Below are positions 1 through 64,000 of a DNA stretch of 64,000 nt, piece after piece. The notes beneath the pieces are model-generated. The model had not been told where the DNA came from and did no database searches. It was given only the letters and a program-made list of their open reading frames with translations. Origin of the DNA: Lacrimispora saccharolytica (GTDB taxonomy: Bacteria > Bacillota > Clostridia > Lachnospirales > Lachnospiraceae); NCBI GenBank assembly GCA_021531795.1, contig JADYUL010000001.1, positions 124,001-188,000 on the forward strand. Direction: 5' to 3'. Position 1 is the first letter of the stretch. The number at the start of each line of letters is the position of its first letter. A program made the translations under genes and the position numbers.

Positions 1-591
1 GCAACCGGAGCCACACATAATAAGCTTGGAATCCCGGGAGAAGAAGAACTGCAGGGCATGGGAGTATCCTATTGTGCAACCTGTGACGGAGCTTTCTTCA
101 GGGGCAGAACCACTGCCGTGATCGGTGGCGGAGACGTGGCTCTTGAGGATGCACTCTTCCTCGCAAGGGGCTGCAAGAAGGTCTATCTCGTTCATAGAAG
201 AGATGCCTTCCGCGGAGCTAAGAAGCTGGAAGACAAGGTCAGGGCAACTGAGAATATTGAGCTTGTGTTAAATACTGTTCCGGTTAGTGTACAGGGTGAG
301 GACAGCGTTAGCGGTCTTACTGTGAGAAACGTCAAAACGGGCGAAGAGACTGTACTTACAGTTGACGGAGTCTTCGTTGCTGTCGGAACACATCCCATTA
401 CCGATTATCTTAAGGGTAAGCTTGAGCTTGATGCCAGAGGATATATTGTTGCTGACGAGACCGGTAAGACCTCGGTTCCCGGAGTATATGCTGCCGGAGA
501 TGTGAGAACCAAGGCCCTGCGTCAGATCGTAACCGCAGCCGCTGACGGTGCCAATGCCGTAGAAAGTGTACTTGAATATATCAATGGCTGA
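1..591 (+). CDS. trxB: Thioredoxin reductase, 3' part (5' end outside window)
   Basis: Flavoprotein that uses NADPH to reduce thioredoxin in the cytoplasm. The frame is open from base 1, so the gene begins upstream; about 196 residues are visible. They include the redox-active CATC pair just after the window start, a Rossmann NADPH motif (GGGDVALEDA) and the C-terminal FAD-binding stretch (GVYAAGDVR), then a TGA stop. The N-terminal FAD domain is missing only because of the window edge. It is followed by a 130-base AT-rich gap carrying the comM promoter. The family assignment is secure. Confidence 0.95.
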   Translation, partial: ATGATHNKLGIPGEEELQGMGVSYCATCDGAFFRGRTTAVIGGGDVALEDALFLARGCKKVYLVHRRDAFRGAKKLEDKVRATENIELVLNTVPVSVQGEDSVSGLTVRNVKTGEETVLTVDGVFVAVGTHPITDYLKGKLELDARGYIVADETGKTSVPGVYAAGDVRTKALRQIVTAAADGANAVESVLEYING

Positions 592-642
592 GTAAAAACA
601 TCGGAATATTGCAATATCAATTTTTTGATGTGTATCCGATAA

Positions 643-671
643 TTTACATTTTTACATTATTCTGATATATT
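643..671 (+). promoter_or_regulatory. Predicted sigma-A promoter of comM
   Basis: TTTACA (643-648), a 17-base spacer and TATATT (666-671), 54 bases upstream of the chosen comM start in an AT-rich gap. Read by eye against the sigma-A consensus; no transcription start is known. Confidence 0.45.
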
Positions 672-724
672 AATCATTGTCGAATATATCGCTGAATATC
701 TGCATCCCGGATTTGGAGGATGCT

Positions 725-2248
725 ATGTATTCAATCATTCATTCCGGAGGCCTCGACGGCATCCGGAGTTATCAAGCCGATGTAGAAGTCGATGTGGGCA
801 AGGGCCTGCCCGGCTTCTATATGGTCGGCAAACTTTCCGGTGAAGTTAGAGAAGCTAAAGAGCGTGTCAAAGTCAGTATGAAGAACAGTGGCATTTATCT
901 GCCGCCTGTTCAGATTACCGTCAACATTTCGCCTGCTTCCATTTCCAAAAACGGCACGGCCTTCGACCTGCCCATAGCTATCGGGATTCTCAATTCCTTG
1001 GATATGATTCCCCAAAAGCATCTGGATAATACCTGTATCATTGGTGAACTGAGCCTTGATGGCAATGTTCGTCAGGTTAACGGCGTGCTCCCAATAGTAC
1101 TTGCTGCCAGGGACGCAGGATTTCTTAGATGCATTGTTCCGGGCGCTAACAGGAGCGAGGCCTCCTTCGTGGAGGGCATCGACATCTATCCTGTGAACAC
1201 TCTTCTCGAGACCATCGATTTACTCTCAGGCGATGAATTAACGCCTTCTTTGTATGAAGATGCCGTTATTGATAAAGAGCAGGAAAAGGATAATCTGCTC
1301 TTTGAAGACATAGTTGGTCAGGAAGCGTGCAAACGTGCGGCATTAATCGCGGCGAGCGGTTTTCATCATCTATTGATAATAGGACCTCCGGGAACAGGTA
1401 AGACCATGATTGCCAAGAGAATCCCCTACATCATGCCGCCGCTGACTGTTGATGAGAGCCTTGAGGTTTCTTCTATATACAGTGTTGCAGGTCTTTTGAG
1501 TGAGGAGAAGCCGATTATCACCATGAGACCCTTCAGAAGTCCGCATCATACGGCAACCATGCAGACACTCGCAGGCGGTGGCAGATTTGCAAGACCGGGG
1601 ATTATTTCGCTTGCTCACAGAGGTGTTTTATTTATGGATGAATTCCCGGAATTCAGCAGGGAGTGTATTGAGGTACTCAGGGAGCCCCTGGAGGAAAAGC
1701 GTATCCATATTGCAAGAGTCAATTCCATGTCAACCTTTCCGGCGGACTTTATGCTGGTAGCGGCGGCAAACCCCTGTCCCTGCGGATACTTCCCAAACAG
1801 GAATAAATGTAATTGTTCTCTTCCACAGATTAATCATTACAGAAGCAAGATGACGGGACCTACCAAGGATCGAATCGACATCACGGTCACTGCTGATAAA
1901 ACAGATCCTGACAGACTCATTGATTATAAAGGTGCAGGTGCTGATTATGTGTACACAACCGAAGCCATGCGTAACACCGTGCTCAGAGTACGAGCTGTTC
2001 AGAGCAGACGTTTCATGGGAACAGATATTTCATATAACAGCGAGATTCCGCCCTCTCTTATCAATAGATACTGCAAGCTTGGAAAAAAGGAGATTGAGTT
2101 CATAAAGGAAGCCATGAATGCAATGGATTTCTCAGCCAGAGCCTACCATAAGATTCTAAAGGTTGCTCGGACGATTGCTGATATTGAAGAGTGCGATACT
2201 ATCAGTATCGACCATCTGTCAGAAGCAATCTGCTACAGAGGTGCGTAA
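725..2248 (+). CDS. comM: ComM/YifB family AAA+ ATPase (Mg-chelatase-like)
   Basis: Hexameric AAA+ helicase family; ComM promotes branch migration during natural transformation in Gram-negatives, and the family is widespread in Firmicutes. The 507-residue length is normal. The N-terminal fold (GLPGFYMVG) is followed by Walker A GPPGTGKT at about residues 220-227, Walker B LFMDEFPEF, a cysteine-rich NPCPCGYF segment and a C-terminal Mg-chelatase domain. A TTG at 677 is in frame, but ATG 725 is preferred: GGAGGA lies at 715-720 and homologues begin there with MYSxxxSxxLxGI. The next gene is dprA, 16 bases away, so the two DNA-uptake-associated genes are probably cotranscribed. Whether this organism is transformable cannot be judged here. 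Confidence 0.93.
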   Translation: MYSIIHSGGLDGIRSYQADVEVDVGKGLPGFYMVGKLSGEVREAKERVKVSMKNSGIYLPPVQITVNISPASISKNGTAFDLPIAIGILNSLDMIPQKHLDNTCIIGELSLDGNVRQVNGVLPIVLAARDAGFLRCIVPGANRSEASFVEGIDIYPVNTLLETIDLLSGDELTPSLYEDAVIDKEQEKDNLLFEDIVGQEACKRAALIAASGFHHLLIIGPPGTGKTMIAKRIPYIMPPLTVDESLEVSSIYSVAGLLSEEKPIITMRPFRSPHHTATMQTLAGGGRFARPGIISLAHRGVLFMDEFPEFSRECIEVLREPLEEKRIHIARVNSMSTFPADFMLVAAANPCPCGYFPNRNKCNCSLPQINHYRSKMTGPTKDRIDITVTADKTDPDRLIDYKGAGADYVYTTEAMRNTVLRVRAVQSRRFMGTDISYNSEIPPSLINRYCKLGKKEIEFIKEAMNAMDFSARAYHKILKVARTIADIEECDTISIDHLSEAICYRGA

Positions 2249-2264
2249 TATGAAGGAGGGTTGT

Positions 2265-3395
2265 ATGACGGAAGAATCAATTGCAACTATATTTATGCAG
2301 TCAGTCAGGGGCGCGAATACCACCGGTAAGCTTAAACGAATGATAGGAAGTTTTGGGAGTCTGTATGCTGCAGCGAATGCATCTTATGAAGAATTGATGG
2401 CTGTTATCGGACCGGAAGGAGCAACAAATATTGTTAATACCAGAGAGATGGAGGGACTTGAAGGTGCAGCCGCCACTCTTAGTGCTCGCAAAATTGGATT
2501 TACAGGGATAGAGGATGATGATTATCCTGAGAAATTAAAACTTATTCCGGATGCTCCGCATGGATTATATTATCTGGGTAAGCTACCACCCGACAAACCG
2601 ACGGTATCGATTGTCGGTGCAAGGAACTGTTCCGAATACGGAAGACAGATGACAAGAGAATTCAGTAGGGAGATCGCTGATTCCGGTATCAGTGTAATAA
2701 GCGGAATGGCAAGAGGGATTGACAGTATAGCAGAACGGTCAACACTTGATGTTGATGGATACACCTGTGCTGTACTGGGCTGCGGTGTTGACATTTGTTA
2801 CCCTGCAGAGAACAGAGAGTTGTATGAAGATATCAAGAGACGGGGATGTATAATAAGCGAATATCCGCCGGGCACCAAGCCAGTAGCGGGATTTTTTCCT
2901 GCAAGAAACAGGATAATAGCAGGGCTTTCGGATGCTTTACTTGTGATGGAAGCCAGGGAAAAGAGCGGAACATTGATTACAGTGGGGCTTGCACTGGAGC
3001 AGGGCAAGGATATATATGCTCTCCCGGGCAGAGCTACGGATTCACTGAGTCTTGGATGTAATCAGCTGATTAGGGACGGAGCGGGGATTCTGCTTAGACC
3101 GGAGCTCTTTGTTGAAGAATTTCTTGAGAATTCCGAATACGGAATTAATGATACTTCTGTTTGTAATGCTATCCGCAATTCGGTCACTAAGGAAGAACTG
3201 CTCTGTGCCTCCTTAAGTCCGGATGAATTACTGATTAGAAACTGTCTTGATTATCTTCCGCAGTCAGTGAGCGAAATCTTCTTTAAGGTGAGCAGCGTAA
3301 GTAACATGAGTCTCTCCGAGCTTATGCGGCACCTGACAACAATGACTATAAATAAGAAGATCAATTGTATTGATGGAATGAATTATTCACTGTGA
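2265..3395 (+). CDS. dprA: DNA processing protein DprA (Smf)
   Basis: Binds incoming single-stranded DNA and loads RecA during transformation. The 376-residue protein has the Rossmann-like DprA core, with SIVGARNCSEYG, SGMARGIDSIAE, LGCGVD and the ARNRIIAGLSDA segment, plus an N-terminal helix-hairpin-helix-like region and a C-terminal winged-helix-like tail. The open frame extends back to 2163 inside comM, but ATG 2265 is chosen for the AAGGAGGG at 2253-2260. In B. subtilis the homologue smf also precedes topA. The convergent rpsT gene follows, with a shared terminator between. Confidence 0.94.
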   Translation: MTEESIATIFMQSVRGANTTGKLKRMIGSFGSLYAAANASYEELMAVIGPEGATNIVNTREMEGLEGAAATLSARKIGFTGIEDDDYPEKLKLIPDAPHGLYYLGKLPPDKPTVSIVGARNCSEYGRQMTREFSREIADSGISVISGMARGIDSIAERSTLDVDGYTCAVLGCGVDICYPAENRELYEDIKRRGCIISEYPPGTKPVAGFFPARNRIIAGLSDALLVMEAREKSGTLITVGLALEQGKDIYALPGRATDSLSLGCNQLIRDGAGILLRPELFVEEFLENSEYGINDTSVCNAIRNSVTKEELLCASLSPDELLIRNCLDYLPQSVSEIFFKVSSVSNMSLSELMRHLTTMTINKKINCIDGMNYSL

Positions 3396-3416
3396 TATAT
3401 TTTTGAACAAAAAAAT

Positions 3417-3442
3417 CCCCTTATGATGACGGTCATAAGGGG
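3417..3442. terminator. Shared hairpin terminator between dprA and rpsT
   Basis: A perfect 10-bp stem, CCCCTTATGA/TCATAAGGGG, with a 6-base loop. On the minus strand it is followed by seven Ts, so it is a strong terminator for rpsT. On the plus strand the downstream T-run is later and weaker, so it probably also ends dprA, less efficiently. Confidence 0.85.
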
Positions 3443-3462
3443 AATTGAAAACATATTTTTTA

Positions 3463-3726
3463 TTAAGCCATCTGGTTAACAGCCTTGCTGAGACGAGATA
3501 CCTTTCTTGAAGAAGTATTCTTGTGATATACTCCCTTAGAAGTAGCCTTGTCTATTGTAGCTGTAGCCTCGACTAATGCCTTCTTAGCAGCTTCCTTATC
3601 GTTAGCTTCGATAGCAGCATATACCTTCTTGATAGCAGTCTTAACACCGGACTTAATAGCCTTGTTACGCTCTGCATTGCTTGCTGCAACTAAGATTCTC
3701 TTCTTTGCTGATTTAATATTAGCCAA
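3463..3726 (-). CDS. rpsT: 30S ribosomal protein S20
   Basis: Small-subunit protein that binds 16S rRNA. It has 87 residues, is lysine/alanine-rich and begins (M)ANIKSAKKRI, typical of S20. The open frame runs upstream to 3801, but homology and a strong GAGGAGGTG place the start at a TTG (bases 3726-3724 read on the minus strand). A UUG start is also known for E. coli rpsT, where poor initiation takes part in autoregulation; here that is only a parallel. It has its own promoter, divergent from topA, and its own terminator. It is the only convincing minus-strand gene in the window. Confidence 0.96.
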   Translation of the reverse strand: MANIKSAKKRILVAASNAERNKAIKSGVKTAIKKVYAAIEANDKEAAKKALVEATATIDKATSKGVYHKNTSSRKVSRLSKAVNQMA

Positions 3727-3802
3727 GTTGCTCACCTCCTCGATCAGGTTTAAGTGTGCTACAACTCCGGACACGGACAGTATTGCCACACACGCAAACA
3801 TT

Positions 3803-3831
3803 ATTCTATGTCATATTTTTCGTTTCGTCAA
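3803..3831 (-). promoter_or_regulatory. Predicted sigma-A promoter of rpsT
   Basis: On the minus strand, TTGACG (3831-3826), a 17-base spacer and TAGAAT (3808-3803). This gives a leader of roughly 70 bases before the TTG start. It is a near-consensus match, as expected for a ribosomal protein gene. Confidence 0.7.
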
Positions 3832-3874
3832 CCTGTTTTTTATAATAATAGAAGAAACTCGTCAAAATTTTTTC

Positions 3875-3903
3875 TTGCAAAGCCAAAAATCTTGTTGTAT
3901 AGT
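3875..3903 (+). promoter_or_regulatory. Predicted sigma-A promoter of topA
   Basis: TTGCAA (3875-3880), a 17-base spacer and TATAGT (3898-3903), about 50 bases before the topA start and divergent from the rpsT promoter. Confidence 0.65.
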
Positions 3904-3954
3904 TGTGCACGTGACATCAGAAGATGTTGAAAACACAAGTAATAGGGGAAAACT

Positions 3955-6027
3955 ATGGCAAAGTATCTAGTTATCGTGGAGTCTCCAACCAAGGTGAAGA
4001 CGGTTGGCAAGTTCCTCGGAAGCAATTATAAGGTTATGGCCAGCCAGGGTCATGTAAGAGATCTTCCCAAGTCAAGTCTCGGAGTAGACGTGGAGGGCGA
4101 TTTTGAACCACATTATATAACAATAAGAGGAAAGGGCGACATTCTTGCGGCCTTAAGGAAGGAAGTAAAGAAGGCAGAGAAGATATATCTGGCGACTGAC
4201 CCTGACCGCGAGGGAGAGGCTATAAGCTGGCATCTCATCGCGGCACTTAAGCTTGAGGGCAAGAAGGTATACAGAATCACCTTCAACGAGATTACCAGGA
4301 ATGCTGTTAAGGAGAGCCTGAAGAACGCACGTGACATCGACATGAATCTGGTTGATGCTCAGCAGGCAAGACGTGTACTTGACAGAGTGGTCGGTTATGA
4401 GATTTCGCCGGTGCTTTGGGCTAAGGTTAAGAGAGGACTTTCTGCGGGAAGAGTGCAGTCCGTGGCTCTAAGAATCGTATGTGACAGAGAACAGGAGATC
4501 GCAGATTTCATTCCTACGGAATACTGGACCATTGATGCGACACTTAATACCAAAAACAGCAAGAAGTCAATTCATGCCAAGTATGCCACAGAGGACGAGC
4601 ACGAGCTTGACAGCAGGGAAAAGGTTGATGCCATTATGAAGGAGCTTAGCGGTAAGGGTATGGTTATCGATGAGCTTAAGCATGGCAGCAGGACCAGGAA
4701 GATGCCTCTTCCTTTTACAACATCTACACTCCAGCAGGAAGCAAGCAAGTCTCTCAATTTTTCCACACAGAAGACCATGCGCGTAGCGCAGCAGCTGTAT
4801 GAAGGTGTGGAGATTAAGGGCCAGGGTACGGTTGGTCTCATTACCTACCTTCGTACCGACAGTACCAGAATATCCGACGAAGCGGAGAGAATGGTTACGG
4901 AATTTATCGTATCGCAGTATGGTGAGAACTATGTTGCGGCTAAGGATACACTTCCGAAGAGTAATAAGAAGATTCAGGATGCGCATGAAGCTATCAGACC
5001 TACGGATGTAAACAGAACACCTCAGATGGTTAAGGATGACCTGACAAGGGAACAGTTCAGGCTTTATCAGTTAATCTGGAAGAGATTCGTTGCAAGCCGT
5101 ATGGCAGCAGCAATTTATGATACCGTCAATGTCAAACTTTCATGCGGAACACATAAGTTTACGGCCGGCTCAAGCGCGCTTAAGTTTGAGGGCTTTATGA
5201 ATGTATATGTGGATGCCGACGAGGAGAAGGACGGCAACAATTCGCTGCTCTTTGATTTAGATGAGAAGAGTGAGGTTGTGCTTAGTGATATCAGCCCTAC
5301 CGAGCATTTCACCCAGCCGCTTCCACACTTTACGGAGGCGAGCCTCGTTCATGCCATGGAGGAGCTTGGCATCGGCAGACCTTCAACCTATGCAACAACC
5401 ATTACCACAATTCTGGGCAGAAGATATATTGTTAAAGAAGGCAAGAACATCTTCGTTACTGAGATAGGCGAGATTGTAAACAACATTATGAAGGAGGCCT
5501 TCCCTCAGATTGTGGACGTTGATTTCACTGCCACTATGGAGACGCTGCTTGATGGCGTTGAGGAGGGCAATGTTAAGTGGAAGACCATAATCGAGAACTT
5601 CTATCCAGACCTCAAGGCCGCTGTAGATAAGGCTGAGTCGGAAATCGAGAAGATTGAGATAAGGGATGAGCAGTCGGGAGAGTTGTGTGAGGAATGCGGC
5701 AGACCGATGTATATCAAATACGGTCCTCACGGAAGATTCCAGGCCTGCTCCGGTTTCCCGGAGTGCAGACACACCAAGCCTTATTTTGAGAAGATTGGTG
5801 TGGCATGTCCAAAGTGCGGCAAGGATATTGTAATTAAAGCAACCCGTAAGGGAAGACGATATTATGGATGTATAGACAATCCCGAGTGCGATTTCATGGT
5901 ATGGCAGAGACCGTCGGGAAGCAACTGCCCCAAGTGCGGACAGCCGATGCTGCTTAAGGGTGGCAAGAGAGTCTGCATGAATGACGAGTGTGCTTATAGC
6001 GAGGACGCCGGAAAAAGCGATAACTGA
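3955..6027 (+). CDS. topA: DNA topoisomerase I (type IA)
   Basis: Relaxes negative supercoils through a 5'-phosphotyrosine intermediate. The 690 residues show the TOPRIM domain at the N-terminus (VIVESPTKVKT; DPDREGEA), the catalytic tyrosine at about Y298 in LITYLRTDS, and the RPSTYA segment of the fourth domain. Three C-terminal four-cysteine zinc ribbons follow (CEECG...C...C, CPKCG..., CPKCG...). ATG 3955 follows AGGGGAAA. The gene has its own promoter and is followed by a 117-base gap without a clear terminator, then codY. The dprA-topA-codY neighbourhood matches Bacillus. Confidence 0.97.
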   Translation: MAKYLVIVESPTKVKTVGKFLGSNYKVMASQGHVRDLPKSSLGVDVEGDFEPHYITIRGKGDILAALRKEVKKAEKIYLATDPDREGEAISWHLIAALKLEGKKVYRITFNEITRNAVKESLKNARDIDMNLVDAQQARRVLDRVVGYEISPVLWAKVKRGLSAGRVQSVALRIVCDREQEIADFIPTEYWTIDATLNTKNSKKSIHAKYATEDEHELDSREKVDAIMKELSGKGMVIDELKHGSRTRKMPLPFTTSTLQQEASKSLNFSTQKTMRVAQQLYEGVEIKGQGTVGLITYLRTDSTRISDEAERMVTEFIVSQYGENYVAAKDTLPKSNKKIQDAHEAIRPTDVNRTPQMVKDDLTREQFRLYQLIWKRFVASRMAAAIYDTVNVKLSCGTHKFTAGSSALKFEGFMNVYVDADEEKDGNNSLLFDLDEKSEVVLSDISPTEHFTQPLPHFTEASLVHAMEELGIGRPSTYATTITTILGRRYIVKEGKNIFVTEIGEIVNNIMKEAFPQIVDVDFTATMETLLDGVEEGNVKWKTIIENFYPDLKAAVDKAESEIEKIEIRDEQSGELCEECGRPMYIKYGPHGRFQACSGFPECRHTKPYFEKIGVACPKCGKDIVIKATRKGRRYYGCIDNPECDFMVWQRPSGSNCPKCGQPMLLKGGKRVCMNDECAYSEDAGKSDN

Positions 6028-6091
6028 TTGTTCCTTTTGTAAATATTTACTGACTTTTTACCCGAATTATTACTAAAAATAATGCGTTTTG

Positions 6092-6120
6092 TTGAAATTG
6101 TCTGATAAATGTGCTAAAAT
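6092..6120 (+). promoter_or_regulatory. Predicted sigma-A promoter of codY
   Basis: TTGAAA (6092-6097), 17 bases and TAAAAT (6115-6120), 25 bases before the codY ATG, so the mRNA leader would be short. Confidence 0.6.
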
Positions 6121-6144
6121 ATCTCCATGTTAAGGAGGTTTACC

Positions 6145-6936
6145 ATGAGCAGTGTGCAGTTACTTGATAAGACGCGCAAGATAGGCAAATTGTTGCATAA
6201 CAATAATTCGAGTAAGGTGGTTTTTAATGATATCTGTGATGTGATGCAGGATATTCTTGAAAGCAATGTTCTTGTTATCAGCAAGAAGGGCAAGGTGCTT
6301 GGAATAGACCATGACAGTAAGGTTGAACCCATTCATGAGCTTATCAAGGACAAGGTAGGCGGCTTCATCGACAATCTTTTGAATGAGAGAATGCTGTCCG
6401 TATTGTCTACCAAGGAGAATGTCAATCTTGAGACACTGGGTTTCGAGGGAGATGATATCAGGAAGTATACTGCGATTATTGCTCCGATTGACATTGCGGG
6501 AGAGAGACTGGGGACCCTGTTCGTATATAAGGACGGAGAGGCCTATGATATAGATGATATCATTCTGTGTGAATACGGCACTACGGTGGTCGGTCTTGAG
6601 ATGCTGAGGGCCGTGAATGAAGAGAACGCTGAGGAGTCAAGGAAGATAGCGGTTGTAAAGTCCGCAATATCAACACTTTCATTCTCTGAGATGGAGGCTG
6701 TGGTTCATATCTTCGATGAATTGAACGGAATGGAAGGTATCCTTGTTGCGAGCAAGATAGCAGACAGGGTTGGCATTACAAGGAGTGTAATCGTCAACGC
6801 ATTGCGTAAGCTTGAGAGTGCGGGAGTGATCGAGTCCAGAAGCTCCGGCATGAAGGGAACATATATTAAGGTATTAAACGAAGTTGTATTTGATGAGATA
6901 GAGAAGCTCAAAAAGGGTACTTCACTGAGCCATTGA
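6145..6936 (+). CDS. codY: GTP/branched-chain amino acid-responsive repressor CodY
   Basis: Global nutritional regulator of low-GC Gram-positives that senses GTP and branched-chain amino acids. The 263-residue protein begins MSSVQLLDKTRKIG, has an N-terminal GAF ligand domain (about 1-155) and a C-terminal winged helix-turn-helix (ASKIADRVGITRSVIVNALRKLE). ATG 6145 is chosen over 6127 because AAGGAGG at 6132-6138 is correctly spaced. It lies directly upstream of the fla/che operon, as in B. subtilis, where CodY represses motility. A terminator separates it from flgB, so the two are independently transcribed. Confidence 0.96.
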   Translation: MSSVQLLDKTRKIGKLLHNNNSSKVVFNDICDVMQDILESNVLVISKKGKVLGIDHDSKVEPIHELIKDKVGGFIDNLLNERMLSVLSTKENVNLETLGFEGDDIRKYTAIIAPIDIAGERLGTLFVYKDGEAYDIDDIILCEYGTTVVGLEMLRAVNEENAEESRKIAVVKSAISTLSFSEMEAVVHIFDELNGMEGILVASKIADRVGITRSVIVNALRKLESAGVIESRSSGMKGTYIKVLNEVVFDEIEKLKKGTSLSH

Positions 6937-7022
6937 TTGCGCTTTGCCTGATCACTGACGGTTGTGATTATCTATAATGACCGGTGTGAACAGAGAAAAA
7001 TGAATAAACGGATTGGTGTTTT

Positions 7023-7056
7023 AAACGGATTTATTGCCTGCAATAAGTCCGTTTTT
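7023..7056 (+). terminator. Intrinsic terminator after codY
   Basis: A 14-bp stem with one G-U pair (7023-7036 with 7041-7054), loop CCTG, ending in a run of six Ts. It separates codY from the flagellar operon. Confidence 0.85.
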
Positions 7057-7152
7057 TGCATATGACTGTTACAGTCAAGAAAACAAGGGCTGTAATCACA
7101 CTATATTGTGCAGTTCTTTGTGAAAAAATACTAGATAATGTGGTCAATACTC

Positions 7153-7180
7153 TTGTTTTTTTGTTGTAATTATTTATAAT
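7153..7180 (+). promoter_or_regulatory. Predicted sigma-A promoter of the fla/che operon
   Basis: TTGTTT (7153-7158), a 16-base spacer and a perfect TATAAT (7175-7180), giving a leader of about 50 bases before flgB. The leader could fold through GGAATAGG (7181-7188) with CCATTCC (7211-7217). No sigma-28 promoter, CodY box or c-di-GMP riboswitch was found in this gap. Confidence 0.55.
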
Positions 7181-7235
7181 GGAATAGGGTGTAATTGTAG
7201 GATAGTGTTTCCATTCCTAATTTAAGGAGGAGAAT

Positions 7236-7625
7236 ATGATTAGCTCAAATGCATATGATTATATCAATGTACTGGATAAAGCAGCCGATGCAGCCGCAAT
7301 GCGTAATGAACTGATTGCCAATAATATTGCCAATCAGGATACGCCGGGATACAAGAGACAGGATGTCGACTTCGAGGGCCAGCTTAAGAAGGCTATGAGG
7401 AACAGCAAGTATACCTCCGTAGACAGCAAGGTGAGCAATCTTAGGAGCAGAAGTCTGGAGGCCAAGCAGTATACCGATTACGGCAATTACTCCTACAGAC
7501 TGGATGAGAATAATGTAGATCCCGAACAGGAGCAGATTAAGCTTGCAGCCAATCAGCTCAAGTATCAGGGAATTATGAGCAGTTTAACCAATGAGTTCAA
7601 GAATCTTCAGTCAGTAATGAAGTAG
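7236..7625 (+). CDS. flgB: Flagellar basal-body rod protein FlgB
   Basis: Proximal rod subunit and first gene of the operon. The 129 residues include the rod/hook N-terminal signature (NELIANNIANQDTPGYKRQDV) and the C-terminal helix that packs the rod. AAGGAGGAG at 7224-7232 sets the ATG. flgC follows after 12 bases. Confidence 0.96.
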   Translation: MISSNAYDYINVLDKAADAAAMRNELIANNIANQDTPGYKRQDVDFEGQLKKAMRNSKYTSVDSKVSNLRSRSLEAKQYTDYGNYSYRLDENNVDPEQEQIKLAANQLKYQGIMSSLTNEFKNLQSVMK

Positions 7626-7637
7626 AGGAGGTAGTGT

Positions 7638-8081
7638 ATGGGATTATTTGATTCATTTAATATTAATGCATCAGGACTTACTGCCCAGAGATACAGAATG
7701 GATGTTATCGCTCAGAATGTAGCCAATGCCAACACCACCAGGACTGAGGACGGTACCCCGTATAAGCGCAAGGTCGTAACCTTCGAGGAGAAGAACGGCA
7801 AGTCCCCGAGTTTTTCAACAGTATTCGGCAGGGAGACTGACAGATTCAGGTCAAACGGAGTCAAGGTGAGCGGTACTTACGAGGATCCCAGCGAGGGTAA
7901 CATGGTTTACGATCCGGATCATCCCGACGCTGACGAGAACGGATATGTAACCTATCCCAATGTCAATATTATTCAGGAGATGACGGATCTGATTGATGCC
8001 AGCAGAAGCTATGAGGCCAATGCCACGGCATTCAATGCCAGCAAGCAGATAGCAAGCCAAGGACTTACAATGGGAAGCTGA
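7638..8081 (+). CDS. flgC: Flagellar basal-body rod protein FlgC
   Basis: Proximal rod subunit, 147 residues. It starts MGLFDSFNINASGLTAQR, has the MDVIAQNVANANT rod motif and ends with the conserved SRSYEANATAFNASKQ helix. The gene order flgB-flgC-fliE is the standard rod block. Confidence 0.96.
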   Translation: MGLFDSFNINASGLTAQRYRMDVIAQNVANANTTRTEDGTPYKRKVVTFEEKNGKSPSFSTVFGRETDRFRSNGVKVSGTYEDPSEGNMVYDPDHPDADENGYVTYPNVNIIQEMTDLIDASRSYEANATAFNASKQIASQGLTMGS

Positions 8082-8107
8082 TTTTGATTAACTGAGGTGA
8101 CAAACTA

Positions 8108-8434
8108 ATGGCATTAGATATAGCAAGTCTACGCAATATTTCAAGTCCGATTATTGAGGAAGCAGTAAGAAACAGCAATTTACAAAGAGCTGAGGAGACA
8201 GGAACGGATTCCTTCTCAAATGTGTTCAATGCTGCCGTTAATAATATATATGAGACCAATTCATATCTGTCCGAAGCAGAGAATGAGGAACTTAAGTTCT
8301 CGATGGGATTGACTGATAATACCCACGACCTTACCATAGCGCTTCAGAAGGCTTCTACTGCGCTCCAGTATACGGTTGCTGTAAGAGATAAGCTCTTAGA
8401 GGCTTACAAGGAGATAATGAATATTAATCTATAA
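8108..8434 (+). CDS. fliE: Flagellar hook-basal body protein FliE
   Basis: Adapter between the MS ring (FliF) and the rod. The 108 residues end in the typical ALQYTVAVRDKLLEAYKEIMN stretch, with a helical N-terminus. Its place between flgC and fliF agrees with the assignment. Confidence 0.93.
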   Translation: MALDIASLRNISSPIIEEAVRNSNLQRAEETGTDSFSNVFNAAVNNIYETNSYLSEAENEELKFSMGLTDNTHDLTIALQKASTALQYTVAVRDKLLEAYKEIMNINL

Positions 8435-8472
8435 CGGTTTGTAGTACCGGGTAATAGTTAGGAGTACCGGGG

Positions 8473-10074
8473 ATGGTAGACAAATTAAAAGAAATACCTA
8501 AGAAATTATTGGAATGGTGGAATAAGTTTTCGCCCAAACAGAAGACCATTATCGTATCTGCGGTAGCAGGTGTGATAGTGGCTTTTGCTGTGCTTGCAAC
8601 TGTTCTGACCAAGCCGGTATATGAGACTCTGGTCATTACTGAGACGACCAAGGAGACGGCAACCATTACATCACTTCTTGAGGGCGACGGAATCACATAT
8701 CAGGTGAGCGAAGACGGCTTCCAGATCAAAGTCCTTAAGCAGGACAAATCAAGGGCCACAATTCTTCTTGGTGCAAATGATATTCCTGCAGACGGATACG
8801 GAATCGAGAATGTATCAAACGGGGGCTTCTCCAAGACTGAGTCTGACAAGATCAGAGAATATAAGGTATATATGGAGAAAAAGATTGAGTCTGATCTTGA
8901 GGGTATGGCCAATATCAAGGCTGCAACGGTCCAGCTCAATATTCCTGAGAACGACGGCACACTGTTATCCAAGAGCGAAGACAGTTCGGCGGCCGTTATG
9001 ATAACCACGGAGGGCGAATTTACCCAGGATAATGCGGCTACGATTGCGAGATTTGTTAAGACAGGTCTTGGTAATAAGGATATCAGCCAGATTACCATTA
9101 TTGATAATGAGGGCAATCTGCTGTTCTCGGGTGATGAAGAATTCTCAATCACGGGAAGTGCTTCCTCACAGATGAGTGTGAAGCAGCAGACAGAGAACCT
9201 GCTTCAGGCAGAGGTTAAGAAGGTTCTTCTCGGAACCAATGAATATGACATTATAGAAGTGTCGACAAATCTTGATCTTGATTTCTCGACGACCAGTGAG
9301 ACCTTCCATGGATACTCTGCACCGGATGGTCGTACAGAAGGTATGCTTTCACATGAGGATATCTATAATGCAGAGGGAAGCTCGGGCACGGGCGGAGTAC
9401 CCGGAACCACTTCAAACGGTGAAGACGGCACTACCTACGTAATGGAGGATACATCTAATTCCACATCCACTGAGACTGAGGAGAACAGAGACTATCTTCC
9501 TGATGAGACGATAAGGGAGAAGTCGATTCCCGCAGGATTAATCAATTACAGCGGTTCGTCACTCTCGGTCGCAGCCATCAGGTACAAGGCACTCAAGGAA
9601 GAGGATGCCAAGACTCAGGGATTGCTTGACGGAATCTCGTGGGAAGAATACAAGTTAGCCAATGCCGAGAGAGTGAAGGTTGATACGGATGAAGACCTGA
9701 TTAATCTTGTATCCAAGGCCAGTGGTATTGCGGTTGAGAACATTAGCTTTATTTCATATGAGGAGCCACTTTTTATTGACAAGGAGCCTGCGGCCATTTC
9801 ATTTACTGATATACTGCAGATTCTGCTTATTATTGTTATTCTTGGACTTCTTGCCTTCGTTGTACTCAGAGGCATGAGAGGTGAGAAGACAGAGGAGGTA
9901 GAGGAAGAACTGTCTGTTGAGACATTGCTTCAGTCTACACCTGAGCAGCAGCTTGATGATATTGAACTTGAGACCAAGTCAGAGACAAGAAAGCTTATTG
10001 AGAAGTTTGTTGATGAGAATCCGGAGTCGGCAGCAGCCCTCCTTCGCAACTGGCTCAATGAGGATTGGGAGTAG
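8473..10074 (+). CDS. fliF: Flagellar MS-ring protein FliF
   Basis: Builds the membrane MS ring that anchors the rod and the FliG rotor. The 533-residue protein has a first membrane helix at about residues 25-45, the periplasmic-side ring-building motifs, a low-complexity Ser/Thr/Gly/Glu segment around 300-335, a second membrane helix near 440-460 and an acidic C-terminal tail for FliG. The length is normal for Firmicutes. fliG starts 3 bases after the stop. Confidence 0.96.
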   Translation: MVDKLKEIPKKLLEWWNKFSPKQKTIIVSAVAGVIVAFAVLATVLTKPVYETLVITETTKETATITSLLEGDGITYQVSEDGFQIKVLKQDKSRATILLGANDIPADGYGIENVSNGGFSKTESDKIREYKVYMEKKIESDLEGMANIKAATVQLNIPENDGTLLSKSEDSSAAVMITTEGEFTQDNAATIARFVKTGLGNKDISQITIIDNEGNLLFSGDEEFSITGSASSQMSVKQQTENLLQAEVKKVLLGTNEYDIIEVSTNLDLDFSTTSETFHGYSAPDGRTEGMLSHEDIYNAEGSSGTGGVPGTTSNGEDGTTYVMEDTSNSTSTETEENRDYLPDETIREKSIPAGLINYSGSSLSVAAIRYKALKEEDAKTQGLLDGISWEEYKLANAERVKVDTDEDLINLVSKASGIAVENISFISYEEPLFIDKEPAAISFTDILQILLIIVILGLLAFVVLRGMRGEKTEEVEEELSVETLLQSTPEQQLDDIELETKSETRKLIEKFVDENPESAAALLRNWLNEDWE

Positions 10075-10077
10075 AAC

Positions 10078-11100
10078 ATGGCTAGAACATCCAATTCAGA
10101 TGATAAATTATCGGGACTTCAGAAATCGGCAATACTGCTTATTGCCCTTGGTCCTGAGAAATCGGCAACGATATTCAAGCACCTCAAGGAAGATGAGATA
10201 GAAGAGCTCACCTTAGAGATTGCCAATACCAGAAGCATTACGCCGCAGGTTAAGGACAGTGTGGTTGATGAGTTCTATCAGATATGCCTTGCGCAGCAGT
10301 ATATTGCGGAGGGTGGTATCGGATATGCCAAGGAATTGCTTGAGAAGGCCCTCGGTTCAGAGGCAGCCCTTCAGGTAATAGGCAAGCTCACGTCATCTCT
10401 ACAGGTTAAGCCCTTTGAGTTCGTGCGTAAGACTGAGCCCAGCCAGCTGCTCAATTTCATTCAGGATGAGCACCCTCAGACGATCGCGCTTATTCTGTCT
10501 TATATGTCTGCAAGTCAGGCATCTCAGATTATATCGGGTCTCCCCCAGGAGCGTCAGGCAGAAGTTGCCAAGCGTGTGGCCCTTATGGACAGAACTTCTC
10601 CGGATGTTATCAAGGAGGTTGAGAAGATCCTTGAGAGTAAGCTTGCAAGCCTTGTTAATCAGGATTACACCATTGTCGGTGGCGTAGACCAGGTAGTGGA
10701 AATCCTCAATTCCGTCGACAGAGGAACAGAGAAGCACATCATGGAGACTCTCGAAATCGAAGAGCCGGAGCTTGCAGACGAGATTCGCAAGAAGATGTTC
10801 GTCTTCGAGGATATCCTGCTGCTTGATGATAAGGCAATTCAGAGAGTGCTCAGAGATGTTGAGAATTCCGATCTTGCACTTGCGCTTAAGGGCAGCAATG
10901 AGCAGGTACAGAATGCAATCTTCAATAACCTGTCTAAGCGTCTGGCTGCAATGATTAAGGAAGATATGGAATTCATGGGTCCTGTTCGTATGAAGGATGT
11001 TGAAGAGGCTCAGCAGAAGATTGTTAACCTCATAAGAAAGCTGGAGGATTCCGGCGAAATCATTATTTCAAGAGGCGGAGGCGACGAAATCATTGTCTAA
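10078..11100 (+). CDS. fliG: Flagellar motor switch protein FliG
   Basis: Rotor component that couples stator force to rotation and carries the switch. The 340 residues contain all three FliG domains, including the EHPQTIALILSYM middle-domain motif and the C-terminal torque helix region. The ribosome binding site lies inside the fliF end. It overlaps the following fliH by 8 bases. Confidence 0.97.
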   Translation: MARTSNSDDKLSGLQKSAILLIALGPEKSATIFKHLKEDEIEELTLEIANTRSITPQVKDSVVDEFYQICLAQQYIAEGGIGYAKELLEKALGSEAALQVIGKLTSSLQVKPFEFVRKTEPSQLLNFIQDEHPQTIALILSYMSASQASQIISGLPQERQAEVAKRVALMDRTSPDVIKEVEKILESKLASLVNQDYTIVGGVDQVVEILNSVDRGTEKHIMETLEIEEPELADEIRKKMFVFEDILLLDDKAIQRVLRDVENSDLALALKGSNEQVQNAIFNNLSKRLAAMIKEDMEFMGPVRMKDVEEAQQKIVNLIRKLEDSGEIIISRGGGDEIIV

Positions 11101-11995
11101 GTTGGATTTCGGTGGGAGCAATCTGGTCAAGGGTTACAGACTTACCCCTGAAGAGGGCACTCATATTGTTGATACTAACAGCATAATAGAGGAAAAATTG
11201 CGAAGACTGGAACAGATTCTACCCGTGGTTGCCAAGACAGAATTCGAGGAATTCAAGATGGATGAAGGTGAGTTCTCGGATGGCCTGGATGCTTCTGTTC
11301 TGGATGCTCTTACGGGTGATTATGAGACGGAAACCGATGAGGACGGAAATCCTGTTTCGAACGTTATTAAGGCTGCCCCCATTGAGGAACCTGCAGTTGA
11401 TGTGGATGCACTTGTTGCGGAGAGAATGGCAGAAGCAGAGCAGGAAATAAATGCCATGAGGGAAGAAGCAATGAAAGAACTTGACTCTCTTAAGTCTCAG
11501 GCTGTCGAGGAAGGCCGTAATATGGGATATGAAGAGGGACTAAAGCGCGCTTTTGAGGAAAACGAGGCTGCAAAAGCAGCTATTGAGGCTGAACGTGAAG
11601 GACTTACCAGGGAACGCGAAGAGATGATTGAGGCCATAGAGCCGCAGTTCGTGAATATCATTACGGATGTGTATGAGAGAGCCTTCAATGTCAGACTCAA
11701 GGAAGAGAAGAAGCTTGTGACTGAATTGATTCATAATGCGATGCTTTCTGTAGAGAGTTGTAAGAATTATCTTATTCATGTGTCTCCGGAGGACCATGAA
11801 TATGTTGTTGAACACAGAGATGAACTCAGGACATCGACTATGCCTGAGGATGCCAATATAGATATCATTGAGGATATTACCATGAAGTCCGGTGACTGCA
11901 TGATAGAGACACCGGGCGGAATATATGACTGCGGACTGGGTACACAGCTTGGAATGCTTAAGAGTAAGCTTGAGCTTCTGTCATATACTCCATAA
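11093..11995 (+). CDS. fliH: Flagellar export ATPase regulator FliH
   Basis: Binds and restrains the export ATPase FliI and links it to the C ring. The 300-residue protein is acidic with a long central coiled coil (about residues 105-185), where G-x3-G spacing (EEGRNMGYEEGLK) is typical of FliH, and an E-type stalk-like C-terminal domain. The start is a TTG overlapping the end of fliG; a second TTG lies at 11102, so the first residues are uncertain. FliH is poorly conserved, and the context fliG-fliH-fliI supports the call. Confidence 0.88.
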   Translation: MSKLDFGGSNLVKGYRLTPEEGTHIVDTNSIIEEKLRRLEQILPVVAKTEFEEFKMDEGEFSDGLDASVLDALTGDYETETDEDGNPVSNVIKAAPIEEPAVDVDALVAERMAEAEQEINAMREEAMKELDSLKSQAVEEGRNMGYEEGLKRAFEENEAAKAAIEAEREGLTREREEMIEAIEPQFVNIITDVYERAFNVRLKEEKKLVTELIHNAMLSVESCKNYLIHVSPEDHEYVVEHRDELRTSTMPEDANIDIIEDITMKSGDCMIETPGGIYDCGLGTQLGMLKSKLELLSYTP

Positions 11996-12009
11996 CGGGA
12001 GGACATCAG

Positions 12010-13323
12010 GTGACACCGGGAATCAGGTTTGACAAATATTATAATGCGGTTGATGAGCCCCTGTATGTCAAGAAGGGCAAGATTGTCAATGTTGTGGGTC
12101 TTACCATTGAGTCTGCCGGACCGGATTCAACTCTTGGAGATGTATGCTACATATATCCGGAGGACAAGGATTTGAGCCCGATTATGGCTGAGGTTGTCGG
12201 CTTCAAGGAGGGTAAGATACAGCTGATGCCCTATGATAAAACGGAGGGTATAGGGATAGGCTCTACAGTGGTAAACACCGGAAGCAAGCTTACGGTTAAG
12301 GTGTCGGATTCTCTTCTTGGAAGAATACTTGACGGACTGGGCAGACCTACGGATGGAGACGCTATTACAGACGGAGAACCGTACTCTGTGGAGTGCGCAC
12401 CTCCGGACCCCATGAGCAGAAAGATCATCTCGGATGTTCTGACTCTTGGAGTCAAAGCTGTCGACGGACTTATGACAATAGGTAAGGGACAGCGTATCGG
12501 AATTTTTGCAGGCTCCGGCGTAGGCAAATCCACACTGATGGGCATGTTTGCCAGAAATACAATAGCTGATATCAATGTAATCGCCCTTATTGGAGAACGA
12601 GGCAGAGAGGTTAAGGAATTCATAGAGAGGGACTTAGGACCCGAGGGAATGAAAAGGTCGGTCGTGGTTGTGGCAACCTCGGACAGACCGGCTCTTGAGA
12701 GAAACAAGGCCGCCAAGACAGCAACCGCGATAGCGGAGTATTTCAGGGATCAGGGTAAGGACGTGCTTCTTATGATGGATTCCATGACGAGATTCTCGAT
12801 GGCACAACGTGAGATTGGCTTAGCTAACGGAGAACCTCCTGTATCCAGGGGATATCCGCCGAGTGTGTATTCGGAGATGCCTAAGCTTTTAGAGCGTGCC
12901 GGCTGTAATGATATCGGTTCCATTACGGGATTATACACGGTTTTGGTTGATGGTGACGACTTCAACGAACCTATCACTGATACGGCAAGATCTATTCTTG
13001 ACGGTCATATTATGCTCAACAGAAAGCTTGCCCATAAGAATCATTATCCGGCAATAGATGTACTGCAGAGTATATCAAGATGTATGAGTCAGATCGTGGA
13101 CAAAGAGCACAAGGCTGTTGCCGGCAAGCTTAAGAATGTCCTTGCTACTTATTCGGATTCAGAGGATTTGATCAACATAGGTGCGTATAAGAAGGGCAGC
13201 AACAAGAATATAGATTACGCAATAGAGAAGATAGATGCGGTAAACGAATTCCTCATGCAGAGTACGGAGGATAAGTTTACCTTCGAAGAGACTGTAGAGC
13301 TGATGAAAGCGATATTTGAATAA
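12010..13323 (+). CDS. fliI: Flagellum-specific export ATPase FliI
   Basis: F1-beta-like ATPase that energises type III export of flagellar parts. It has 437 residues, Walker A at about 167-175 (AGSGVGKST), Walker B in DVLLMMDSMTRF and the SRGYPPSVYSEMPKLLERAG segment diagnostic of type III ATPases. It starts with GTG after GGGAGG. Its stop overlaps the fliJ start as TAATG. Confidence 0.97.
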   Translation: MTPGIRFDKYYNAVDEPLYVKKGKIVNVVGLTIESAGPDSTLGDVCYIYPEDKDLSPIMAEVVGFKEGKIQLMPYDKTEGIGIGSTVVNTGSKLTVKVSDSLLGRILDGLGRPTDGDAITDGEPYSVECAPPDPMSRKIISDVLTLGVKAVDGLMTIGKGQRIGIFAGSGVGKSTLMGMFARNTIADINVIALIGERGREVKEFIERDLGPEGMKRSVVVVATSDRPALERNKAAKTATAIAEYFRDQGKDVLLMMDSMTRFSMAQREIGLANGEPPVSRGYPPSVYSEMPKLLERAGCNDIGSITGLYTVLVDGDDFNEPITDTARSILDGHIMLNRKLAHKNHYPAIDVLQSISRCMSQIVDKEHKAVAGKLKNVLATYSDSEDLINIGAYKKGSNKNIDYAIEKIDAVNEFLMQSTEDKFTFEETVELMKAIFE

Positions 13324-13775
13324 TGGCTAAATTTATTTACAGGATGCAGAACATCCTGGATATAAAGCTAAAGATGGAGGATCAGGCCAAGGCTTCCTTT
13401 GCCGAGGCTAACAAGGAACTTCTGATACAAGAGGAGAAACTTGAGGGGCTGATACGCAGAAGAGAAGAATATGAGCTTGAGGGACAGAGACTCAGGCTTG
13501 AGAAGCTTAATGTAATAAAGCTTAAGGATAACAGCAGAGCCCTGCAGGTCATGAAGGATATGATTAAAGCTCAGGAGATGGTAGTCAGTATTGCCAGAGA
13601 CAAGGTGGAGCTGGCAAGACGTAAACTCCAGGTAGCGATGCAGGAGCGCAAGACTCAGGAGAAGCTTAAGGAAAATGCTTTCGAGGAGTTCAAGCATGAA
13701 CTTAACAGTGAGGAGAGCAAGGAAGTGGACGAGCTTGTGAGCTACAGGTTCGGAAGCGGCAGTGGAGATAATTAA
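13323..13775 (+). CDS. fliJ: Flagellar export chaperone/stalk protein FliJ
   Basis: A 150-residue, almost entirely coiled-coil protein rich in Lys, Glu and Arg that starts MAKFIYRMQNILDIKLKMED, a typical FliJ beginning. It is coupled to fliI (TAATG) and to the following gene (TAATG). FliJ acts as the gamma-like stalk of the export ATPase. Confidence 0.92.
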   Translation: MAKFIYRMQNILDIKLKMEDQAKASFAEANKELLIQEEKLEGLIRRREEYELEGQRLRLEKLNVIKLKDNSRALQVMKDMIKAQEMVVSIARDKVELARRKLQVAMQERKTQEKLKENAFEEFKHELNSEESKEVDELVSYRFGSGSGDN

Positions 13776-14659
13776 TGGCTGATGCAGAAACCAAGGAAGA
13801 ACTGAAGAAATTAAAGGAAGAGAAGAAAGCCTTTAAGAATGATCAGAAGAAGGCTAAGGCCGAAGACCGCGCCAGACGCAAGGAAGCCAAGAAGAGAGCA
13901 AGGGAACTGGCTGAAGAAGAGGCAAGAATAACAGAGGATGATGGAAGTACCCTTCCTGTAATCTTTACGACCATTATTATTGTAATTGTGTGGCTGGCAA
14001 TAATCTGCGCCATGGTAAAACTTGATGTGGGAGGCTTTGGCTCGGGAGTGCTGACACCACTCTTAAAGGATATTCCCGTTGTCAATATGATACTGCCTGA
14101 CAGCAGGACCTCAAGCAATGTTTCGGATGAAGATGATGTTGATACCACCGGATATTCTTCTTTGAAGGAGGCGGTTAAGGAAATAAGGGCCCTTCAGGAA
14201 GAACTTGCCGATACACAGGCTGATTCGGCGGCCAAGGATGAGACGATATCAAGCTTATCGGAGGAGGTTGACAGACTCAGAACCTTCGAAGACAAGCAGG
14301 TGGAATTTGAGAGAATTAAGAATGAATTCTACAACGAGGTTGTATATGCAGACCATGGTCCCGGTGCGGATGAATATGTGAAGTATTACCAGTCCATGGA
14401 TCCTGCGCTTGCGGAGAGCCTGTATAAGCAGGTGATAGTAGAACAGCAGACGAGCCAGGAGATTATCGATTATGCCAAGGCATATTCGAGCATGAAGCCT
14501 GCTCAGGCGGCAGCCATTTTTGAATCAATGACGGATGATTTGGAGCTTGCGGCCAAGATACTCTATCAGATGGAGGCCGGTGACAGAGGCAAAATCCTCG
14601 GAGCTATGGATTCTGAGATTGCAGCAAAATTAACTAAGATTATGGATCCGGATAACTAA
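13775..14659 (+). CDS. MotE/YlxF-like membrane coiled-coil protein
   Basis: 294 residues: a highly charged cytoplasmic head (1-55), one membrane helix (about 62-84), a coiled coil (about 125-180) and a C-terminal MgtE-N-like domain (AYSSMKPAQAAAIFESM; KILGAMDSEIAAKLTKIM). This matches YlxF of B. subtilis, which also sits between fliJ and fliK, and the MotE chaperone family. The precise role is not proven, but an accessory stator or export role is likely from the family. The charged head is longer than usual. Confidence 0.8.
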   Translation: MADAETKEELKKLKEEKKAFKNDQKKAKAEDRARRKEAKKRARELAEEEARITEDDGSTLPVIFTTIIIVIVWLAIICAMVKLDVGGFGSGVLTPLLKDIPVVNMILPDSRTSSNVSDEDDVDTTGYSSLKEAVKEIRALQEELADTQADSAAKDETISSLSEEVDRLRTFEDKQVEFERIKNEFYNEVVYADHGPGADEYVKYYQSMDPALAESLYKQVIVEQQTSQEIIDYAKAYSSMKPAQAAAIFESMTDDLELAAKILYQMEAGDRGKILGAMDSEIAAKLTKIMDPDN

Positions 14660-14684
14660 AGAATTCACGTTTTTTCTCCGATAA
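14657..14684 (+). promoter_or_regulatory. Possible internal sigma-28 promoter before fliK
   Basis: TAAA (14657-14660, inside the stop of the preceding gene) and CCGATAA (14678-14684) are separated by 17 bases, one or two more than the usual 15-16 for SigD/FliA. The site lies in the longest gap of the early operon. It is weak evidence because of the spacing. Confidence 0.25.
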
Positions 14685-14729
14685 AAGTCATAGATGAAAT
14701 TTCACCAATGATTGGAAAGGAGGAAAAGA

Positions 14730-16115
14730 ATGACGGCAAATATGGTACAGGGCTTTGGTCAGATTTCTGCCGGAGTGCCTAAGGTATCGAATGTAGCGAA
14801 GAGTCAGGAAGACAGCGGCTTCATGGATGTGCTTAAAGAGAGCACAGCTAAGAATGATGCCGACTTAGGTTCCGGGAATGACGATAAGCTTAAAAAAACT
14901 GCAGCTGAAGTAGCTGCCCAGTCGGATAAGCCCGTAGACAAAACGGAGAAGACAGGTAAAGCAGATGATGCGGCTAAGGAAGTTGATGCTAAGGACGAGA
15001 CCGAAGCGATTGAAGAGACAAAGGCTGCAGACATTGAAGCAACAGAAGAACCTGATGCAGAGGAAATGAAAGCCGTGCTTGAGGCACTTGCAAGTGTTGT
15101 TCAGTCTATAGCTGATACACTTAATGTTCCGGTTGAGGCAGTAAATGAGAGTATCGAGAATCTCAATCTTGATGTGACGGATGTGCTGGATGCTAAGAAT
15201 ATTCCGTTGATCGTTGCAGACGTAAATAATCTTTCGGATGTATCGGAGATTATGATGGATGAGAATCTGTCAGCGGACGTCAAGGAACTGATCGGTGAGG
15301 TAAATGAGACACTGGATGGTCTTGCACGGGAAATCGGTTCTACGGTAGAAGAGCTTAAGGCTGATATAGACAGGTTCGCAGGAGAGCGAATGTCGACAGA
15401 TTATTCCAACAGGTCATACAATGAATCGGAGGTTGTAACAGAGACTCGAATTGATTCGGCAGCAAACCCTACTCCGGTAATTGAAGTTGAGGGTAAGAAT
15501 AATACCGGAGATGATACGCAGGGCAGAGCAAAGAGTGACGGAAATTCCGGTAATAATAACACTCTGAACTTTGCGCAGACAGTGATTGATAACCTGAAGG
15601 CAGTTACAGAGGCTAGGGTTAATGAGAACACAAGTGATTTCGGCCGGACAATAAGTGCTCAGGATATCTACGAACAGGTGATGTCCAATCTTAAGCTTAC
15701 AATGAAGGTTGACATGACTCAGATGGAGATGGAATTACATCCCGCAAGCTTAGGTAATGTCAGAGTTCAGGTGGCTGCTAAGGACGGAGTTATCACAGCG
15801 AGTTTTACAACAGAGAATGAAAGCGTTAAAGCAGCACTTGAGACGCAGGTACTTACTCTTAAGAATCAGTTAGAGGAACAGGGTATCAAGGTTGAAGCTG
15901 TTGAAGTAACGGTTGGCAGTCACGCATTTGAGAGAAATCTAAGCGAGAATGGCGAGGGTTCAGGCAATCCCGAAGGAGAGAATAACAAGAGTAAACCAAG
16001 AAGTATCGATCTAAGCAGACTGAGCGAGGATGATATTGAGTCTCTCGGGGATGAAGACAGAGTGATGGCAGATATGATGGCCAGAGAGGGTAATACAGTC
16101 AACTATCTGGCATAA
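14730..16115 (+). CDS. fliK: Flagellar hook-length control protein FliK
   Basis: Measures hook length and switches export specificity through FlhB. The 461-residue protein is acidic and low in complexity through most of its length. A conserved C-terminal Flg_hook domain follows (MELHPASLGNVRVQV at about 335-350). ATG 14730 is chosen rather than TTG 14712 because AAAGGAGG lies at 14716-14723. Its place between ylxF-like and flgD is the standard order. Confidence 0.92.
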   Translation: MTANMVQGFGQISAGVPKVSNVAKSQEDSGFMDVLKESTAKNDADLGSGNDDKLKKTAAEVAAQSDKPVDKTEKTGKADDAAKEVDAKDETEAIEETKAADIEATEEPDAEEMKAVLEALASVVQSIADTLNVPVEAVNESIENLNLDVTDVLDAKNIPLIVADVNNLSDVSEIMMDENLSADVKELIGEVNETLDGLAREIGSTVEELKADIDRFAGERMSTDYSNRSYNESEVVTETRIDSAANPTPVIEVEGKNNTGDDTQGRAKSDGNSGNNNTLNFAQTVIDNLKAVTEARVNENTSDFGRTISAQDIYEQVMSNLKLTMKVDMTQMEMELHPASLGNVRVQVAAKDGVITASFTTENESVKAALETQVLTLKNQLEEQGIKVEAVEVTVGSHAFERNLSENGEGSGNPEGENNKSKPRSIDLSRLSEDDIESLGDEDRVMADMMAREGNTVNYLA

Positions 16116-16125
16116 GGAGGTTAAT

Positions 16126-16845
16126 ATGGGTGTATCAGCGGATATTGTTAACGGTCAGATTGTTAACAATGGCATCAGAGACAATACAGATATAACCAAG
16201 GCGATTGAGGCTTCCAAGAAGGAGTCGGGCGGCGCACTTGATAAGGATGCTTTTCTACAGCTTCTGGTAACTCAGATGCAGTATCAGGACCCGCTTCAGC
16301 CGACAGATAATACACAGTACATATCACAGCTTGCAAGCTTCTCCACACTGGAGCAAATGCAGAATATGAGTTCCACCATGGAGATGCAGAGAGCGTCGGG
16401 ACTGGTTGGACAGTATGTCTACATTGAAGAGACGGATGCGACTACAGGCGAGACCAAGCAGGTAGAGGGAACTGTTGATTATGTTACATATTCAGGCAAT
16501 AAGACTTACCTGTCGATAGGCGGTAAACTGTATAACTTCGATGATCTTGTAACGGTTGCAGATGCAGATTATACACTGGCAGTAAAGCTTGCAGACTCTA
16601 TTGTGGCATATATCAATAAGCTTCCGGATTTAAGCGATATTTCAGAAGAAGATGCTGATGATGTGAAGAAGTTAGTCGAGGCATATGGCAATATGGACTC
16701 TTATCAGAAGTCGTTCCTGACTGATGAAGAGAAGGCTGTTGCGGATGCATATTTAAGTTGGTATAACAATCATGTTTCCAAGGAAGAAGATACTAAGGAA
16801 GATGAGAATAATGCCGATAATAATAATGAAGGCTCAGCCGAGTAG
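16126..16845 (+). CDS. flgD: Flagellar hook assembly scaffold FlgD
   Basis: Hook cap needed for FlgE polymerisation. The 239 residues contain the FlgD motif LLVTQMQYQDPLQPTDN followed by QLASFSTLEQMQNM. The C-terminal third is an unusual acidic, asparagine-rich tail after a helical segment. AAGGAGG precedes the ATG. Confidence 0.94.
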   Translation: MGVSADIVNGQIVNNGIRDNTDITKAIEASKKESGGALDKDAFLQLLVTQMQYQDPLQPTDNTQYISQLASFSTLEQMQNMSSTMEMQRASGLVGQYVYIEETDATTGETKQVEGTVDYVTYSGNKTYLSIGGKLYNFDDLVTVADADYTLAVKLADSIVAYINKLPDLSDISEEDADDVKKLVEAYGNMDSYQKSFLTDEEKAVADAYLSWYNNHVSKEEDTKEDENNADNNNEGSAE

Positions 16846-16890
16846 ACGGGTTTAGAGGCTGAATAAGGTAAAATGACCGGAGGGAAGAGA

Positions 16891-17286
16891 ATGAACATTA
16901 ACAACAATCAATTCCTTTCAATTGAGCAGTTAAAGGATCAGTATTTTACAGATTCCAAACCTAAGACTCAGACTTCCGGTGTCGATTCTTTTAAAGACAT
17001 ATTTAACAGAATCAATGAAGAATCACAGGGAAGTGAACTCAAGTTTAGCAAGCATGCCATATCAAGGCTATCCACCAGAGAAATAACACTTGATAATACT
17101 CAGATGGACAGATTGAAGAGTGGCCTGGAAAAAGCTAACACGAAGGGAATTAGGGAATCGCTGATGATCATGGACGACCTGGCATTTATAGTAAATGTTC
17201 CAAACAGCACAGTAATCACAGCAATGGATTCCACAAACAGTAACGAACAGGTATTTACCAACATTGATGGAGCAGTGATTGTATAG
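16891..17286 (+). CDS. TIGR02530-type flagellar operon protein
   Basis: 131 residues from ATG 16891 (GGAGGGA at 16879-16885); an in-frame ATG at 16873 overlaps that site and is less likely. The protein has the conserved core LKFSKHAISRLSTREI and ends with an IVNVPNSTVITAMD segment. Proteins of this family (TIGR02530) lie between flgD and flgE in many Clostridia and Bacilli. The molecular role is unknown; hook assembly is suggested by context only. Confidence 0.82.
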   Translation: MNINNNQFLSIEQLKDQYFTDSKPKTQTSGVDSFKDIFNRINEESQGSELKFSKHAISRLSTREITLDNTQMDRLKSGLEKANTKGIRESLMIMDDLAFIVNVPNSTVITAMDSTNSNEQVFTNIDGAVIV

Positions 17287-17302
17287 CCGGACCTCAAAGG
17301 AG

Positions 17303-17362
17303 GCTTACATCCCCGAATGACAGAAGGGATGAGCTCACTGCCCTCGATTCGCCACAGGCGAA
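17303..17362 (+). other. Two RNA hairpins in the leader of flgE
   Basis: Hairpin A pairs GCT-TA-CATCCC (17303-17313) with GGGATGAGC (17326-17334). Hairpin B pairs TTCGCC (17348-17353) with GGCGAA (17357-17362) over a 3-base loop. Neither has a T-run, so they are not terminators. They occupy a 94-base non-coding gap before flgE, just upstream of its AGGAGG. Confidence 0.5.
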
Positions 17363-17380
17363 AACAGGAGGACATGACTT

Positions 17381-19084
17381 ATGATGAGATCAATGTATTC
17401 TGGTGTTGCAGGTCTTAAGACCCACCAGACCAAGATGGACGTTATCGGTAATAATATTGCCAACGTCAACACAGTAGCCTACAAATCTCAGTCGGTTACT
17501 TTTTCTGAACTTATGTATCAGACAACCCAGGCTGCTTCAGGTGCCAATGCCGCATCCGGAACAGCAGGTATCAATGCCCGCCAGATAGGTCTTGGTGTTA
17601 AGACCGGTGCCATCAACACGGCAATCGATTCGCAGGGTGCTTCACAGACAACCAACAACCCGTTTGATATCAGAATTACAGGAGATGCATTCTTTGTTGT
17701 ATCAGACGGTTCCAATAATTTCTTCACACGTGACGGTTCATTCTACGTTGACGGTCTCGGCAACCTTGCCATGACTTCTAACGGATACAACGTAATGGGC
17801 TGGGGCGTTGATGAGTCTACAGGTGACATTAAGCAGGACACTGTAAAAGCGCTCCGTATTATGTCTGCGGAGAATATGACATATGAGCCTGAGGCAACAA
17901 CCAAGGCAACAGTATCGGGAATTTTGGATAAGAATGATACAAGCTTAACATCTACATCCGGCAAGATTATGAATCTGATGTTCTATGACAAGCTGGGTTA
18001 TGCATATACTGCCAAGTTCAATGTGAAGAATACCGATGCTGACGGAACATATACAGTTCAGCTTGCGTCAATCATTGATTCAGAGAATAATGTTGTGGTT
18101 GATGGTTCTAACAGGTCGCTTATTGATGGCGTAGATTCGGCTGAAGTTGACAAGACAACAACTCTGTCGCTTGTTCAGGGATATTCATGGGATGAGACAA
18201 CTACTCCTCCAAAACTTAATTCTGTAGAAATAGATATGGGTAATATGACGAACGATAAGTGGGAGTTTCTTGCCAAGGCGTACGGATTTAATAATGTTGA
18301 CGAATTTAAGTCGATTAAGTTCAGTGTTCAGGATCCGACTGATGCTTCTGAGACGATAGAATTCGGTATAGAGGACTATTTTAAGAAAAAAGAGTTTACT
18401 CTTAAAGACAACTCAAAAAGCAACGCAAGAGTTCTCGCAGGAGCTACAAATGGAAATCTCCAGAATGACGGAGTTGAAGCGCAGAAGATAAATTTGAAAG
18501 GAGCAGTCCTTCTTCATTACGATCCGGCAACCGGTAAGTTCAACGGAATCGCAGGAAAAGGAGCTGAGAAGGCTAACATCAATCTTATTCTTTCGGCTGT
18601 AAGTGAGAATTTTGAGGATGTTTCGGTAGACTTCTCCAAGACTACAATGTTCAACAATTCGGGCGTATCTACAATGACAGCTTCAAGCGGTGACAACGAG
18701 AAGCTCGGAGCGGGACGTAAGCTTGGTAACATGAGCGGCGTTACCATCCAGCAGGATGGTAGAATATATGCCTCATATGACAACGGTATGTCAAGACTAC
18801 TCGGACAGATTGCTGCAGCAACCTTCGCCAATGCTTCGGGTCTTATGAAGGAGGGAGATAACCTTTATGCTGCAAGTCAGAACTCAGGCGAATTCGATGG
18901 AATCGGTGTTGAGGTTACAACAGGTGGCGGATACATGACAACAGGAGTTCTCGAGATGTCTAACGTAGACCTTTCGGCAGAGTTCACAGAGATGATCACA
19001 ACACAGAGAGGCTTCCAGGCCAACTCACGAATCATCACAGTATCCGATACGCTTCTTGAAGAACTCGTTAATCTTAAGAGATAA
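17381..19084 (+). CDS. flgE: Flagellar hook protein FlgE
   Basis: Hook subunit, 567 residues. The N-terminal MMRSMYSGVAGLKTHQTKMDVIGNN rod/hook motif and the C-terminal NVDLSAEFTEMITTQRGFQANSR signature are both intact. It is much longer than Bacillus FlgG-like hook protein because of large surface domains between about residues 150 and 480. AGGAGG lies 8 bases before the ATG; initiation at ATG 17384 is equally possible. The gene is flanked on both sides by RNA hairpins. Confidence 0.96.
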   Translation: MMRSMYSGVAGLKTHQTKMDVIGNNIANVNTVAYKSQSVTFSELMYQTTQAASGANAASGTAGINARQIGLGVKTGAINTAIDSQGASQTTNNPFDIRITGDAFFVVSDGSNNFFTRDGSFYVDGLGNLAMTSNGYNVMGWGVDESTGDIKQDTVKALRIMSAENMTYEPEATTKATVSGILDKNDTSLTSTSGKIMNLMFYDKLGYAYTAKFNVKNTDADGTYTVQLASIIDSENNVVVDGSNRSLIDGVDSAEVDKTTTLSLVQGYSWDETTTPPKLNSVEIDMGNMTNDKWEFLAKAYGFNNVDEFKSIKFSVQDPTDASETIEFGIEDYFKKKEFTLKDNSKSNARVLAGATNGNLQNDGVEAQKINLKGAVLLHYDPATGKFNGIAGKGAEKANINLILSAVSENFEDVSVDFSKTTMFNNSGVSTMTASSGDNEKLGAGRKLGNMSGVTIQQDGRIYASYDNGMSRLLGQIAAATFANASGLMKEGDNLYAASQNSGEFDGIGVEVTTGGGYMTTGVLEMSNVDLSAEFTEMITTQRGFQANSRIITVSDTLLEELVNLKR

Positions 19085-19088
19085 TTAG

Positions 19089-19135
19089 CTATATGACTTA
19101 ACTGGCAGGGGTGTTCCCTGCCATAAGTCATATAG
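19089..19135 (+). other. Long RNA hairpin between flgE and flbD
   Basis: A perfect 12-bp outer stem (19089-19100 with 19124-19135), a small internal loop, then a 7-bp GC-rich inner stem (GGCAGGG 19104-19110 with CCCTGCC 19116-19122) and a 5-base loop. No T-run follows, so it is not a standard intrinsic terminator. It may protect the 3' end of flgE mRNA or mark a processing site. Confidence 0.7.
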
Positions 19136-19162
19136 GGCATACGCACTTTGGACAATAAAATT

Positions 19163-19363
19163 ATGATAGAGATTACCAAACTGAACGGTACGAGAATACT
19201 GATTAATCCTGATCTGATTGAGATTATTGAGAGTACTCCCGATACCGTTATTTCGCTTACTACAGGTCGCAAAATAATTGTAAAAGAAAGTAGACAAGAG
19301 ATTAATAATTTAGTAAAATCGTATAGAAAGGAAATTTCTGCTTCGACGGATTTTTGTGAGTAA
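19163..19363 (+). CDS. flbD: FlbD family flagellar protein
   Basis: A small protein (66 residues from ATG 19163) with the core MIEITKLNGTRILINPDLIE and TPDTVISLTTGRKI, the same as YlzI/FlbD of Bacillus, which also follows the hook gene. A TTG at 19148 would add five residues; the ATG is preferred because homologues begin at MIE. The upstream hairpin leaves no strong ribosome binding site, only TTGGA. The role in the motor is unknown. Confidence 0.85.
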   Translation: MIEITKLNGTRILINPDLIEIIESTPDTVISLTTGRKIIVKESRQEINNLVKSYRKEISASTDFCE

Positions 19364-19401
19364 TTACTAAATTTTGAGAAGTGGGGAAGAGGGGCATTAT
19401 T

Positions 19402-20196
19402 GTGGATTTAGCTACCATTATAGGCTTAGTATTATGCTTCGCATTATGTATCTTCGGAATCACTTACGGTAACGGATTTGGAGTTATTGAGAACTTCGTT
19501 GATGTACCATCCATATTGATTACCTTTGGTGGATCGTTCATGTGTATCCTCGCATCGTACTCCATCCCTGAATACATAGCGGGACTTAAGTCTATAACCC
19601 TTACGTTTAAGACATCCACCCAGGATGTATCATCAGTCATAAAGAAGATTATCGAGCTCTCCAACGTGGCCCGTAAGGAGGGCTTATTGTCGTTAGAGGA
19701 AGCGGCGGCCGAGCTTGACGATCCGTTTATGAAGAAGGGTATTCTGCTTATTGTTGACGGTACTGACCCTGAGCTTGTAAGAGGAATTATGGAGACCGAG
19801 ATGGTTAATATAGACGGCAGACACAGAACTAAAATTGGTTTCTGGGAGAACCTCGGAGCCATGGGTCCTGCCTGGGGTATGATCGGAACACTGATCGGTC
19901 TTATTAATATGCTTCAGAAGATGGATGATCCTTCGGCAATCGGACCGGCAATGTCGGTTGCTTTGCTGACCACCTTGTACGGTTCACTGCTTGCCAACTG
20001 GATTTGTGCTCCGGTAGCTGCTAAGCTTAAGAGCCGTAACGAGGAAGAGATACAGGTCAAGGAAATCATGATAGAAGGTCTGCTCTCAATTCAGGCAGGT
20101 GAGAACCCCAGAGTTATTGAAGAGAAACTTAAGTCATTCCTGTCTCCGGGATCAAGAAATGCTATGAATCCTGAAGGAGGTGAGATGGATGGCTAA
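19402..20196 (+). CDS. motA: Flagellar stator protein MotA
   Basis: Proton-channel stator subunit (with MotB) that drives rotation. About 264 residues from GTG 19402; another GTG at 19381 is in frame, but GAGGGG at 19389-19394 favours 19402. It has four membrane helices, the cytoplasmic loop between helices 2 and 3, and conserved GPAWGMIGTLIGLI in helix 3. In B. subtilis motAB are outside the fla/che operon, whereas here they are inside. Confidence 0.95.
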   Translation: MDLATIIGLVLCFALCIFGITYGNGFGVIENFVDVPSILITFGGSFMCILASYSIPEYIAGLKSITLTFKTSTQDVSSVIKKIIELSNVARKEGLLSLEEAAAELDDPFMKKGILLIVDGTDPELVRGIMETEMVNIDGRHRTKIGFWENLGAMGPAWGMIGTLIGLINMLQKMDDPSAIGPAMSVALLTTLYGSLLANWICAPVAAKLKSRNEEEIQVKEIMIEGLLSIQAGENPRVIEEKLKSFLSPGSRNAMNPEGGEMDG

Positions 20197-21016
20197 GAGA
20201 AAGCCTGAGGAAGCTCCCAAGGGTGCACCGGCATGGCAAAGTACCTTCGCCGATTTGATGAACCTTCTGTTGTGCTTCTTTGTATTGCTTTTCTCAATGT
20301 CTTCCATTGATGCCGAGAAGTTTCAGGAGATAGCTTCTTCATTCAGCAACACCTTCAGCATCTTCTCGTCGGGAGGTTCTTCTTTCGATGACGGATTGCT
20401 GATCAGTAACGGTATCAGCCAGCTTAACAATCTGGATAAATATATCAATAATACCGGAGCGGCTGCTGACAGTTCTTCCACAACCAACAAGCTTGATAAG
20501 GAAGATTCGAATGCAGACGATGTCAAGGAAGCCTACGAGAAGGAACAGCTGGAAGCGAGCGAGCAACTGGCAGAGAAGGTAAGTGAGGCACTGGTAGAGA
20601 ACAATGTTGATAAGGATGTTGATATTGATTTCACATCTCAGTATGTACAGCTGACACTTAAGGGAAGCATTCTGTTTGATTCCGGTTCTGCAACACTTAG
20701 AGAGGACGCGCTTCCACTGATATCTAAGGTTGCAATGATTCTTGAGAGGTATTCCGAGAGTACAATCGAGATAGAAGGTCATACGGACAATGTACCCATT
20801 AATACCAGTCACTTTGAGAGCAATGATGTATTGAGCTCATACAGAGCTCTTGCCATGTTTGATTATCTGGTAGAGAATACATCACTTGACCCTGCCATGA
20901 TAAAACATTCCGGCAGAGGTGAATATATTCCGGTAGCGGACAACAGTACACCGGAAGGCAGAGCTAAGAACAGAAGAATTGAGATTAAGATATATAACAA
21001 CCTTAGCTCAGAGTAG
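20189..21016 (+). CDS. motB: Flagellar stator protein MotB
   Basis: Peptidoglycan-anchored stator partner. The 275-residue protein has one N-terminal membrane helix with the proton-binding aspartate at D22 (TFADLMNLLLCFF), a linker and a C-terminal OmpA-like peptidoglycan-binding domain (IEIEGHTDNVPI; GRAKNRRIEIKI). ATG 20189 is set by AAGGAGGTG, overlapping motA by 8 bases. Confidence 0.96.
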   Translation: MAKRKPEEAPKGAPAWQSTFADLMNLLLCFFVLLFSMSSIDAEKFQEIASSFSNTFSIFSSGGSSFDDGLLISNGISQLNNLDKYINNTGAAADSSSTTNKLDKEDSNADDVKEAYEKEQLEASEQLAEKVSEALVENNVDKDVDIDFTSQYVQLTLKGSILFDSGSATLREDALPLISKVAMILERYSESTIEIEGHTDNVPINTSHFESNDVLSSYRALAMFDYLVENTSLDPAMIKHSGRGEYIPVADNSTPEGRAKNRRIEIKIYNNLSSE

Positions 21017-21028
21017 GGGAAAGGAATT

Positions 21029-21550
21029 ATGAAGAAGAATTTACTGTCGGTTATTATTCTGGCACTGCTTGTAGTGAATATTGTGCTTACATCGATAATG
21101 ATGGTATCTGTTATGGGTACCATGAAGAAGAGTTCCAAACTCATCGATGGTATCAGCTCCGCACTTGCCTTAGAGGTGAATGAGACGGGCGCCGCAGGTT
21201 CAGAAGAAGCGAGTGAAGTTGCAATGGAGGATCTTGTTGTATACAAGATAGAGGATGAGATGACAATTCCTCTTGCCAAGGGCGATGATGGAGAGAGTCA
21301 TTTCTGTTTGGTAAGTGTTTCGCTTTCTCTTAATTCCAAGGATGACGATTATGAGAAGTACGGAACGACAATTGCAGATAAGGAAGACCTGATTAAGGGC
21401 GAGATTAATGCCGTGATCGGATCACATACTCTTGAGGAGGCCGCAGCTAATCAGGATATTCTCAGAGAAGAGATTCTTGAAAAAATCAGAAAGATGTATA
21501 ATTCCGACTTTGTATACAATGTTGTATTCAGAGAAATCGTATTCCAATAA
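21029..21550 (+). CDS. fliL: Flagellar basal body-associated protein FliL
   Basis: 173 residues with one N-terminal membrane helix and a FliL-like extracytoplasmic domain ending DFVYNVVFREIVFQ, where FliL usually ends in a similar FTEFVVQ strand. It sits between motB and fliM. FliL forms rings around stators in other bacteria. Confidence 0.9.
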   Translation: MKKNLLSVIILALLVVNIVLTSIMMVSVMGTMKKSSKLIDGISSALALEVNETGAAGSEEASEVAMEDLVVYKIEDEMTIPLAKGDDGESHFCLVSVSLSLNSKDDDYEKYGTTIADKEDLIKGEINAVIGSHTLEEAAANQDILREEILEKIRKMYNSDFVYNVVFREIVFQ

Positions 21551-21586
21551 CATTTGGAAAATCTACTGACGGGGAGGTGAGCCTGC

Positions 21587-22567
21587 TTGGGTGAGGTATT
21601 ATCTCAGAGCGAGATAGACAGCTTGTTAGCTGCCTTGAGTACCGGTGAGTTAGATGCTGAAGAGATATCCAAGAAGGATGAGAAGCAGGTTCGCAACTAT
21701 GATTTTGCCCGTCCTGCCAAGTTCTCCAAAGAGCATTTACGTACATTAGAGATTATATATGAGCATTATGGCAGACTGTTATCAACTAACCTGCCATTGT
21801 ATCTTAGGAAGAGCGTTCAGGTATCGGTTGCCAGTTCCGAGACAGTAATATTCTCGGAGTTCTCCAATGCACTTTCTAATCCGGTCATACTCGGAATCGT
21901 TGATTTTCAGCCCTTGAAGGGCCAGATAATTATAGAGTTGGCATCTAACCTTGGATTTGCCATGATAGACAGAATGCTTGGCGGACAGGGAGTGCCGATA
22001 GACAGGGAGAGAGATTTCTCGGATATAGAGATGGTTATCCTTGAGAAAATCATGGTGCTGTGTATGCAGCTGATGAAGGACCCCTGGAAGAACGTAGTGG
22101 ATATAGATCCCTATCTGGAGAGGATAGAGACCAATCCGCAGTTTGCTCAGATTATAGCGCCGAATGACATGATAGCTATTGTCACGATGAACGTGAAGAT
22201 AGGCGATGTCGAAGGCTTCATGAACATATGTCTTCCATTTGTGACAGTGGAGGATGTTATGGATAAGCTGAATACCAAGTTCTGGTATTCAACTATGAGA
22301 GAGAGCTCGGGTGAGGATTATTCACATTACGTCGAAGCAATGATCAGACGTGTGGATGTTCCCGTTAAGGCGCTGCTTGGAAAGAGTACCATAACCGTGA
22401 ATGATTTCGTCAATCTTCAGGTTGGAGATATTATCAGACTTGATACAAGTGAGACTGATGAGATGGACGTTTACGTGGGTAATATTAAGAAATTTAAGGC
22501 TATGCCGGGTAAGAATGGTGAGAACTATGCTGTCCGGGTTACATCAGTCATAAGAGAGGAGGAATAG
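21587..22567 (+). CDS. fliM: Flagellar motor switch protein FliM
   Basis: C-ring protein that receives CheY-P. The 326 residues start MGEVLSQSEIDSLL, the CheY-binding EIDALL-type motif, followed by the CheC-like middle domain and a C-terminal FliN-like domain. The start is TTG, supported by GGGGAGGTGA at 21571-21580. fliY follows after 4 bases. Confidence 0.96.
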   Translation: MGEVLSQSEIDSLLAALSTGELDAEEISKKDEKQVRNYDFARPAKFSKEHLRTLEIIYEHYGRLLSTNLPLYLRKSVQVSVASSETVIFSEFSNALSNPVILGIVDFQPLKGQIIIELASNLGFAMIDRMLGGQGVPIDRERDFSDIEMVILEKIMVLCMQLMKDPWKNVVDIDPYLERIETNPQFAQIIAPNDMIAIVTMNVKIGDVEGFMNICLPFVTVEDVMDKLNTKFWYSTMRESSGEDYSHYVEAMIRRVDVPVKALLGKSTITVNDFVNLQVGDIIRLDTSETDEMDVYVGNIKKFKAMPGKNGENYAVRVTSVIREEE

Positions 22568-22571
22568 AAGC

Positions 22572-23825
22572 ATGGATGGTGGTATTTTATCTCAGGACGA
22601 GATAAATGCGCTGCTAAGCGGTATGGCTTCGGGTGAGCCGATACCGGAAACACCTGCAGCCCCAGAACCGGCACCTAAAGCTGATCCATCACCTTCGTAC
22701 GCTCCGACTTTCGGAGATGTTACGCTGAGTGACATGGAGAAGGATGCGATAGGTGAAGTGGCCAATATTAGCATGGGAACATCCGCAACTACTCTATTTT
22801 CCCTTGTTAATAAAAAAGTATATATTACAACTCCTGTTGTAGACCTTTGTACATGGAAGGAACTTCAGGAGGAGAGCAAGAAGCCTTGTGTCTTTATCCA
22901 GATTAAGTACACCTGTGGACTTGACGGTTCCAATATACTGATCCTGTCAGAACAGGATGTTAAGGTGATTACCGATCTGATGATGGGTGGAGACGGTACC
23001 AATGTAGAAGGTGAGCTCAGTGAACTTCATCTGAGCGCCATTTCAGAGGCTATGAACCAGATGATGGGTTCATCGGCAACCTCGCTTTCGACAATGCTTG
23101 GTAAGATGATAGACATTTCACCGCCGATTGCTAATCTTGTGGATATGCAGGATGGTAATACAGACGGAACCAATGTGGCAGACTTCTTAGCAGGAACCTT
23201 TGTAAAGATTTCATTCAGGATGCAGATTGATGAGCTTGTGGACAGCACGATATTACAGCTGTATCCGGTAGAGTTTGCCAAGGAAATTGTTCAGACCTTC
23301 TTAGGTGGAGATCTGATAATGCCTGAGGAAGAACCGGCCAAAGAGCCCGAACCTACCGTAGAGGCATATGTTCCTCCGGTTGTTACGCCGACACCGCAGC
23401 CTGAAGCTGTTCAGCCTGCAAGTACACCGGTAGCACCACCTCCGGTGAATATGGCAGCGCAGATGCAGCCGCAGCAGCCTGTCTATACCGGAATGCCAAT
23501 GTATGGAATGCCGCAGCAGCCACAGGCACCGATGAATTATCAGCAGGCACAATTCCAGAGCTTCCAAGGCAATGTCGCTGCAGTACCGGGTAATGAGAAT
23601 ATTGGGCTCATTATGGATGTACCGCTGGAGGTTACAGTTGAACTGGGAAGAACCAGGAAATCTATTTCAGAGATTCTTGACTTTGCTCCCGGCACTATCA
23701 TTGAGCTTGATAAGATAGCCGGAGAGCCCATAGATGTTTTGGTTAACGGTAAATTCGTAGCCAAGGGTGAAGTTGTTGTTATTGAGGAAAGTTTTGGTAT
23801 TCGTGTAACTGAAATTACCAAGTAG
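22572..23825 (+). CDS. fliY: Motor switch phosphatase FliY (FliN-type)
   Basis: C-ring component that both builds the switch and dephosphorylates CheY-P. The 417-residue protein has an N-terminal CheY-binding motif (LSQDEINALLSG), a CheC-type domain with two E-x2-N sites (EVAN and EAMN), and a long Pro/Gln-rich linker (about 245-330). A FliN domain follows (VPLEVTVELGRTRKSI). The linker is longer than in B. subtilis FliY. Confidence 0.95.
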   Translation: MDGGILSQDEINALLSGMASGEPIPETPAAPEPAPKADPSPSYAPTFGDVTLSDMEKDAIGEVANISMGTSATTLFSLVNKKVYITTPVVDLCTWKELQEESKKPCVFIQIKYTCGLDGSNILILSEQDVKVITDLMMGGDGTNVEGELSELHLSAISEAMNQMMGSSATSLSTMLGKMIDISPPIANLVDMQDGNTDGTNVADFLAGTFVKISFRMQIDELVDSTILQLYPVEFAKEIVQTFLGGDLIMPEEEPAKEPEPTVEAYVPPVVTPTPQPEAVQPASTPVAPPPVNMAAQMQPQQPVYTGMPMYGMPQQPQAPMNYQQAQFQSFQGNVAAVPGNENIGLIMDVPLEVTVELGRTRKSISEILDFAPGTIIELDKIAGEPIDVLVNGKFVAKGEVVVIEESFGIRVTEITK

Positions 23826-23842
23826 AAGGATAGGAGTAAAAT

Positions 23843-24205
23843 ATGGCAAAGAACATTTTAATCTGCGATGATGCGGCATTCATGAGAATGATGATTAAGG
23901 ACATCCTGACAAAGAATGGCTATAATGTTGCAGGAGAGGCAGAGAACGGAGCCAAGGGTGTAGAGAAGTATAACGAGCTTAAGCCGGACCTGGTACTTAT
24001 GGATATCACAATGCCCGAGATGGACGGTATTCAGGCACTTAAGGCAATTAAGGCTGCCGATGCAGATGCTAAGGTCATAATGTGTTCTGCAATGGGTCAG
24101 CAGGCGATGGTTATAGAGTCAATCCAGAGCGGTGCCAAGGACTTCATTGTTAAGCCTTTCCAGGCTGACAGAGTATTGGAAGCGGTTAAGAAAGTGGTTG
24201 GATAA
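23843..24205 (+). CDS. cheY: Chemotaxis response regulator CheY
   Basis: Single-domain receiver, 120 residues, phosphorylated by CheA and read by FliM. Acidic residues D9/D10, the phospho-acceptor D54 (LMDITMP) and the conserved lysine in IVKPF are present. Its place between fliY and fliO is as in B. subtilis. It is distinct from the second CheY at 43152. Confidence 0.96.
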   Translation: MAKNILICDDAAFMRMMIKDILTKNGYNVAGEAENGAKGVEKYNELKPDLVLMDITMPEMDGIQALKAIKAADADAKVIMCSAMGQQAMVIESIQSGAKDFIVKPFQADRVLEAVKKVVG

Positions 24206-24645
24206 TGGTTCTGCTTACTGTTGGTGATACAATTGACGGTGTAGCGCAGTTCTTTACCGTCATTGTTATATTTATTCTGGTTCTTGCAGTTACTCTCGGT
24301 GTAACCAGGTGGATAGGGAAATATCAAAGCAGAATCAGTACCGGGAACAATATAGAGGTGCTGGAGTCTGTGAGGATATCACCACAGAGCTATGCTGAGA
24401 TACTGAGAATTGGGAAGAAATATGTGGCTGTAGCCGTGTGTAAGGAGAAGGTTACTCTTCTGTGTGAACTTGATAAGGAAGAGATTGATTTCTCCAAAAC
24501 GGAAGAACAGGCTAGCTTTGCCGGTATCCTCAGTCAGATTGTGAAGACTGACAGTATTATTAAAACCGACGGCACTGTTAATTCCAGACCGCAGTCCGGA
24601 GATGATAAGGATGATAGTTTCAATCCTACGGAAGAAAACAACTAA
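24205..24645 (+). CDS. fliO: Flagellar export component FliO (FliZ-like)
   Basis: 146 residues with one N-terminal membrane helix (about 14-36) and a short cytoplasmic domain (NNIEVLESVRISPQ; YVAVAVCKEKVTLLCEL) typical of FliO. It is coupled to cheY through TAATG and overlaps fliP. FliO helps assemble the FliP-FliR gate. The sequence is poorly conserved and position supports the call. Confidence 0.82.
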   Translation: MVLLTVGDTIDGVAQFFTVIVIFILVLAVTLGVTRWIGKYQSRISTGNNIEVLESVRISPQSYAEILRIGKKYVAVAVCKEKVTLLCELDKEEIDFSKTEEQASFAGILSQIVKTDSIIKTDGTVNSRPQSGDDKDDSFNPTEENN

Positions 24646-25513
24646 ATTATTGAAGATAATATGCCTGCTGCTTGTGGTAGGCATATTGTGTATTCTGCCC
24701 GAAAATCATGCATATGCTGCGGAAACAGCGGATACAATAACAGACGGCAGACTGAATGACGAGCTCACCGGCACCACAAATGAGAGAACCAATATAAGGG
24801 AGCCGGGCAGTGCGGAAAGTGCTGATGATCTTAAGAAGCTTAATGTTGCCAACACGGTAACCGTCACCTATGACAACGGTAACGGCACGCTGAGCGGTCC
24901 GCTTAGGATATTAATTACACTTACATTAATAGCCCTGGCACCCGTTCTTATTATCTGCCTTACAAGCTTTACCAGAATCATAATTGTTCTGCATTTTACA
25001 CGTAATGCACTCAATACACAGACCTCACCCCCGAATCAGGTATTACTGGGGTTAGCGCTTTTTCTGACCTTCTTTATTATGAGTCCTACAATAGCGCAGG
25101 TCAGAACGGAAGCTATCGAACCCTTTGATAAGGGACAGATTACTCAGGAGGAGGCATTCACGGCAGCAATGAAGCCGATTAGGGAGTTCATGTACGGTCA
25201 GACACAGACTAAGGATGTGAAGCTATTCCTAGAGATATCGGGTGATGAGTGGACGGGCAACCTGGAAGATATACCCAACGCCGTTCTTATACCAAGCTTT
25301 ATGCTAAGTGAACTTAGGGTGGGATTTATCATTGGTTTCCTGTTATACATTCCGTTTATCGTAATAGATATGGTTGTTGCATCAACGCTTATGAGTATGG
25401 GTATGATGATGCTCCCGCCTACGACGATTTCCATGCCGTTTAAGATTCTTCTCTTTGTACTTGCAGATGGATGGAATCTGGTTATCGGCAATCTGGTGAG
25501 AACTTTCTACTGA
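24611..25513 (+). CDS. fliP: Flagellar export gate protein FliP
   Basis: Core of the type III export pore. About 300 residues: a cleavable signal peptide-like N-terminus (ends near HAYAAE), an unusual low-complexity stretch of some 60 residues, then the four membrane helices with LTSFTRIIIVLHF and PTTISMPFKILLF typical of FliP. It overlaps fliO by 35 bases. ATG 24602 is an alternative start, but GGAG at 24597 is better placed for 24611. Confidence 0.94.
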   Translation: MIVSILRKKTTKLLKIICLLLVVGILCILPENHAYAAETADTITDGRLNDELTGTTNERTNIREPGSAESADDLKKLNVANTVTVTYDNGNGTLSGPLRILITLTLIALAPVLIICLTSFTRIIIVLHFTRNALNTQTSPPNQVLLGLALFLTFFIMSPTIAQVRTEAIEPFDKGQITQEEAFTAAMKPIREFMYGQTQTKDVKLFLEISGDEWTGNLEDIPNAVLIPSFMLSELRVGFIIGFLLYIPFIVIDMVVASTLMSMGMMMLPPTTISMPFKILLFVLADGWNLVIGNLVRTFY

Positions 25514-25537
25514 TTTATCAATTCGGGGAATTAGTAT

Positions 25538-25807
25538 ATGACGATTAATGATGTAACTGAGATTATGAGCAGTGGTCTCTATACCATAATCATTACAGCG
25601 GCACCGGTTCTACTGGTGTCTCTTGTTATAGGTCTTGTTGTAAGTATTTTCCAAACGGTTACTTCAATTCAGGAGCAGACTCTGACCTTCGTGCCCAAGG
25701 TTATAGGAATCTTCGTGTCACTCATGATTCTGGGACACTGGATGTTGAATAACATGGTTGAGTACATGGCTAATCTGTGGGCGGACTTTACAATATATAT
25801 TAAGTAA
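25538..25807 (+). CDS. fliQ: Flagellar export gate protein FliQ
   Basis: 89 residues with two membrane helices and the conserved SIFQTVTSIQEQTLTFVPKV segment. It lies between fliP and fliR, with fliR starting 1 base after its stop. Confidence 0.95.
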   Translation: MTINDVTEIMSSGLYTIIITAAPVLLVSLVIGLVVSIFQTVTSIQEQTLTFVPKVIGIFVSLMILGHWMLNNMVEYMANLWADFTIYIK

Positions 25808-25808
25808 T

Positions 25809-26591
25809 ATGATAAATCTAGTATTCGATTTGAAGAATCTGGAATATTTTTTGTGTATCCTTATAAGGATTACCGGATTCGTGTTTACAGCCCCTATTTT
25901 TTCGCAGAGAGGAATTCCAAGACAGTTCAAGGTGGTATTTTCGATTTTTCTTGCGGGTCTGATATACGGAACAATGGGTAGTCATTCTAATCTTCAGTAT
26001 CAGACAATATGGGGATATTCCCTCATCATAATTAAAGAAGCAGTGACGGGACTTCTGATTGGACTGTCTGTATCAATATGTACCACCATCGTGGATTTTG
26101 CAGGTAGGATTATTGATATGGAGGCAGGACTTTCCATGGTTAATCTTATGGACCCGTCAACCAATCAGATGGTCAGCGTATCGGGAGCGATATACCAGTA
26201 TGGAGTGATGCTGATGCTTCTGCTTACGGGAATGCACAGATATTTCATCCAGGCTCTTGCAGAGACCTTCGTACTGATACCGGTTAACGGAGCGGTATTC
26301 AATACGGACAAGCTATTGAATGCCATAGTCATGTTCATGAGCGATTATATTAAGATCGGCTTCAGAATCTGTCTGCCGGTATTCGCGGTAATGCTTTTAC
26401 TAAATGCAGTGCTTGGAATTATGGCACGTGTTGCACCACAGATGAATATGTTTTCTGTCGGTATGCAGCTAAAGGTTTTAGTTGGATTATGTGTTATATT
26501 TTTGACTATCGGTATGATGCCGTCGATATCCAACATAATATTCAGAGAGATGAAGGTACTTATTACTACCTTTGTAGACGTAATGACCTAG
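25809..26591 (+). CDS. fliR: Flagellar export gate protein FliR
   Basis: Third pore component, about 260 residues with six predicted membrane helices (RITGFVFTAPIFSQR at the N-terminus). The open frame reaches back to 25758 inside fliQ, but ATG 25809 fits homologues. It has almost no ribosome binding site and is probably translationally coupled to fliQ. Its end overlaps the flhB open frame in the -1 frame; see flhB. Confidence 0.92.
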   Translation: MINLVFDLKNLEYFLCILIRITGFVFTAPIFSQRGIPRQFKVVFSIFLAGLIYGTMGSHSNLQYQTIWGYSLIIIKEAVTGLLIGLSVSICTTIVDFAGRIIDMEAGLSMVNLMDPSTNQMVSVSGAIYQYGVMLMLLLTGMHRYFIQALAETFVLIPVNGAVFNTDKLLNAIVMFMSDYIKIGFRICLPVFAVMLLLNAVLGIMARVAPQMNMFSVGMQLKVLVGLCVIFLTIGMMPSISNIIFREMKVLITTFVDVMT

Positions 26592-27703
26592 AGAAACTTC
26601 CTCTTAATCTACAGTTCTTCGCAAAGGACGGCCCGGGTGGTGAGAAAACCGAGGAGCCTACAGCTAAGAAGCTTGAAGATGCCAGGAAGGAAGGACAGGT
26701 TGCCAAGTCAAAAGAAATTGCCAATGGGTTAGGCTTACTAGCCCTTTTTCTGCTGTTAAAAATCATGGTCGGAAGTATAGGAACCAGTTTCCTTGAATCC
26801 TTCAGTATGGTATATAACAGAATCCCGGTGATATGCAAGCTAAATGGCGGAACCTCACCCATGGGTGATATATCTGTGCTACTTAGAACCGTGATGCTCA
26901 GGCTTCTTATCATCCTGCTGCCTGTCCTGCTTATAGGATTCGCGGTAGCATTTGTAAGTGACCTTTTTCAGGTAAAATGGAGACCGACCTCCAAGCCGCT
27001 TCAGCCGAAGTTTAGCAAACTGAATCCACTAAACGGAATTAAGAAGATATTCTCGGCCCAGTCACTTGTGGAACTGGTTAAATCAGTTGCAAAGATTCTG
27101 CTTATTGCCTTTGTTACCTACTCATATATCAAGAAAAAGAGCGGCCTGCTCTATGCTCTATATGATATGTCTATGATGCAGGCGGTCAATCTTATCGGTG
27201 AGACCGTAATAGAGCTCGGAATCAGAATATCTGCAATATATATGATAATTGCCGGTGCTGACTTCATGTATCAGAAGTATAAGTTCAAGAACGACATGAA
27301 GATGACGAAGCAGGAAGTCAAGGAAGAATACAAGAATGCTGAAGGAGATCCCGAGATTAAGGGTAAGATTAAGGCAAGAATGCGTGAGGCTTCACAGAGA
27401 AGAATGATGCAGGCCATTCCCAAGGCAGATGTTGTTATCACCAACCCGACCCACTATGCGGTCGCCATCAGGTACGATACTGAGGTTGCCCCCGCTCCCA
27501 TTGTGGTTGCCAAGGGTAGCGACTATCTGGCGCAGAAGATTAAGCAGATAGCCAGAGAAAACAACGTTGAGATTGTTGAGGACAAACCGCTGGCGCGAAT
27601 GCTCTTTGCCAATGTTGACGTTGATAAACAGATTCCGCCGGAGCTGTATCAGGCGGTAGCAGAGATTCTTGCCATGGTTTACCATGCACAAGGTAAGGTA
27701 TAA
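26489..27703 (+). CDS. flhB: Flagellar export switch protein FlhB (start uncertain)
   Basis: Export specificity switch. The conserved protein begins around LPLNLQFFAKDGPGGEKTEEPT (from about 26594), has four membrane helices and the autocleavage motif NPTH near residue 310. The only ATG/GTG/TTG in frame ahead of the conserved region is ATG 26489, lying 103 bases inside fliR and adding about 35 unrelated residues. The frame is -1 relative to fliR. Possibilities are a long overlap, a non-canonical start, programmed or sequencing frameshift giving a FliR-FlhB fusion (fusions are known in Clostridium), or an undetected start. The mature core itself is intact. Confidence 0.85.
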   Translation: MCYIFDYRYDAVDIQHNIQRDEGTYYYLCRRNDLEKLPLNLQFFAKDGPGGEKTEEPTAKKLEDARKEGQVAKSKEIANGLGLLALFLLLKIMVGSIGTSFLESFSMVYNRIPVICKLNGGTSPMGDISVLLRTVMLRLLIILLPVLLIGFAVAFVSDLFQVKWRPTSKPLQPKFSKLNPLNGIKKIFSAQSLVELVKSVAKILLIAFVTYSYIKKKSGLLYALYDMSMMQAVNLIGETVIELGIRISAIYMIIAGADFMYQKYKFKNDMKMTKQEVKEEYKNAEGDPEIKGKIKARMREASQRRMMQAIPKADVVITNPTHYAVAIRYDTEVAPAPIVVAKGSDYLAQKIKQIARENNVEIVEDKPLARMLFANVDVDKQIPPELYQAVAEILAMVYHAQGKV

Positions 27704-27749
27704 TTCTACAAATCGATTTACAATAAAGTTTTGACGGAAAGGAGGAAAT

Positions 27750-29792
27750 ATGCTTAAGAAATTCGGTGCGGATATCGGCGTGTCTCTATATGTGCTCACG
27801 GCCTTTGTCATGTTCATTATTACTATTCCCTCCTGGCTGTTAGATATATTTCTTGCAATAAACATATCTATCGCTTTCACAATCCTGTTTACGGCGATGT
27901 TCAGTAAGGAAGTACTCGAAATGAGCTATTTTCCTACGGTATTGCTCTTTACAACAATATTCAGAATCGGATTAAATGTATCATCTACCAAGCTGATTCT
28001 GAAAACAGGAAACCCCGGTAACGTCGTTCAGACCTTCGGTCAATATGTTGGTGGCGGTGACCTTATTATCGGTGCCATCGTATTCATCATTCTTATTGTA
28101 ATCCAGTTCATGGTTATCAATAAGGGTTCTGAAAGAGTAGCCGAGGTAACGGCAAGATTCACACTTGATGCCATGCCCGGTAAGCAGATGGCGATTGATG
28201 CAGACCTTAATACCGGTGCTATTAATGATGCTGAAGCCAAGAGAAGAAGAGATAAGATCCAGCAGGAGAGCAGCTTCTTCGGTTCCATGGACGGTGCCGT
28301 GAAGTATGTTAAGGGAGATGCCACAGCAGGTCTTTTGATCACCCTTGTCAATATCGTCGGCGGTATTGCCATGGGAATGCTAAGACAGGGACTTGATCTC
28401 AATACGGCTCTCTCGAAATATACAATTCTTACAATCGGTGACGGACTGGTATCTCAGATACCTTCACTTCTGATATCACTTGCTACAGGTATTCTGGTAA
28501 CTAAGGGAAGCAAGGAGGCGGACTTCGGTTCAGTGCTTATCAGGCAGCTCTTCGGTATTCCCAAGGTATTGTATTTGGTTGGTGGTGTAATCATCTTCCT
28601 TGGAATTGCAACACCCCTTAATCCTCTTATATTCATAACCCTGGGTGTGATCTTCATTGTTGTCGGAAGAATTATTGCCGGTACGATAGAGATTTCCAAG
28701 ATTGAAGATGAAAGTGTTGAGGAGGAGATGGCTGCAGAAGAAATCAGGCAGCCTGAGAATGTCAATTCTCTGCTTCAAGTAGACCCTATAGAGCTTGAGT
28801 TCGGATATGGTATTATTCCGCTGGCCGATGTTAATCAGGGCGGTGACCTTCTCGACAGAGTGGTTATGATCAGAAGACAGATAGCTTTGGAGCTCGGTAC
28901 GGTTGTTCCGATAATCCGACTCAGAGATAATATACAGCTCAATCCGAATCAGTACATTATCAAGATAAAGGGTATTCAGGTCAGCGAAGGAGAGATTCTG
29001 TTTGACCATTATATGGCTATGGATCCCGGATATGCGGAAGGAGAGATAACGGGTATTCCGACCTTTGAACCATCCTTCCATCTGCCTGCCGTATGGATAA
29101 GCGAGAATCAGAGGGAGAGAGCGGAGAGTATGGGATATACGGTTGTTGACCCGCCATCAATCATTGCTACCCATCTGACTCAGGTGATAAGAGAACATAT
29201 TGCAGAGCTTCTGTCGCGTCAGGATACGCAGAATCTGATAAACAACTTGAAAGAGGGCAATCCGACACTTGTGGAGGAACTTGTACCCAAACTGCTGTCA
29301 GTCGGAGAGATTCAGAAGGTATTGCAGAATCTGCTTAAGGAGGCAGTCTCCATCAGAGATTTGCTTACAATATTTGAGACTCTGGCAGACTATGCTCCGA
29401 CCACAAGAGACTGTGACATTCTGACAGAATATGTAAGACAGGCGCTTAAGCGTGCAATAAGCAATAAGTTCTTTCCGAGCAATGAGACAACCAGTGTGGT
29501 TACGCTCGATCCTAAGCTTGAGCAGAAGATCATGAGCTGTGTCAAGCAGACTGAGCAGGGGGCATATCTTAATCTCGATCCGGATACGACCAAGATGATA
29601 ATATCCAGTGTCGAGTCCGAGGTTAAGAAGATGGAAGAGGCCGGTAAGACACCGATAGTAATTACTTCTCCCATTGTCAGAATCTACTTTAAACGCCTTA
29701 CAGAGGATTACTTTAAGGACCTCATTGTGGTATCATATAATGAGGTAGAGTCTAATGTAGAATTGCAGTCAATGGGAATGATTACTGCATAG
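27750..29792 (+). CDS. flhA: Flagellar export protein FlhA
   Basis: Large export gate ring, 680 residues. The N-terminal half has about eight membrane helices with the FHIPEP signature region (GNPGNVVQTFGQYVGGGDLIIG; ARFTLDAMPGKQMAIDADL), and the C-terminal half is the cytoplasmic docking domain. GGAAAGGAGG precedes the ATG. Confidence 0.97.
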   Translation: MLKKFGADIGVSLYVLTAFVMFIITIPSWLLDIFLAINISIAFTILFTAMFSKEVLEMSYFPTVLLFTTIFRIGLNVSSTKLILKTGNPGNVVQTFGQYVGGGDLIIGAIVFIILIVIQFMVINKGSERVAEVTARFTLDAMPGKQMAIDADLNTGAINDAEAKRRRDKIQQESSFFGSMDGAVKYVKGDATAGLLITLVNIVGGIAMGMLRQGLDLNTALSKYTILTIGDGLVSQIPSLLISLATGILVTKGSKEADFGSVLIRQLFGIPKVLYLVGGVIIFLGIATPLNPLIFITLGVIFIVVGRIIAGTIEISKIEDESVEEEMAAEEIRQPENVNSLLQVDPIELEFGYGIIPLADVNQGGDLLDRVVMIRRQIALELGTVVPIIRLRDNIQLNPNQYIIKIKGIQVSEGEILFDHYMAMDPGYAEGEITGIPTFEPSFHLPAVWISENQRERAESMGYTVVDPPSIIATHLTQVIREHIAELLSRQDTQNLINNLKEGNPTLVEELVPKLLSVGEIQKVLQNLLKEAVSIRDLLTIFETLADYAPTTRDCDILTEYVRQALKRAISNKFFPSNETTSVVTLDPKLEQKIMSCVKQTEQGAYLNLDPDTTKMIISSVESEVKKMEEAGKTPIVITSPIVRIYFKRLTEDYFKDLIVVSYNEVESNVELQSMGMITA

Positions 29793-29817
29793 ATTATTTA
29801 TTTGGGGAAATATTTCT

Positions 29818-31128
29818 ATGATAATTAAGAAATATCAGGGAAAAAATGAATCAGAGGCTACAGAACTTGCCAAGAAGGAACTTGGTGAGTCTGTAGTTAT
29901 TATGAATGTAAGAACCTTTAAGCCCAAGGGGCTTAAAGGCTTTTTTCAAGGTTCAAAGGTTGAGGTAACCGTTGCTCTTGAAGAGGAGAGTGAGAGACCT
30001 CAGCCTAAGCCGCCGACAATGACGGCTTTAGAACAGTTAGCCAAAAAGCAGCAGGAGATTAATGAAAAGCGCAAGCTTGAGGAGACTGCTGCAAGAATGG
30101 TAAAGCCGGCAAGAGTAGTTATGCCTCCGACGGAAGCGCCGGTTCATATTGATATTAAGGCAGATGATGGAGAAACGGTAAATATTCTGCCAGCCAATAA
30201 GCAGGAGTCCTTAGAGGAGAAGCTCGATTCGCTTGAGACGCTCCTTAGGGGGAAACTTGAAGACGGCGGCGCACAGGAAGAGAAGAGCGAACAAGCCTCG
30301 GTTAAGAATAAGCAGAAGGAACAGTCTGACGAACAGCTTAAGTTTACCAAACTTCTGTATAACATGATGATTGACAACGAGGTTCATGAAAAGTATGCCA
30401 ATGCAATCATTGAGGAGGCTGAGAAGAGCAATAAACCCAATATGCCCTTTGACTATATGCTGACCAATATATATCAGAAGATGATTCTCAAGTTTGGAAA
30501 CACTTCGGAGATTTCACCGGCAAGTAAGGGAGCCAAGGTGGTATTCTTTGTTGGTCCCACCGGTGTGGGTAAGACCACAACCATTGCAAAGATCGCAAGT
30601 AAACTCTGTGTGGAGGATAAGAAGAAGGTTGCACTGCTTACGGCGGACACCTACAGGATTGCGGCCGCAGAACAACTTAGAACCTATGCCAATATCTTAG
30701 AGGTACCGTTTAGGATTATATACTCTGCACCGGAAATAGAGCAGGCGTATGAGGAATTCAATTCCTATGACTATATATTGGTTGATACGGCAGGTCATTC
30801 GCATCACAATGAGGAACAGAAAAATAATACCAACCTAATCATTCACGGTGTAGATGATATCGCCGAAAGTGAGGTCTATCTCGTATTAAGTGCTACGACC
30901 AAGTATCGTGATCTTGTGGATATTGCAGACACCTATAAGGAGATGAGTGATTACAGGATTATCTTTACCAAGCTTGACGAGACGACTGCTCTCGGTAATC
31001 TGCTCAATCTTCGTCTGTATACGGGATGTGAACTCAGCTATGTTACCTATGGACAGAACGTTCCGGATGATATAGATAAGTTCAACCCTCAGACAACCGT
31101 CAAGTCAATTCTCGGCGGACAGAAATAG
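29818..31128 (+). CDS. flhF: SRP-like GTPase FlhF
   Basis: Controls flagellar placement. The 436 residues begin MIIKKYQGKNESEAT (B domain), then a charged linker, the N domain and the G domain with P-loop GPTGVGKTTT at about 246-255, DTYRIAAAEQLRTYA and DTAGHSHHN. It is followed by its partner flhG. Confidence 0.96.
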   Translation: MIIKKYQGKNESEATELAKKELGESVVIMNVRTFKPKGLKGFFQGSKVEVTVALEEESERPQPKPPTMTALEQLAKKQQEINEKRKLEETAARMVKPARVVMPPTEAPVHIDIKADDGETVNILPANKQESLEEKLDSLETLLRGKLEDGGAQEEKSEQASVKNKQKEQSDEQLKFTKLLYNMMIDNEVHEKYANAIIEEAEKSNKPNMPFDYMLTNIYQKMILKFGNTSEISPASKGAKVVFFVGPTGVGKTTTIAKIASKLCVEDKKKVALLTADTYRIAAAEQLRTYANILEVPFRIIYSAPEIEQAYEEFNSYDYILVDTAGHSHHNEEQKNNTNLIIHGVDDIAESEVYLVLSATTKYRDLVDIADTYKEMSDYRIIFTKLDETTALGNLLNLRLYTGCELSYVTYGQNVPDDIDKFNPQTTVKSILGGQK

Positions 31129-31150
31129 TATTATCTAAGGAGCACATATT

Positions 31151-32038
31151 ATGGATCAGGCTCAACAGTTACGTAATATAGTAAAAGCCAACAGTCCGAC
31201 GTCCAATAGGCCCTTAGCCAGAGTCATTACCGTAACAAGCGGTAAGGGAGGCGTGGGCAAATCCAATACAGCGATCAATCTTGCAATTCAGTTTCGTAAG
31301 ATGGGACAGCGCGTGATTATCCTAGATGCGGACTTCGGACTTGCCAATATAGAGATTATGTTCGGAACCGTACCCAAGCACAATCTCTGCGATCTGATAT
31401 ATCAGGGCAAGAATATTAAGGAGATCATTACCTGGGGACCGGGAGATGTGGGCTTTATTTCCGGAGGCTCCGGTATTGCAGGTCTTTCAAACTTAAGCCG
31501 TGATTATCTTGTCTATATCATTCAGAATCTGGCAGAGCTTGATGCAATTGCAGACGTTATCATTATCGATACGGGTGCGGGTATTTCCGATGCGGTATTG
31601 GAATTTCTGGTTGCAAGCGGAGAGATTCTGCTTGTGACAACACCTGAACCTACATCAATAACCGATTCCTATTCGCTGCTTAAGGCACTGAACAGACATC
31701 CGAGATTCTCCAAGGAAGCCTCTCAGATAAAAGTGATAGCCAATAAGGTCGACAGGGATGAAGCGGGACTCGCGCTTTTTAATAAGTTGAATGTTGTTGT
31801 ACAGCGGTACTTAAAGCTGCCGATATCGTACCTCGGTACCGTTCCACAGGATGAGAAGCTGAGTCAGGCTGTAATGCAGCAGACACCGGTTTCGCTTGCC
31901 AATCCGCAAGCTAAGTCGGCGAAGGCGTATGAAAGAATTGCCGCGGTTCTTATGAACAAGGAACTTAGCGGTAATGTTAAGAAGAGAGGAATGGCAGCAT
32001 TTTTTTCACATATAGTTACGGGTAAGAAACTGGACTAG
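31151..32038 (+). CDS. flhG: MinD-like ATPase FlhG (YlxH/FleN)
   Basis: Limits flagellar number together with FlhF. The 295-residue protein has a deviant Walker A (SGKGGVGKSNTA), DADFGLANIEIMFG and DTGAGISDAVLEF, and lacks MinD's C-terminal amphipathic helix signature in recognisable form. An N-terminal glutamine motif (DQAQQLRNIV) like that of FlhG, which activates FlhF, is present. Confidence 0.95.
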   Translation: MDQAQQLRNIVKANSPTSNRPLARVITVTSGKGGVGKSNTAINLAIQFRKMGQRVIILDADFGLANIEIMFGTVPKHNLCDLIYQGKNIKEIITWGPGDVGFISGGSGIAGLSNLSRDYLVYIIQNLAELDAIADVIIIDTGAGISDAVLEFLVASGEILLVTTPEPTSITDSYSLLKALNRHPRFSKEASQIKVIANKVDRDEAGLALFNKLNVVVQRYLKLPISYLGTVPQDEKLSQAVMQQTPVSLANPQAKSAKAYERIAAVLMNKELSGNVKKRGMAAFFSHIVTGKKLD

Positions 32039-32067
32039 GAAGCTTATCTGTTAAGAGGGAATTGCCG

Positions 32068-32781
32068 ATGATTGAAAAATATGTTTTCCCCGGTCAGAGG
32101 GTTGAACTTAAGGCAGTAAATTTAAAGGAAGGCGAAAAGAACAAAACACATAATACCAAGGTCTATGATGTTGTCGGAGAAGACAGAATAGAGATTATAA
32201 TGCCGATGGAGCAGACGAAACTGATTCTGCTTCCGGTGGACGGAGAATATGATCTGTTCTTCTATTCGGGAGCAGTTCTTTATGAATGCGTAGCCCGTGT
32301 GATTGACAGGTATAAGAGCAACAATGTATATATTCTCCTCATGGAATTGGAGACTAACCTGCGTAAATTCCAGAGAAGAGAATATTACAGATACAGCTGT
32401 GCACTAGAGATGGATTCGCGTAACATCTGTGAGGAGGAGATTGCCAACGAGGAACGTAATGAGTATGCTCTGGTTCCGGGGCTTCCGCTTAAGAGAAGCA
32501 TAATTGTGGATATCAGCGGAGGTGGTCTTAGGTTCGTCAGTGATTATAAATACGATAAGGATAGCGTGATCCTGTGTCATTATACCCTTATGATAAAAGG
32601 AGAGACGAGAGAGTTTGATCTTGTAAGCAAGATCTTAGATGTGAAGGAGATCACTACAGGCAAGGGCGGTTATGAACACAGGGTTCAGTACCTTAACGCC
32701 CACAGTCAGGACAGGGAAGAGATAATCCAGTATATATTTGATGAAGAGAGAAAGAACAGGAAAAGAGAACGCGGTTTTTAG
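32068..32781 (+). CDS. PilZ-domain c-di-GMP-binding protein (YcgR-like)
   Basis: 237 residues with an N-terminal YcgR-like beta domain and a C-terminal PilZ domain. The c-di-GMP-binding residues RREYYRY (R-x3-R type) and DISGGGLRF are intact. ATG 32068 is preferred over TTG 32062 because AAGAGGGA (32053-32060) is better spaced. In B. subtilis the related YpfA/DgrA inhibits motility. Its place between flhG and cheB ties it to this motor. Confidence 0.9.
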   Translation: MIEKYVFPGQRVELKAVNLKEGEKNKTHNTKVYDVVGEDRIEIIMPMEQTKLILLPVDGEYDLFFYSGAVLYECVARVIDRYKSNNVYILLMELETNLRKFQRREYYRYSCALEMDSRNICEEEIANEERNEYALVPGLPLKRSIIVDISGGGLRFVSDYKYDKDSVILCHYTLMIKGETREFDLVSKILDVKEITTGKGGYEHRVQYLNAHSQDREEIIQYIFDEERKNRKRERGF

Positions 32782-32809
32782 ATGATTAAGAAGCTTAAAC
32801 GGAGGGATA

Positions 32810-33898
32810 ATGAAAAAAATCCTGCTAGTTGATGACTCTGCACTCATGAGAAGGGTGTTGAGTGATATAATAAATTCTGACAAAAGGTTCCATATTGAAA
32901 AGGAAGCCAAAAATGGTTTGGAAGCCCTTGAGATTCTGAGGACTGAGACCTTTGACGGGGTTGTTCTTGATGTGAATATGCCCAAGATGGACGGCATAGA
33001 GCTGCTTCGCGCACTGGCAAGTGAAGGAATCAGCGCACGAATCCTCATGGCGAGTACCCTTACCATGGACGGAGCTAAGGTCACGCTGGATGCTCTGGAA
33101 CTTGGAGCTCTTGATTTCATTCATAAGCCGGAATGGTCTTATAAATGTAAAGAGAACAATTTTGACAAAGAGCTTCTGGATACATTGGATGCTGTATGCA
33201 ATGCCAAGTTAAAAAGTGTTTCGGCAGTTAAACCCGTAACCAAAAGAACGATTGAGATACAGACGGGAGTTGAACAGCTGGTTAGGAAAAAGGCTGCATC
33301 AATTACCGGCAACAGGCTTGTTGCAATCGCCATCTCAACAGGCGGACCTAAGTCGTTACAATCAGTCATTCCGTTTTTGCCGGAGGATCTCAATGCACCG
33401 GTTGTTATTGTACAGCATATGCCGGTAGGCTTTACGGAGAGTTTGGCACAGAGAATGGATGCTATCTCAAGGATTGCCGTATCCGAGGCCAAGGAGGGAG
33501 AGGTTCTTGAGAATGGTCATGTGTATATTGCAAGAGGCGGACAGCATCTGAAGCTTGTTAAATCGGGCAGAGGCTCCAGGGTCCATTATTCGGATGAACC
33601 ACCGAGAGAAGGTGTTAAGCCCTCGGCAAACTATATGTATGAGTCCCTCTCAGACAGCGGATATGATGAGATTATCTGTGTTGTAATGACAGGAATGGGT
33701 TCCGACGGAACAGAGGGTATAAGGAATCTTAAGTTAAATAAGAAGGTATACTGTATTTCACAGGAGAAGAACAGTTGTATTGTGTATGGAATGCCTAAGG
33801 CGGCTGACAAGGCGGGAATTACCGATGAATCGGTTGAGTTGGGCAATATTGCACAGGAGATTATATTACACGTGGGGGTAATGCAAAATGGATGTTAG
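32810..33898 (+). CDS. cheB: Chemotaxis methylesterase/response regulator CheB
   Basis: Demethylates receptors. The 362 residues comprise an N-terminal receiver with D54 (VVLDVNMP) and a C-terminal CheB domain with catalytic Ser in AISTGGPKS, His in VQHMP and Asp in MTGMGSDG. It overlaps cheA by 11 bases. No cheR is present in the window. Confidence 0.96.
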   Translation: MKKILLVDDSALMRRVLSDIINSDKRFHIEKEAKNGLEALEILRTETFDGVVLDVNMPKMDGIELLRALASEGISARILMASTLTMDGAKVTLDALELGALDFIHKPEWSYKCKENNFDKELLDTLDAVCNAKLKSVSAVKPVTKRTIEIQTGVEQLVRKKAASITGNRLVAIAISTGGPKSLQSVIPFLPEDLNAPVVIVQHMPVGFTESLAQRMDAISRIAVSEAKEGEVLENGHVYIARGGQHLKLVKSGRGSRVHYSDEPPREGVKPSANYMYESLSDSGYDEIICVVMTGMGSDGTEGIRNLKLNKKVYCISQEKNSCIVYGMPKAADKAGITDESVELGNIAQEIILHVGVMQNGC

Positions 33899-35972
33899 CC
33901 AGTATCTAGAGATTTTTATCGACGAGACCAAAGAGCATTTACAGAATCTCAATACGCAGATTCTGGATCTTGAACAGTCACCGGACGACATGGACACAGT
34001 GAATGAAATATTCAGAGCTGCCCATTCCCTTAAGGGTATGGCAGGAACCATGGGTTACAAGAGAATGCAGACTCTGACCCATGATATGGAGAATGTGTTC
34101 AGTAAGGTTAGAGACGGTGCCCTGAAGGTTAATTCGAGCATAATCGATACCATATTCCAGTGTCTGGATGCCTTAGAGGAGTATCTTGACAATATTCAGT
34201 CAAGCGCAGATGAGGGTACCAATGACAATGAGAATATCATCAAGGCGCTTAACGGCTTCCTAAACGGTGAGAGTGCTGAGCCTAAGGCAGAGGAGAAGAA
34301 GACAGAGCCCCAGGCACCTAATACGGAGAATGCAGAAACTCCCGTCATGAGTGCTGACGGCAATCCCGATGACAAGTGGAAGAGCATCAACTTCTCTGAA
34401 GAGCAGCTTCATGTTATGGGCACAGCCAAGGGTAAGGGACTGAATGTTGTCGGTGTTACGGTTTTCGTTCAGGAGAGTTGTATTCTTAAGGCTGCAAGAG
34501 CCTTCCTGGTATTCAAGACCTTGGAGGAACTGGGTGAGGTTATTATCTCAGTACCTTCTGCACAGGATATCGAGGATGAGAGATTCGAGCTTGATTTCAG
34601 TATGATTATCATCACGGAGAAGACTGTAGATGATGTGATAAAAGCCTGCAAGGGTGTATCAGAGATTGCCAAGGTATCCGGCGGAGCTGTAGATGTTCCC
34701 GCAATCGCAGAAGAAGAGAAGGAAAGCGAGACAGAACTTCAGGTATCGGAGAACAAGGCTCCTCAGGCAGATAATGGTGGCAACACCAAGGCACCTGCAG
34801 AGAAGAAGAAGCCTGTGGTTAACAGAACCGTCAGAGTCGATATTGAGAAACTGGATGTACTTATGAATCTTGTCAGCGAGCTTATCATTGCCAAGAATTC
34901 ACTTGTATCGGCAGCAACATCGACAGGCTCTGCGACCAATGAGATTAATGAGCATATAGAATACCTCGAGAATGTAACTACCAACCTTCATGAATCGGTA
35001 ATGAAGGTTAGAATGGTACCTATCGAGAGCGTGGTAAACAAGTTCCCGAGAATGATTAGAGATCTTCAGAAGAAACTTGGTAAGAAGATGGAACTGTATA
35101 TGTCAGGTGAAGAGACAGAACTTGACAGAACAGTGGTTGATGAGATTGGTGATCCCATCATGCACCTGCTTCGTAATTCGGCAGACCATGGTATCGAGTC
35201 GGATGTTAACCTAAGAATTCAGAGAGGTAAGCCGGAAGCAGGCTCAATCTACCTGGATGCATATCAGGACGGTAACAACGTTGTCATCGAGGTTAAGGAT
35301 GATGGTAACGGTATTGATGTTAATGCAGTTAGGAACAAGGCTATCGAGAGAGGAACAATTACATCTGAGCAGGCTGATTCGATGACAGATCAGGAGATAA
35401 TCAATCTTCTTTTCCTTCCCAGCTTCTCAACTGCCAAGGTTGTATCCGATATCTCGGGAAGAGGTGTTGGACTTGATGTTGTTAAGTCTAAGATAGAATC
35501 CCTCTCAGGAGAGGTTGAGGTTAAGAGTACACTTGGTGTCGGAAGTACATGGACAATAAGACTTCCTCTTACTCTCGCAATCATTCAGACACTTATGGTT
35601 ATTGTGGGCGGAGAGAAGTATGCAATTCCTCTCAGCAATATCCAGACCATAGAGAGCATAAGACCCGATGAGGTAAGTACGGTTCAGACTAAGGAAGTAA
35701 TTACCTTAAGAGGCAACATTATTCCTCTTATCAGACTTAATGAGGTACTTGGCTGTGAGTCAACCAAGGATCCCAATGAAGAGCTTGTTGTGGTAATCGT
35801 TAAGAAGGGTGATAAGATGGCAGGACTCGTAATAGATACACTTACGGGACAGCAGGAAATCGTTATCAAGTCGCTGGGTAAGTATATCAACAAGAGCAAG
35901 CTTATCAGTGGCGCAACTATTCTCGGTAATGGTGAAGTTGCACTTATCATTGACCCCAATGCATTAATCTAA
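33888..35972 (+). CDS. cheA: Chemotaxis histidine kinase CheA
   Basis: Receptor-coupled kinase, 694 residues. The HPt domain carries the phospho-accepting His46 (FRAAHSLKG). A CheY/CheB-binding P2 region, dimerisation domain, HATPase domain (HLLRNSADHGIE; GRGVGLDVV) and C-terminal CheW-like domain follow. cheW starts 12 bases later. Confidence 0.97.
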   Translation: MDVSQYLEIFIDETKEHLQNLNTQILDLEQSPDDMDTVNEIFRAAHSLKGMAGTMGYKRMQTLTHDMENVFSKVRDGALKVNSSIIDTIFQCLDALEEYLDNIQSSADEGTNDNENIIKALNGFLNGESAEPKAEEKKTEPQAPNTENAETPVMSADGNPDDKWKSINFSEEQLHVMGTAKGKGLNVVGVTVFVQESCILKAARAFLVFKTLEELGEVIISVPSAQDIEDERFELDFSMIIITEKTVDDVIKACKGVSEIAKVSGGAVDVPAIAEEEKESETELQVSENKAPQADNGGNTKAPAEKKKPVVNRTVRVDIEKLDVLMNLVSELIIAKNSLVSAATSTGSATNEINEHIEYLENVTTNLHESVMKVRMVPIESVVNKFPRMIRDLQKKLGKKMELYMSGEETELDRTVVDEIGDPIMHLLRNSADHGIESDVNLRIQRGKPEAGSIYLDAYQDGNNVVIEVKDDGNGIDVNAVRNKAIERGTITSEQADSMTDQEIINLLFLPSFSTAKVVSDISGRGVGLDVVKSKIESLSGEVEVKSTLGVGSTWTIRLPLTLAIIQTLMVIVGGEKYAIPLSNIQTIESIRPDEVSTVQTKEVITLRGNIIPLIRLNEVLGCESTKDPNEELVVVIVKKGDKMAGLVIDTLTGQQEIVIKSLGKYINKSKLISGATILGNGEVALIIDPNALI

Positions 35973-35984
35973 GGAGGAATAGAC

Positions 35985-36449
35985 ATGGACGAGGTTAAAG
36001 TATATTCAGAAGCTATACAGTTTATCAAGATTGCCATTGGGGAAGAAATGTATGGAATTGATATCAGTATAGTGGACAATATTGTTCGCCCTCAGGCTGT
36101 TACAAGAGTACCGAATGTCGCAGCATACATTAAAGGCGTAATTAATATCAGAGGTGAAATCGTTCCTATCATGAGCCTCAGACTCAAGATGGGATTTGAG
36201 GAAATCGAAGAGACCAAGAATACCAGATTTATTATTGTTAAGCTTGAGAAGTATGGAAAGATCGGACTGATCGTGGATGCTGTTAAGGAGGTTGTTACTC
36301 TGACTCCCGAGCAGATAGAGAAGATGAAGTACGATGCCAATGATGATATACCACACTTTGTTGCAGGTGTTGGCAAGACAGAGAACGGACTTGTATCATT
36401 ACTCGATATTGATGTAGTAACCTATGATAAGTCTATGAAGGAGGACTAA
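35985..36449 (+). CDS. cheW: Chemotaxis adapter CheW
   Basis: Couples receptors to CheA. The 154 residues form a single CheW domain (YGIDISIVDNIVRPQ; YIKGVINIRGEIVPIMSL; LIVDAVKEVV). AAGGAGG precedes the ATG. Confidence 0.96.
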   Translation: MDEVKVYSEAIQFIKIAIGEEMYGIDISIVDNIVRPQAVTRVPNVAAYIKGVINIRGEIVPIMSLRLKMGFEEIEETKNTRFIIVKLEKYGKIGLIVDAVKEVVTLTPEQIEKMKYDANDDIPHFVAGVGKTENGLVSLLDIDVVTYDKSMKED

Positions 36450-36452
36450 TAC

Positions 36453-37073
36453 ATGGCAGAATTGTCCATGGAGAGCCTGACCACGCAGTACTTTGACGTA
36501 CTTAAGGAAATAGGAAATATTGGAGCGGGTAATGCTACCACAGCTCTTGCAACAATGCTACAGTGCAAGGTCGACATGAAGGTTCCTCAGGTAAGAATGA
36601 TGGAATTCAAGGATGTCGGTGCGCTTCTTGGTGGAGAGGAGCAGGAGCTTGCAGGTGCCTATCTGTCGGTTGAAGGCGATATTACGGGTTCAATTCTCTT
36701 CCTGGTGCAGAAGGAGGTTGCACTACATCTTGTATCCAAACTCATGGGAGGCATGGGTGGAGATGAATTCGGAGAGATGGAACGCTCGGCCTTTAAGGAA
36801 ATCAGTAATATTGTTACGGGTTCTTATCTAAACGCATTATCTACAATGACCAATATGTGCATATATCCCTCAATTCCGGATTTGGCGATAGATATGGCGG
36901 GCGCGATTCTAAGCGTACCTGCGATAGAATTCGGAATCATGGGAGATAAGATCCTGTTGATCCAGTCTCAGATTTCGGATGAGATTGAGATGGACGGATT
37001 CTTCGTTATGATTCCAGACATGGAGTCATATGTAAAAATATTAAGAGCACTGGGAATCCCCGTTGAGGATTAA
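36453..37073 (+). CDS. cheC: CheY-P phosphatase CheC
   Basis: 206 residues with both conserved phosphatase sites, D-x3-E-x2-N (DVLKEIGN) and a second E-x2-N (KEISN), each followed by the family proline about 22 residues on. CheC is activated by CheD in B. subtilis, and cheD is next. It starts 3 bases after cheW. Confidence 0.96.
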   Translation: MAELSMESLTTQYFDVLKEIGNIGAGNATTALATMLQCKVDMKVPQVRMMEFKDVGALLGGEEQELAGAYLSVEGDITGSILFLVQKEVALHLVSKLMGGMGGDEFGEMERSAFKEISNIVTGSYLNALSTMTNMCIYPSIPDLAIDMAGAILSVPAIEFGIMGDKILLIQSQISDEIEMDGFFVMIPDMESYVKILRALGIPVED

Positions 37074-37093
37074 TACCGGTCTGGAGGTTAGCT

Positions 37094-37573
37094 TTGGAAA
37101 TTAAAGTTGGCATGGCGGACATGAATGTCTGCACTAGCCCGGACAGCATCATAACCTTGGGACTAGGTTCCTGTGTGGGAGTAATTCTATACGATCCCAT
37201 AGCTAAGATATGTGGGATGGTGCACGTGATGTTGCCTGACAGTAGGGCAATAAGCAATAATTCAAATGTAGCGAAGTTTGCGGATACCGGAATTGAGAGT
37301 CTGCTTGAGAAAGTCGTTGATGCGGGAGCTGTTAAGAACAGAATAGTATCTAAAATTGCCGGCGGAGCTCAGATGTTCTCAGCCAACAAGCAGTCGCCTC
37401 TGCTTCGAGTAGGTGAGAATAATGTCGCTGCAGTTAAGAAGAAGCTTTCGGAACTGAATATCAGGCTGCTCGCTGAGGATACCGGAGCAGACTACGGAAG
37501 AACTGTTGTATTCTATCCGGAGACCGGGGAATATCTGATTCGGGCTATAGGTAAGGAGCCAAAGGTAATATAG
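37094..37573 (+). CDS. cheD: Receptor glutamine deamidase CheD
   Basis: 159 residues with the catalytic Cys in GLGSCVGV, the catalytic His in GMVHVMLPD and a conserved threonine/serine region. The start is a TTG with GGAGG at 37083-37087. It works with CheC in adaptation. Confidence 0.95.
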   Translation: MEIKVGMADMNVCTSPDSIITLGLGSCVGVILYDPIAKICGMVHVMLPDSRAISNNSNVAKFADTGIESLLEKVVDAGAVKNRIVSKIAGGAQMFSANKQSPLLRVGENNVAAVKKKLSELNIRLLAEDTGADYGRTVVFYPETGEYLIRAIGKEPKVI

Positions 37574-37622
37574 GCTTCTTGCCTTCTTATGATATATACA
37601 AATAGTATCCAAAGGGGTTGCA

Positions 37623-37931
37623 ATGAATAAAAGATATGCAATGATGCCTATCGTTATAATGCTTATAGCAGGTGGCATTGCAGGGTTAATGACACTGTAT
37701 TTCAGGTATGAAGCCATAGAGTCTATGTGGATAATACTTGGAAGTCTGGTTCTCTTCTATATGATCGGACGTGCTCTAAGAAGGGTAATTCTTCTGTTTG
37801 AACAGCAGATTGCCGAGGAAGAAGCAAAGAGATTGGAAGAGGAAGGTAAGGTAGTGGAGAAGGAAGGTGCTGCCGAGAATGCATCGGATGGTGAATCCGA
37901 TAAGGAAGAGGAAGAGGGCAGTACTTCTTAA
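37623..37931 (+). CDS. Small membrane protein, unknown function
   Basis: 102 residues: two closely spaced membrane helices (about 8-25 and 34-52) joined by a short FRYEAIESMW turn, then a basic patch (RALRRV) and a strongly acidic Glu-rich tail. AAAGGGG lies ahead of the ATG. Its position between cheD and the sigma-28 gene suggests a motility link. I do not recognise a named family. Confidence 0.75.
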   Translation: MNKRYAMMPIVIMLIAGGIAGLMTLYFRYEAIESMWIILGSLVLFYMIGRALRRVILLFEQQIAEEEAKRLEEEGKVVEKEGAAENASDGESDKEEEEGSTS

Positions 37932-37945
37932 GTGTGTAGTGGGGT

Positions 37946-38716
37946 ATGGCAATGGATGAAGCTCAAAGGGCCATTCTCTGGCGTGATTATGCCAGACTGG
38001 GCTCTCAGGAACTAAGAGAAAAGTTAATATTGGAATATGCTCCGCTTGTTAAGATAATAGCCGGACGCCTGAGTATGTATCTGGGATACAATGTAGAATA
38101 TGAGGATCTCGTAAGCTATGGAACCTTCGGTCTGATTGATGCAATCGACAAGTACGACGCATTGAAACAGAACAAGTTTGAGACCTATGCTTCACTTAGG
38201 ATCAGGGGAGAAATCCTGGATCAGATCAGAAAGATGGACTGGATTCCCAGGACTGTCAGACAGAAGCAGAAGCAGATAGATACTGCAATCCGGGAATTCG
38301 AGACAGAACATGGCAGACAGCCTAGTGACGATGAACTGGCGATGTCTCTGGGTATAGACTCGGAGGAATTGTTAGAGTGGCAGTCAAAGCTCAAGGTCAC
38401 AGGTCTTGTATCACTCAACGAATTCATGGAATCGGGCGCAGATGTTCCCAACAGTCCGACGGGCTCATCTCATTTCATGCAGCCGGAGGATGTAATGGAA
38501 GAGAGGGAACTTAAAGAGAAGCTTGTTGAGAGCTTAGAAGCCCTCAACGAGAAGGAGAAGCTCGTCATCCAGATGTATTATTATGACGAAATGACACTCA
38601 AGGAAATAGCGGCGGTACTAGAGGTATCGGAGAGCAGAGTGAGCCAGATTCATACCAAGGCTCTTAATAAGATGAGAGATAAACTTGGAAGGTATCTTGG
38701 TATCCTTCTAAAATAA
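37946..38716 (+). CDS. fliA: RNA polymerase sigma-28 factor (FliA/SigD)
   Basis: Late flagellar gene sigma factor. The 256 residues have region 2 (YEDLVSYGTFGLIDAIDKYD; ASLRIRGEILDQIRKMDWIPR, the sigma-28 hallmark) and region 4 (MTLKEIAAVLEVSESRVSQIHTKAL). It starts at ATG 37946 or 37952. The order cheC-cheD-sigD is the same as in B. subtilis apart from the small gene between. No flgM anti-sigma gene is present here. Confidence 0.96.
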   Translation: MAMDEAQRAILWRDYARLGSQELREKLILEYAPLVKIIAGRLSMYLGYNVEYEDLVSYGTFGLIDAIDKYDALKQNKFETYASLRIRGEILDQIRKMDWIPRTVRQKQKQIDTAIREFETEHGRQPSDDELAMSLGIDSEELLEWQSKLKVTGLVSLNEFMESGADVPNSPTGSSHFMQPEDVMEERELKEKLVESLEALNEKEKLVIQMYYYDEMTLKEIAAVLEVSESRVSQIHTKALNKMRDKLGRYLGILLK

Positions 38717-38727
38717 CAGGAGCATAT

Positions 38728-40320
38728 ATGAACGGTAGTATCATGCTGATGTGCGGCGGTGATTCCACCAGTCTTAAGGTTATTCCCGCAACGAATGGCG
38801 GAGAGAACCCGGCGATTGGCGACATTGTCGACTATCTCAATTTTAATAAAATAGATTTCACAATCCCCGAGCTAAACAAGGCTATGGCTAACCTTGGTGA
38901 TTCGGAGATAATAATTCCGCTTAACAACAATTCAATATTGCCAATAAGGGAGTGCATGATTACCGAGATTACGGACAATAACATGACGTGCCGCGCTAAG
39001 TTCATGCCACCGTCCGACAAGGGTGAGCTCATGACCGAGGAGGAGATACTTGGCGACCTCAAGATTCGAGGCGTAGTATGCGGAATCGATCATGATGTGA
39101 TTAAGAATTTCCTGTCAAAGAGAATATATTTCGAATATTTTGATATAGCCAAGGGAGTAGAGCCTGTCCAAGGAAAAAACGCATCAATTGAGTATATGTT
39201 CAATACGGATGTTAAGGCCAGACCGACGCTGCTTGAAGACGGAAGTGTTGACTTCTTTAACCTGAATATCATTAATCACTGCAATGAAGGTGACCTGCTT
39301 GCCAAGCTGCACAGAGAGGTGCCGGGTAAGTACGGATATGATATTACAGGTCAGAAGATAAAGCCCGCGGACATTAAGAGAGGCAAACTCAAATTTGGTA
39401 AGAATATCAAAATATCTGAGGATAAGACCGAAATCTATTCCTTATGCAACGGACATGTTAACTTAATTGACGGAAGAGTATTCGTAAGCGACCTCATGGA
39501 GGTTGAGAATGTAGATACCGCAACGGGTAATATAGAATATGAGGGCAATGTCCAGGTTAACGGAAACGTCAATGCCAATTACACAATTAGGGCCAAGGGT
39601 AATGTTGAGGTAAGAGGTATTGTAGAGGGCGCCACGATAATAGCGGGCGGTAATATTACCATAGCCAGGGGAATGAACGGTATGGGCAAGGGCATGCTTA
39701 GAGCTGACGGTAATGTGGTTGCCAAATTTATTGAGAACGCCACGGTTGAGGCCAACGGATATGTCGAAGCAAGCTCGATTATGCACAGTCAGGTTATGGC
39801 AGGAAGTGAGGTTCATGTAGGCGGCAAGAGAGGCTTCATATCGGGTGGAAAGGTTAGCGCCACGACCCTGATAGATGTCAAGATACTTGGTTCCGATATG
39901 GGAACTGAGACACTGGTCGAAATAGGAGTGAGCCCCACTGTTAAGAAGAGATACAAGGATCTCAATGAACTGATCAATGAGAACACCAAGGTAATAAACA
40001 GGGCTATTCCAATTATGGAGGCTGCAAGGGATAAGCATGAGCAGGGAATAGAGCTTAGTGAGGAACAGCAGCAGAACATTAAGGGACTGGCGATCATTAC
40101 CAGAAGCAAGCTTGAGGAAATCAGACAGTTCAACAAGGAGATATCCGAAATAGAAGGGCTCCTGGCGGAAGAGAAGCGTGCTTGTGTGGCAGTCAGGGAC
40201 ACGGTCTATCCGGGAACGAAGATTGTCATTAACGATGTATCTAAGATAATAAAGGATAGTATGAAATACTGCAGATTCGTCAAGGATCGCGGAGATGTCA
40301 GAATGATTGACATGAACTAA
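38728..40320 (+). CDS. FapA/DUF342 family flagellar assembly protein
   Basis: 530 residues. A DUF342 beta-helix core (repeating GN-V-V-G patterns such as GNIEYEGNVQVNGNVNANYTI and GNVEVRGIVEGATI, roughly 170-390) follows an N-terminal unique domain, and a C-terminal coiled coil (about 400-490) precedes a short closing strand region. This matches the FapA architecture. The related Vibrio protein affects flagellar assembly/localisation. It begins 11 bases after fliA. Confidence 0.85.
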   Translation: MNGSIMLMCGGDSTSLKVIPATNGGENPAIGDIVDYLNFNKIDFTIPELNKAMANLGDSEIIIPLNNNSILPIRECMITEITDNNMTCRAKFMPPSDKGELMTEEEILGDLKIRGVVCGIDHDVIKNFLSKRIYFEYFDIAKGVEPVQGKNASIEYMFNTDVKARPTLLEDGSVDFFNLNIINHCNEGDLLAKLHREVPGKYGYDITGQKIKPADIKRGKLKFGKNIKISEDKTEIYSLCNGHVNLIDGRVFVSDLMEVENVDTATGNIEYEGNVQVNGNVNANYTIRAKGNVEVRGIVEGATIIAGGNITIARGMNGMGKGMLRADGNVVAKFIENATVEANGYVEASSIMHSQVMAGSEVHVGGKRGFISGGKVSATTLIDVKILGSDMGTETLVEIGVSPTVKKRYKDLNELINENTKVINRAIPIMEAARDKHEQGIELSEEQQQNIKGLAIITRSKLEEIRQFNKEISEIEGLLAEEKRACVAVRDTVYPGTKIVINDVSKIIKDSMKYCRFVKDRGDVRMIDMN

Positions 40321-40331
40321 GGGAGGTGCCT

Positions 40332-40652
40332 GTGGCAATAGGAGCAGTTGAACTTAATCATGCAATGACCGGAATAAACGATTATAATCATCTGCGTCAT
40401 CAGGAGGATACCAAGGGAATGGTCGACCAGACCAACTTCCAGAACAAGTTTAATCAGGCGGTAGAGACCAGGATTAACAATGTTCATGCCGGAGATGACG
40501 TAAACAATAATCAGAAGAAGTTTGATGCCAAAGAGAAGGGTGGCGGAACATATTCCGGAGACGGCGGTAAGAACAGGAATGGCAAGAAGCAGCAGGACAA
40601 TGCTGACGGAAAGGTCATCCCCAAGTATTCCGGATTTGATATGAAGATATAG
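40332..40652 (+). CDS. Small basic protein of the flagellar operon, unknown
   Basis: 106 residues from GTG 40332, with GGGAGG at 40321-40326 setting the start; GTG 40326 is an alternative. There is no signal or membrane helix. The N-terminal part (MAIGAVELNHAMTGINDYNH, then DNKG-like KGMVDQTNFQNKFNQ) is ordered. The second half is a glycine/lysine/asparagine-rich, probably disordered tail. I do not recognise a named domain. It is tightly packed between the DUF342 gene and the next gene. Confidence 0.7.
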   Translation: MAIGAVELNHAMTGINDYNHLRHQEDTKGMVDQTNFQNKFNQAVETRINNVHAGDDVNNNQKKFDAKEKGGGTYSGDGGKNRNGKKQQDNADGKVIPKYSGFDMKI

Positions 40653-40665
40653 GCAGGATGTAGTA

Positions 40666-41481
40666 ATGACAGTCGCAGAAATTGTGATTCTTATAGTGGG
40701 AGCTTTGCTTTTTACTATTAGCTTCTTTATACCGGATAAGTCCGGCGACAGAACGGAGGATATTGAAAGCCTCCTTAGTTCTGATGCAGCAAGGGATGCG
40801 ATTACAGGCGCTCTTGACGGAGAGATAAACAGGGCCAAGGGTGATCTCAGAGATGCGCTTGAGGAGCAGCTGACCGACAATAAGGACAGACTCGACCGCT
40901 ATATGGACAGGATTACCAATGAGAAGATGATGGCGGTCAGTGAATATTCCGACACGGTGCTTAAACAGATACATAAGGACCATGAGGAGGCGGTATTCCT
41001 CTATGACATGATTGACAACAAATATTCCATGGTTAAGTCCACTGCCGCAGAACTTAACCAGCTTCAGAACAGAGTTAAGAACTCGGGGATTCTCACAGAG
41101 TCTTCATCAGGTAAATCATCCGATGGCAAAAGTACGAGAACTGAGCCTGAGGTAACTCCCGGTATAAATACAAAAGTGCAGGAGGCGGAAAAAGCACCAC
41201 AGTCTGACGCCTTCGAACCGATTAATGTTAAGAAGGTGTCTGTTGCCGATTTTGAAAATAATGATATTCCCCAGGCGAAACCTGTGGATATTACGCCTGA
41301 CGCAGATACTAAGCCCGATGCAAAAGTTGAGCTTATGTTTGATTCTGAACTGGGAAGCATGAATAATAACGACAGAATACTCGCACTTCACAAAGAAGGA
41401 AAGTCCAATATGGCAATTGCCAAGGAACTTGATCTTGGAGTGGGAGAGGTTAAGCTTGTACTTGACCTTTTCAGAAATTAA
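40666..41481 (+). CDS. DUF6115-like membrane-anchored protein
   Basis: 271 residues: one N-terminal membrane helix (about 4-24), a helical/coiled-coil region (about 30-130), a Pro/Lys/Asp-rich linker and a C-terminal helix-turn-helix-like motif (ILALHKEGKSNMAIAKELDLGVGEVKLVLDL). That last motif is the conserved end of the DUF6115/YlxL-type proteins that follow sigD in Bacillus. The function is unknown. The HTH-like tail could be a protein- or DNA-binding element. Confidence 0.7.
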   Translation: MTVAEIVILIVGALLFTISFFIPDKSGDRTEDIESLLSSDAARDAITGALDGEINRAKGDLRDALEEQLTDNKDRLDRYMDRITNEKMMAVSEYSDTVLKQIHKDHEEAVFLYDMIDNKYSMVKSTAAELNQLQNRVKNSGILTESSSGKSSDGKSTRTEPEVTPGINTKVQEAEKAPQSDAFEPINVKKVSVADFENNDIPQAKPVDITPDADTKPDAKVELMFDSELGSMNNNDRILALHKEGKSNMAIAKELDLGVGEVKLVLDLFRN

Positions 41482-41492
41482 GGGGATAAGTC

Positions 41493-42155
41493 ATGAAGCT
41501 TAAGTTTTATCTTCGAGGCATAGGCCTTGGTATTATCGTAGCGGTTGCACTATGTATCTCGGCCGGAATGAAGAATGATCAAATATCCGATGAGGAAATC
41601 ATTAAGAGGGCGGAAGCGCTTGGAATGGTTCCGTCGAGTGAGACACTGAATGAAAGTGTTGACGAAGCAATCAGAGACGGACTGGAAACTGAAGAAATGA
41701 CAGAAAACGACGCCTCGGGTGACGCCGCTGCAGTAAAGGTTAACGAGGATATACCTGCAACAGAGCCTGATGAGACAGAAGTTAATCCGGACGAAGCAGA
41801 TAATTCCAACTTCGATGAGACACCGCCGGCTGCCGGTAGTGACGGTGCTGCCACACCGAAGGTGACTCCGACTTTGACAAAGGAAGTGACTCCTGCTCCT
41901 ACTAAGGAACCGGATAAGGATACTAATGATACGGAGAATGACACTGAATACATTACCGTAGTCGTTGAGCGTGGCAGCGGTTCGGATACGGTTGCAAGGA
42001 AAATAGAGGCAGCAGGTCTTGTTGCAAATGCATCCGAGTTTGACAGATATCTGTGCAATAATGGGTATGATAAGAGGATTTCAGCGGGAAATCATAAGAT
42101 CCCGATTAATGCAAGAGAAGAAGAAATAGCAAAAATATTGTGTAATATGCAATGA
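41493..42155 (+). CDS. Membrane protein with MltG/YceG-like C-terminal segment
   Basis: 220 residues: an N-terminal membrane helix (about 5-23), a long acidic Thr/Pro-rich linker (TPKVTPTLTKEVTPAPTKEP), then about 65 residues resembling the N-terminal LysM-like part of MltG/YceG (VVVERGSGSDTVARKIEAAGLV; ISAGNHKIP). The catalytic glycosylase domain of MltG is absent. It is probably an extracytoplasmic cell-wall-associated protein and the last gene of the long operon; the function is unknown. Confidence 0.65.
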   Translation: MKLKFYLRGIGLGIIVAVALCISAGMKNDQISDEEIIKRAEALGMVPSSETLNESVDEAIRDGLETEEMTENDASGDAAAVKVNEDIPATEPDETEVNPDEADNSNFDETPPAAGSDGAATPKVTPTLTKEVTPAPTKEPDKDTNDTENDTEYITVVVERGSGSDTVARKIEAAGLVANASEFDRYLCNNGYDKRISAGNHKIPINAREEEIAKILCNMQ

Positions 42156-42190
42156 AATTGTATGATTTCAACAGAAAAATCAGTATTTTG

Positions 42191-42219
42191 TTGAATAATA
42201 TTGTGAAAAAGTTTATAAT
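42191..42219 (+). promoter_or_regulatory. Predicted sigma-A promoter of the MshEN-CheX/cheY unit
   Basis: TTGAAT (42191-42196), 17 bases and a perfect TATAAT (42214-42219), 30 bases before the ATG at 42250. It makes the next two genes independent of the fla/che operon. No sigma-28 motif is seen here. Confidence 0.65.
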
Positions 42220-42249
42220 ACACTTAGTTTATAGCAAAGGAGAGGTTCA

Positions 42250-43137
42250 ATGTTTGATCGTATTTTCGCGAATTATCTTGTAAGTGAAGGCAAGCTTGAC
42301 GAGAAGCAGCTCGCAGAAGCATTCACATCACAGGCTGAGAAGAGAGTAAGACTCGGTGTGATTGCAGTCTCTGAGAAGATGATGACCATAGAGCAGGTTG
42401 AAGAAGTTAATCAGCTTCAGGCAATCTACGACAGAAGATTCGGTGATATAGCTATTGAGAAGGGATATCTTACTGATGAACAGGTAGGCAGATTACTTGT
42501 ACTCCAGGGCAACTCCTTCCTCGCATTTATGCAGTCGGTAATTGATAAGGGATTCCTTACAATGAATGAGTTTGATGATGCACTCAGTGCTTATCAGCTC
42601 GAGAACGGATTTACCCTTGCCAATATGGAAGACCTTAAGAGCTGTGATATTGACAGAGTTATTCCTATATTTATTTATGACCAGCCTGATATCATCAAGA
42701 GCCTTGCGGGTATAATGGTGAGAACCATTGCAAGACTTATTGATTATCATGTATATATCAAGAGACCTACAGTATCTGATGTTGTTAAGTTCGATGCTCT
42801 GTGCGCTCAGCCCATATTTGGCCAGCATAAGGTATTAACAGCAATCTCCGGTACAATAAAGGATGCATTGTTTGATATGGCTGTTGGTTTTGCGGGATGC
42901 GAGAACGTAGCAGAGGATGAGGATTGCCTCGACGCACTCTGTGAACTTATCAACTGTGTGAATGGCCTTTTGGCAACAGAGATGAGCGGCAAGGATATTG
43001 ATATCGATATGGATGCCCCGTTCTCGGTAAGCGAACCCGGTACAATCGAAAGCGAAGCCATTCTAACATTACCCATAGTTGTATATGGTAATGAGCTGAA
43101 ACTTCATTTGATTCTTGATAAGGCTTATAGCATTTAG
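42250..43137 (+). CDS. MshEN-like repeat protein with CheX-type phosphatase motif
   Basis: 295 residues. Four 29-residue N-terminal repeats start near residues 5, 34, 63 and 92. Repeats 2 and 3 follow the MshEN pattern R-[LF]-G-x6-[KG]-x6-V-x6-Q, each 24 residues with a 5-residue spacer, as described for the c-di-GMP-binding MshEN domain of MshE ATPases. The C-terminal half carries D228-x3-E232-x2-N235 and P257, the CheC/CheX/FliY phosphatase signature. It is followed 14 bases later by a stand-alone CheY. A phosphatase for that CheY, controlled by c-di-GMP, is a reasonable inference. Repeat 2 has Lys instead of Gly and Asn instead of Leu, so ligand binding needs proof. Confidence 0.7.
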   Translation: MFDRIFANYLVSEGKLDEKQLAEAFTSQAEKRVRLGVIAVSEKMMTIEQVEEVNQLQAIYDRRFGDIAIEKGYLTDEQVGRLLVLQGNSFLAFMQSVIDKGFLTMNEFDDALSAYQLENGFTLANMEDLKSCDIDRVIPIFIYDQPDIIKSLAGIMVRTIARLIDYHVYIKRPTVSDVVKFDALCAQPIFGQHKVLTAISGTIKDALFDMAVGFAGCENVAEDEDCLDALCELINCVNGLLATEMSGKDIDIDMDAPFSVSEPGTIESEAILTLPIVVYGNELKLHLILDKAYSI

Positions 43138-43151
43138 GGAGGTTGAGAATA

Positions 43152-43508
43152 ATGGCTAATATAATGATTGTAGATGATTCGAGAATATTGCGTAAAATAT
43201 TGACCAATACACTTGTTGAGGCCGGACATACAATTGTTGCCGATGCGGGTAATGGTAAGGAGGCTTTGCTTCTTCTTGAGAAGATCAAGCCCGATCTGGT
43301 TACACTTGATATTACAATGCCTGTTATGGATGGTATAGAGGCGCTTAAGGAGATTAAGAAGAACTATCCGGATGTTACCGTAATCATGGTAAGTGCAGCA
43401 GGACAGAAAAACAAGGTTCTTGAGGCACTCAAGTCCGGAGCAAGCGACTTTATTCAGAAGCCTTTCGAGCCTGAGGATGTGATCAATGTGATCAGCAAGT
43501 TCGTATAA
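43152..43508 (+). CDS. CheY-like single-domain response regulator
   Basis: 118 residues and only a receiver domain. D8/D9, phospho-acceptor D53 (LVTLDITMP), S81 and K103 (IQKPF) are all present, so it should be phosphorylatable. ATG 43152 is preferred over TTG 43143 because GGGAGGTTG ends at 43144. It is cotranscribed with the MshEN-CheX gene and followed by a strong terminator. It resembles chemotaxis CheY proteins rather than DNA-binding regulators. The cognate kinase may be the operon CheA or another kinase. Confidence 0.93.
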   Translation: MANIMIVDDSRILRKILTNTLVEAGHTIVADAGNGKEALLLLEKIKPDLVTLDITMPVMDGIEALKEIKKNYPDVTVIMVSAAGQKNKVLEALKSGASDFIQKPFEPEDVINVISKFV

Positions 43509-43520
43509 ATATGATAATTC

Positions 43521-43552
43521 GAGCCGCGAAGCATGCTTCGTGGCTCTTTTTT
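43521..43552 (+). terminator. Intrinsic terminator of the MshEN-CheX/cheY unit
   Basis: A 12-bp stem with one G-U pair, GAGCCGCGAAGC (43521-43532) with GCTTCGTGGCTC (43535-43546), 2-base closing AT (the effective loop is slightly larger), followed by six Ts. Confidence 0.88.
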
Positions 43553-43594
43553 ATTAAAAAGCGCCTGAATTTAAGGGAAATAGATAAAAATTTC

Positions 43595-43623
43595 TTGAAA
43601 TTGTTTTTTCAACATGTTAAAAT
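43595..43623 (+). promoter_or_regulatory. Predicted sigma-A promoter of rpsB-tsf
   Basis: TTGAAA (43595-43600), 17 bases and TAAAAT (43618-43623). The start would be near 43630, giving a leader of about 130 bases. Confidence 0.7.
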
Positions 43624-43645
43624 ATCGAATGTTGCGAAATAAGCA

Positions 43646-43731
43646 CGTATCGGGATAATTCGCCGGTGCGCATCGCGGCTGTGAGAACGGCTTGCAAGCG
43701 TTGCGAAAGGATATTATTCCATACCGATACG
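43646..43731 (+). ncRNA. Structured 5' leader of rpsB (putative autoregulatory element)
   Basis: The leader folds with an outer stem CGTATCGG (43646-43653) pairing perfectly with CCGATACG (43724-43731). A nearby extension is GGATAAT with ATTATTCC (one bulge). An inner stem pairs CGCATCGC (43669-43676) with GCGTTGCG (43698-43705; 7 of 8 pairs). Ribosomal protein S2 is autoregulated through its own leader in some bacteria. The comparison to known S2 leaders could not be made here. Confidence 0.55.
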
Positions 43732-43759
43732 GAAGTATTTAACCAATTGGAGGTAAAAA

Positions 43760-44515
43760 ATGAGCGTAATTTCAATGAAGCAGTTACTCGAGGCAGGTGT
43801 TCACTTTGGACATCAGACAAGAAGATGGAACCCCAAAATGGCTCCTTATATCTTCACAGAGAGAAATGGTATCCACATCATCGATCTTCAGAAGACAGTA
43901 GGTCTTGTAGATGATGCATACAAGGCAGTATTCGATATTGCCAATGAAGGCGGTACTGTTCTTTTCGTAGGTACCAAGAAGCAGGCTCAGGATGCAGTTA
44001 AGACTGAGGCAGAGCGTTGCGGTATGTACTATGTAAATGAGAGATGGTTAGGTGGTATGCTTACTAACTTCAAGACCATCCAGACAAGAATTGAGAGATT
44101 AAAAGCTATCGAGAAGATGAGCGAGGACGGCACCTTCGAAGTACTTCCCAAGAAGGAAGTTATCCAGATTAAGAAGGAGTGGGAGAAGCTTGAGAAGAAC
44201 ATCGGTGGTATCAAGGATATGACAAGAATTCCCGATGCTATCTTTGTTGTTGATCCTAAGAAGGAAGCTATCTGTGTTAAGGAAGCTCGTTCTCTCGGTA
44301 TTACACTTATTGGTATTGGTGATACAAACTGTGATCCTGAAGAACTTGATTACATCATTCCCGGTAATGATGATGCTATAAGAGCCGTTAAACTTATCGT
44401 TGGCAAGATGGCTGATGCGGTTATTGAGGCTAATCAGGGTGAGGCAGTATACGTAGAGACAGCAGAGGCTGAGGCTACAGATATTGAAGAAGTAGCTGCT
44501 GATGCAGAAAACTAA
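43760..44515 (+). CDS. rpsB: 30S ribosomal protein S2
   Basis: 251 residues with typical S2 sequence ([54 protein letters not shown]). It ends in a short acidic tail. TTGGAGG precedes the ATG. It is cotranscribed with tsf as in nearly all bacteria, and in B. subtilis this pair also follows the fla/che operon. Confidence 0.98.
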
Positions 44516-44537
44516 GATTCACGTCTAGGAGGTAATT

Positions 44538-45461
44538 ATGGCAATTACAGCAGGAATGGTTAAGGAACTGCGTGAGATTTCAGGCGCAGGTATGATGGAT
44601 TGTAAGAAGGCACTTACCGAGTGCAATGGAGATATGGATGAGGCTATAGAGTACCTTCGTAAGTCAGGTGCTATGAAGGCTGAGAAGAAGGCAAGCAGAA
44701 TTGCGGCTGAGGGTATCTGCCGTATAGCAATTGACGGTGGCAAGGCAGCTGTTGTTGAGGTTAACTCAGAGACAGACTTCGTTGCAAAGAATGAGGTATT
44801 CCAGAACTTCGTAGAGACTGTTGCCAAGCAGGCACTTGCTTCAGATGCAGCAGATGTTGAAGGACTTCTTCAGGAGTCATTCTTAGGTGATTCATCTAAG
44901 ACAGTTAAGGAAGCGCTTGTTGAGAAGGTTGCTACAATCGGCGAGAACCTCAATATCAGAAGATTTGAGAAGGTTGAGGCTGACCAGGTTGTTGGATATA
45001 TCCACGGCGGCGGAAGAATCGGTGTTATCGTTGCAGCAAAGACAAATGTTAAGAATGATGCAATCGAAGAAGCACTTAAGAATATCGCTATGCAGGTAGC
45101 AGCTCTTAATCCTAAGTATGTATCTGATGCAGAGGTATCAGCTGAGTATATCGAGCATGAGAAGGAGATTCTCAAAGCTCAGATCCTTGCAGATCCTAAG
45201 GAGAGCCAGAAGCCTGAGAAGGTTATCGACGGTATGATCAATGGTCGTATCAAGAAGGAACTTAAGGAAGTATGCCTTATGGATCAGGTTTACGTTAAGG
45301 CCGAGGATGGTAAGCAGACAGTTGCTCAGTATGTTGACACTGTTGCTAAGGCTAACGGAGCAGACCTTAAGGTTGTTAAGTTCGTTCGCTTTGAGACAGG
45401 AGAAGGTCTTGAGAAGAAGAACGAGGATTTCGCAGCAGAGGTTGCAGCACAGTTAGGCTAA
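44538..45461 (+). CDS. tsf: Elongation factor Ts
   Basis: Nucleotide exchange factor for EF-Tu, 307 residues, with the TS-N motif ISGAGMMDCKKAL and EVNSETDFVAKNEVF. AGGAGG precedes the ATG. It ends 20 bases before an intrinsic terminator. Confidence 0.98.
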   Translation: MAITAGMVKELREISGAGMMDCKKALTECNGDMDEAIEYLRKSGAMKAEKKASRIAAEGICRIAIDGGKAAVVEVNSETDFVAKNEVFQNFVETVAKQALASDAADVEGLLQESFLGDSSKTVKEALVEKVATIGENLNIRRFEKVEADQVVGYIHGGGRIGVIVAAKTNVKNDAIEEALKNIAMQVAALNPKYVSDAEVSAEYIEHEKEILKAQILADPKESQKPEKVIDGMINGRIKKELKEVCLMDQVYVKAEDGKQTVAQYVDTVAKANGADLKVVKFVRFETGEGLEKKNEDFAAEVAAQLG

Positions 45462-45481
45462 TATATTAATACAGACTACAG

Positions 45482-45513
45482 GGTCCTATCTCAATTTGGG
45501 GTAGGACCTTTTT
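45482..45513 (+). terminator. Intrinsic terminator of rpsB-tsf
   Basis: An 11-bp stem with two G-U pairs, GGTCCTATCTC (45482-45492) with GGGGTAGGACC (45498-45508), loop AATTT, then five Ts. Confidence 0.88.
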
Positions 45514-45521
45514 GTATTATG

Positions 45522-45530
45522 TGGTAAAAT
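45522..45530 (+). promoter_or_regulatory. Possible extended -10 promoter of the aromatic operon
   Basis: TGGTAAAAT (45522-45530) fits a TGn-extended -10 box, about 55 bases ahead of the pheA start. No convincing -35 is seen 17 bases upstream, where TAGGAC overlaps the tsf terminator. No T-box or other attenuator is recognised in this short gap. Confidence 0.3.
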
Positions 45531-45583
45531 TATACAGTGTATGCTTAGGTGTACTATATCCTGCAAAGAAAAGGGAGCAGATT

Positions 45584-46435
45584 ATGGGAATGAACAATTC
45601 TAACGTCAGAGTTGCCTATACCGGAGTTGAGGGCGCTTTTGCCCATATAGCGGCAGGCAAGATAATGCCGGATGCGACAAGAGTAAGCTATCATAGCTTT
45701 AGGTCGGCGTATATGGCAGTGGTGAACGGTGAGTGTGATTATGCGGTGCTGCCGATTGAGAACAGCTTCGCGGGTGAAGTGGGTCAGGTTATGGACCTGC
45801 TATTTGAGGGTGATCTCTATATCAGGGGCATCTATTCGCTGCATGTGACGCAGAATCTGTTAGGAGTTAAAGGTAGCAGTGAGGCCACTGTTAAGAAGGT
45901 TATCAGTCATTATCAGGCACTGGATCAGTGTTGTGAATATCTGGGCAGGATGGGCTATGAGACGGAGACTGCGACCAACACCGCGGCGGCAGCCAAGCAG
46001 GTGGCCGCGATGAAGGATGAGAGGATTGCAGCGATTGCAAGTCTTGAGACGGCGAAGCTGTATGGGCTTGATGTTATTAAGGCCAATATAAATGATGTTG
46101 CCGACAATACGACGAAGTTTGCTGTGCTTGAGAGAAGGATGTCAGAGATAATAGACAGGGATTCTGACAAGACAGATGTCTATGCGATAATGTTCACCAT
46201 TCCCAATGAGCCCGGTGGACTGGCGAAAATATTAATGACACTCGGAATCTTCGGCTACAACATGAGAGTAATCAGAAGCAGACCGCTTAAGGGACACAAC
46301 TGGACCTACTATTTCTATACGGAGGCTGAGGGCGATAAGTCGTCACTCGGGCAGGCTATGATTGAGGGACTGAAGAAGAACTGTCAGATGGTCAAGGTAC
46401 TGGGACATTACACAGAGGTAGATGAGCTTAAGTAA
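45584..46435 (+). CDS. pheA: Prephenate dehydratase with ACT domain
   Basis: Converts prephenate to phenylpyruvate for phenylalanine synthesis. The 283 residues comprise a PDT domain (VRVAYTGVEGAFAH; VLPIENSFAGEV; DNTTKFAVL, with TKF where TRF is usual) and a C-terminal ACT domain with the SRP motif for phenylalanine feedback. No chorismate mutase domain is fused. The frame is open to 45512, but ATG 45584 with AAGGGAG at 45571-45577 is chosen. aroC starts 2 bases after the stop. Confidence 0.93.
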   Translation: MGMNNSNVRVAYTGVEGAFAHIAAGKIMPDATRVSYHSFRSAYMAVVNGECDYAVLPIENSFAGEVGQVMDLLFEGDLYIRGIYSLHVTQNLLGVKGSSEATVKKVISHYQALDQCCEYLGRMGYETETATNTAAAAKQVAAMKDERIAAIASLETAKLYGLDVIKANINDVADNTTKFAVLERRMSEIIDRDSDKTDVYAIMFTIPNEPGGLAKILMTLGIFGYNMRVIRSRPLKGHNWTYYFYTEAEGDKSSLGQAMIEGLKKNCQMVKVLGHYTEVDELK

Positions 46436-46437
46436 AT

Positions 46438-47544
46438 ATGAAGAATACATTTGGTGATAATTTAGCAATTACTATATTTGGAGAGAGCCACGGGGAATAT
46501 ATAGGTGTGGTTCTTGACGGACTGGCTCCGGGGATCGAGGTTAATGATGAGACCATAAGATCGATGCTTGAGCTTAGACGTCCCGCGGGAAGGATATCTA
46601 CAACCAGGGTTGAGATGGATGAATACAGAATAGTAAGCGGAGTATTCGAGGGCAGGACCACGGGAACGGCTCTCACCATTATTATTCCCAATACTGTTCA
46701 GAGAAGCAAGGATTATTCCAAGACAAGACCGATCCCGCGTCCCGGTCATGCGGATTATACTGCTTATGCCAAGTATCACGGCTTCGAGGATTACAGGGGA
46801 GGCGGACATTTCTCGGGAAGGATTACCGCGGCAATTGTTGCGGCGGGCGGAATTGTTATGCCTGCGCTCAATAAGAAGGGTATATATATAGGCAGTCATA
46901 TTAAGAGATGTGCAGGTGTAAACGACAGAGACTTTAATGATTACCTTGAAGATATAGACACACTTAGTTCGAGCTCTTTTGCCGTACTTGACAGCGATGC
47001 TAAGGAAGAGATGATAAGCAGAGCCGAGGCGGCTGCAAGAGAGGGCGACAGCGTCGGAGGAATCCTGGAAACTGCCATTATAGGATTGCCGGCAGGACTT
47101 GGAGAGCCCTGGTTTGACTCTATAGAAAGCAGGCTTTCGCATGCCATGTTCGGAATACCCGCTGTGAAGGGAATAGAATTTGGAGCGGGCTTTGACATGG
47201 TGGATGCAAGAGGAAGCGAATATAACGACCCGTTTAGGATGAACGGTGACAGGGTGGTTACGACGACAAACAACAACGGTGGGATCAACGGCGGGATTAC
47301 CAATGGAATGCCGGTGTTAATGAGGCTGGCCGTTAAGCCTACACCTTCTATATACAAGAAACAGGAGTCTGTGAACATGTTTGAGGGCGTGAATGCGGAC
47401 CTTGTTATCGAGGGAAGACATGACCCTGCGATCATTCACAGGGCACGCATTGTTGCAGACAGCCTGGTTGCCGTGGTTATCTATGATATTATGGCGGGCA
47501 GATACGGAACGGATTATTTTGCGGGAAGCAAAGAGGATAAGTAA
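46438..47544 (+). CDS. aroC: Chorismate synthase
   Basis: Forms chorismate from EPSP using reduced flavin. The 368 residues include the signatures GESHGEYIGVVLDGLAPG, RPGHADYT, GGGHFSGR and the C-terminal GRHDP motif. It starts only 2 bases after pheA with little ribosome binding site, so it is probably translationally coupled. Confidence 0.96.
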   Translation: MKNTFGDNLAITIFGESHGEYIGVVLDGLAPGIEVNDETIRSMLELRRPAGRISTTRVEMDEYRIVSGVFEGRTTGTALTIIIPNTVQRSKDYSKTRPIPRPGHADYTAYAKYHGFEDYRGGGHFSGRITAAIVAAGGIVMPALNKKGIYIGSHIKRCAGVNDRDFNDYLEDIDTLSSSSFAVLDSDAKEEMISRAEAAAREGDSVGGILETAIIGLPAGLGEPWFDSIESRLSHAMFGIPAVKGIEFGAGFDMVDARGSEYNDPFRMNGDRVVTTTNNNGGINGGITNGMPVLMRLAVKPTPSIYKKQESVNMFEGVNADLVIEGRHDPAIIHRARIVADSLVAVVIYDIMAGRYGTDYFAGSKEDK

Positions 47545-47545
47545 C

Positions 47546-48793
47546 ATGGAATACGGACTGATCGGTGAACATTTAGGGCACAGCTTCTCTAAGGAGATTC
47601 ATAACAGAATTGCCGATTATGATTATATATTGAAGGAAATTGAACCGGACAGGCTCAAAGACTTTATTACGTCAAGGGAATACAGGGGACTCAATGTGAC
47701 CATTCCCTATAAGCAGGATGTGATTGCTTGGCTCGATGAGGTTGATGAGGCGGCGCTTGATATCGGCGCGGTCAATACCATTGTGAACAGGGATGGCAGA
47801 CTGTATGGATATAATACGGATTATCTGGGAATGAGGGAACTGATCCTAAGTAACGGTATGGACCTTCAGGCTGCAACGGTTCTGATTCTTGGATCGGGCG
47901 GAACTTCAAAGACTGCATATAAGGTTGCAGAGAGCCTGGGTGCAAAGCAGATAATCAAGGTTAGCAGACATCCGAAGAATGGTGAGATCACCTATGAGGA
48001 GGCATACAGGGATTATTCATATGCGGATGCAATCATCAACACCACACCCTGCGGCATGTATCCCGATACGGAGGGATGCCCAATAGACGTAAGCAGGTTT
48101 AATAACCTTAGCGCAGTGGTGGATGCGATATACAATCCACTGAACACACGACTGGTGCTCAGTGCAAGGCAGAGAGGGATCAAAGCTTCGGGTGGGCTCT
48201 ATATGCTGGTGGCACAGGCTGTCAAGGCAAGCGAGCTCTTCTTTGATACGACTTACGCTCCTGCCGTTATGGAATCAATATTTGGTTCAATGGAGGGTCA
48301 GAAGAAGAACATTGTGCTTATAGGCATGCCCGGATGCGGCAAGAGTACTGTTGGAAAGGCCCTTAAGGATAAACTTAACAGAGAATTTATAGATTCGGAT
48401 GCAGAGATTGTAAAAAGAGCGGGAATTGAGATACCTCGGATATTCAGTGAATATGGTGAGGTATATTTCAGGAAACTTGAAAGTGAAGTTATCAGTGATC
48501 TGTCGAAGAGAACCGGTATTGTCATAGCTACCGGTGGCGGAGCGATACTTAATGATAAGAATGTGGAAGAACTTAAGAAGAACGGTGAACTAATCTGGCT
48601 TAACAGACCTATTGACAGTATTATCCCTACTGAGGACAGACCGCTTTCAAATGACAGGGATAAATTAATTAAGCTCTATACTGTAAGGGAGCCCATCTAC
48701 AGGGCAGCAGCAGACAGGGAGATCGATGCATGTGACAGTATCGAAGGAATTGTGGAAAGAATAGGAAGTATGTATGAAAATCAGAGTAATTAA
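47546..48793 (+). CDS. Shikimate dehydrogenase / shikimate kinase fusion
   Basis: 415 residues. The AroE domain spans about 1-245 (LIGEHLGHSFSKEIHN; LNVTIPYK; GAVNTIV; dinucleotide motif GSGGTSKTA). The AroK domain spans about 253-415 with Walker A GMPGCGKST at 260-268, ATGGGAILN and the lid arginine region (EDRPLSND). It carries out two shikimate pathway steps in one chain. The open frame extends upstream to 47393 inside aroC, but ATG 47546 fits the AroE start and has GAGGAT ahead. It overlaps aroQ by 20 bases. Confidence 0.93.
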   Translation: MEYGLIGEHLGHSFSKEIHNRIADYDYILKEIEPDRLKDFITSREYRGLNVTIPYKQDVIAWLDEVDEAALDIGAVNTIVNRDGRLYGYNTDYLGMRELILSNGMDLQAATVLILGSGGTSKTAYKVAESLGAKQIIKVSRHPKNGEITYEEAYRDYSYADAIINTTPCGMYPDTEGCPIDVSRFNNLSAVVDAIYNPLNTRLVLSARQRGIKASGGLYMLVAQAVKASELFFDTTYAPAVMESIFGSMEGQKKNIVLIGMPGCGKSTVGKALKDKLNREFIDSDAEIVKRAGIEIPRIFSEYGEVYFRKLESEVISDLSKRTGIVIATGGGAILNDKNVEELKKNGELIWLNRPIDSIIPTEDRPLSNDRDKLIKLYTVREPIYRAAADREIDACDSIEGIVERIGSMYENQSN

Positions 48794-49208
48794 CGGTCCC
48801 AATCTCAATATGCTTGGTATCAGGGAACCTGCCATATACGGAAGCACGACTTACGAACACCTGTGTGATCTTATAAGGAACCATGCTGAAAAAACGGGGG
48901 TAAGTGTAACCCTGCTTCAGAGCAATCATGAGGGTGATCTGGTGGACTATATCCAGCAGGCATACGGCGTGGATGATGCGATTGTTATCAATCCCGGAGC
49001 CTATACCCATACGTCGGTAGCAATTCTGGATGCAGCCAAGGCTGTGGGACTTCCTGTTGTTGAGGTACATATCTCCAAGGTTGAGGACAGAGAAGATTTC
49101 AGACAGATAAGCTATATAAGACAGGCCTGTGTCAAGACAATAACGGGTCACGGAATCGCAGGATATACAGAGGCGATGGATTATCTTAAGGAGAACTACG
49201 GAGCGTAA
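48774..49208 (+). CDS. aroQ: 3-Dehydroquinate dehydratase, type II
   Basis: 144 residues with INGPNLNMLG, the NPGAYTHTSVAI stretch and EVHISKVEDREDFR active-site segments typical of the dodecameric type II enzyme. It overlaps the end of the aroE/aroK fusion by 20 bases and is 1 base from aroA. Confidence 0.96.
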   Translation: MKIRVINGPNLNMLGIREPAIYGSTTYEHLCDLIRNHAEKTGVSVTLLQSNHEGDLVDYIQQAYGVDDAIVINPGAYTHTSVAILDAAKAVGLPVVEVHISKVEDREDFRQISYIRQACVKTITGHGIAGYTEAMDYLKENYGA

Positions 49209-49209
49209 T

Positions 49210-50418
49210 ATGATAGCAAGTTTTATGCCATCTGTGGCCAGGGGAGATATTATGGCTCCGCCTTCCAAGAGCATGGCACACAGATATATGATAGCTGCGG
49301 CTCTGTCTGACGGGAAGAGTCGTATAGACAACATAAGCTATTCAGAGGATATTCTTGCGACAATTGACTGTATAAGGGCAATTGGTGCAACGGTTAACGA
49401 ATATGAAGATCATATAGAGGTAATAGGAAGAGGTATTAGCGCGGGGGGTAAGGTAAAGTTTTGCTGCAGGGAATGCGGCTCCACGCTAAGATTCTTTGTG
49501 CCCATTGCGATGATGCTTGGAACGGAAGCAACTCTTGTCGGAAGCAAGACACTGCTTTCACGTCCCATGTCAGTATATGAGGAAATTGCAGCTAAGCAGA
49601 ATATAGAATATTGCAAGGATGAAGCGGGAATCCATGTTAAGGGAAAACTCTGTGCGGGAAAATACGAGGTGCCGGGCAACATAAGCAGTCAGTTTATAAC
49701 CGGACTTCTGTTTGTACTGCCTCTGCTTGACGGTGACAGCACTATTCGTCTCATTCCTCCGGTTGACAGCCGTTCTTATATCGAGCTTACACTCAAGGCA
49801 TTGAAACTATATGGAATTGAGGCATACTTTGTAAATGAGCTTGAACTGCATGTCAGTGGTAATCAGCAGTACAGATGCGCGGATGTAACCGTCGAGGGCG
49901 ATTTTTCCAATGCTGCATTCTTAGATGTCTTTAATACGATAGGCGGCGAGGTGAAGGTAGGCGGTTTATCGGCTGACAGCACGCAGGGCGACAGAGTGTA
50001 TAAGGAATATTTCAAGAAACTTCTTGAGGGGAAGCCCACGCTTGATATATCCAACTGTCCGGATTTGGGACCGGTGCTTATGGCTGTTGCCGCGATGAAC
50101 AACGGCGGCATTTTTACCGGAACCAGAAGGCTTGCCATGAAGGAGAGCGACAGAGGCAGAGCCATGTGTGAGGAGCTTGGTAAGCTTGGTATAGAGAGTC
50201 GAATGGATGAAGATGAAATAGAGATAATGAAGGGAGAACTTGTGCCGCCTTCAGAGACACTGAACGGGTGGAATGACCACAGGATTGTTATGGCTGTTGC
50301 CACCTTGCTTAGCAGGATTGGCGGAAGCGTTGATGATGCACAGGCGGTAAATAAGAGTTTTCCGGATTATTATGACAGAATAAGGAGACTCGGTATCGAG
50401 GTATCCGTGAGGGAGTAA
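49210..50418 (+). CDS. aroA: 3-Phosphoshikimate 1-carboxyvinyltransferase (EPSP synthase)
   Basis: 402 residues with APPSKSMAHR, ECGSTLRFF, GNISSQFITGLL and the NDHRIVMA segment. The first motif differs slightly from the usual PGSKS, having PPSKS. It acts between shikimate-3-phosphate and aroC. It is tightly packed in the operon. Confidence 0.95.
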   Translation: MIASFMPSVARGDIMAPPSKSMAHRYMIAAALSDGKSRIDNISYSEDILATIDCIRAIGATVNEYEDHIEVIGRGISAGGKVKFCCRECGSTLRFFVPIAMMLGTEATLVGSKTLLSRPMSVYEEIAAKQNIEYCKDEAGIHVKGKLCAGKYEVPGNISSQFITGLLFVLPLLDGDSTIRLIPPVDSRSYIELTLKALKLYGIEAYFVNELELHVSGNQQYRCADVTVEGDFSNAAFLDVFNTIGGEVKVGGLSADSTQGDRVYKEYFKKLLEGKPTLDISNCPDLGPVLMAVAAMNNGGIFTGTRRLAMKESDRGRAMCEELGKLGIESRMDEDEIEIMKGELVPPSETLNGWNDHRIVMAVATLLSRIGGSVDDAQAVNKSFPDYYDRIRRLGIEVSVRE

Positions 50419-50422
50419 TGTT

Positions 50423-51451
50423 ATGAATATGGTATTGGAGAGACAGCTGGCGGTGCCGGCTGAGATTAAAGAGAGATGTCCGCTCACAATGAAGATGAGC
50501 GATACAATCGGAAGGAAGAGAACAGAGATTAAAGAGGTATTCGAGGGAAGGGATAACAGGAAGCTTCTTATTATCGGCCCCTGCTCTGCAGACAATGAGG
50601 ATAGTGTAATTGATTATATTGGAAGGCTGGCCCGTATTCAGGAGAAGGTGGAGGAGAAGATATTAATCGTCCCCAGAATCTACACGAACAAGCCGAGGAC
50701 TACGGGGGAGGGATACAAGGGTATGCTTCACCAGCCTGACCCGACCGAGAAGCCCGATATGATTAAGGGTATTATCGCAACCAGACATCTGCATATGAGA
50801 GCTGTTGAGGAGACGGGTTTCGTGTGTGCGGATGAGATGCTGTATCCTGAGAATTATCAGTACTTGGATGATGTACTCGGATATATAGCGGTGGGTGCGC
50901 GTTCGGTTGAGAATCAGCAGCACAGACTGGTCGCATCGGGAGTGGATGTGCCGGTCGGTATGAAGAATCCGACTTCGGGAGACTATACTGTTATGATGAA
51001 TGCAATTCTTGCAGCACAGCATGGCCATACATTTATATACAGAGGCTGGGAGGCTCATTCACAGGGCAATCCCCTGGCACACTCGATCCTGCGTGGTTAT
51101 ACCAATAAGCACGGACAGTCACAGCCCAATTATCATTATGAGGACCTTATAAGACTCTGTGACTATTATGATGAGAGAGAGCTTTCGAATCCCGCTGTGA
51201 TAATCGATACAAACCACAGCAATTCAAATAAGAATCCATACGAGCAGCCGAGAATCATTAAGGATGTGCTTCATTCCGGCAGACAGAATGAGAGGATTGA
51301 CGGAATACTTAAGGGCTTCATGGTGGAGAGCTACATTGAGGACGGCAATCAGAAGGTTGGTGGAGGCTGCTACGGCAAGTCGATCACGGACCCCTGTCTT
51401 GGTTGGGACAAGACTGAGAAACTGATATATGAGATTGCAGATTTGATCTGA
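50423..51451 (+). CDS. 3-Deoxy-7-phosphoheptulonate synthase (class I)
   Basis: First step of the shikimate pathway. The 342 residues have IGPCSADNEDSVIDYIGRLA and GCYGKSITDPCLGW of the AroF/G/H-type enzymes. It starts 4 bases after aroA. With pheA at the head, the operon covers most of the route to phenylalanine, but aroB and the mutase are missing here. Which aromatic amino acid inhibits it cannot be told from sequence. Confidence 0.94.
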   Translation: MNMVLERQLAVPAEIKERCPLTMKMSDTIGRKRTEIKEVFEGRDNRKLLIIGPCSADNEDSVIDYIGRLARIQEKVEEKILIVPRIYTNKPRTTGEGYKGMLHQPDPTEKPDMIKGIIATRHLHMRAVEETGFVCADEMLYPENYQYLDDVLGYIAVGARSVENQQHRLVASGVDVPVGMKNPTSGDYTVMMNAILAAQHGHTFIYRGWEAHSQGNPLAHSILRGYTNKHGQSQPNYHYEDLIRLCDYYDERELSNPAVIIDTNHSNSNKNPYEQPRIIKDVLHSGRQNERIDGILKGFMVESYIEDGNQKVGGGCYGKSITDPCLGWDKTEKLIYEIADLI

Positions 51452-51463
51452 CGGAGGGAAATA

Positions 51464-53053
51464 ATGTATAGCGAGGGAAAACTGATAATAGGAAAAAGTG
51501 AAAGGGGCGAGGTTGCGATCTATCCCAAGATGGCCAACAGACACGGTCTGATCGCGGGAGCGACCGGCACAGGAAAGACAACAACCGTGAAAACCGTGGC
51601 AGAGGCTTTCTCGGAAGCAGGAGTGAGTGTATTCCTTGCAGATGTAAAGGGAGACCTCTCCGGTATCGCCAAGGCCGCGGACAGAAGCGACGGCGTGAAG
51701 TATCCGACTAATATCTTCGACGTATACGGTGAGATGGGTATGCCGCTTAGAACAACCATATCTGAGATGGGTCCAACACTTCTCTCAAGGATACTGGATT
51801 TAAATCAGACCCAGTCGGACTTGCTTGCCATTGTATTTAAGATAGCTGATGATGAGGGGCTTCTTCTTATTGATATCAAGGACCTTCGCTCGATGCTTAC
51901 CTATGTAAATGATAACGCATCTGAATATAGTTCAACCTATGGTAATATTGCCAAGTCTTCTATCACTACAATAATCAGGGCACTTATTGCTCTGGAGAGT
52001 GAGGGTGGTGATATGTTCTTCGGTGAGCCTGCCATTGACATTATGGACTGGATAGGCACGGATGCATCCGGCAGGGGATATATCCAGTTGCTTGACTGCC
52101 AAAAGTTAATACTTAATCCTACAATGTATTCCACACTTTTACTGTGGATGCTCTCTGAGATATATGAGACGCTTCCCGAGGTGGGTGATATGGATAAGCC
52201 GAGATTGGTGTTCTTCTTTGACGAAGCACATATGCTTTTTGACAATGCAAGCAGGGCTCTGCTTAGTAAGATAGAACAGGTGGTTAAGCTCATTCGTTCC
52301 AAGGGAGTGGGTATCTATTTTATCACCCAGAATCCTTCGGATATTCCAAACGGTGTGCTTGCACAGCTTAGTAACAAGATTCAGCATGCGTTACATGCAT
52401 ATACTCCGGCTGAGCAGAAGGCCATTAAGGCAGCAGCCGATTCCTTCAGGGTCAATCCCGAGTTCAAGACGGCTGAGAAGTTAGAAGAACTCGGTATAGG
52501 TGAAGCCCTTGTTTCTGTGCTCGACGAAGCGGGTGTGCCGACAGTGGTTGAGATAACGAAGATCGATCTGCCTCACAGCAGTATGAAGCCCATCAATATG
52601 AATGAGCGCGACGAGGTTGTATATTCATCGCCTCTCTTTGACAAATATTCTGAGGCTGTGGACCGTTATTCCGCTTACGAGGAACTGAACGGCAAGTCGG
52701 GTGAAGGCTCCAGATATGGCAAAAGTGCGACAACTGAGACTGAAGAACTTCCTGAAACGGAAGAAGAAGATGACGATCCGCGCAAGGCTTATGCCAGGGC
52801 TCATAAGATAAGCAGTTCTACCGGCGCAAAACAGGGAAAGAGTACTTCCAGGTCAACCAAATCGTCGGGAAGGAGACAGAAGTCTGCTTCCGAGAAGATT
52901 GTAAGAAGTGTAGCCAATACCGCTGCGGGAACCATTGGAAGAGAAGTTGGCAATTCCTTCGGCAAGTCAGTCGGAGGCTCTTTTGGCAGAAGATTGGGCG
53001 GCAATGTGGGAGCGACCCTGGCAAGAGGCATTATGGGTACCTTCCTTAAGTGA
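51464..53053 (+). CDS. HerA-like P-loop ATPase (DUF853 family)
   Basis: 529 residues. Walker A GATGTGKTTT at about 33-42, Walker B VFFFDEAHMLFD, and a DUF853/HerA-FtsK-like core (DVKGDLSGIAKAAD; GVLAQLSNKIQHALHA) are clear. After about residue 400 comes a charged, Ser/Lys-rich linker and a glycine-rich amphipathic tail (FGKSVGGSFGRRLGGNVG). AGGGAAATA precedes the ATG, 12 bases after the DAHP synthase, so it is likely cotranscribed with the aromatic operon. Its substrate is unknown; the HerA family translocates DNA. Confidence 0.88.
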   Translation: MYSEGKLIIGKSERGEVAIYPKMANRHGLIAGATGTGKTTTVKTVAEAFSEAGVSVFLADVKGDLSGIAKAADRSDGVKYPTNIFDVYGEMGMPLRTTISEMGPTLLSRILDLNQTQSDLLAIVFKIADDEGLLLIDIKDLRSMLTYVNDNASEYSSTYGNIAKSSITTIIRALIALESEGGDMFFGEPAIDIMDWIGTDASGRGYIQLLDCQKLILNPTMYSTLLLWMLSEIYETLPEVGDMDKPRLVFFFDEAHMLFDNASRALLSKIEQVVKLIRSKGVGIYFITQNPSDIPNGVLAQLSNKIQHALHAYTPAEQKAIKAAADSFRVNPEFKTAEKLEELGIGEALVSVLDEAGVPTVVEITKIDLPHSSMKPINMNERDEVVYSSPLFDKYSEAVDRYSAYEELNGKSGEGSRYGKSATTETEELPETEEEDDDPRKAYARAHKISSSTGAKQGKSTSRSTKSSGRRQKSASEKIVRSVANTAAGTIGREVGNSFGKSVGGSFGRRLGGNVGATLARGIMGTFLK

Positions 53054-53077
53054 TTAGAATAAAGATGGAGAATATAT

Positions 53078-53518
53078 ATGTTAGATAATGTCAGTATCAT
53101 GATGGAGGACAAGCTTGTGGCATTGTCCGGACTTAAGAAGGAAAGATATGAGAGCAATGTCGAGGTATTTGGTGAGAAGCATGCAGCGTACTTTGACGAG
53201 ATGCTTGGAATTGTAGCAGAAAGTGAGGATAAGGAGGCTGCTGCGGCTGCGATCGCAGAGTGTTTTGTTACTCAGGTCTTTGATGCCTACAGTAAGAACG
53301 GCAAGGTTAAGAGCAGACTGCAGATGGATCTCAACTATATGATGATATATTATTTCTTCCCGGTTATGCTGCTTAAGGAAGATGAGAACAGGACTCTTAT
53401 CTGTGATGCCGTTAGGGATAAGTGGAATGAGGTATTTAGAACCACAATTAACTATGCAGACTATGAGACGATTAAGTCCGGTTTTAAGAGAAAGATATTC
53501 GGTTTCATAATTGAGTAA
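53078..53518 (+). CDS. Unknown helical protein next to HerA-like ATPase
   Basis: 146 residues, predicted mostly alpha-helical, with no signal peptide or clear membrane helix apart from a hydrophobic LNYMMIYYFFPVMLL stretch near 88-102. It is 24 bases downstream of the HerA-like gene. I do not recognise a family. The translation is typical of the neighbouring genes in codon use, so it looks real. Confidence 0.7.
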   Translation: MLDNVSIMMEDKLVALSGLKKERYESNVEVFGEKHAAYFDEMLGIVAESEDKEAAAAAIAECFVTQVFDAYSKNGKVKSRLQMDLNYMMIYYFFPVMLLKEDENRTLICDAVRDKWNEVFRTTINYADYETIKSGFKRKIFGFIIE

Positions 53519-53555
53519 GGAATAACGTAAATCGATTTAGTAAAAGTGCACAAAA

Positions 53556-53570
53556 TAATTTCGGAAAATT
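53556..53570. promoter_or_regulatory. CodY-box-like site upstream of maltodextrin operon
   Basis: TAATTTCGGAAAATT differs from the CodY consensus AATTTTCWGAAAATT at three of 15 positions. A second, weaker half-match AATTTTC (53622-53628) lies inside the promoter spacer, and GAAAATT recurs at 53651-53657. codY itself is in this window. Confidence 0.4.
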
Positions 53571-53609
53571 TAGTAAAATGCCGAAGTTATGTTTTTTACC
53601 TTTTTCTTC

Positions 53610-53638
53610 TTGTAATGAGGAAATTTTCGTGATAATAT
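53610..53638 (+). promoter_or_regulatory. Predicted sigma-A promoter of the maltodextrin operon
   Basis: TTGTAA (53610-53615), a 17-base spacer and TAATAT (53633-53638), about 75 bases ahead of the start codon. Confidence 0.55.
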
Positions 53639-53642
53639 CATC

Positions 53643-53657
53643 TTGCAAGCGAAAATT
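53643..53657. promoter_or_regulatory. Possible cre (CcpA) or LacI-type operator
   Basis: TTGCAAGCGAAAATT fits the cre pattern WTGNAANCGNWNNCW except for one C. It overlaps the expected transcription start. The same TTGCAAGC half-arm recurs inverted as GCTTGCAA around 53668-53675, so a LacI-family sugar repressor (MalR type) is an alternative reader. Confidence 0.4.
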
Positions 53658-53715
53658 ATCGAAAAAAGCTTGCAAAGTACATGTAAATTTATTTTTCATG
53701 AAAGGGAGAAAAAAG

Positions 53716-55146
53716 ATGAAAAAGAAACTTCTTAGTGCATTACTAAGCGTTGCAATGGTTTCAGCACTCCTTACAGGATGCGGAAGCACAGCAACAGAGG
53801 AAACAGCTGCTACAGAGCCCGCTGCAGAAGAGACAGCTGAGGCTACAGAGGAAGTAGCAGAGGAGACAACAGAAGCAGGTGACGGTAAGGTTTATATGTT
53901 AAACTTCAAGCCTGAGATTGACCAGCAGTGGCAGGATCTTGCAGCTACATACACAGAGCAGACAGGTGTTCCTGTAACAGTTCTTACAGCAGCTGACGGA
54001 CAGTACGCTACAACACTTCAGGCTGAGATGGCTAAGTCAGAAGCTCCTACAATCTTCAACATTGGTAGCTCAACAGACGCTCAGACATGGAACGATTACA
54101 CATATGACCTTAAGGATTCAGCTATCTACAATCACTTAACAGACAAGTCTCTTGCAGTGGAGTATGATGGTAAGGTTGCAGCAGTTGCTAACTGCTACGA
54201 GTGCTACGGTATTATCTACAACAAGACAATTCTTGAGCAGTACTGCACAGTTGACGGAGCAGTTGTTTCATCAATAGATGAGATCAACAACTTCGAGACA
54301 CTTAAGGCTGTATGCGAGGATATCAACGGTCGTGTAGATGAGATCAACGAGGCACTTGGAACAGAGCTTACAGAGGCATTTGCTTCATCAGGTCTTGATT
54401 CAGGTTCTTCATGGAGATTCTCAGGTCACCTTGCAGGTATCGCTCTTTACTACGAGTTCCTTGAGGATGGCTGTGACTTAGTTGCAGGTGAGGCAACAAT
54501 CGACGGAACATACCTTGAGAACTTCAAGAACGTATGGGATCTTTACACAAATACTTCAGCAGCTTCAAAGGCTACACTTACATCAGGTACATACAATGCT
54601 GAGCAGGAGTTCGGTATGGGTGAAGCTGTATTCTATCAGAATGGTGACTGGGAGTATGCAGCATTCGATAACGCAGAGAATGGTTACCTTGTAACTACAG
54701 ATGACATCGCTATGATGCCTATCTACTTCGGTGTTGATGATGCTAAGGAAGGTCTTGCAGTTGGTACAGAGAACCACTGGGCAGTTAACAGCCAGGCTTC
54801 ACAGGCTGATATCGATGCAACACTTGCATTCCTTGAGTGGGTAATCTCATCTGACGAAGGTCGTGATGCTATCACAAACCAGATGGGTCTTTCAGCTCCA
54901 TTTGATACATTCACAGGTGACTTCGCTTCTAACAACAAGCTTGCAGCATGCGCTAACGATTATGCAGCAAAGGGTTGTACATCAGTAGCATGGTCATTCA
55001 ATGCAACTCCTAATGTAGATGATTGGAGAGCAGGCGTAGTTGATGGTATGGTTTCATACACATGCAACGGTGGTGACTGGTCAGACGTTGAGAAGGCATT
55101 CGTTGACGGATGGGCTGAGCAGTGGGCGCTTGCACACGAGGAATAA
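53716..55146 (+). CDS. Sugar ABC transporter substrate-binding lipoprotein
   Basis: 476 residues. A signal peptide ending in lipobox LLTGCGS, a Glu/Thr/Ala-rich linker, then a type 1 (MalE-like) binding fold (LAATYTEQTGVPVTVLTA; GTENHWAVNS). The frame extends to 53578, but ATG 53716 with AAAGGGAG at 53701-53708 is right for the signal peptide. Codon use is strongly biased, suggesting high expression. With malQ downstream, the likely cargo is maltose or maltodextrins; other sugars are possible. Confidence 0.9.
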   Translation: MKKKLLSALLSVAMVSALLTGCGSTATEETAATEPAAEETAEATEEVAEETTEAGDGKVYMLNFKPEIDQQWQDLAATYTEQTGVPVTVLTAADGQYATTLQAEMAKSEAPTIFNIGSSTDAQTWNDYTYDLKDSAIYNHLTDKSLAVEYDGKVAAVANCYECYGIIYNKTILEQYCTVDGAVVSSIDEINNFETLKAVCEDINGRVDEINEALGTELTEAFASSGLDSGSSWRFSGHLAGIALYYEFLEDGCDLVAGEATIDGTYLENFKNVWDLYTNTSAASKATLTSGTYNAEQEFGMGEAVFYQNGDWEYAAFDNAENGYLVTTDDIAMMPIYFGVDDAKEGLAVGTENHWAVNSQASQADIDATLAFLEWVISSDEGRDAITNQMGLSAPFDTFTGDFASNNKLAACANDYAAKGCTSVAWSFNATPNVDDWRAGVVDGMVSYTCNGGDWSDVEKAFVDGWAEQWALAHEE

Positions 55147-55185
55147 TTTATAGTAGAATTGCTATAAAGAATAAGTAACAGATAT

Positions 55186-55218
55186 AAGGGGTAAGTTACG
55201 GCTTGCCCCTTAATTTTT
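55186..55218 (+). terminator. Partial terminator/attenuator between binding protein and permease
   Basis: A 10-bp stem with one G-U pair, AAGGGGTAAG (55186-55195) with CTTGCCCCTT (55202-55211), loop TTACGG, followed by AATTTTT. A second hairpin, TTTATAG (55147-55153) with CTATAAA (55162-55168), lies just upstream. Such elements commonly raise binding protein expression over the permeases. Confidence 0.65.
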
Positions 55219-55234
55219 AGAAAGGATTGACGCT

Positions 55235-56092
55235 ATGGAAAAGGCAATTAAGAAATATTTCCCAATATTTGCACTGCCTACACTTCTTGCATTTATGATT
55301 GGATTTATCGTTCCCTTTGTATACGGTATCTTCCTCTCATTCTGTAAGTTCACGACGGTAACTGATTGGAAATGGATTGGATTCAAGAATTACACAAGGA
55401 TATTCTTCGTGAACGGTAAGTTAGATACTACATTCTTACATTCAATCTGGTATACTTGCTTGTTCACCTTAGTGACGGTTCTTGTAATTAATGTTGTAGC
55501 CTTTGCGATTGCAATGGCATTAACAAAGGGTATCAGAGGAACTAATGTTTTCAGAACAGCATTCTTCTTACCCAACCTCATAGGTGGTATTGTTCTTTCA
55601 TATGTATGGTTAATGATATTTAATGCCATCCTTCAGAAATATGATATGACAATAGTAACAACACAGTGGACAGCCTTCTGGGGACTCGTTGCAGTAGTTG
55701 CATGGCAGCAAATCGGATATATGATGATTATCTATGTTGCCGGACTTCAGAACATCTCTCCGGACCTCATTGAGGCAGCTAAGATTGACGGAGCTAATCC
55801 AAGACAGATGCTCACCAAGATCACACTTCCTCTTATGATGCCCACAATTACTATTTGTACATTCTTAAGTCTTACAAACGGCTTCAAGCTCTTTGACCAG
55901 AACTTAGCACTCACAGGTGGTAATCCGGGTAAACTGTCACAGTTACTTGCCCTTAATATTTATGACACCATGTACGGAACTCAGGGCTGGCAGGGCGTAG
56001 GACAGGCCAAGGCGGTTATCTTCTTCATAATGGTTGCCGCAATTGCACTTGTTCAGAATAAGTTAACTACAAGTAAGGAGGTGGAGAGCTAA
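55235..56092 (+). CDS. Sugar ABC transporter permease (MalF-like)
   Basis: 285 residues with six membrane helices and the cytoplasmic EAA loop (EAAKIDGANPRQMLTKITLP) that contacts the ATPase. GAAAGGATT precedes the ATG. Its stop overlaps the next permease start. Confidence 0.93.
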   Translation: MEKAIKKYFPIFALPTLLAFMIGFIVPFVYGIFLSFCKFTTVTDWKWIGFKNYTRIFFVNGKLDTTFLHSIWYTCLFTLVTVLVINVVAFAIAMALTKGIRGTNVFRTAFFLPNLIGGIVLSYVWLMIFNAILQKYDMTIVTTQWTAFWGLVAVVAWQQIGYMMIIYVAGLQNISPDLIEAAKIDGANPRQMLTKITLPLMMPTITICTFLSLTNGFKLFDQNLALTGGNPGKLSQLLALNIYDTMYGTQGWQGVGQAKAVIFFIMVAAIALVQNKLTTSKEVES

Positions 56093-56991
56093 TGGCTAAG
56101 ACGGAAGTAGCAACAGTAAAGAGAGCCAAGCATGGTACAGTCTTAAGTATCTTCATGGCCCTGCTGTCACTGGCTTGGATTGCACCTATCCTTATTGTCG
56201 TGATGAATTCCTTCAAGAGAAAGGCATACATATTCAAATACCCCTTCGGTATCAGTACTGCCAAGCTTACGGACGGAATAGATAAGTTCAGAGCAGGTAT
56301 GGAAAAAATGGCCTGCGGACTTCTTAACTACTCAAACGCAATCAAGAAGACTAATTTCTTCGAAAGCTTCGGATATTCACTGTTTATCACAGTTGTATCG
56401 GTAATGCTGATTGTAATTTGTTGTTCAATGTGTGCATGGTACGTAACAAGAGTTCACAGTATCGGAAGCAAGCTTCTGTATACTCTGTTCCTCTTTTCAA
56501 TGATAGTACCCTTCCAGATGGTAATGTTCACCTTATCAAAGTTTGCCAACATTCTCCATCTGTCAACTCCTCTTGGTATCGTAATAGTATACCTTGGCTT
56601 TGGAGCGGGACTGTCGGTATTCATGTTTACAGGATTTATTAAGGGAGTATCTCTTGAAATCGAAGAGGCTGCAATGATTGACGGATGTAATCCGATTCAG
56701 ACCTTCTTCCTTATTGTATTCCCTATCTTAAAGCCAACAACGATCACAGTTGCAATTCTTCAGGCAATGTGGATATGGAACGACTATCTGTTACCTGCAC
56801 TTGTACTTAATATTAATAAATTTAAGACAATACCGATTGCTATTCAGTACTTAAAGCAGAGTCACGGTCAGGTAGATTGGGGCGCAATGATGGCTGTTCT
56901 TGTTCTTGCGATTGTACCTATCGTTGTATTCTATCTGGCTTGCCAGAAGTATATTATCGAAGGTGTAATGACCGGAGCAGTTAAAGGCTAA
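56092..56991 (+). CDS. Sugar ABC transporter permease (MalG-like)
   Basis: 299 residues, six membrane helices and an EAA loop (EEAAMIDGCNPIQTFFLIVFP). It overlaps the previous gene by TAATG-type coupling. No ATPase gene is present in this unit. In Firmicutes a shared MsmX/MsmK ATPase elsewhere usually energises such importers. Confidence 0.93.
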   Translation: MAKTEVATVKRAKHGTVLSIFMALLSLAWIAPILIVVMNSFKRKAYIFKYPFGISTAKLTDGIDKFRAGMEKMACGLLNYSNAIKKTNFFESFGYSLFITVVSVMLIVICCSMCAWYVTRVHSIGSKLLYTLFLFSMIVPFQMVMFTLSKFANILHLSTPLGIVIVYLGFGAGLSVFMFTGFIKGVSLEIEEAAMIDGCNPIQTFFLIVFPILKPTTITVAILQAMWIWNDYLLPALVLNINKFKTIPIAIQYLKQSHGQVDWGAMMAVLVLAIVPIVVFYLACQKYIIEGVMTGAVKG

Positions 56992-57015
56992 TGATTTGGA
57001 GTTAGGAGTAATAAA

Positions 57016-58491
57016 ATGAAGAGACGTGGTGGAGTATTGCTGGCAATATCCAGCATACCATCTGAATATGGCATAGGGGGATTCAGTAAGGAGGCATATG
57101 AATTTGTGGATTTCCTTGAGGATGCAGGCCAGAAACTTTGGCAGATTCTTCCTCTGGGTCCCACAGGATACGGTGATTCACCGTATCAGTCCTTCTCCAC
57201 CTTCGCCGGCAATCCTTATTATATAGATCTCAATGAGTTTATTGAGAAGGGATGGCTTAAGAAGTCGGAGTGTATTGACAAGGAATATAACAATCCTGAA
57301 TATGTGGATTATGCCAGAATATATAATACAAGATTCAAACTCTTGCGTAAGGCATTTAAGGCCAGCGGCATCACAGAGGATGAAGACTTTATCGCCTTTG
57401 TTAAAGAGAATGAATATTGGCTTGATGGCTATGCACTTTATATGGCTGTCAAGGACAGCAAGAACGGAAGGCCATGGATAGAGTGGGAAGAAGATATTAA
57501 GCTTCGTAAGAAGGAAGCTTTGGTAAAGTACAAGGAGCTGCTCAGGGAGGACTACGACTTCTATTGCTTCCAGCAGTACTATTTCTGCAGGCAGTGGTAT
57601 GCACTTAAGGACTATGCTAACAGTAAGGGAATCGAGATTATCGGTGATATTCCCATCTATGTTGCGATGGACAGTGCAGATACCTGGGCTAATCCTGAAT
57701 TATTCTTACTGGATGATGAATGCAATCCTACGGTTGTTGCGGGATGTCCGCCCGATGCATTCACAGCTGATGGTCAGCTCTGGGGTAATCCCATATATGA
57801 CTGGGAATATCATAAGAAGACCGGATATGAGTGGTGGGTCAAGAGACTGGCTGCCTGCTATAAATTGTATGACGTAGTAAGGATCGATCATTTCAGAGGT
57901 TTTGATGAGTTCTATACCATAGAGTATGGAAAGCCCAACGCCAAGGAGGGAAAGTGGTGTCCCGGTCCGGGTTATGATTTATTCAAGACCCTCAAGGAGA
58001 AACTCGGCAACAAGCAGATTATTGCAGAGGATCTGGGCTTTTTGACAGACAGTGTTGTTAAGCTTGTGAAGAAGACCAAATACCCGGGTATGAAGATTCT
58101 TACATTTGCCTTCAACGAGACAGAGAAGAGTGAGTATCTTCCTTATACCTATGATAAGAATTGCGTGGTATACACCGGAACTCATGACAATGAGACTGTA
58201 CTCGGTTGGTATAAGAACATGAGTCGCAAGGACAGGGCAGTGGCTAAGAGATATCTTGGAATCAATTCTGCTAAGCAGGTATGTGACAGAATGATAAGGG
58301 AATGTCTGTCGAGCGTGGCTGATACTGCGGTAATACCCATGCAGGATTATCTGGAACTTGACAATACTGCAAGGATGAATGTGCCTTCTACACTTGGTAC
58401 AAACTGGAAGTGGCGTATGAAGAAGGAAGCTCTGACTAAAGAGCTTGCAGCTCATATGAGAAGCATGGCTTCAGTATACGGACGTATGTAG
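57016..58491 (+). CDS. malQ: 4-Alpha-glucanotransferase (GH77)
   Basis: Disproportionates maltodextrins, releasing glucose and longer chains. The 491 residues have LPLGPTGYGDSPYQSFS, VRIDHFRGF (nucleophile Asp), AEDLGFL (acid/base Glu) and THDNETVLGWY. It starts 24 bases after the MalG-like gene and is followed by a strong terminator, supporting one maltodextrin operon. Confidence 0.97.
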   Translation: MKRRGGVLLAISSIPSEYGIGGFSKEAYEFVDFLEDAGQKLWQILPLGPTGYGDSPYQSFSTFAGNPYYIDLNEFIEKGWLKKSECIDKEYNNPEYVDYARIYNTRFKLLRKAFKASGITEDEDFIAFVKENEYWLDGYALYMAVKDSKNGRPWIEWEEDIKLRKKEALVKYKELLREDYDFYCFQQYYFCRQWYALKDYANSKGIEIIGDIPIYVAMDSADTWANPELFLLDDECNPTVVAGCPPDAFTADGQLWGNPIYDWEYHKKTGYEWWVKRLAACYKLYDVVRIDHFRGFDEFYTIEYGKPNAKEGKWCPGPGYDLFKTLKEKLGNKQIIAEDLGFLTDSVVKLVKKTKYPGMKILTFAFNETEKSEYLPYTYDKNCVVYTGTHDNETVLGWYKNMSRKDRAVAKRYLGINSAKQVCDRMIRECLSSVADTAVIPMQDYLELDNTARMNVPSTLGTNWKWRMKKEALTKELAAHMRSMASVYGRM

Positions 58492-58524
58492 TACTGGATA
58501 ATTTTGGACAAAATATGTATAATT

Positions 58525-58552
58525 AACGTGCGCTTTTTAGCGCACGTTTTTT
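58525..58552 (+). terminator. Intrinsic terminator of the maltodextrin operon
   Basis: A 10-bp perfect stem, AACGTGCGCT (58525-58534) with AGCGCACGTT (58539-58548), loop TTTT, followed by a T-run. Confidence 0.9.
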
Positions 58553-58575
58553 GATTATGACAAAGGAGCGTCAGT

Positions 58576-59043
58576 ATGGAAATTGAGCGCAAATTCAAGG
58601 TGTTTGGTCTTCCAAATCTTTCCGAATACAGATATCATGAGATAGAGCAGGCATATATCAATGAAGATCCCGTAATCAGGGTACGCAGGGAGGATGATAC
58701 CTATTATATGACATATAAGGGTAGCGGTATGCTTGCAAGAGAAGAATACAATCTTCCGCTTAATAAGAAGAGCTATGATAATCTGTCAGGATATACTAAG
58801 CACCGTATCATCAGTAAAAGAAGGTATCTGATTCCATATGGGGATCACACCATTGAACTTGATATATTTAAGGGTGAGCTTGAAGGACTGGTAATTGCAG
58901 AGGTTGAATTCGACAGCGTGGAGGAAGCTAACGGCTTCACAGCTCCGGACTGGTTTAGTGAGGATGTAACCTATGATAAAAACTATCATAATTCCAACCT
59001 GTGCAGAATGGATGGTGCTACACTTAAGCATTTATTAAAGTAA
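58576..59043 (+). CDS. CYTH domain protein (putative triphosphate-processing enzyme)
   Basis: 155 residues beginning MEIERKFKVF, the ExExK signature of CYTH (CyaB/thiamine triphosphatase) proteins, with alternating charged beta strands (RVRREDDTYYMTYKG; IELDIFKGELEGLVIAEVEF). Members cleave inorganic triphosphate or thiamine triphosphate, or act as class IV adenylate cyclases. Which applies is unclear. AAAGGAGCG precedes the ATG. Confidence 0.9.
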   Translation: MEIERKFKVFGLPNLSEYRYHEIEQAYINEDPVIRVRREDDTYYMTYKGSGMLAREEYNLPLNKKSYDNLSGYTKHRIISKRRYLIPYGDHTIELDIFKGELEGLVIAEVEFDSVEEANGFTAPDWFSEDVTYDKNYHNSNLCRMDGATLKHLLK

Positions 59044-59093
59044 GTATAGGCAGTCTGTGTGATTGTCTAATAATTGATCAAAAGGAGGAGATT

Positions 59094-60068
59094 ATGAAAA
59101 AGTTACTGAAAGTATCGGCCCTGGGTCTTGCCCTGATGCTTCTGCTCACATTTACAGGTTGTGGAAAGAGCGAACCCGTAAATATAAGAGTGGGAGCACT
59201 TAAGGGCGCAACAACTTTGGGCCTGCTTGACATGAAGACTAAGGCGGGCGATGGCACCTATACCAACAGCTATGAATTCAGCATGGCAACAGCCGCTGAT
59301 GAAATTGCGGGTAAACTGATCAAGGGTGAACTTGATATTGCGCTTATTCCCGCAAACCTTGCTTCGGTTCTGTATAACAAGACTGAGGGAAAGGTCGAAG
59401 TGATAGATATTAATACTCTGGGAGTTCTCTACGTTGTAAGCAGGGATCCGGAAGTAAAGGAAATAACTGACCTTAAGGGTAAAACAGTATATCTTACAGG
59501 TAAGGGAACTACACCTGACTATGTATTAAGATACATATTATCTGCAAACGGAATTGAGGATGAGGTGACCCTTGAATACAAATCGGAGGCAACAGAGGTT
59601 GCATCTGTGATTGAGGCTGATGAGACTGCAGTGGGTCTGCTTCCGCAACCCTTCGCTACGGCGACCTGTCTATCTGTTGAGGGCGCTGCGGAGGTTCTTG
59701 ACATGAATGAAGAATGGAACAGGACACGAACGGATGGAGCTAAGCTTGTAACCGGAGTTACCGTTGTAAGAAAGGACTTCCTTAGTGAGAATCCCGACGC
59801 TGTGAAGGAATTTATCGAGGCTCACAGGGCAAGTGCAGAAGCTGCCATGAACGAGACAGAAAAGATAGCACCTCTTGCCGTAGAGGAAGGGATAATCCCC
59901 AAGGAACCTCTGGCTCTAAAAGCAATTCCAAAGTGCAATATTGTATGCATCACAGGCAGTGAGATGAAGGACGCATTGTCGGGATACTTAGGCGTTCTGT
60001 ATGAGCTTGACCCGACTGCCGTCGGCGGCAGTCTTCCCGGTGATGATTTCTATGAAGACATTAAATGA
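59094..60068 (+). CDS. ABC transporter substrate-binding lipoprotein (NMT1/SsuA-like)
   Basis: 324 residues. A lipoprotein signal (LLTFTGCGKSE), then a type 2 periplasmic binding fold (RVGALKGATTLGLLDM; KGELDIALIPANLASVLY) like the NitT/TauT or thiamine-precursor families. AAAGGAGGAG precedes the ATG. It is coupled to the fused permease/ATPase gene. The ligand (sulfonate, riboflavin/thiamine precursor, nitrate-like or other) cannot be told. Confidence 0.85.
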   Translation: MKKLLKVSALGLALMLLLTFTGCGKSEPVNIRVGALKGATTLGLLDMKTKAGDGTYTNSYEFSMATAADEIAGKLIKGELDIALIPANLASVLYNKTEGKVEVIDINTLGVLYVVSRDPEVKEITDLKGKTVYLTGKGTTPDYVLRYILSANGIEDEVTLEYKSEATEVASVIEADETAVGLLPQPFATATCLSVEGAAEVLDMNEEWNRTRTDGAKLVTGVTVVRKDFLSENPDAVKEFIEAHRASAEAAMNETEKIAPLAVEEGIIPKEPLALKAIPKCNIVCITGSEMKDALSGYLGVLYELDPTAVGGSLPGDDFYEDIK

Positions 60069-61384
60069 AAAGTGAGAAACTAAGGAAAACATTAATAATA
60101 CTGTTTTGGCTGTGCCTATGGCAGTGTGTGGCCATGGTGGTTAATCAAAAGATAATATTCCCGGGACCTTTCGAGGTGTTATTATCACTTATCGAAAGAC
60201 TGAGTTCACGCGATTTTGCCATAGCAGTACTGTGCTCAATGGGCAGAATATTGTTAGGCCTTGCCGCGGGAATGGCAGTGGGATGCATGCTTGCAATGGC
60301 ATCATATAAGGCGAAGCTGCTTGGAGAATTCTTATCACCGGTGGTGACATTAATTAAGGCAGCTCCGGTTGCAAGCTATGCCGTGCTCTTCCTAATATGG
60401 TGGAATTCTGCGATGCTTACCTTTGCTGTCAGTCTATTTGTCGCCTTTCCGATTATGTACGTGAATACACTGGAGGGGCTTAATGCAGTGCCGGATAAAT
60501 ACCATAAGTTTGACAGGATATACAGGCTGTCGCTTCGTGATAAGTTCATGTATATCTACAGACCGTCGCTGTCGCCATTTGTGCTTGGTGCGGTACGAAT
60601 TGCCTGCCCCATGTCCTTCAAGGCCGGTATTGCATCGGAGGTAATTGGGACACCGCTTCGTTCACTCGGTTCGGATATGTACTTATCCAAGGTATACTTC
60701 GACACTGCAGGACTCTTCGCTACGACGTTCACTCTCATAGCGCTCGCTTACGTGTGGGAAAAAATCACCGTTGCCGTAATGGCCTTCCTGCTGAATAGCA
60801 GTGTAAGGATTAAGGGCACAGGCGTTAGAGGTGAGCGAAAGACCACAATGAAGTCCGATGTGCCCACGCTTAGGCTTAAGGAGATAAACAAGTCCTATGG
60901 TGATAAGCAGGTGCTTCGTGATATCACCTTTATATTAAGGCGCGGTGATGACATAAGGATAGACTGGCCGTCCGGAGAGGGCAAGAGTACGCTGCTTGGA
61001 ATCATTGCAGGTATAATAAGACCCGATTCGGGAGCAGTGATCAAGGATGGAATAAGCAGGCTCAGCTTCATGTTCCAGGAGGATGTTCTGATTGAGAATC
61101 TGTCTCCTCTTCAGAATTTGATGCTGGTGACCAATGATTATACTCTTGCAAAAGCGCGGTTACTAAAGTTATTGCCCGAAGACAGGCTTGACACAAAGGT
61201 GTGTAATCTAAGCGGAGGAGAGAGACGAAGGGTATCGTTTGCGCTTGCCATCAGTGTTGGTGCCGAACTGATTCTTTTGGATGAACCCTTTGCCGGACTT
61301 GATAAGGGGGCAATTAGGATTGTTGAGGAGATAATCGCAGAGGTAGGCACAGAGTCTATAGTAATAATTGCCAGTCACGTGTAG
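60065..61384 (+). CDS. Fused ABC permease-ATPase, ATPase domain altered
   Basis: 439 residues. The N-terminal half is a SsuC/ThiX-like permease with about six membrane helices (GRILLGLAAGMAVGCMLAM). The C-terminal half is an ABC ATPase with signature LSGGERRR, Walker B LILLDEPFAGLD and H-loop His438. The Walker A reads D-W301-P-S-G-E-G-K307-S-T, with Trp where the first Gly normally stands. The chain stops one residue after the H-loop, IIASHV, about 20 residues short of usual. It overlaps the binding protein gene by 4 bases. It may be weakly active, degraded, or contain a sequence error. Confidence 0.85.
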   Translation: MKSEKLRKTLIILFWLCLWQCVAMVVNQKIIFPGPFEVLLSLIERLSSRDFAIAVLCSMGRILLGLAAGMAVGCMLAMASYKAKLLGEFLSPVVTLIKAAPVASYAVLFLIWWNSAMLTFAVSLFVAFPIMYVNTLEGLNAVPDKYHKFDRIYRLSLRDKFMYIYRPSLSPFVLGAVRIACPMSFKAGIASEVIGTPLRSLGSDMYLSKVYFDTAGLFATTFTLIALAYVWEKITVAVMAFLLNSSVRIKGTGVRGERKTTMKSDVPTLRLKEINKSYGDKQVLRDITFILRRGDDIRIDWPSGEGKSTLLGIIAGIIRPDSGAVIKDGISRLSFMFQEDVLIENLSPLQNLMLVTNDYTLAKARLLKLLPEDRLDTKVCNLSGGERRRVSFALAISVGAELILLDEPFAGLDKGAIRIVEEIIAEVGTESIVIIASHV

Positions 61385-61401
61385 TAATTTGAAAGGGATT
61401 G

Positions 61402-61410
61402 TGTTATAAT
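61402..61410 (+). promoter_or_regulatory. Predicted extended -10 promoter of tig
   Basis: TGTTATAAT: a TGn extended -10 with a perfect TATAAT (61405-61410), 52 bases ahead of the tig start; the -35 region (TAGTAA) is weak. Confidence 0.45.
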
Positions 61411-61462
61411 CATAAATTGACTGTAACTGCAAAAATGCAGATATTATAATGGAGGAATTGAG

Positions 61463-62749
61463 ATGAGCGTAAAGGTTGAGAAGTTAGAGCATAATATGGC
61501 TAAGCTTACTGTAGAAGTTTCTGCAGAGAAGCTTGAGGCTGCTATTGAGAAGGCATATCAGAAGGAGAAGAATAAGATTACTATTCCCGGCTTCCGTAAG
61601 GGTAAGGCTCCCAGAAAGATGATTGAGAAGATGTACGGAGCTGAGATCTTCTATGAAGATGCTGCCAATGCTCTTATCCCTGAAGCGTATTCTGAGGCAT
61701 ATGATGAGTCAGGTGAGGATATCGTATCCACACCCAAGATCGAGGTTGTTCAGCTTAAGGCAGGCCAGCCCTTCATCTTTACAGCGGAGGTTGCACTTAA
61801 GCCTGAGGTAAGCCTTGGAAAGTATAAGGGTGTTAAGGTTGATAAGATTGATACTGTCGTAACTGATGAAGAGGTAGATAAGGCAGTTAATGATGAAGCA
61901 GAGAGAAATGCAAGAAGCATCTCTGTTACAGACAGAGCTGTTAAGGATGGTGACAATATTATCCTTAATTTTGAGGGCTTTGTTGACGGTGTAGCGTTCG
62001 AGGGCGGTAAGGGTGAGAACTACCCTCTGACCATCGGCTCACACCAGTTCATCGAGGGCTTCGAGGAGCAGCTCATCGGTAAGAATATAAATGAGGCATG
62101 TGATGTTAACGTTACCTTCCCTGAGGATTATCAGGCAGCAGACCTTGCAGGCAAGCCTGCAGTATTCAAGTGTGAGGTTCTTGAGATCAAGGAGAAGCAG
62201 CTTCCTGAGATAGATGATGAGTTCGCTTCGGAGGTATCTGAGTTCGATACTCTTGCTGAGTATAAGGCAGATGTTAAGAAGAATCTTGAAGAGAAGAAGG
62301 CAAGCGATGCAAGAAATGCCAAGGAGGATGCTGTGATCGATGCCATTATCGAGGACGCAGCCATGGATATTCCAGAGGCAATGGTTGATACTACCAAGAG
62401 ACAGATGATCGAGGAGTTCGCTCAGAGAATTCAGTCACAGGGTATCAGCTTCGACCAGTATATGCAGTTCACAGGCATGACAGCAGATAAGCTGTTAGAG
62501 CAGGTAGCACCTCAGGCTGAGAGAAGAATCAAGTCAAGGCTTGTACTTGAGGCAGTAGCTAAGGCAGAGAACCTTACAGCTACAGAGGAAGACTTCGAGG
62601 CTGAGGTTAATGAGATGGCAGAGAACTACAAGATGGAGGCTGCTGACATCAAGACCAATCTTGGTGAGGAAGGCAAGAAGCAGCTGATGGAGGAGATTGC
62701 GGTTAAGAAGGCAGTTGACTTTGTTGTAGACAATGCTAAGGAAAAATAA
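61463..62749 (+). CDS. tig: Trigger factor
   Basis: Ribosome-associated chaperone and peptidyl-prolyl isomerase, 428 residues. It has the ribosome-binding GFRKGKAPRKMIEK motif, a PPIase domain (DGDNIILNFEGFVDG, about 150-245) and a C-terminal helical domain. GGAGGAATT precedes the ATG. The order tig-clpP-clpX is conserved in many bacteria. Confidence 0.97.
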   Translation: MSVKVEKLEHNMAKLTVEVSAEKLEAAIEKAYQKEKNKITIPGFRKGKAPRKMIEKMYGAEIFYEDAANALIPEAYSEAYDESGEDIVSTPKIEVVQLKAGQPFIFTAEVALKPEVSLGKYKGVKVDKIDTVVTDEEVDKAVNDEAERNARSISVTDRAVKDGDNIILNFEGFVDGVAFEGGKGENYPLTIGSHQFIEGFEEQLIGKNINEACDVNVTFPEDYQAADLAGKPAVFKCEVLEIKEKQLPEIDDEFASEVSEFDTLAEYKADVKKNLEEKKASDARNAKEDAVIDAIIEDAAMDIPEAMVDTTKRQMIEEFAQRIQSQGISFDQYMQFTGMTADKLLEQVAPQAERRIKSRLVLEAVAKAENLTATEEDFEAEVNEMAENYKMEAADIKTNLGEEGKKQLMEEIAVKKAVDFVVDNAKEK

Positions 62750-62783
62750 GTAGTAGTAAGAATTAGAAAGAAGGCATGAATAT

Positions 62784-63392
62784 ATGAGTTTGATACCTTA
62801 TGTTGTAGAGCAGACCAGTCGTGGCGAACGTTCTTATGACATTTACTCAAGACTTCTTCAGGACAGAATTGTATTCTTGGGTGAGGAAGTAAGAGATGAT
62901 ATGGCAGCTACTATAGTAGCACAGCTGTTATTCCTTGAGGCTGAGGACCCCGAGAAGGATATTCAGTTATATATCAACAGTCCGGGTGGTTCTGTGTCAG
63001 CAGGTATGGCAATCTATGATACCATGCAGTATATCAAGTGCGATGTATCAACAATCTGTATTGGCATGGCAGCCAGTATGGGCGCTTTTCTCCTGGCAGG
63101 AGGAGCTAAGGGCAAGAGATATGCTCTCCCCAATGCTGAGATAATGATTCATCAGCCCAGTGGCGGTGCTCAGGGACAGGCGACTGAGATTCAGATTACT
63201 GCAGAGCACATCCTTAGAACCAAGGAGAAGTTGAATAAGATCCTTTCTGCCAATACAGGACAGCCCTATGAGGTTGTAGCTGCAGATACAGAGAGAGACA
63301 ACTGGAAGACGGCCGAGGAAGCTAAGGAATACGGACTTATTGATACAGTAATTACAAGTCGTACAGAGGTTAATTCAGATGGCGAGAAGTAG
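62784..63392 (+). CDS. clpP: ATP-dependent Clp protease proteolytic subunit
   Basis: Serine protease, 202 residues. Catalytic Ser98 ([10 protein letters not shown]) and His123 (MIHQPSGG) are clear and the Asp lies in the C-terminal part. It starts 34 bases after tig without an intervening terminator and overlaps clpX by 14 bases. Confidence 0.97.
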
Positions 63393-64000
63393 TACAACAA
63401 CAGGTAAGATTCGCTGTTCCTTCTGTGGCAAGACACAGGATGAAGTGAAGAAACTGATTGCCGGACCAAACGGTGTATATATCTGTAATGATTGTATAGA
63501 GATCTGTTCCGATATTCTGGAAGAGGAATTCGGAGATTATGATGATGAAGATGATGCAGCAGAACTTGAATCAAGCGGAATCAATCTTCTTAAGCCTGTA
63601 GAGATTAAGAGGTTTTTGGATGATTATGTTATAGGTCAGGAATCAGCCAAGAAGGTGCTTTCGGTCGCTGTATATAACCATTATAAGAGAGTTACGGCAA
63701 ATAAGAATGATGACGACGGAGTTGAACTTCAGAAGAGTAACATTCTGATGCTTGGACCGACAGGTAGCGGCAAGACCTATCTTGCACAGACTCTGGCTAA
63801 GATTATAAATGTTCCGTTTGCCATAGCTGATGCAACGACCCTTACAGAGGCAGGATATGTGGGAGAGGATGTAGAGAACATCCTTCTTAAGCTTATCCAG
63901 GCAGCAGATTATGATGTAAAAAAGGCAGAATACGGAATTATTTATATCGATGAGATAGATAAGATAACCAAGAAGAGTGAAAATGTATCCATCACAAGAG
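63379..64000 (+). CDS. clpX: Clp protease ATPase subunit ClpX, 5' part (cut by window end)
   Basis: About 207 residues visible. The N-terminal zinc-binding domain (CSFCGK...CNDCIEIC), then the AAA+ domain with Walker [13 protein letters not shown] and Walker [11 protein letters not shown]. The frame is open to the window edge. ATG 63379 overlaps the end of clpP in another frame. Confidence 0.96.

What the first reader, a model, noticed from the sequence alone, without database searches (positions are those of the whole stretch)
42191..43552. Possible c-di-GMP-controlled CheY phosphatase module: MshEN-like repeats fused to a CheX motif, with its own CheY
The protein at 42250-43137 has four 29-residue repeats; two match the MshEN pattern (24-residue motifs R-[LF]-G...Q with a 5-residue spacer), known from MshE-type ATPases as a c-di-GMP receptor. 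Its second half carries D228-x3-E232-x2-N235...P257, the phosphatase signature shared with CheC and FliY in this same window. A phosphorylatable stand-alone CheY follows in the same unit, with its own sigma-A promoter and a strong terminator. I know of no described CheX protein with an MshEN sensor. The pairing would let c-di-GMP set the lifetime of a CheY-P signal. The domain architecture is read by eye and the c-di-GMP link is inference.
Basis: partly seen in the sequence, partly recalled or inferred. Interest (0 to 1): 0.78.

Follow-up and report, generated by a model that had tools for sequence, protein, structure and literature searches.

The report
c-di-GMP-sensor CheX phosphatase with own CheY
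A gene pair from Lachnospiraceae-type gut bacteria joins a protein that looks able to sense the messenger c-di-GMP and to remove phosphate from the motility signal CheY with a CheY of its own, which suggests a direct, still untested wire between the "stay or swim" messenger and chemotaxis.

Summary
The 295-residue protein at 42250-43137 has MshEN-type c-di-GMP motifs (NCBIfam NF053729, 53.6 bits, cut-off 38) and a C-terminal CheX domain (Pfam 23 bits, below its cut-off of 27). In a confident AlphaFold model residues 146-291 match solved CheX structures and 32-89 match c-di-GMP-bound MshE. A CheY paralogue with a complete phosphorylation site starts 14 bases downstream. The pair is a conserved module: of 77 carriers among 250 family genomes, the receiver domain is downstream in 42, fused in 7, upstream in 25, and not adjacent on the same strand in 3. 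The c-di-GMP-contact G and Q residues are among the least variable positions. Downstream and fused forms keep the catalytic D/E/N in 46 of 47 rows counted; upstream forms read A (or S)/D/N. The module tracks CheA (74 of 77). Best explanation: c-di-GMP tunes how fast this dedicated CheY-P is dephosphorylated. Binding, catalysis and coupling are untested, and one guanine pocket departs from the MshE consensus. New variant of a known kind.

The parts
42191..42219 (+). sigma-A-type promoter TTGAAT-17-TATAAT of the pair
   Evidence: 10 of 12 matches; TATAAT at the aligned place in 7 of 14 upstream regions, window included
42250..43137 (+). MshEN-CheX protein, 295 aa (P0001)
   Evidence: AF2 model pLDDT 94.9, pTM 0.87
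42250..42342 (+). residues 1-31: flanking degenerate repeat 1
42343..42516 (+). residues 32-89: MshEN-type c-di-GMP motif bundle (repeats 2 and 3)
   Evidence: 5htl_B Z 10.5, rmsd 1.9 over 58; 5htl_B rmsd 0.9 over 55 columns, Foldseek E 0.94; NF053729; 5htl E 2.5e-4
42517..42600 (+). residues 90-117: flanking degenerate repeat 4
42685..43122 (+). residues 146-291: CheX domain with D228/E232/N235/P257
   Evidence: 3hzh_B Z 16.6, 1squ_A Z 16.6
43152..43508 (+). stand-alone CheY paralogue, 118 aa (P0002); D8, D9, D53, S81, K103
   Evidence: (Response_reg 110.7 bits)
43521..43546 (+). intrinsic terminator, 11-pair stem then T-run

Best explanation
The pair is a two-gene signalling module. The MshEN bundle (repeats 2+3) binds c-di-GMP, and this changes the ability of the attached CheX domain to dephosphorylate the cognate CheY-P made by the cell's CheA, so that the c-di-GMP level sets the lifetime of that CheY-P signal to the flagellar motor (or, in lineages without flagella, to another CheA output). 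SHOWN by computation: both folds (predicted); conservation of ligand and catalytic residues in this subtype; a partner with a complete phosphorylation site; pairing in three arrangements; co-occurrence with CheA; c-di-GMP-making domains in the genome. INFERRED: c-di-GMP binding, phosphatase activity, the sign and mechanism of coupling, CheA as the kinase, and the motor as the target.
For: Folds: AF2 model pLDDT 94.9; CheX part Z 16.6 to 1squ_A and to CheX of the Borrelia CheX-CheY-BeF3 complex; MshEN part Z 10.5 to MshE with c-di-GMP. Sequence: NF053729 in 79 of 79 and CheX in 79 of 79 members of A2 at E<=0.001 and E<=0.01. Conservation: over 144 rows under 90% identity G36, Q57, F64, G65, Q86, N235 and G239 are among the 11 least variable positions, and the 12 ligand positions average 0.70 bits of entropy against 1.57 for residues 30-90 (3 of 20000 random draws as low) (169 rows gave 0.66 against 1.50). 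Of 47 downstream or fused forms counted, 46 keep D228 and E232 and 47 keep N235. Pairing: of the 80 nearest loci, 76 have a CheY gene within 103 nt, 2 are fused, 1 has a transposase-like insertion between the genes, 1 is at a contig end. Family survey: 42 downstream, 7 fused, 25 upstream, 3 not adjacent on the same strand, of 77. Outside the family 15 of 15 loci from the phylum draw have an adjacent receiver. CheY phospho-site residues kept. CheA in 74 of 77 carriers against 50 of 173 non-carriers. 17 GGDEF places in the genome.
Against: No biochemistry. Motif 1 departs from the consensus (K43; N54 for L29; A/V50 for L25), and mutating any one of the conserved hydrophobic residues of MshE lowered affinity more than 10-fold (PMC5013675). 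The MshEN C-terminal subdomain is not seen in the model. Z 10.5 for a small helical bundle is not decisive by itself: fumarase and aspartase C-termini reach Z 7.9 on the same residues and Pfam FumaraseC_C matches there below cut-off. P0001 alone is below Pfam's CheX cut-off. The upstream subtype has A or S228 and D232 in 25 of 25 rows. G212 (downstream form) lacks the motif 1 contacts, and the family coded f60 (L217, L218) has lost ligand residues but kept D-E-N and pairing, so the coupling is not universal. 3 of 20 genomes of the genus had no match (77-83% complete). The genome also holds CheC and a FliY-like protein, so this one need not act on the main CheY.
Confidence: 0.5

Rival explanations
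1. [quoted passage not shown]
For: The upstream subtype (25 of 77 carriers) replaces D228 and E232 yet keeps N235 in 25 of 25, G36, Q57 and Q86 in 25 of 25, F64 and G65 in 24 of 25 rows, and the adjacent receiver; 7 of 77 carriers fuse the receiver to the protein, which would suit an internally gated protein.
Against: Downstream and fused forms, the window's kind, keep D228 and E232 in 46 of 47 and N235 in 47 of 47 rows, more than docking alone would seem to demand; the one exception, G103, lies in a genome without a CheA hit.
Confidence: 0.2
2. A plain CheX phosphatase whose MshEN-like repeats are only a scaffold or dimerisation element that no longer binds c-di-GMP.
For: Motif 1 departures and no MshEN C-terminal subdomain; the f60 lineage keeps the pair without the ligand residues; not every GSPII domain binds, for example PilF GSPII-A (PMC12002112, passages).
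Against: The residues whose restoration PilF GSPII-A needed, in truncated constructs (R at position 1, both Q, and G for high affinity), with K or L tolerated at position 1 (PMC11731258, passages), are kept here and are among the least variable of the family; equivalents in repeats 1 and 4 are on the whole more variable.
Confidence: 0.2
3. The module signals to something other than the flagellum, such as type IV pili, through CheA.
For: G150, G078 and G101 keep CheA, CheW and the pair but have no FliM or FlhA hit; in G150 the che genes sit at the usual site between a TopA-like gene and rpsB without flagellar genes.
Against: 71 of 77 carriers have FliM against 51 of 173 non-carriers. PilT does not discriminate: at E<1e-90, by my reading of the table, 60 of 71 carriers with FliM and 47 of 53 genomes with FliM but without the protein.
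Confidence: 0.1

Closest known systems
CheX CheY-P phosphatase (Thermotoga maritima 1xko/1squ; Borrelia CheX in complex with CheY, 3hzh)
   Same: Fold (Z about 16.6), E-x2-N aligned to E232/N235, proline after it; works with a CheY
   Different: N-terminal four-repeat MshEN-type region; dedicated CheY gene next door or fused
MshEN / GSPII c-di-GMP-binding domain (Vibrio cholerae MshE 5htl; Thermus PilF GSPII-B)
   Same: Two 24-residue motifs with 5-residue spacer, matching four-helix bundle, kept G and Q contacts
   Different: Attached to CheX, not an ATPase; four repeats, no MshEN C-terminal subdomain; motif 1 with N54 and K43, and F64 in place of L39
CheC (36453-37073) and the FliY-like protein (22554-23825) of this window
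   Different: One D-E-N site and a CheX-type fold; in the CheX domain no FliN-type or CheD-interacting part was looked for
Caulobacter CheY-like c-di-GMP regulators (Cle; PMC5677366, listing and start of abstract seen)
   Same: c-di-GMP input to a CheY-type motor signal
   Different: There the CheY-like protein itself is the regulator (binding of c-di-GMP by the receiver is recalled); here c-di-GMP would act on the phosphatase
MshEN + CheX domain combination named by Wang et al. 2016 (PMC5013675, passages read)
   Same: The same two domains
   Different: One sentence pointing to a supplementary table and figure that I could not open; no CheY pairing, function or test of it in the passages read

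Membership tests
MshEN c-di-GMP domain | Curated profile match | tested here: met
   NF053729 53.6 bits, cut-off 38; 79 of 79 members of A2 at E<=0.001
MshEN c-di-GMP domain | Two 24-residue motifs RLGxxhhxxGhhxxxxLxxxLxxQ with 5-residue spacer | tested here: inconclusive
   Motif 2 fits the published relaxed pattern; motif 1 has R/K, L, G, Q but K43 for G and N54 for a hydrophobic residue
MshEN c-di-GMP domain | Four-helix bundle fold | tested here: met
   residues 32-89 vs 5htl_B Z 10.5, rmsd 1.9 over 58, 33% identity; PilF GSPII-B Z 9.0-9.8; unrelated fumarase/aspartase rows reach 7.9 on the same stretch
MshEN c-di-GMP domain | Binds c-di-GMP | not testable with these tools
   needs ITC or similar
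CheX phosphatase | Curated profile match | tested here: inconclusive
   PF13690 23 bits against cut-off 27 for P0001; 79 of 79 members of A2 at E<=0.01, best 2.8e-11; family profile finds T. maritima CheX in the PDB at E 2e-4
CheX phosphatase | CheX fold | tested here: met
   eight CheX or CheC-like structures at Z 14.9-16.6 over 142-147 residues
CheX phosphatase | Catalytic E-x2-N | tested here: met
   E232 and N235 present; invariant in the 79 rows of A2 and E in 46 of 47, N in 47 of 47 downstream or fused rows; the upstream subtype has D232 in 25 of 25
CheX phosphatase | Dephosphorylates CheY-P | not testable with these tools
   needs purified proteins
CheY response regulator | Single receiver domain with DD, phospho-D, T/S, K | tested here: met
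   PF00072 110.7 bits; D8, D9, D53 in 79 of 79 partner receivers, T/S81 and K103 in 78 of 79 with one gap each
CheY response regulator | Phosphorylated by CheA and binds the motor switch | not testable with these tools
   CheA present in the genome; interaction untested

The most novel reading that the evidence does not exclude
A widespread, uncharacterised c-di-GMP-to-chemotaxis switch of Clostridia-type bacteria in which the second messenger controls removal, not addition, of the CheY phosphate through an MshEN-gated CheX enzyme tied to its own CheY, with a sister subtype (CheY gene first, catalytic D/E changed to A/D) that has become a slow or non-catalytic reader of the same signal.
Probability: 0.42. 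Interest if true: 0.8.

Novelty: new variant of a known kind. Interest (0 to 1): 0.66.

Why it matters
To my knowledge (recalled, not searched in depth) little is known of how c-di-GMP reaches the chemotaxis machinery in Gram-positive gut anaerobes. This module offers one protein in which c-di-GMP sensing and CheY-P removal may be physically joined. It occurs in 77 of 250 sampled genomes of the window's family, whose nearest named records are mostly rumen and gut Lachnospiraceae, so it would be a common and directly testable route by which such bacteria decide between swimming and settling. It would also extend MshEN from secretion and pilus motors to control of a phosphatase.

Tried and rejected
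A c-di-GMP riboswitch or other known RNA near the pair: no Rfam family reached its gathering score anywhere in the window. Type IV pili as the general partner: PilT does not separate carriers from non-carriers among genomes with FliM (my tally by reading). A conserved third gene: outside the genus, apart from the protein and CheY, the most widespread neighbour clusters are in 23 of 65 loci or fewer and by eye look housekeeping. The fused model (pLDDT 94.8, pTM 0.79) could not be used to measure the distance from E/N to the receiver aspartate, because coordinates and pairwise error were not available; only the first, unfused model was searched against solved structures.

Mistakes corrected on the way: one search read minus-strand loci in the wrong orientation (redone); one search looked at residues 52 and 83 for the phospho-aspartate and the T/S (redone at 53 and 81); the reference set lacked the partner CheY because an antisense ORF displaced it, so partner CheYs show there as hits to the operon CheY; the TATAAT count of 8 of 14 includes L047, where it is not at the aligned place.

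Rows dropped before counts: of the 80 loci, L059 (broken frame) and L102 (no M start) were left out of A2, and L065 and L090 enter it cut to the MshEN-CheX part. A3 for the fused model used a subset of the available rows. A1 left out L020, L021, L028 and L033. In the family survey only genomes with E<1e-30 count as carriers (77 of 106 with any match), which leaves out for example G145 and G133. FliM matches weaker than 1e-20 (2 of 124) were not counted as FliM in the 2x2 test. Loci and genome handles overlap: 7 of the 48 high-scoring rows are also among its 79 rows, and the 169 rows were therefore redone as 144 rows under 90% identity. The residue counts for 47 downstream or fused forms leave out G000 and G012. 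The 80 loci are the nearest of 453 matching stretches and so biased towards close relatives; the 250- and 398-genome surveys are even draws.

Full report
What is there. The window carries a flagellar and chemotaxis gene cluster. After a sigma factor, FapA, DUF6115 and a YceG-like gene, and before rpsB and tsf (names partly from Pfam, partly by eye), lie two genes on the + strand: a 295-aa protein (42250-43137, here MX) and a 118-aa CheY (43152-43508), 14 nt apart. A consensus promoter (42191-42219) and a hairpin terminator (43521-43546) bracket them. The number of such sites in this stretch is close to the shuffled expectation, so the promoter rests on its 10 of 12 match and on TATAAT at the aligned place in 7 of 14 upstream regions: the window, L046, L048, L053, L054, L058 and L107 (L107 is from another genus). 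In L050, L051, L055, L056 and L057 the gene follows the YceG-like gene without TATAAT, and L049 lacks it too. In L047, L048, L049, L053, L054 and L107 the pair points against the flagellar operon. So the pair is a unit of its own that sits near the operon in this genus.

MX N-terminal half. Residues 1-125 repeat with a 29-residue period. NCBIfam's MshE-related c-di-GMP motif scores 53.6 bits (cut-off 38) with three stretches; 79 of 79 members of alignment A2, P0001 included, match. A profile of A2 finds MshE (5htl) in the PDB at E 2.5e-4, in register: R34=R9, L35=L10, G36=G11, V50=L25, N54=L29, Q57=Q32, R63=R38, F64=L39, G65=G40, V79=L54, L83=L58, Q86=Q61 (roles of the MshE residues from passages of PMC5013675). 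The AF2 model (pLDDT 94.9, pTM 0.87) places residues 32-89 on MshE with c-di-GMP at Z 10.5 (rmsd 1.9 over 58, 33% identity) and on PilF GSPII-B at Z 9.0-9.8; Foldseek gives rmsd 0.9 over 55 columns, though with E 0.94 because the stretch is short. Small helical bundles match easily: fumarase and aspartase C-termini reach Z 7.9 on the same stretch, so the assignment rests on the profile and the register as much as on the fold.

The ligand site. The G and Q contacts of both motifs are kept almost without exception. The pocket for guanine 2 (L35, V79, L83) is close to canonical. The pocket for guanine 1 is remodelled: A/V50, N54, F64. N54 is invariant in the 79 rows of A2 but is H, C, V, L and others in the upstream subtype, so it is not a general requirement. 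In PilF GSPII-A the residues that had to be restored for binding, in truncated constructs, were the first R, both Q and, for high affinity, the G (PMC12002112, passages), and K or L at position 1 is compatible with very tight binding in PilF GSPII-B (PMC11731258, passages). These are the residues kept here. I judge c-di-GMP binding likely but not certain.

MX C-terminal half. Pfam CheX reaches 23 bits, below its cut-off of 27, in this protein, but 79 of 79 members of A2 match at E<=0.01, the family profile finds T. maritima CheX at E 2e-4, and residues 146-291 of the model match eight CheX or CheC-like structures at Z 14.9-16.6, among them Borrelia CheX from its complex with CheY-BeF3. E232 and N235 align with the E-x2-N of T. 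maritima CheX, and D228 with its S.

Conservation. Over 144 rows under 90% identity, G36, Q57, F64, G65, Q86, N235 and G239 are among the 11 least variable of 295 positions; E232 ranks 28th and D228 34th, because the upstream subtype changes them. The 12 ligand positions average 0.70 bits of entropy against 1.57 for residues 30-90, ligand positions included; 3 of 20000 random draws are as low (one search had given 0.66 against 1.50 on 169 rows that partly repeat each other). Equivalents in the flanking repeats 1 and 4 are on the whole more variable.

The CheY. P0002 has D8, D9, D53, S81 and K103. In 79 partner receivers (P0002 and two fused ones included) the three aspartates are in 79, and T/S81 and K103 in 78 with one gap each; in 94 further receivers one has A for D9 and one V for T/S81. 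P0002 is a paralogue of the operon CheY at 23843-24205 (46% identity); partners average 56% identity to P0002 and 47% to the operon CheY, and 70 of 76 are closer to P0002. It looks like a dedicated CheY, not the main one.

Pairing. 17 of 20 genomes of the genus have MX; the three without are 77-83% complete. Of these 80, 76 have a CheY gene on the same strand within 103 nt, 2 (L065, L090) are single MX-receiver proteins, L066 has a transposase-like reading frame (IS110-like by eye, not searched) between the two, and L052 ends at the contig edge. In an even draw of 250 family genomes, 77 carry MX at E<1e-30. Their receivers are downstream in 42, fused in 7 and upstream in 25; in 3 there is none next door on the same strand (G209, G268; in G235 one lies divergently on the other strand). 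Outside the family, 11 genomes of a 398-genome phylum draw have hits at E<1e-30; with 4 weaker ones this makes 15 loci, and 15 of 15 have a receiver next door on the same strand, 12 upstream and 3 downstream. In L027, of another family, none is seen in 1.4 kb upstream and the contig ends 320 nt downstream. Three arrangements of the same two parts are strong evidence that they work together.

Two subtypes. Of 47 downstream or fused forms (all but G000 and G012, which have D/E/N as well), 46 have D228 and E232 and 47 have N235; the exception is G103. Of 25 upstream forms, 24 have A228 and 1 S228, 25 have D232 and 25 N235, while G36, Q57 and Q86 are kept in 25 and F64 and G65 in 24. Outside the family the 12 upstream loci keep E232 in 12 and N235 in 11. 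So within this family the change of catalytic residue goes with gene order, and the upstream form may be a slow or dead enzyme. Exceptions against a universal c-di-GMP role: G212 lacks the motif 1 contacts, and in the family coded f60 (L217, L218) ligand residues are lost while D-E-N and pairing stay.

Which system it belongs to. CheA is in 74 of 77 carriers against 50 of 173 non-carriers, FliM in 71 of 77 against 51 of 173. Six carriers lack FliM. G172 has FlhA, and G243 has sigD, fapA and cheW on the contig of its MX, so both are probably flagellated with assembly gaps. G150, G078 and G101 have CheA and CheW without FliM or FlhA, and in G150 the che genes sit between a TopA-like gene and rpsB, as in the window, with the flagellar genes absent. 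G103 has no CheA, CheW, FliM or FlhA hit, and its MX has N228, D232, A239 and I257. The module thus follows the CheA system slightly more closely than the flagellum. The genome has 17 GGDEF places, so c-di-GMP is presumably made; the only other MshEN match is a 565-aa frame about 1.2 kb from a PilT-like gene.

How it probably works. CheA phosphorylates the partner CheY; CheX removes the phosphate; c-di-GMP on the MshEN bundle changes that rate. The direction is unknown: if c-di-GMP activates CheX, high c-di-GMP would silence this CheY; if it inhibits, the reverse. CheC and the FliY-like protein would serve the main CheY. All of this paragraph is inference.

Literature. Wang et al. 2016 (PMC5013675, passages read) says that MshEN is found with REC, HD-GYP, CheA, CheX and others; its supplement could not be opened here. 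In the held library that is the only paper with both MshEN and CheX. CheX with c-di-GMP and Lachnospiraceae and CheY with c-di-GMP and Roseburia gave no paper; CheX with cyclic di-GMP, phosphatase and CheY gave 11, 10 listed; CheX with c-di-GMP and phosphatase 24, 22 listed; MshEN alone 198, 40 listed, many unrelated. No listed title or abstract start describes such a protein; apart from three MshEN/PilF papers of which I read passages, I did not read the hits. Most subscription papers and preprints are outside the library, so absence in print is not proven.

Verdict. The architecture had been named before; the CheY pairing, its three arrangements, the subtypes and the link to CheA were not in what I could search. 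Interest 0.66.

Noticed in passing
L139 (G150), 9930-19945; also L143 (G078) and L141 (G101): Chemotaxis genes remain near a TopA-like gene (and rpsB in G150 and G078) although no FliM or FlhA is found in the genome; type IV pilus-like genes, read by eye, lie just upstream in G150.
   Followed up: partly
L066:5940-7490: A transposase-like minus-strand frame (IS110-like by eye) sits between the MshEN-CheX gene and its CheY.
   Followed up: no
L217, L218 (family f60 outside the window's family): The receiver-paired protein has lost c-di-GMP contact residues but keeps the CheX D-E-N site.
   Followed up: partly
L131:6237-7398 (G027): A copy aligning only from residue 106 on (206-aa frame) with a CheY downstream, in a genome that also has a fused MshEN-CheX-receiver protein.
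   Followed up: no
L136 and L138 (second copies in G119 and G198): Second paralogues without a same-strand receiver next door.
   Followed up: no
window 43595-43623: Promoter-like TTGAAA-17-TAAAAT (10 of 12, TG before the second hexamer) ahead of rpsB.
   Followed up: no
G000:C21:241258-243660: The genome's other MshEN match (565-aa frame, 71.1 bits) is close to a PilT-like gene.
   Followed up: no
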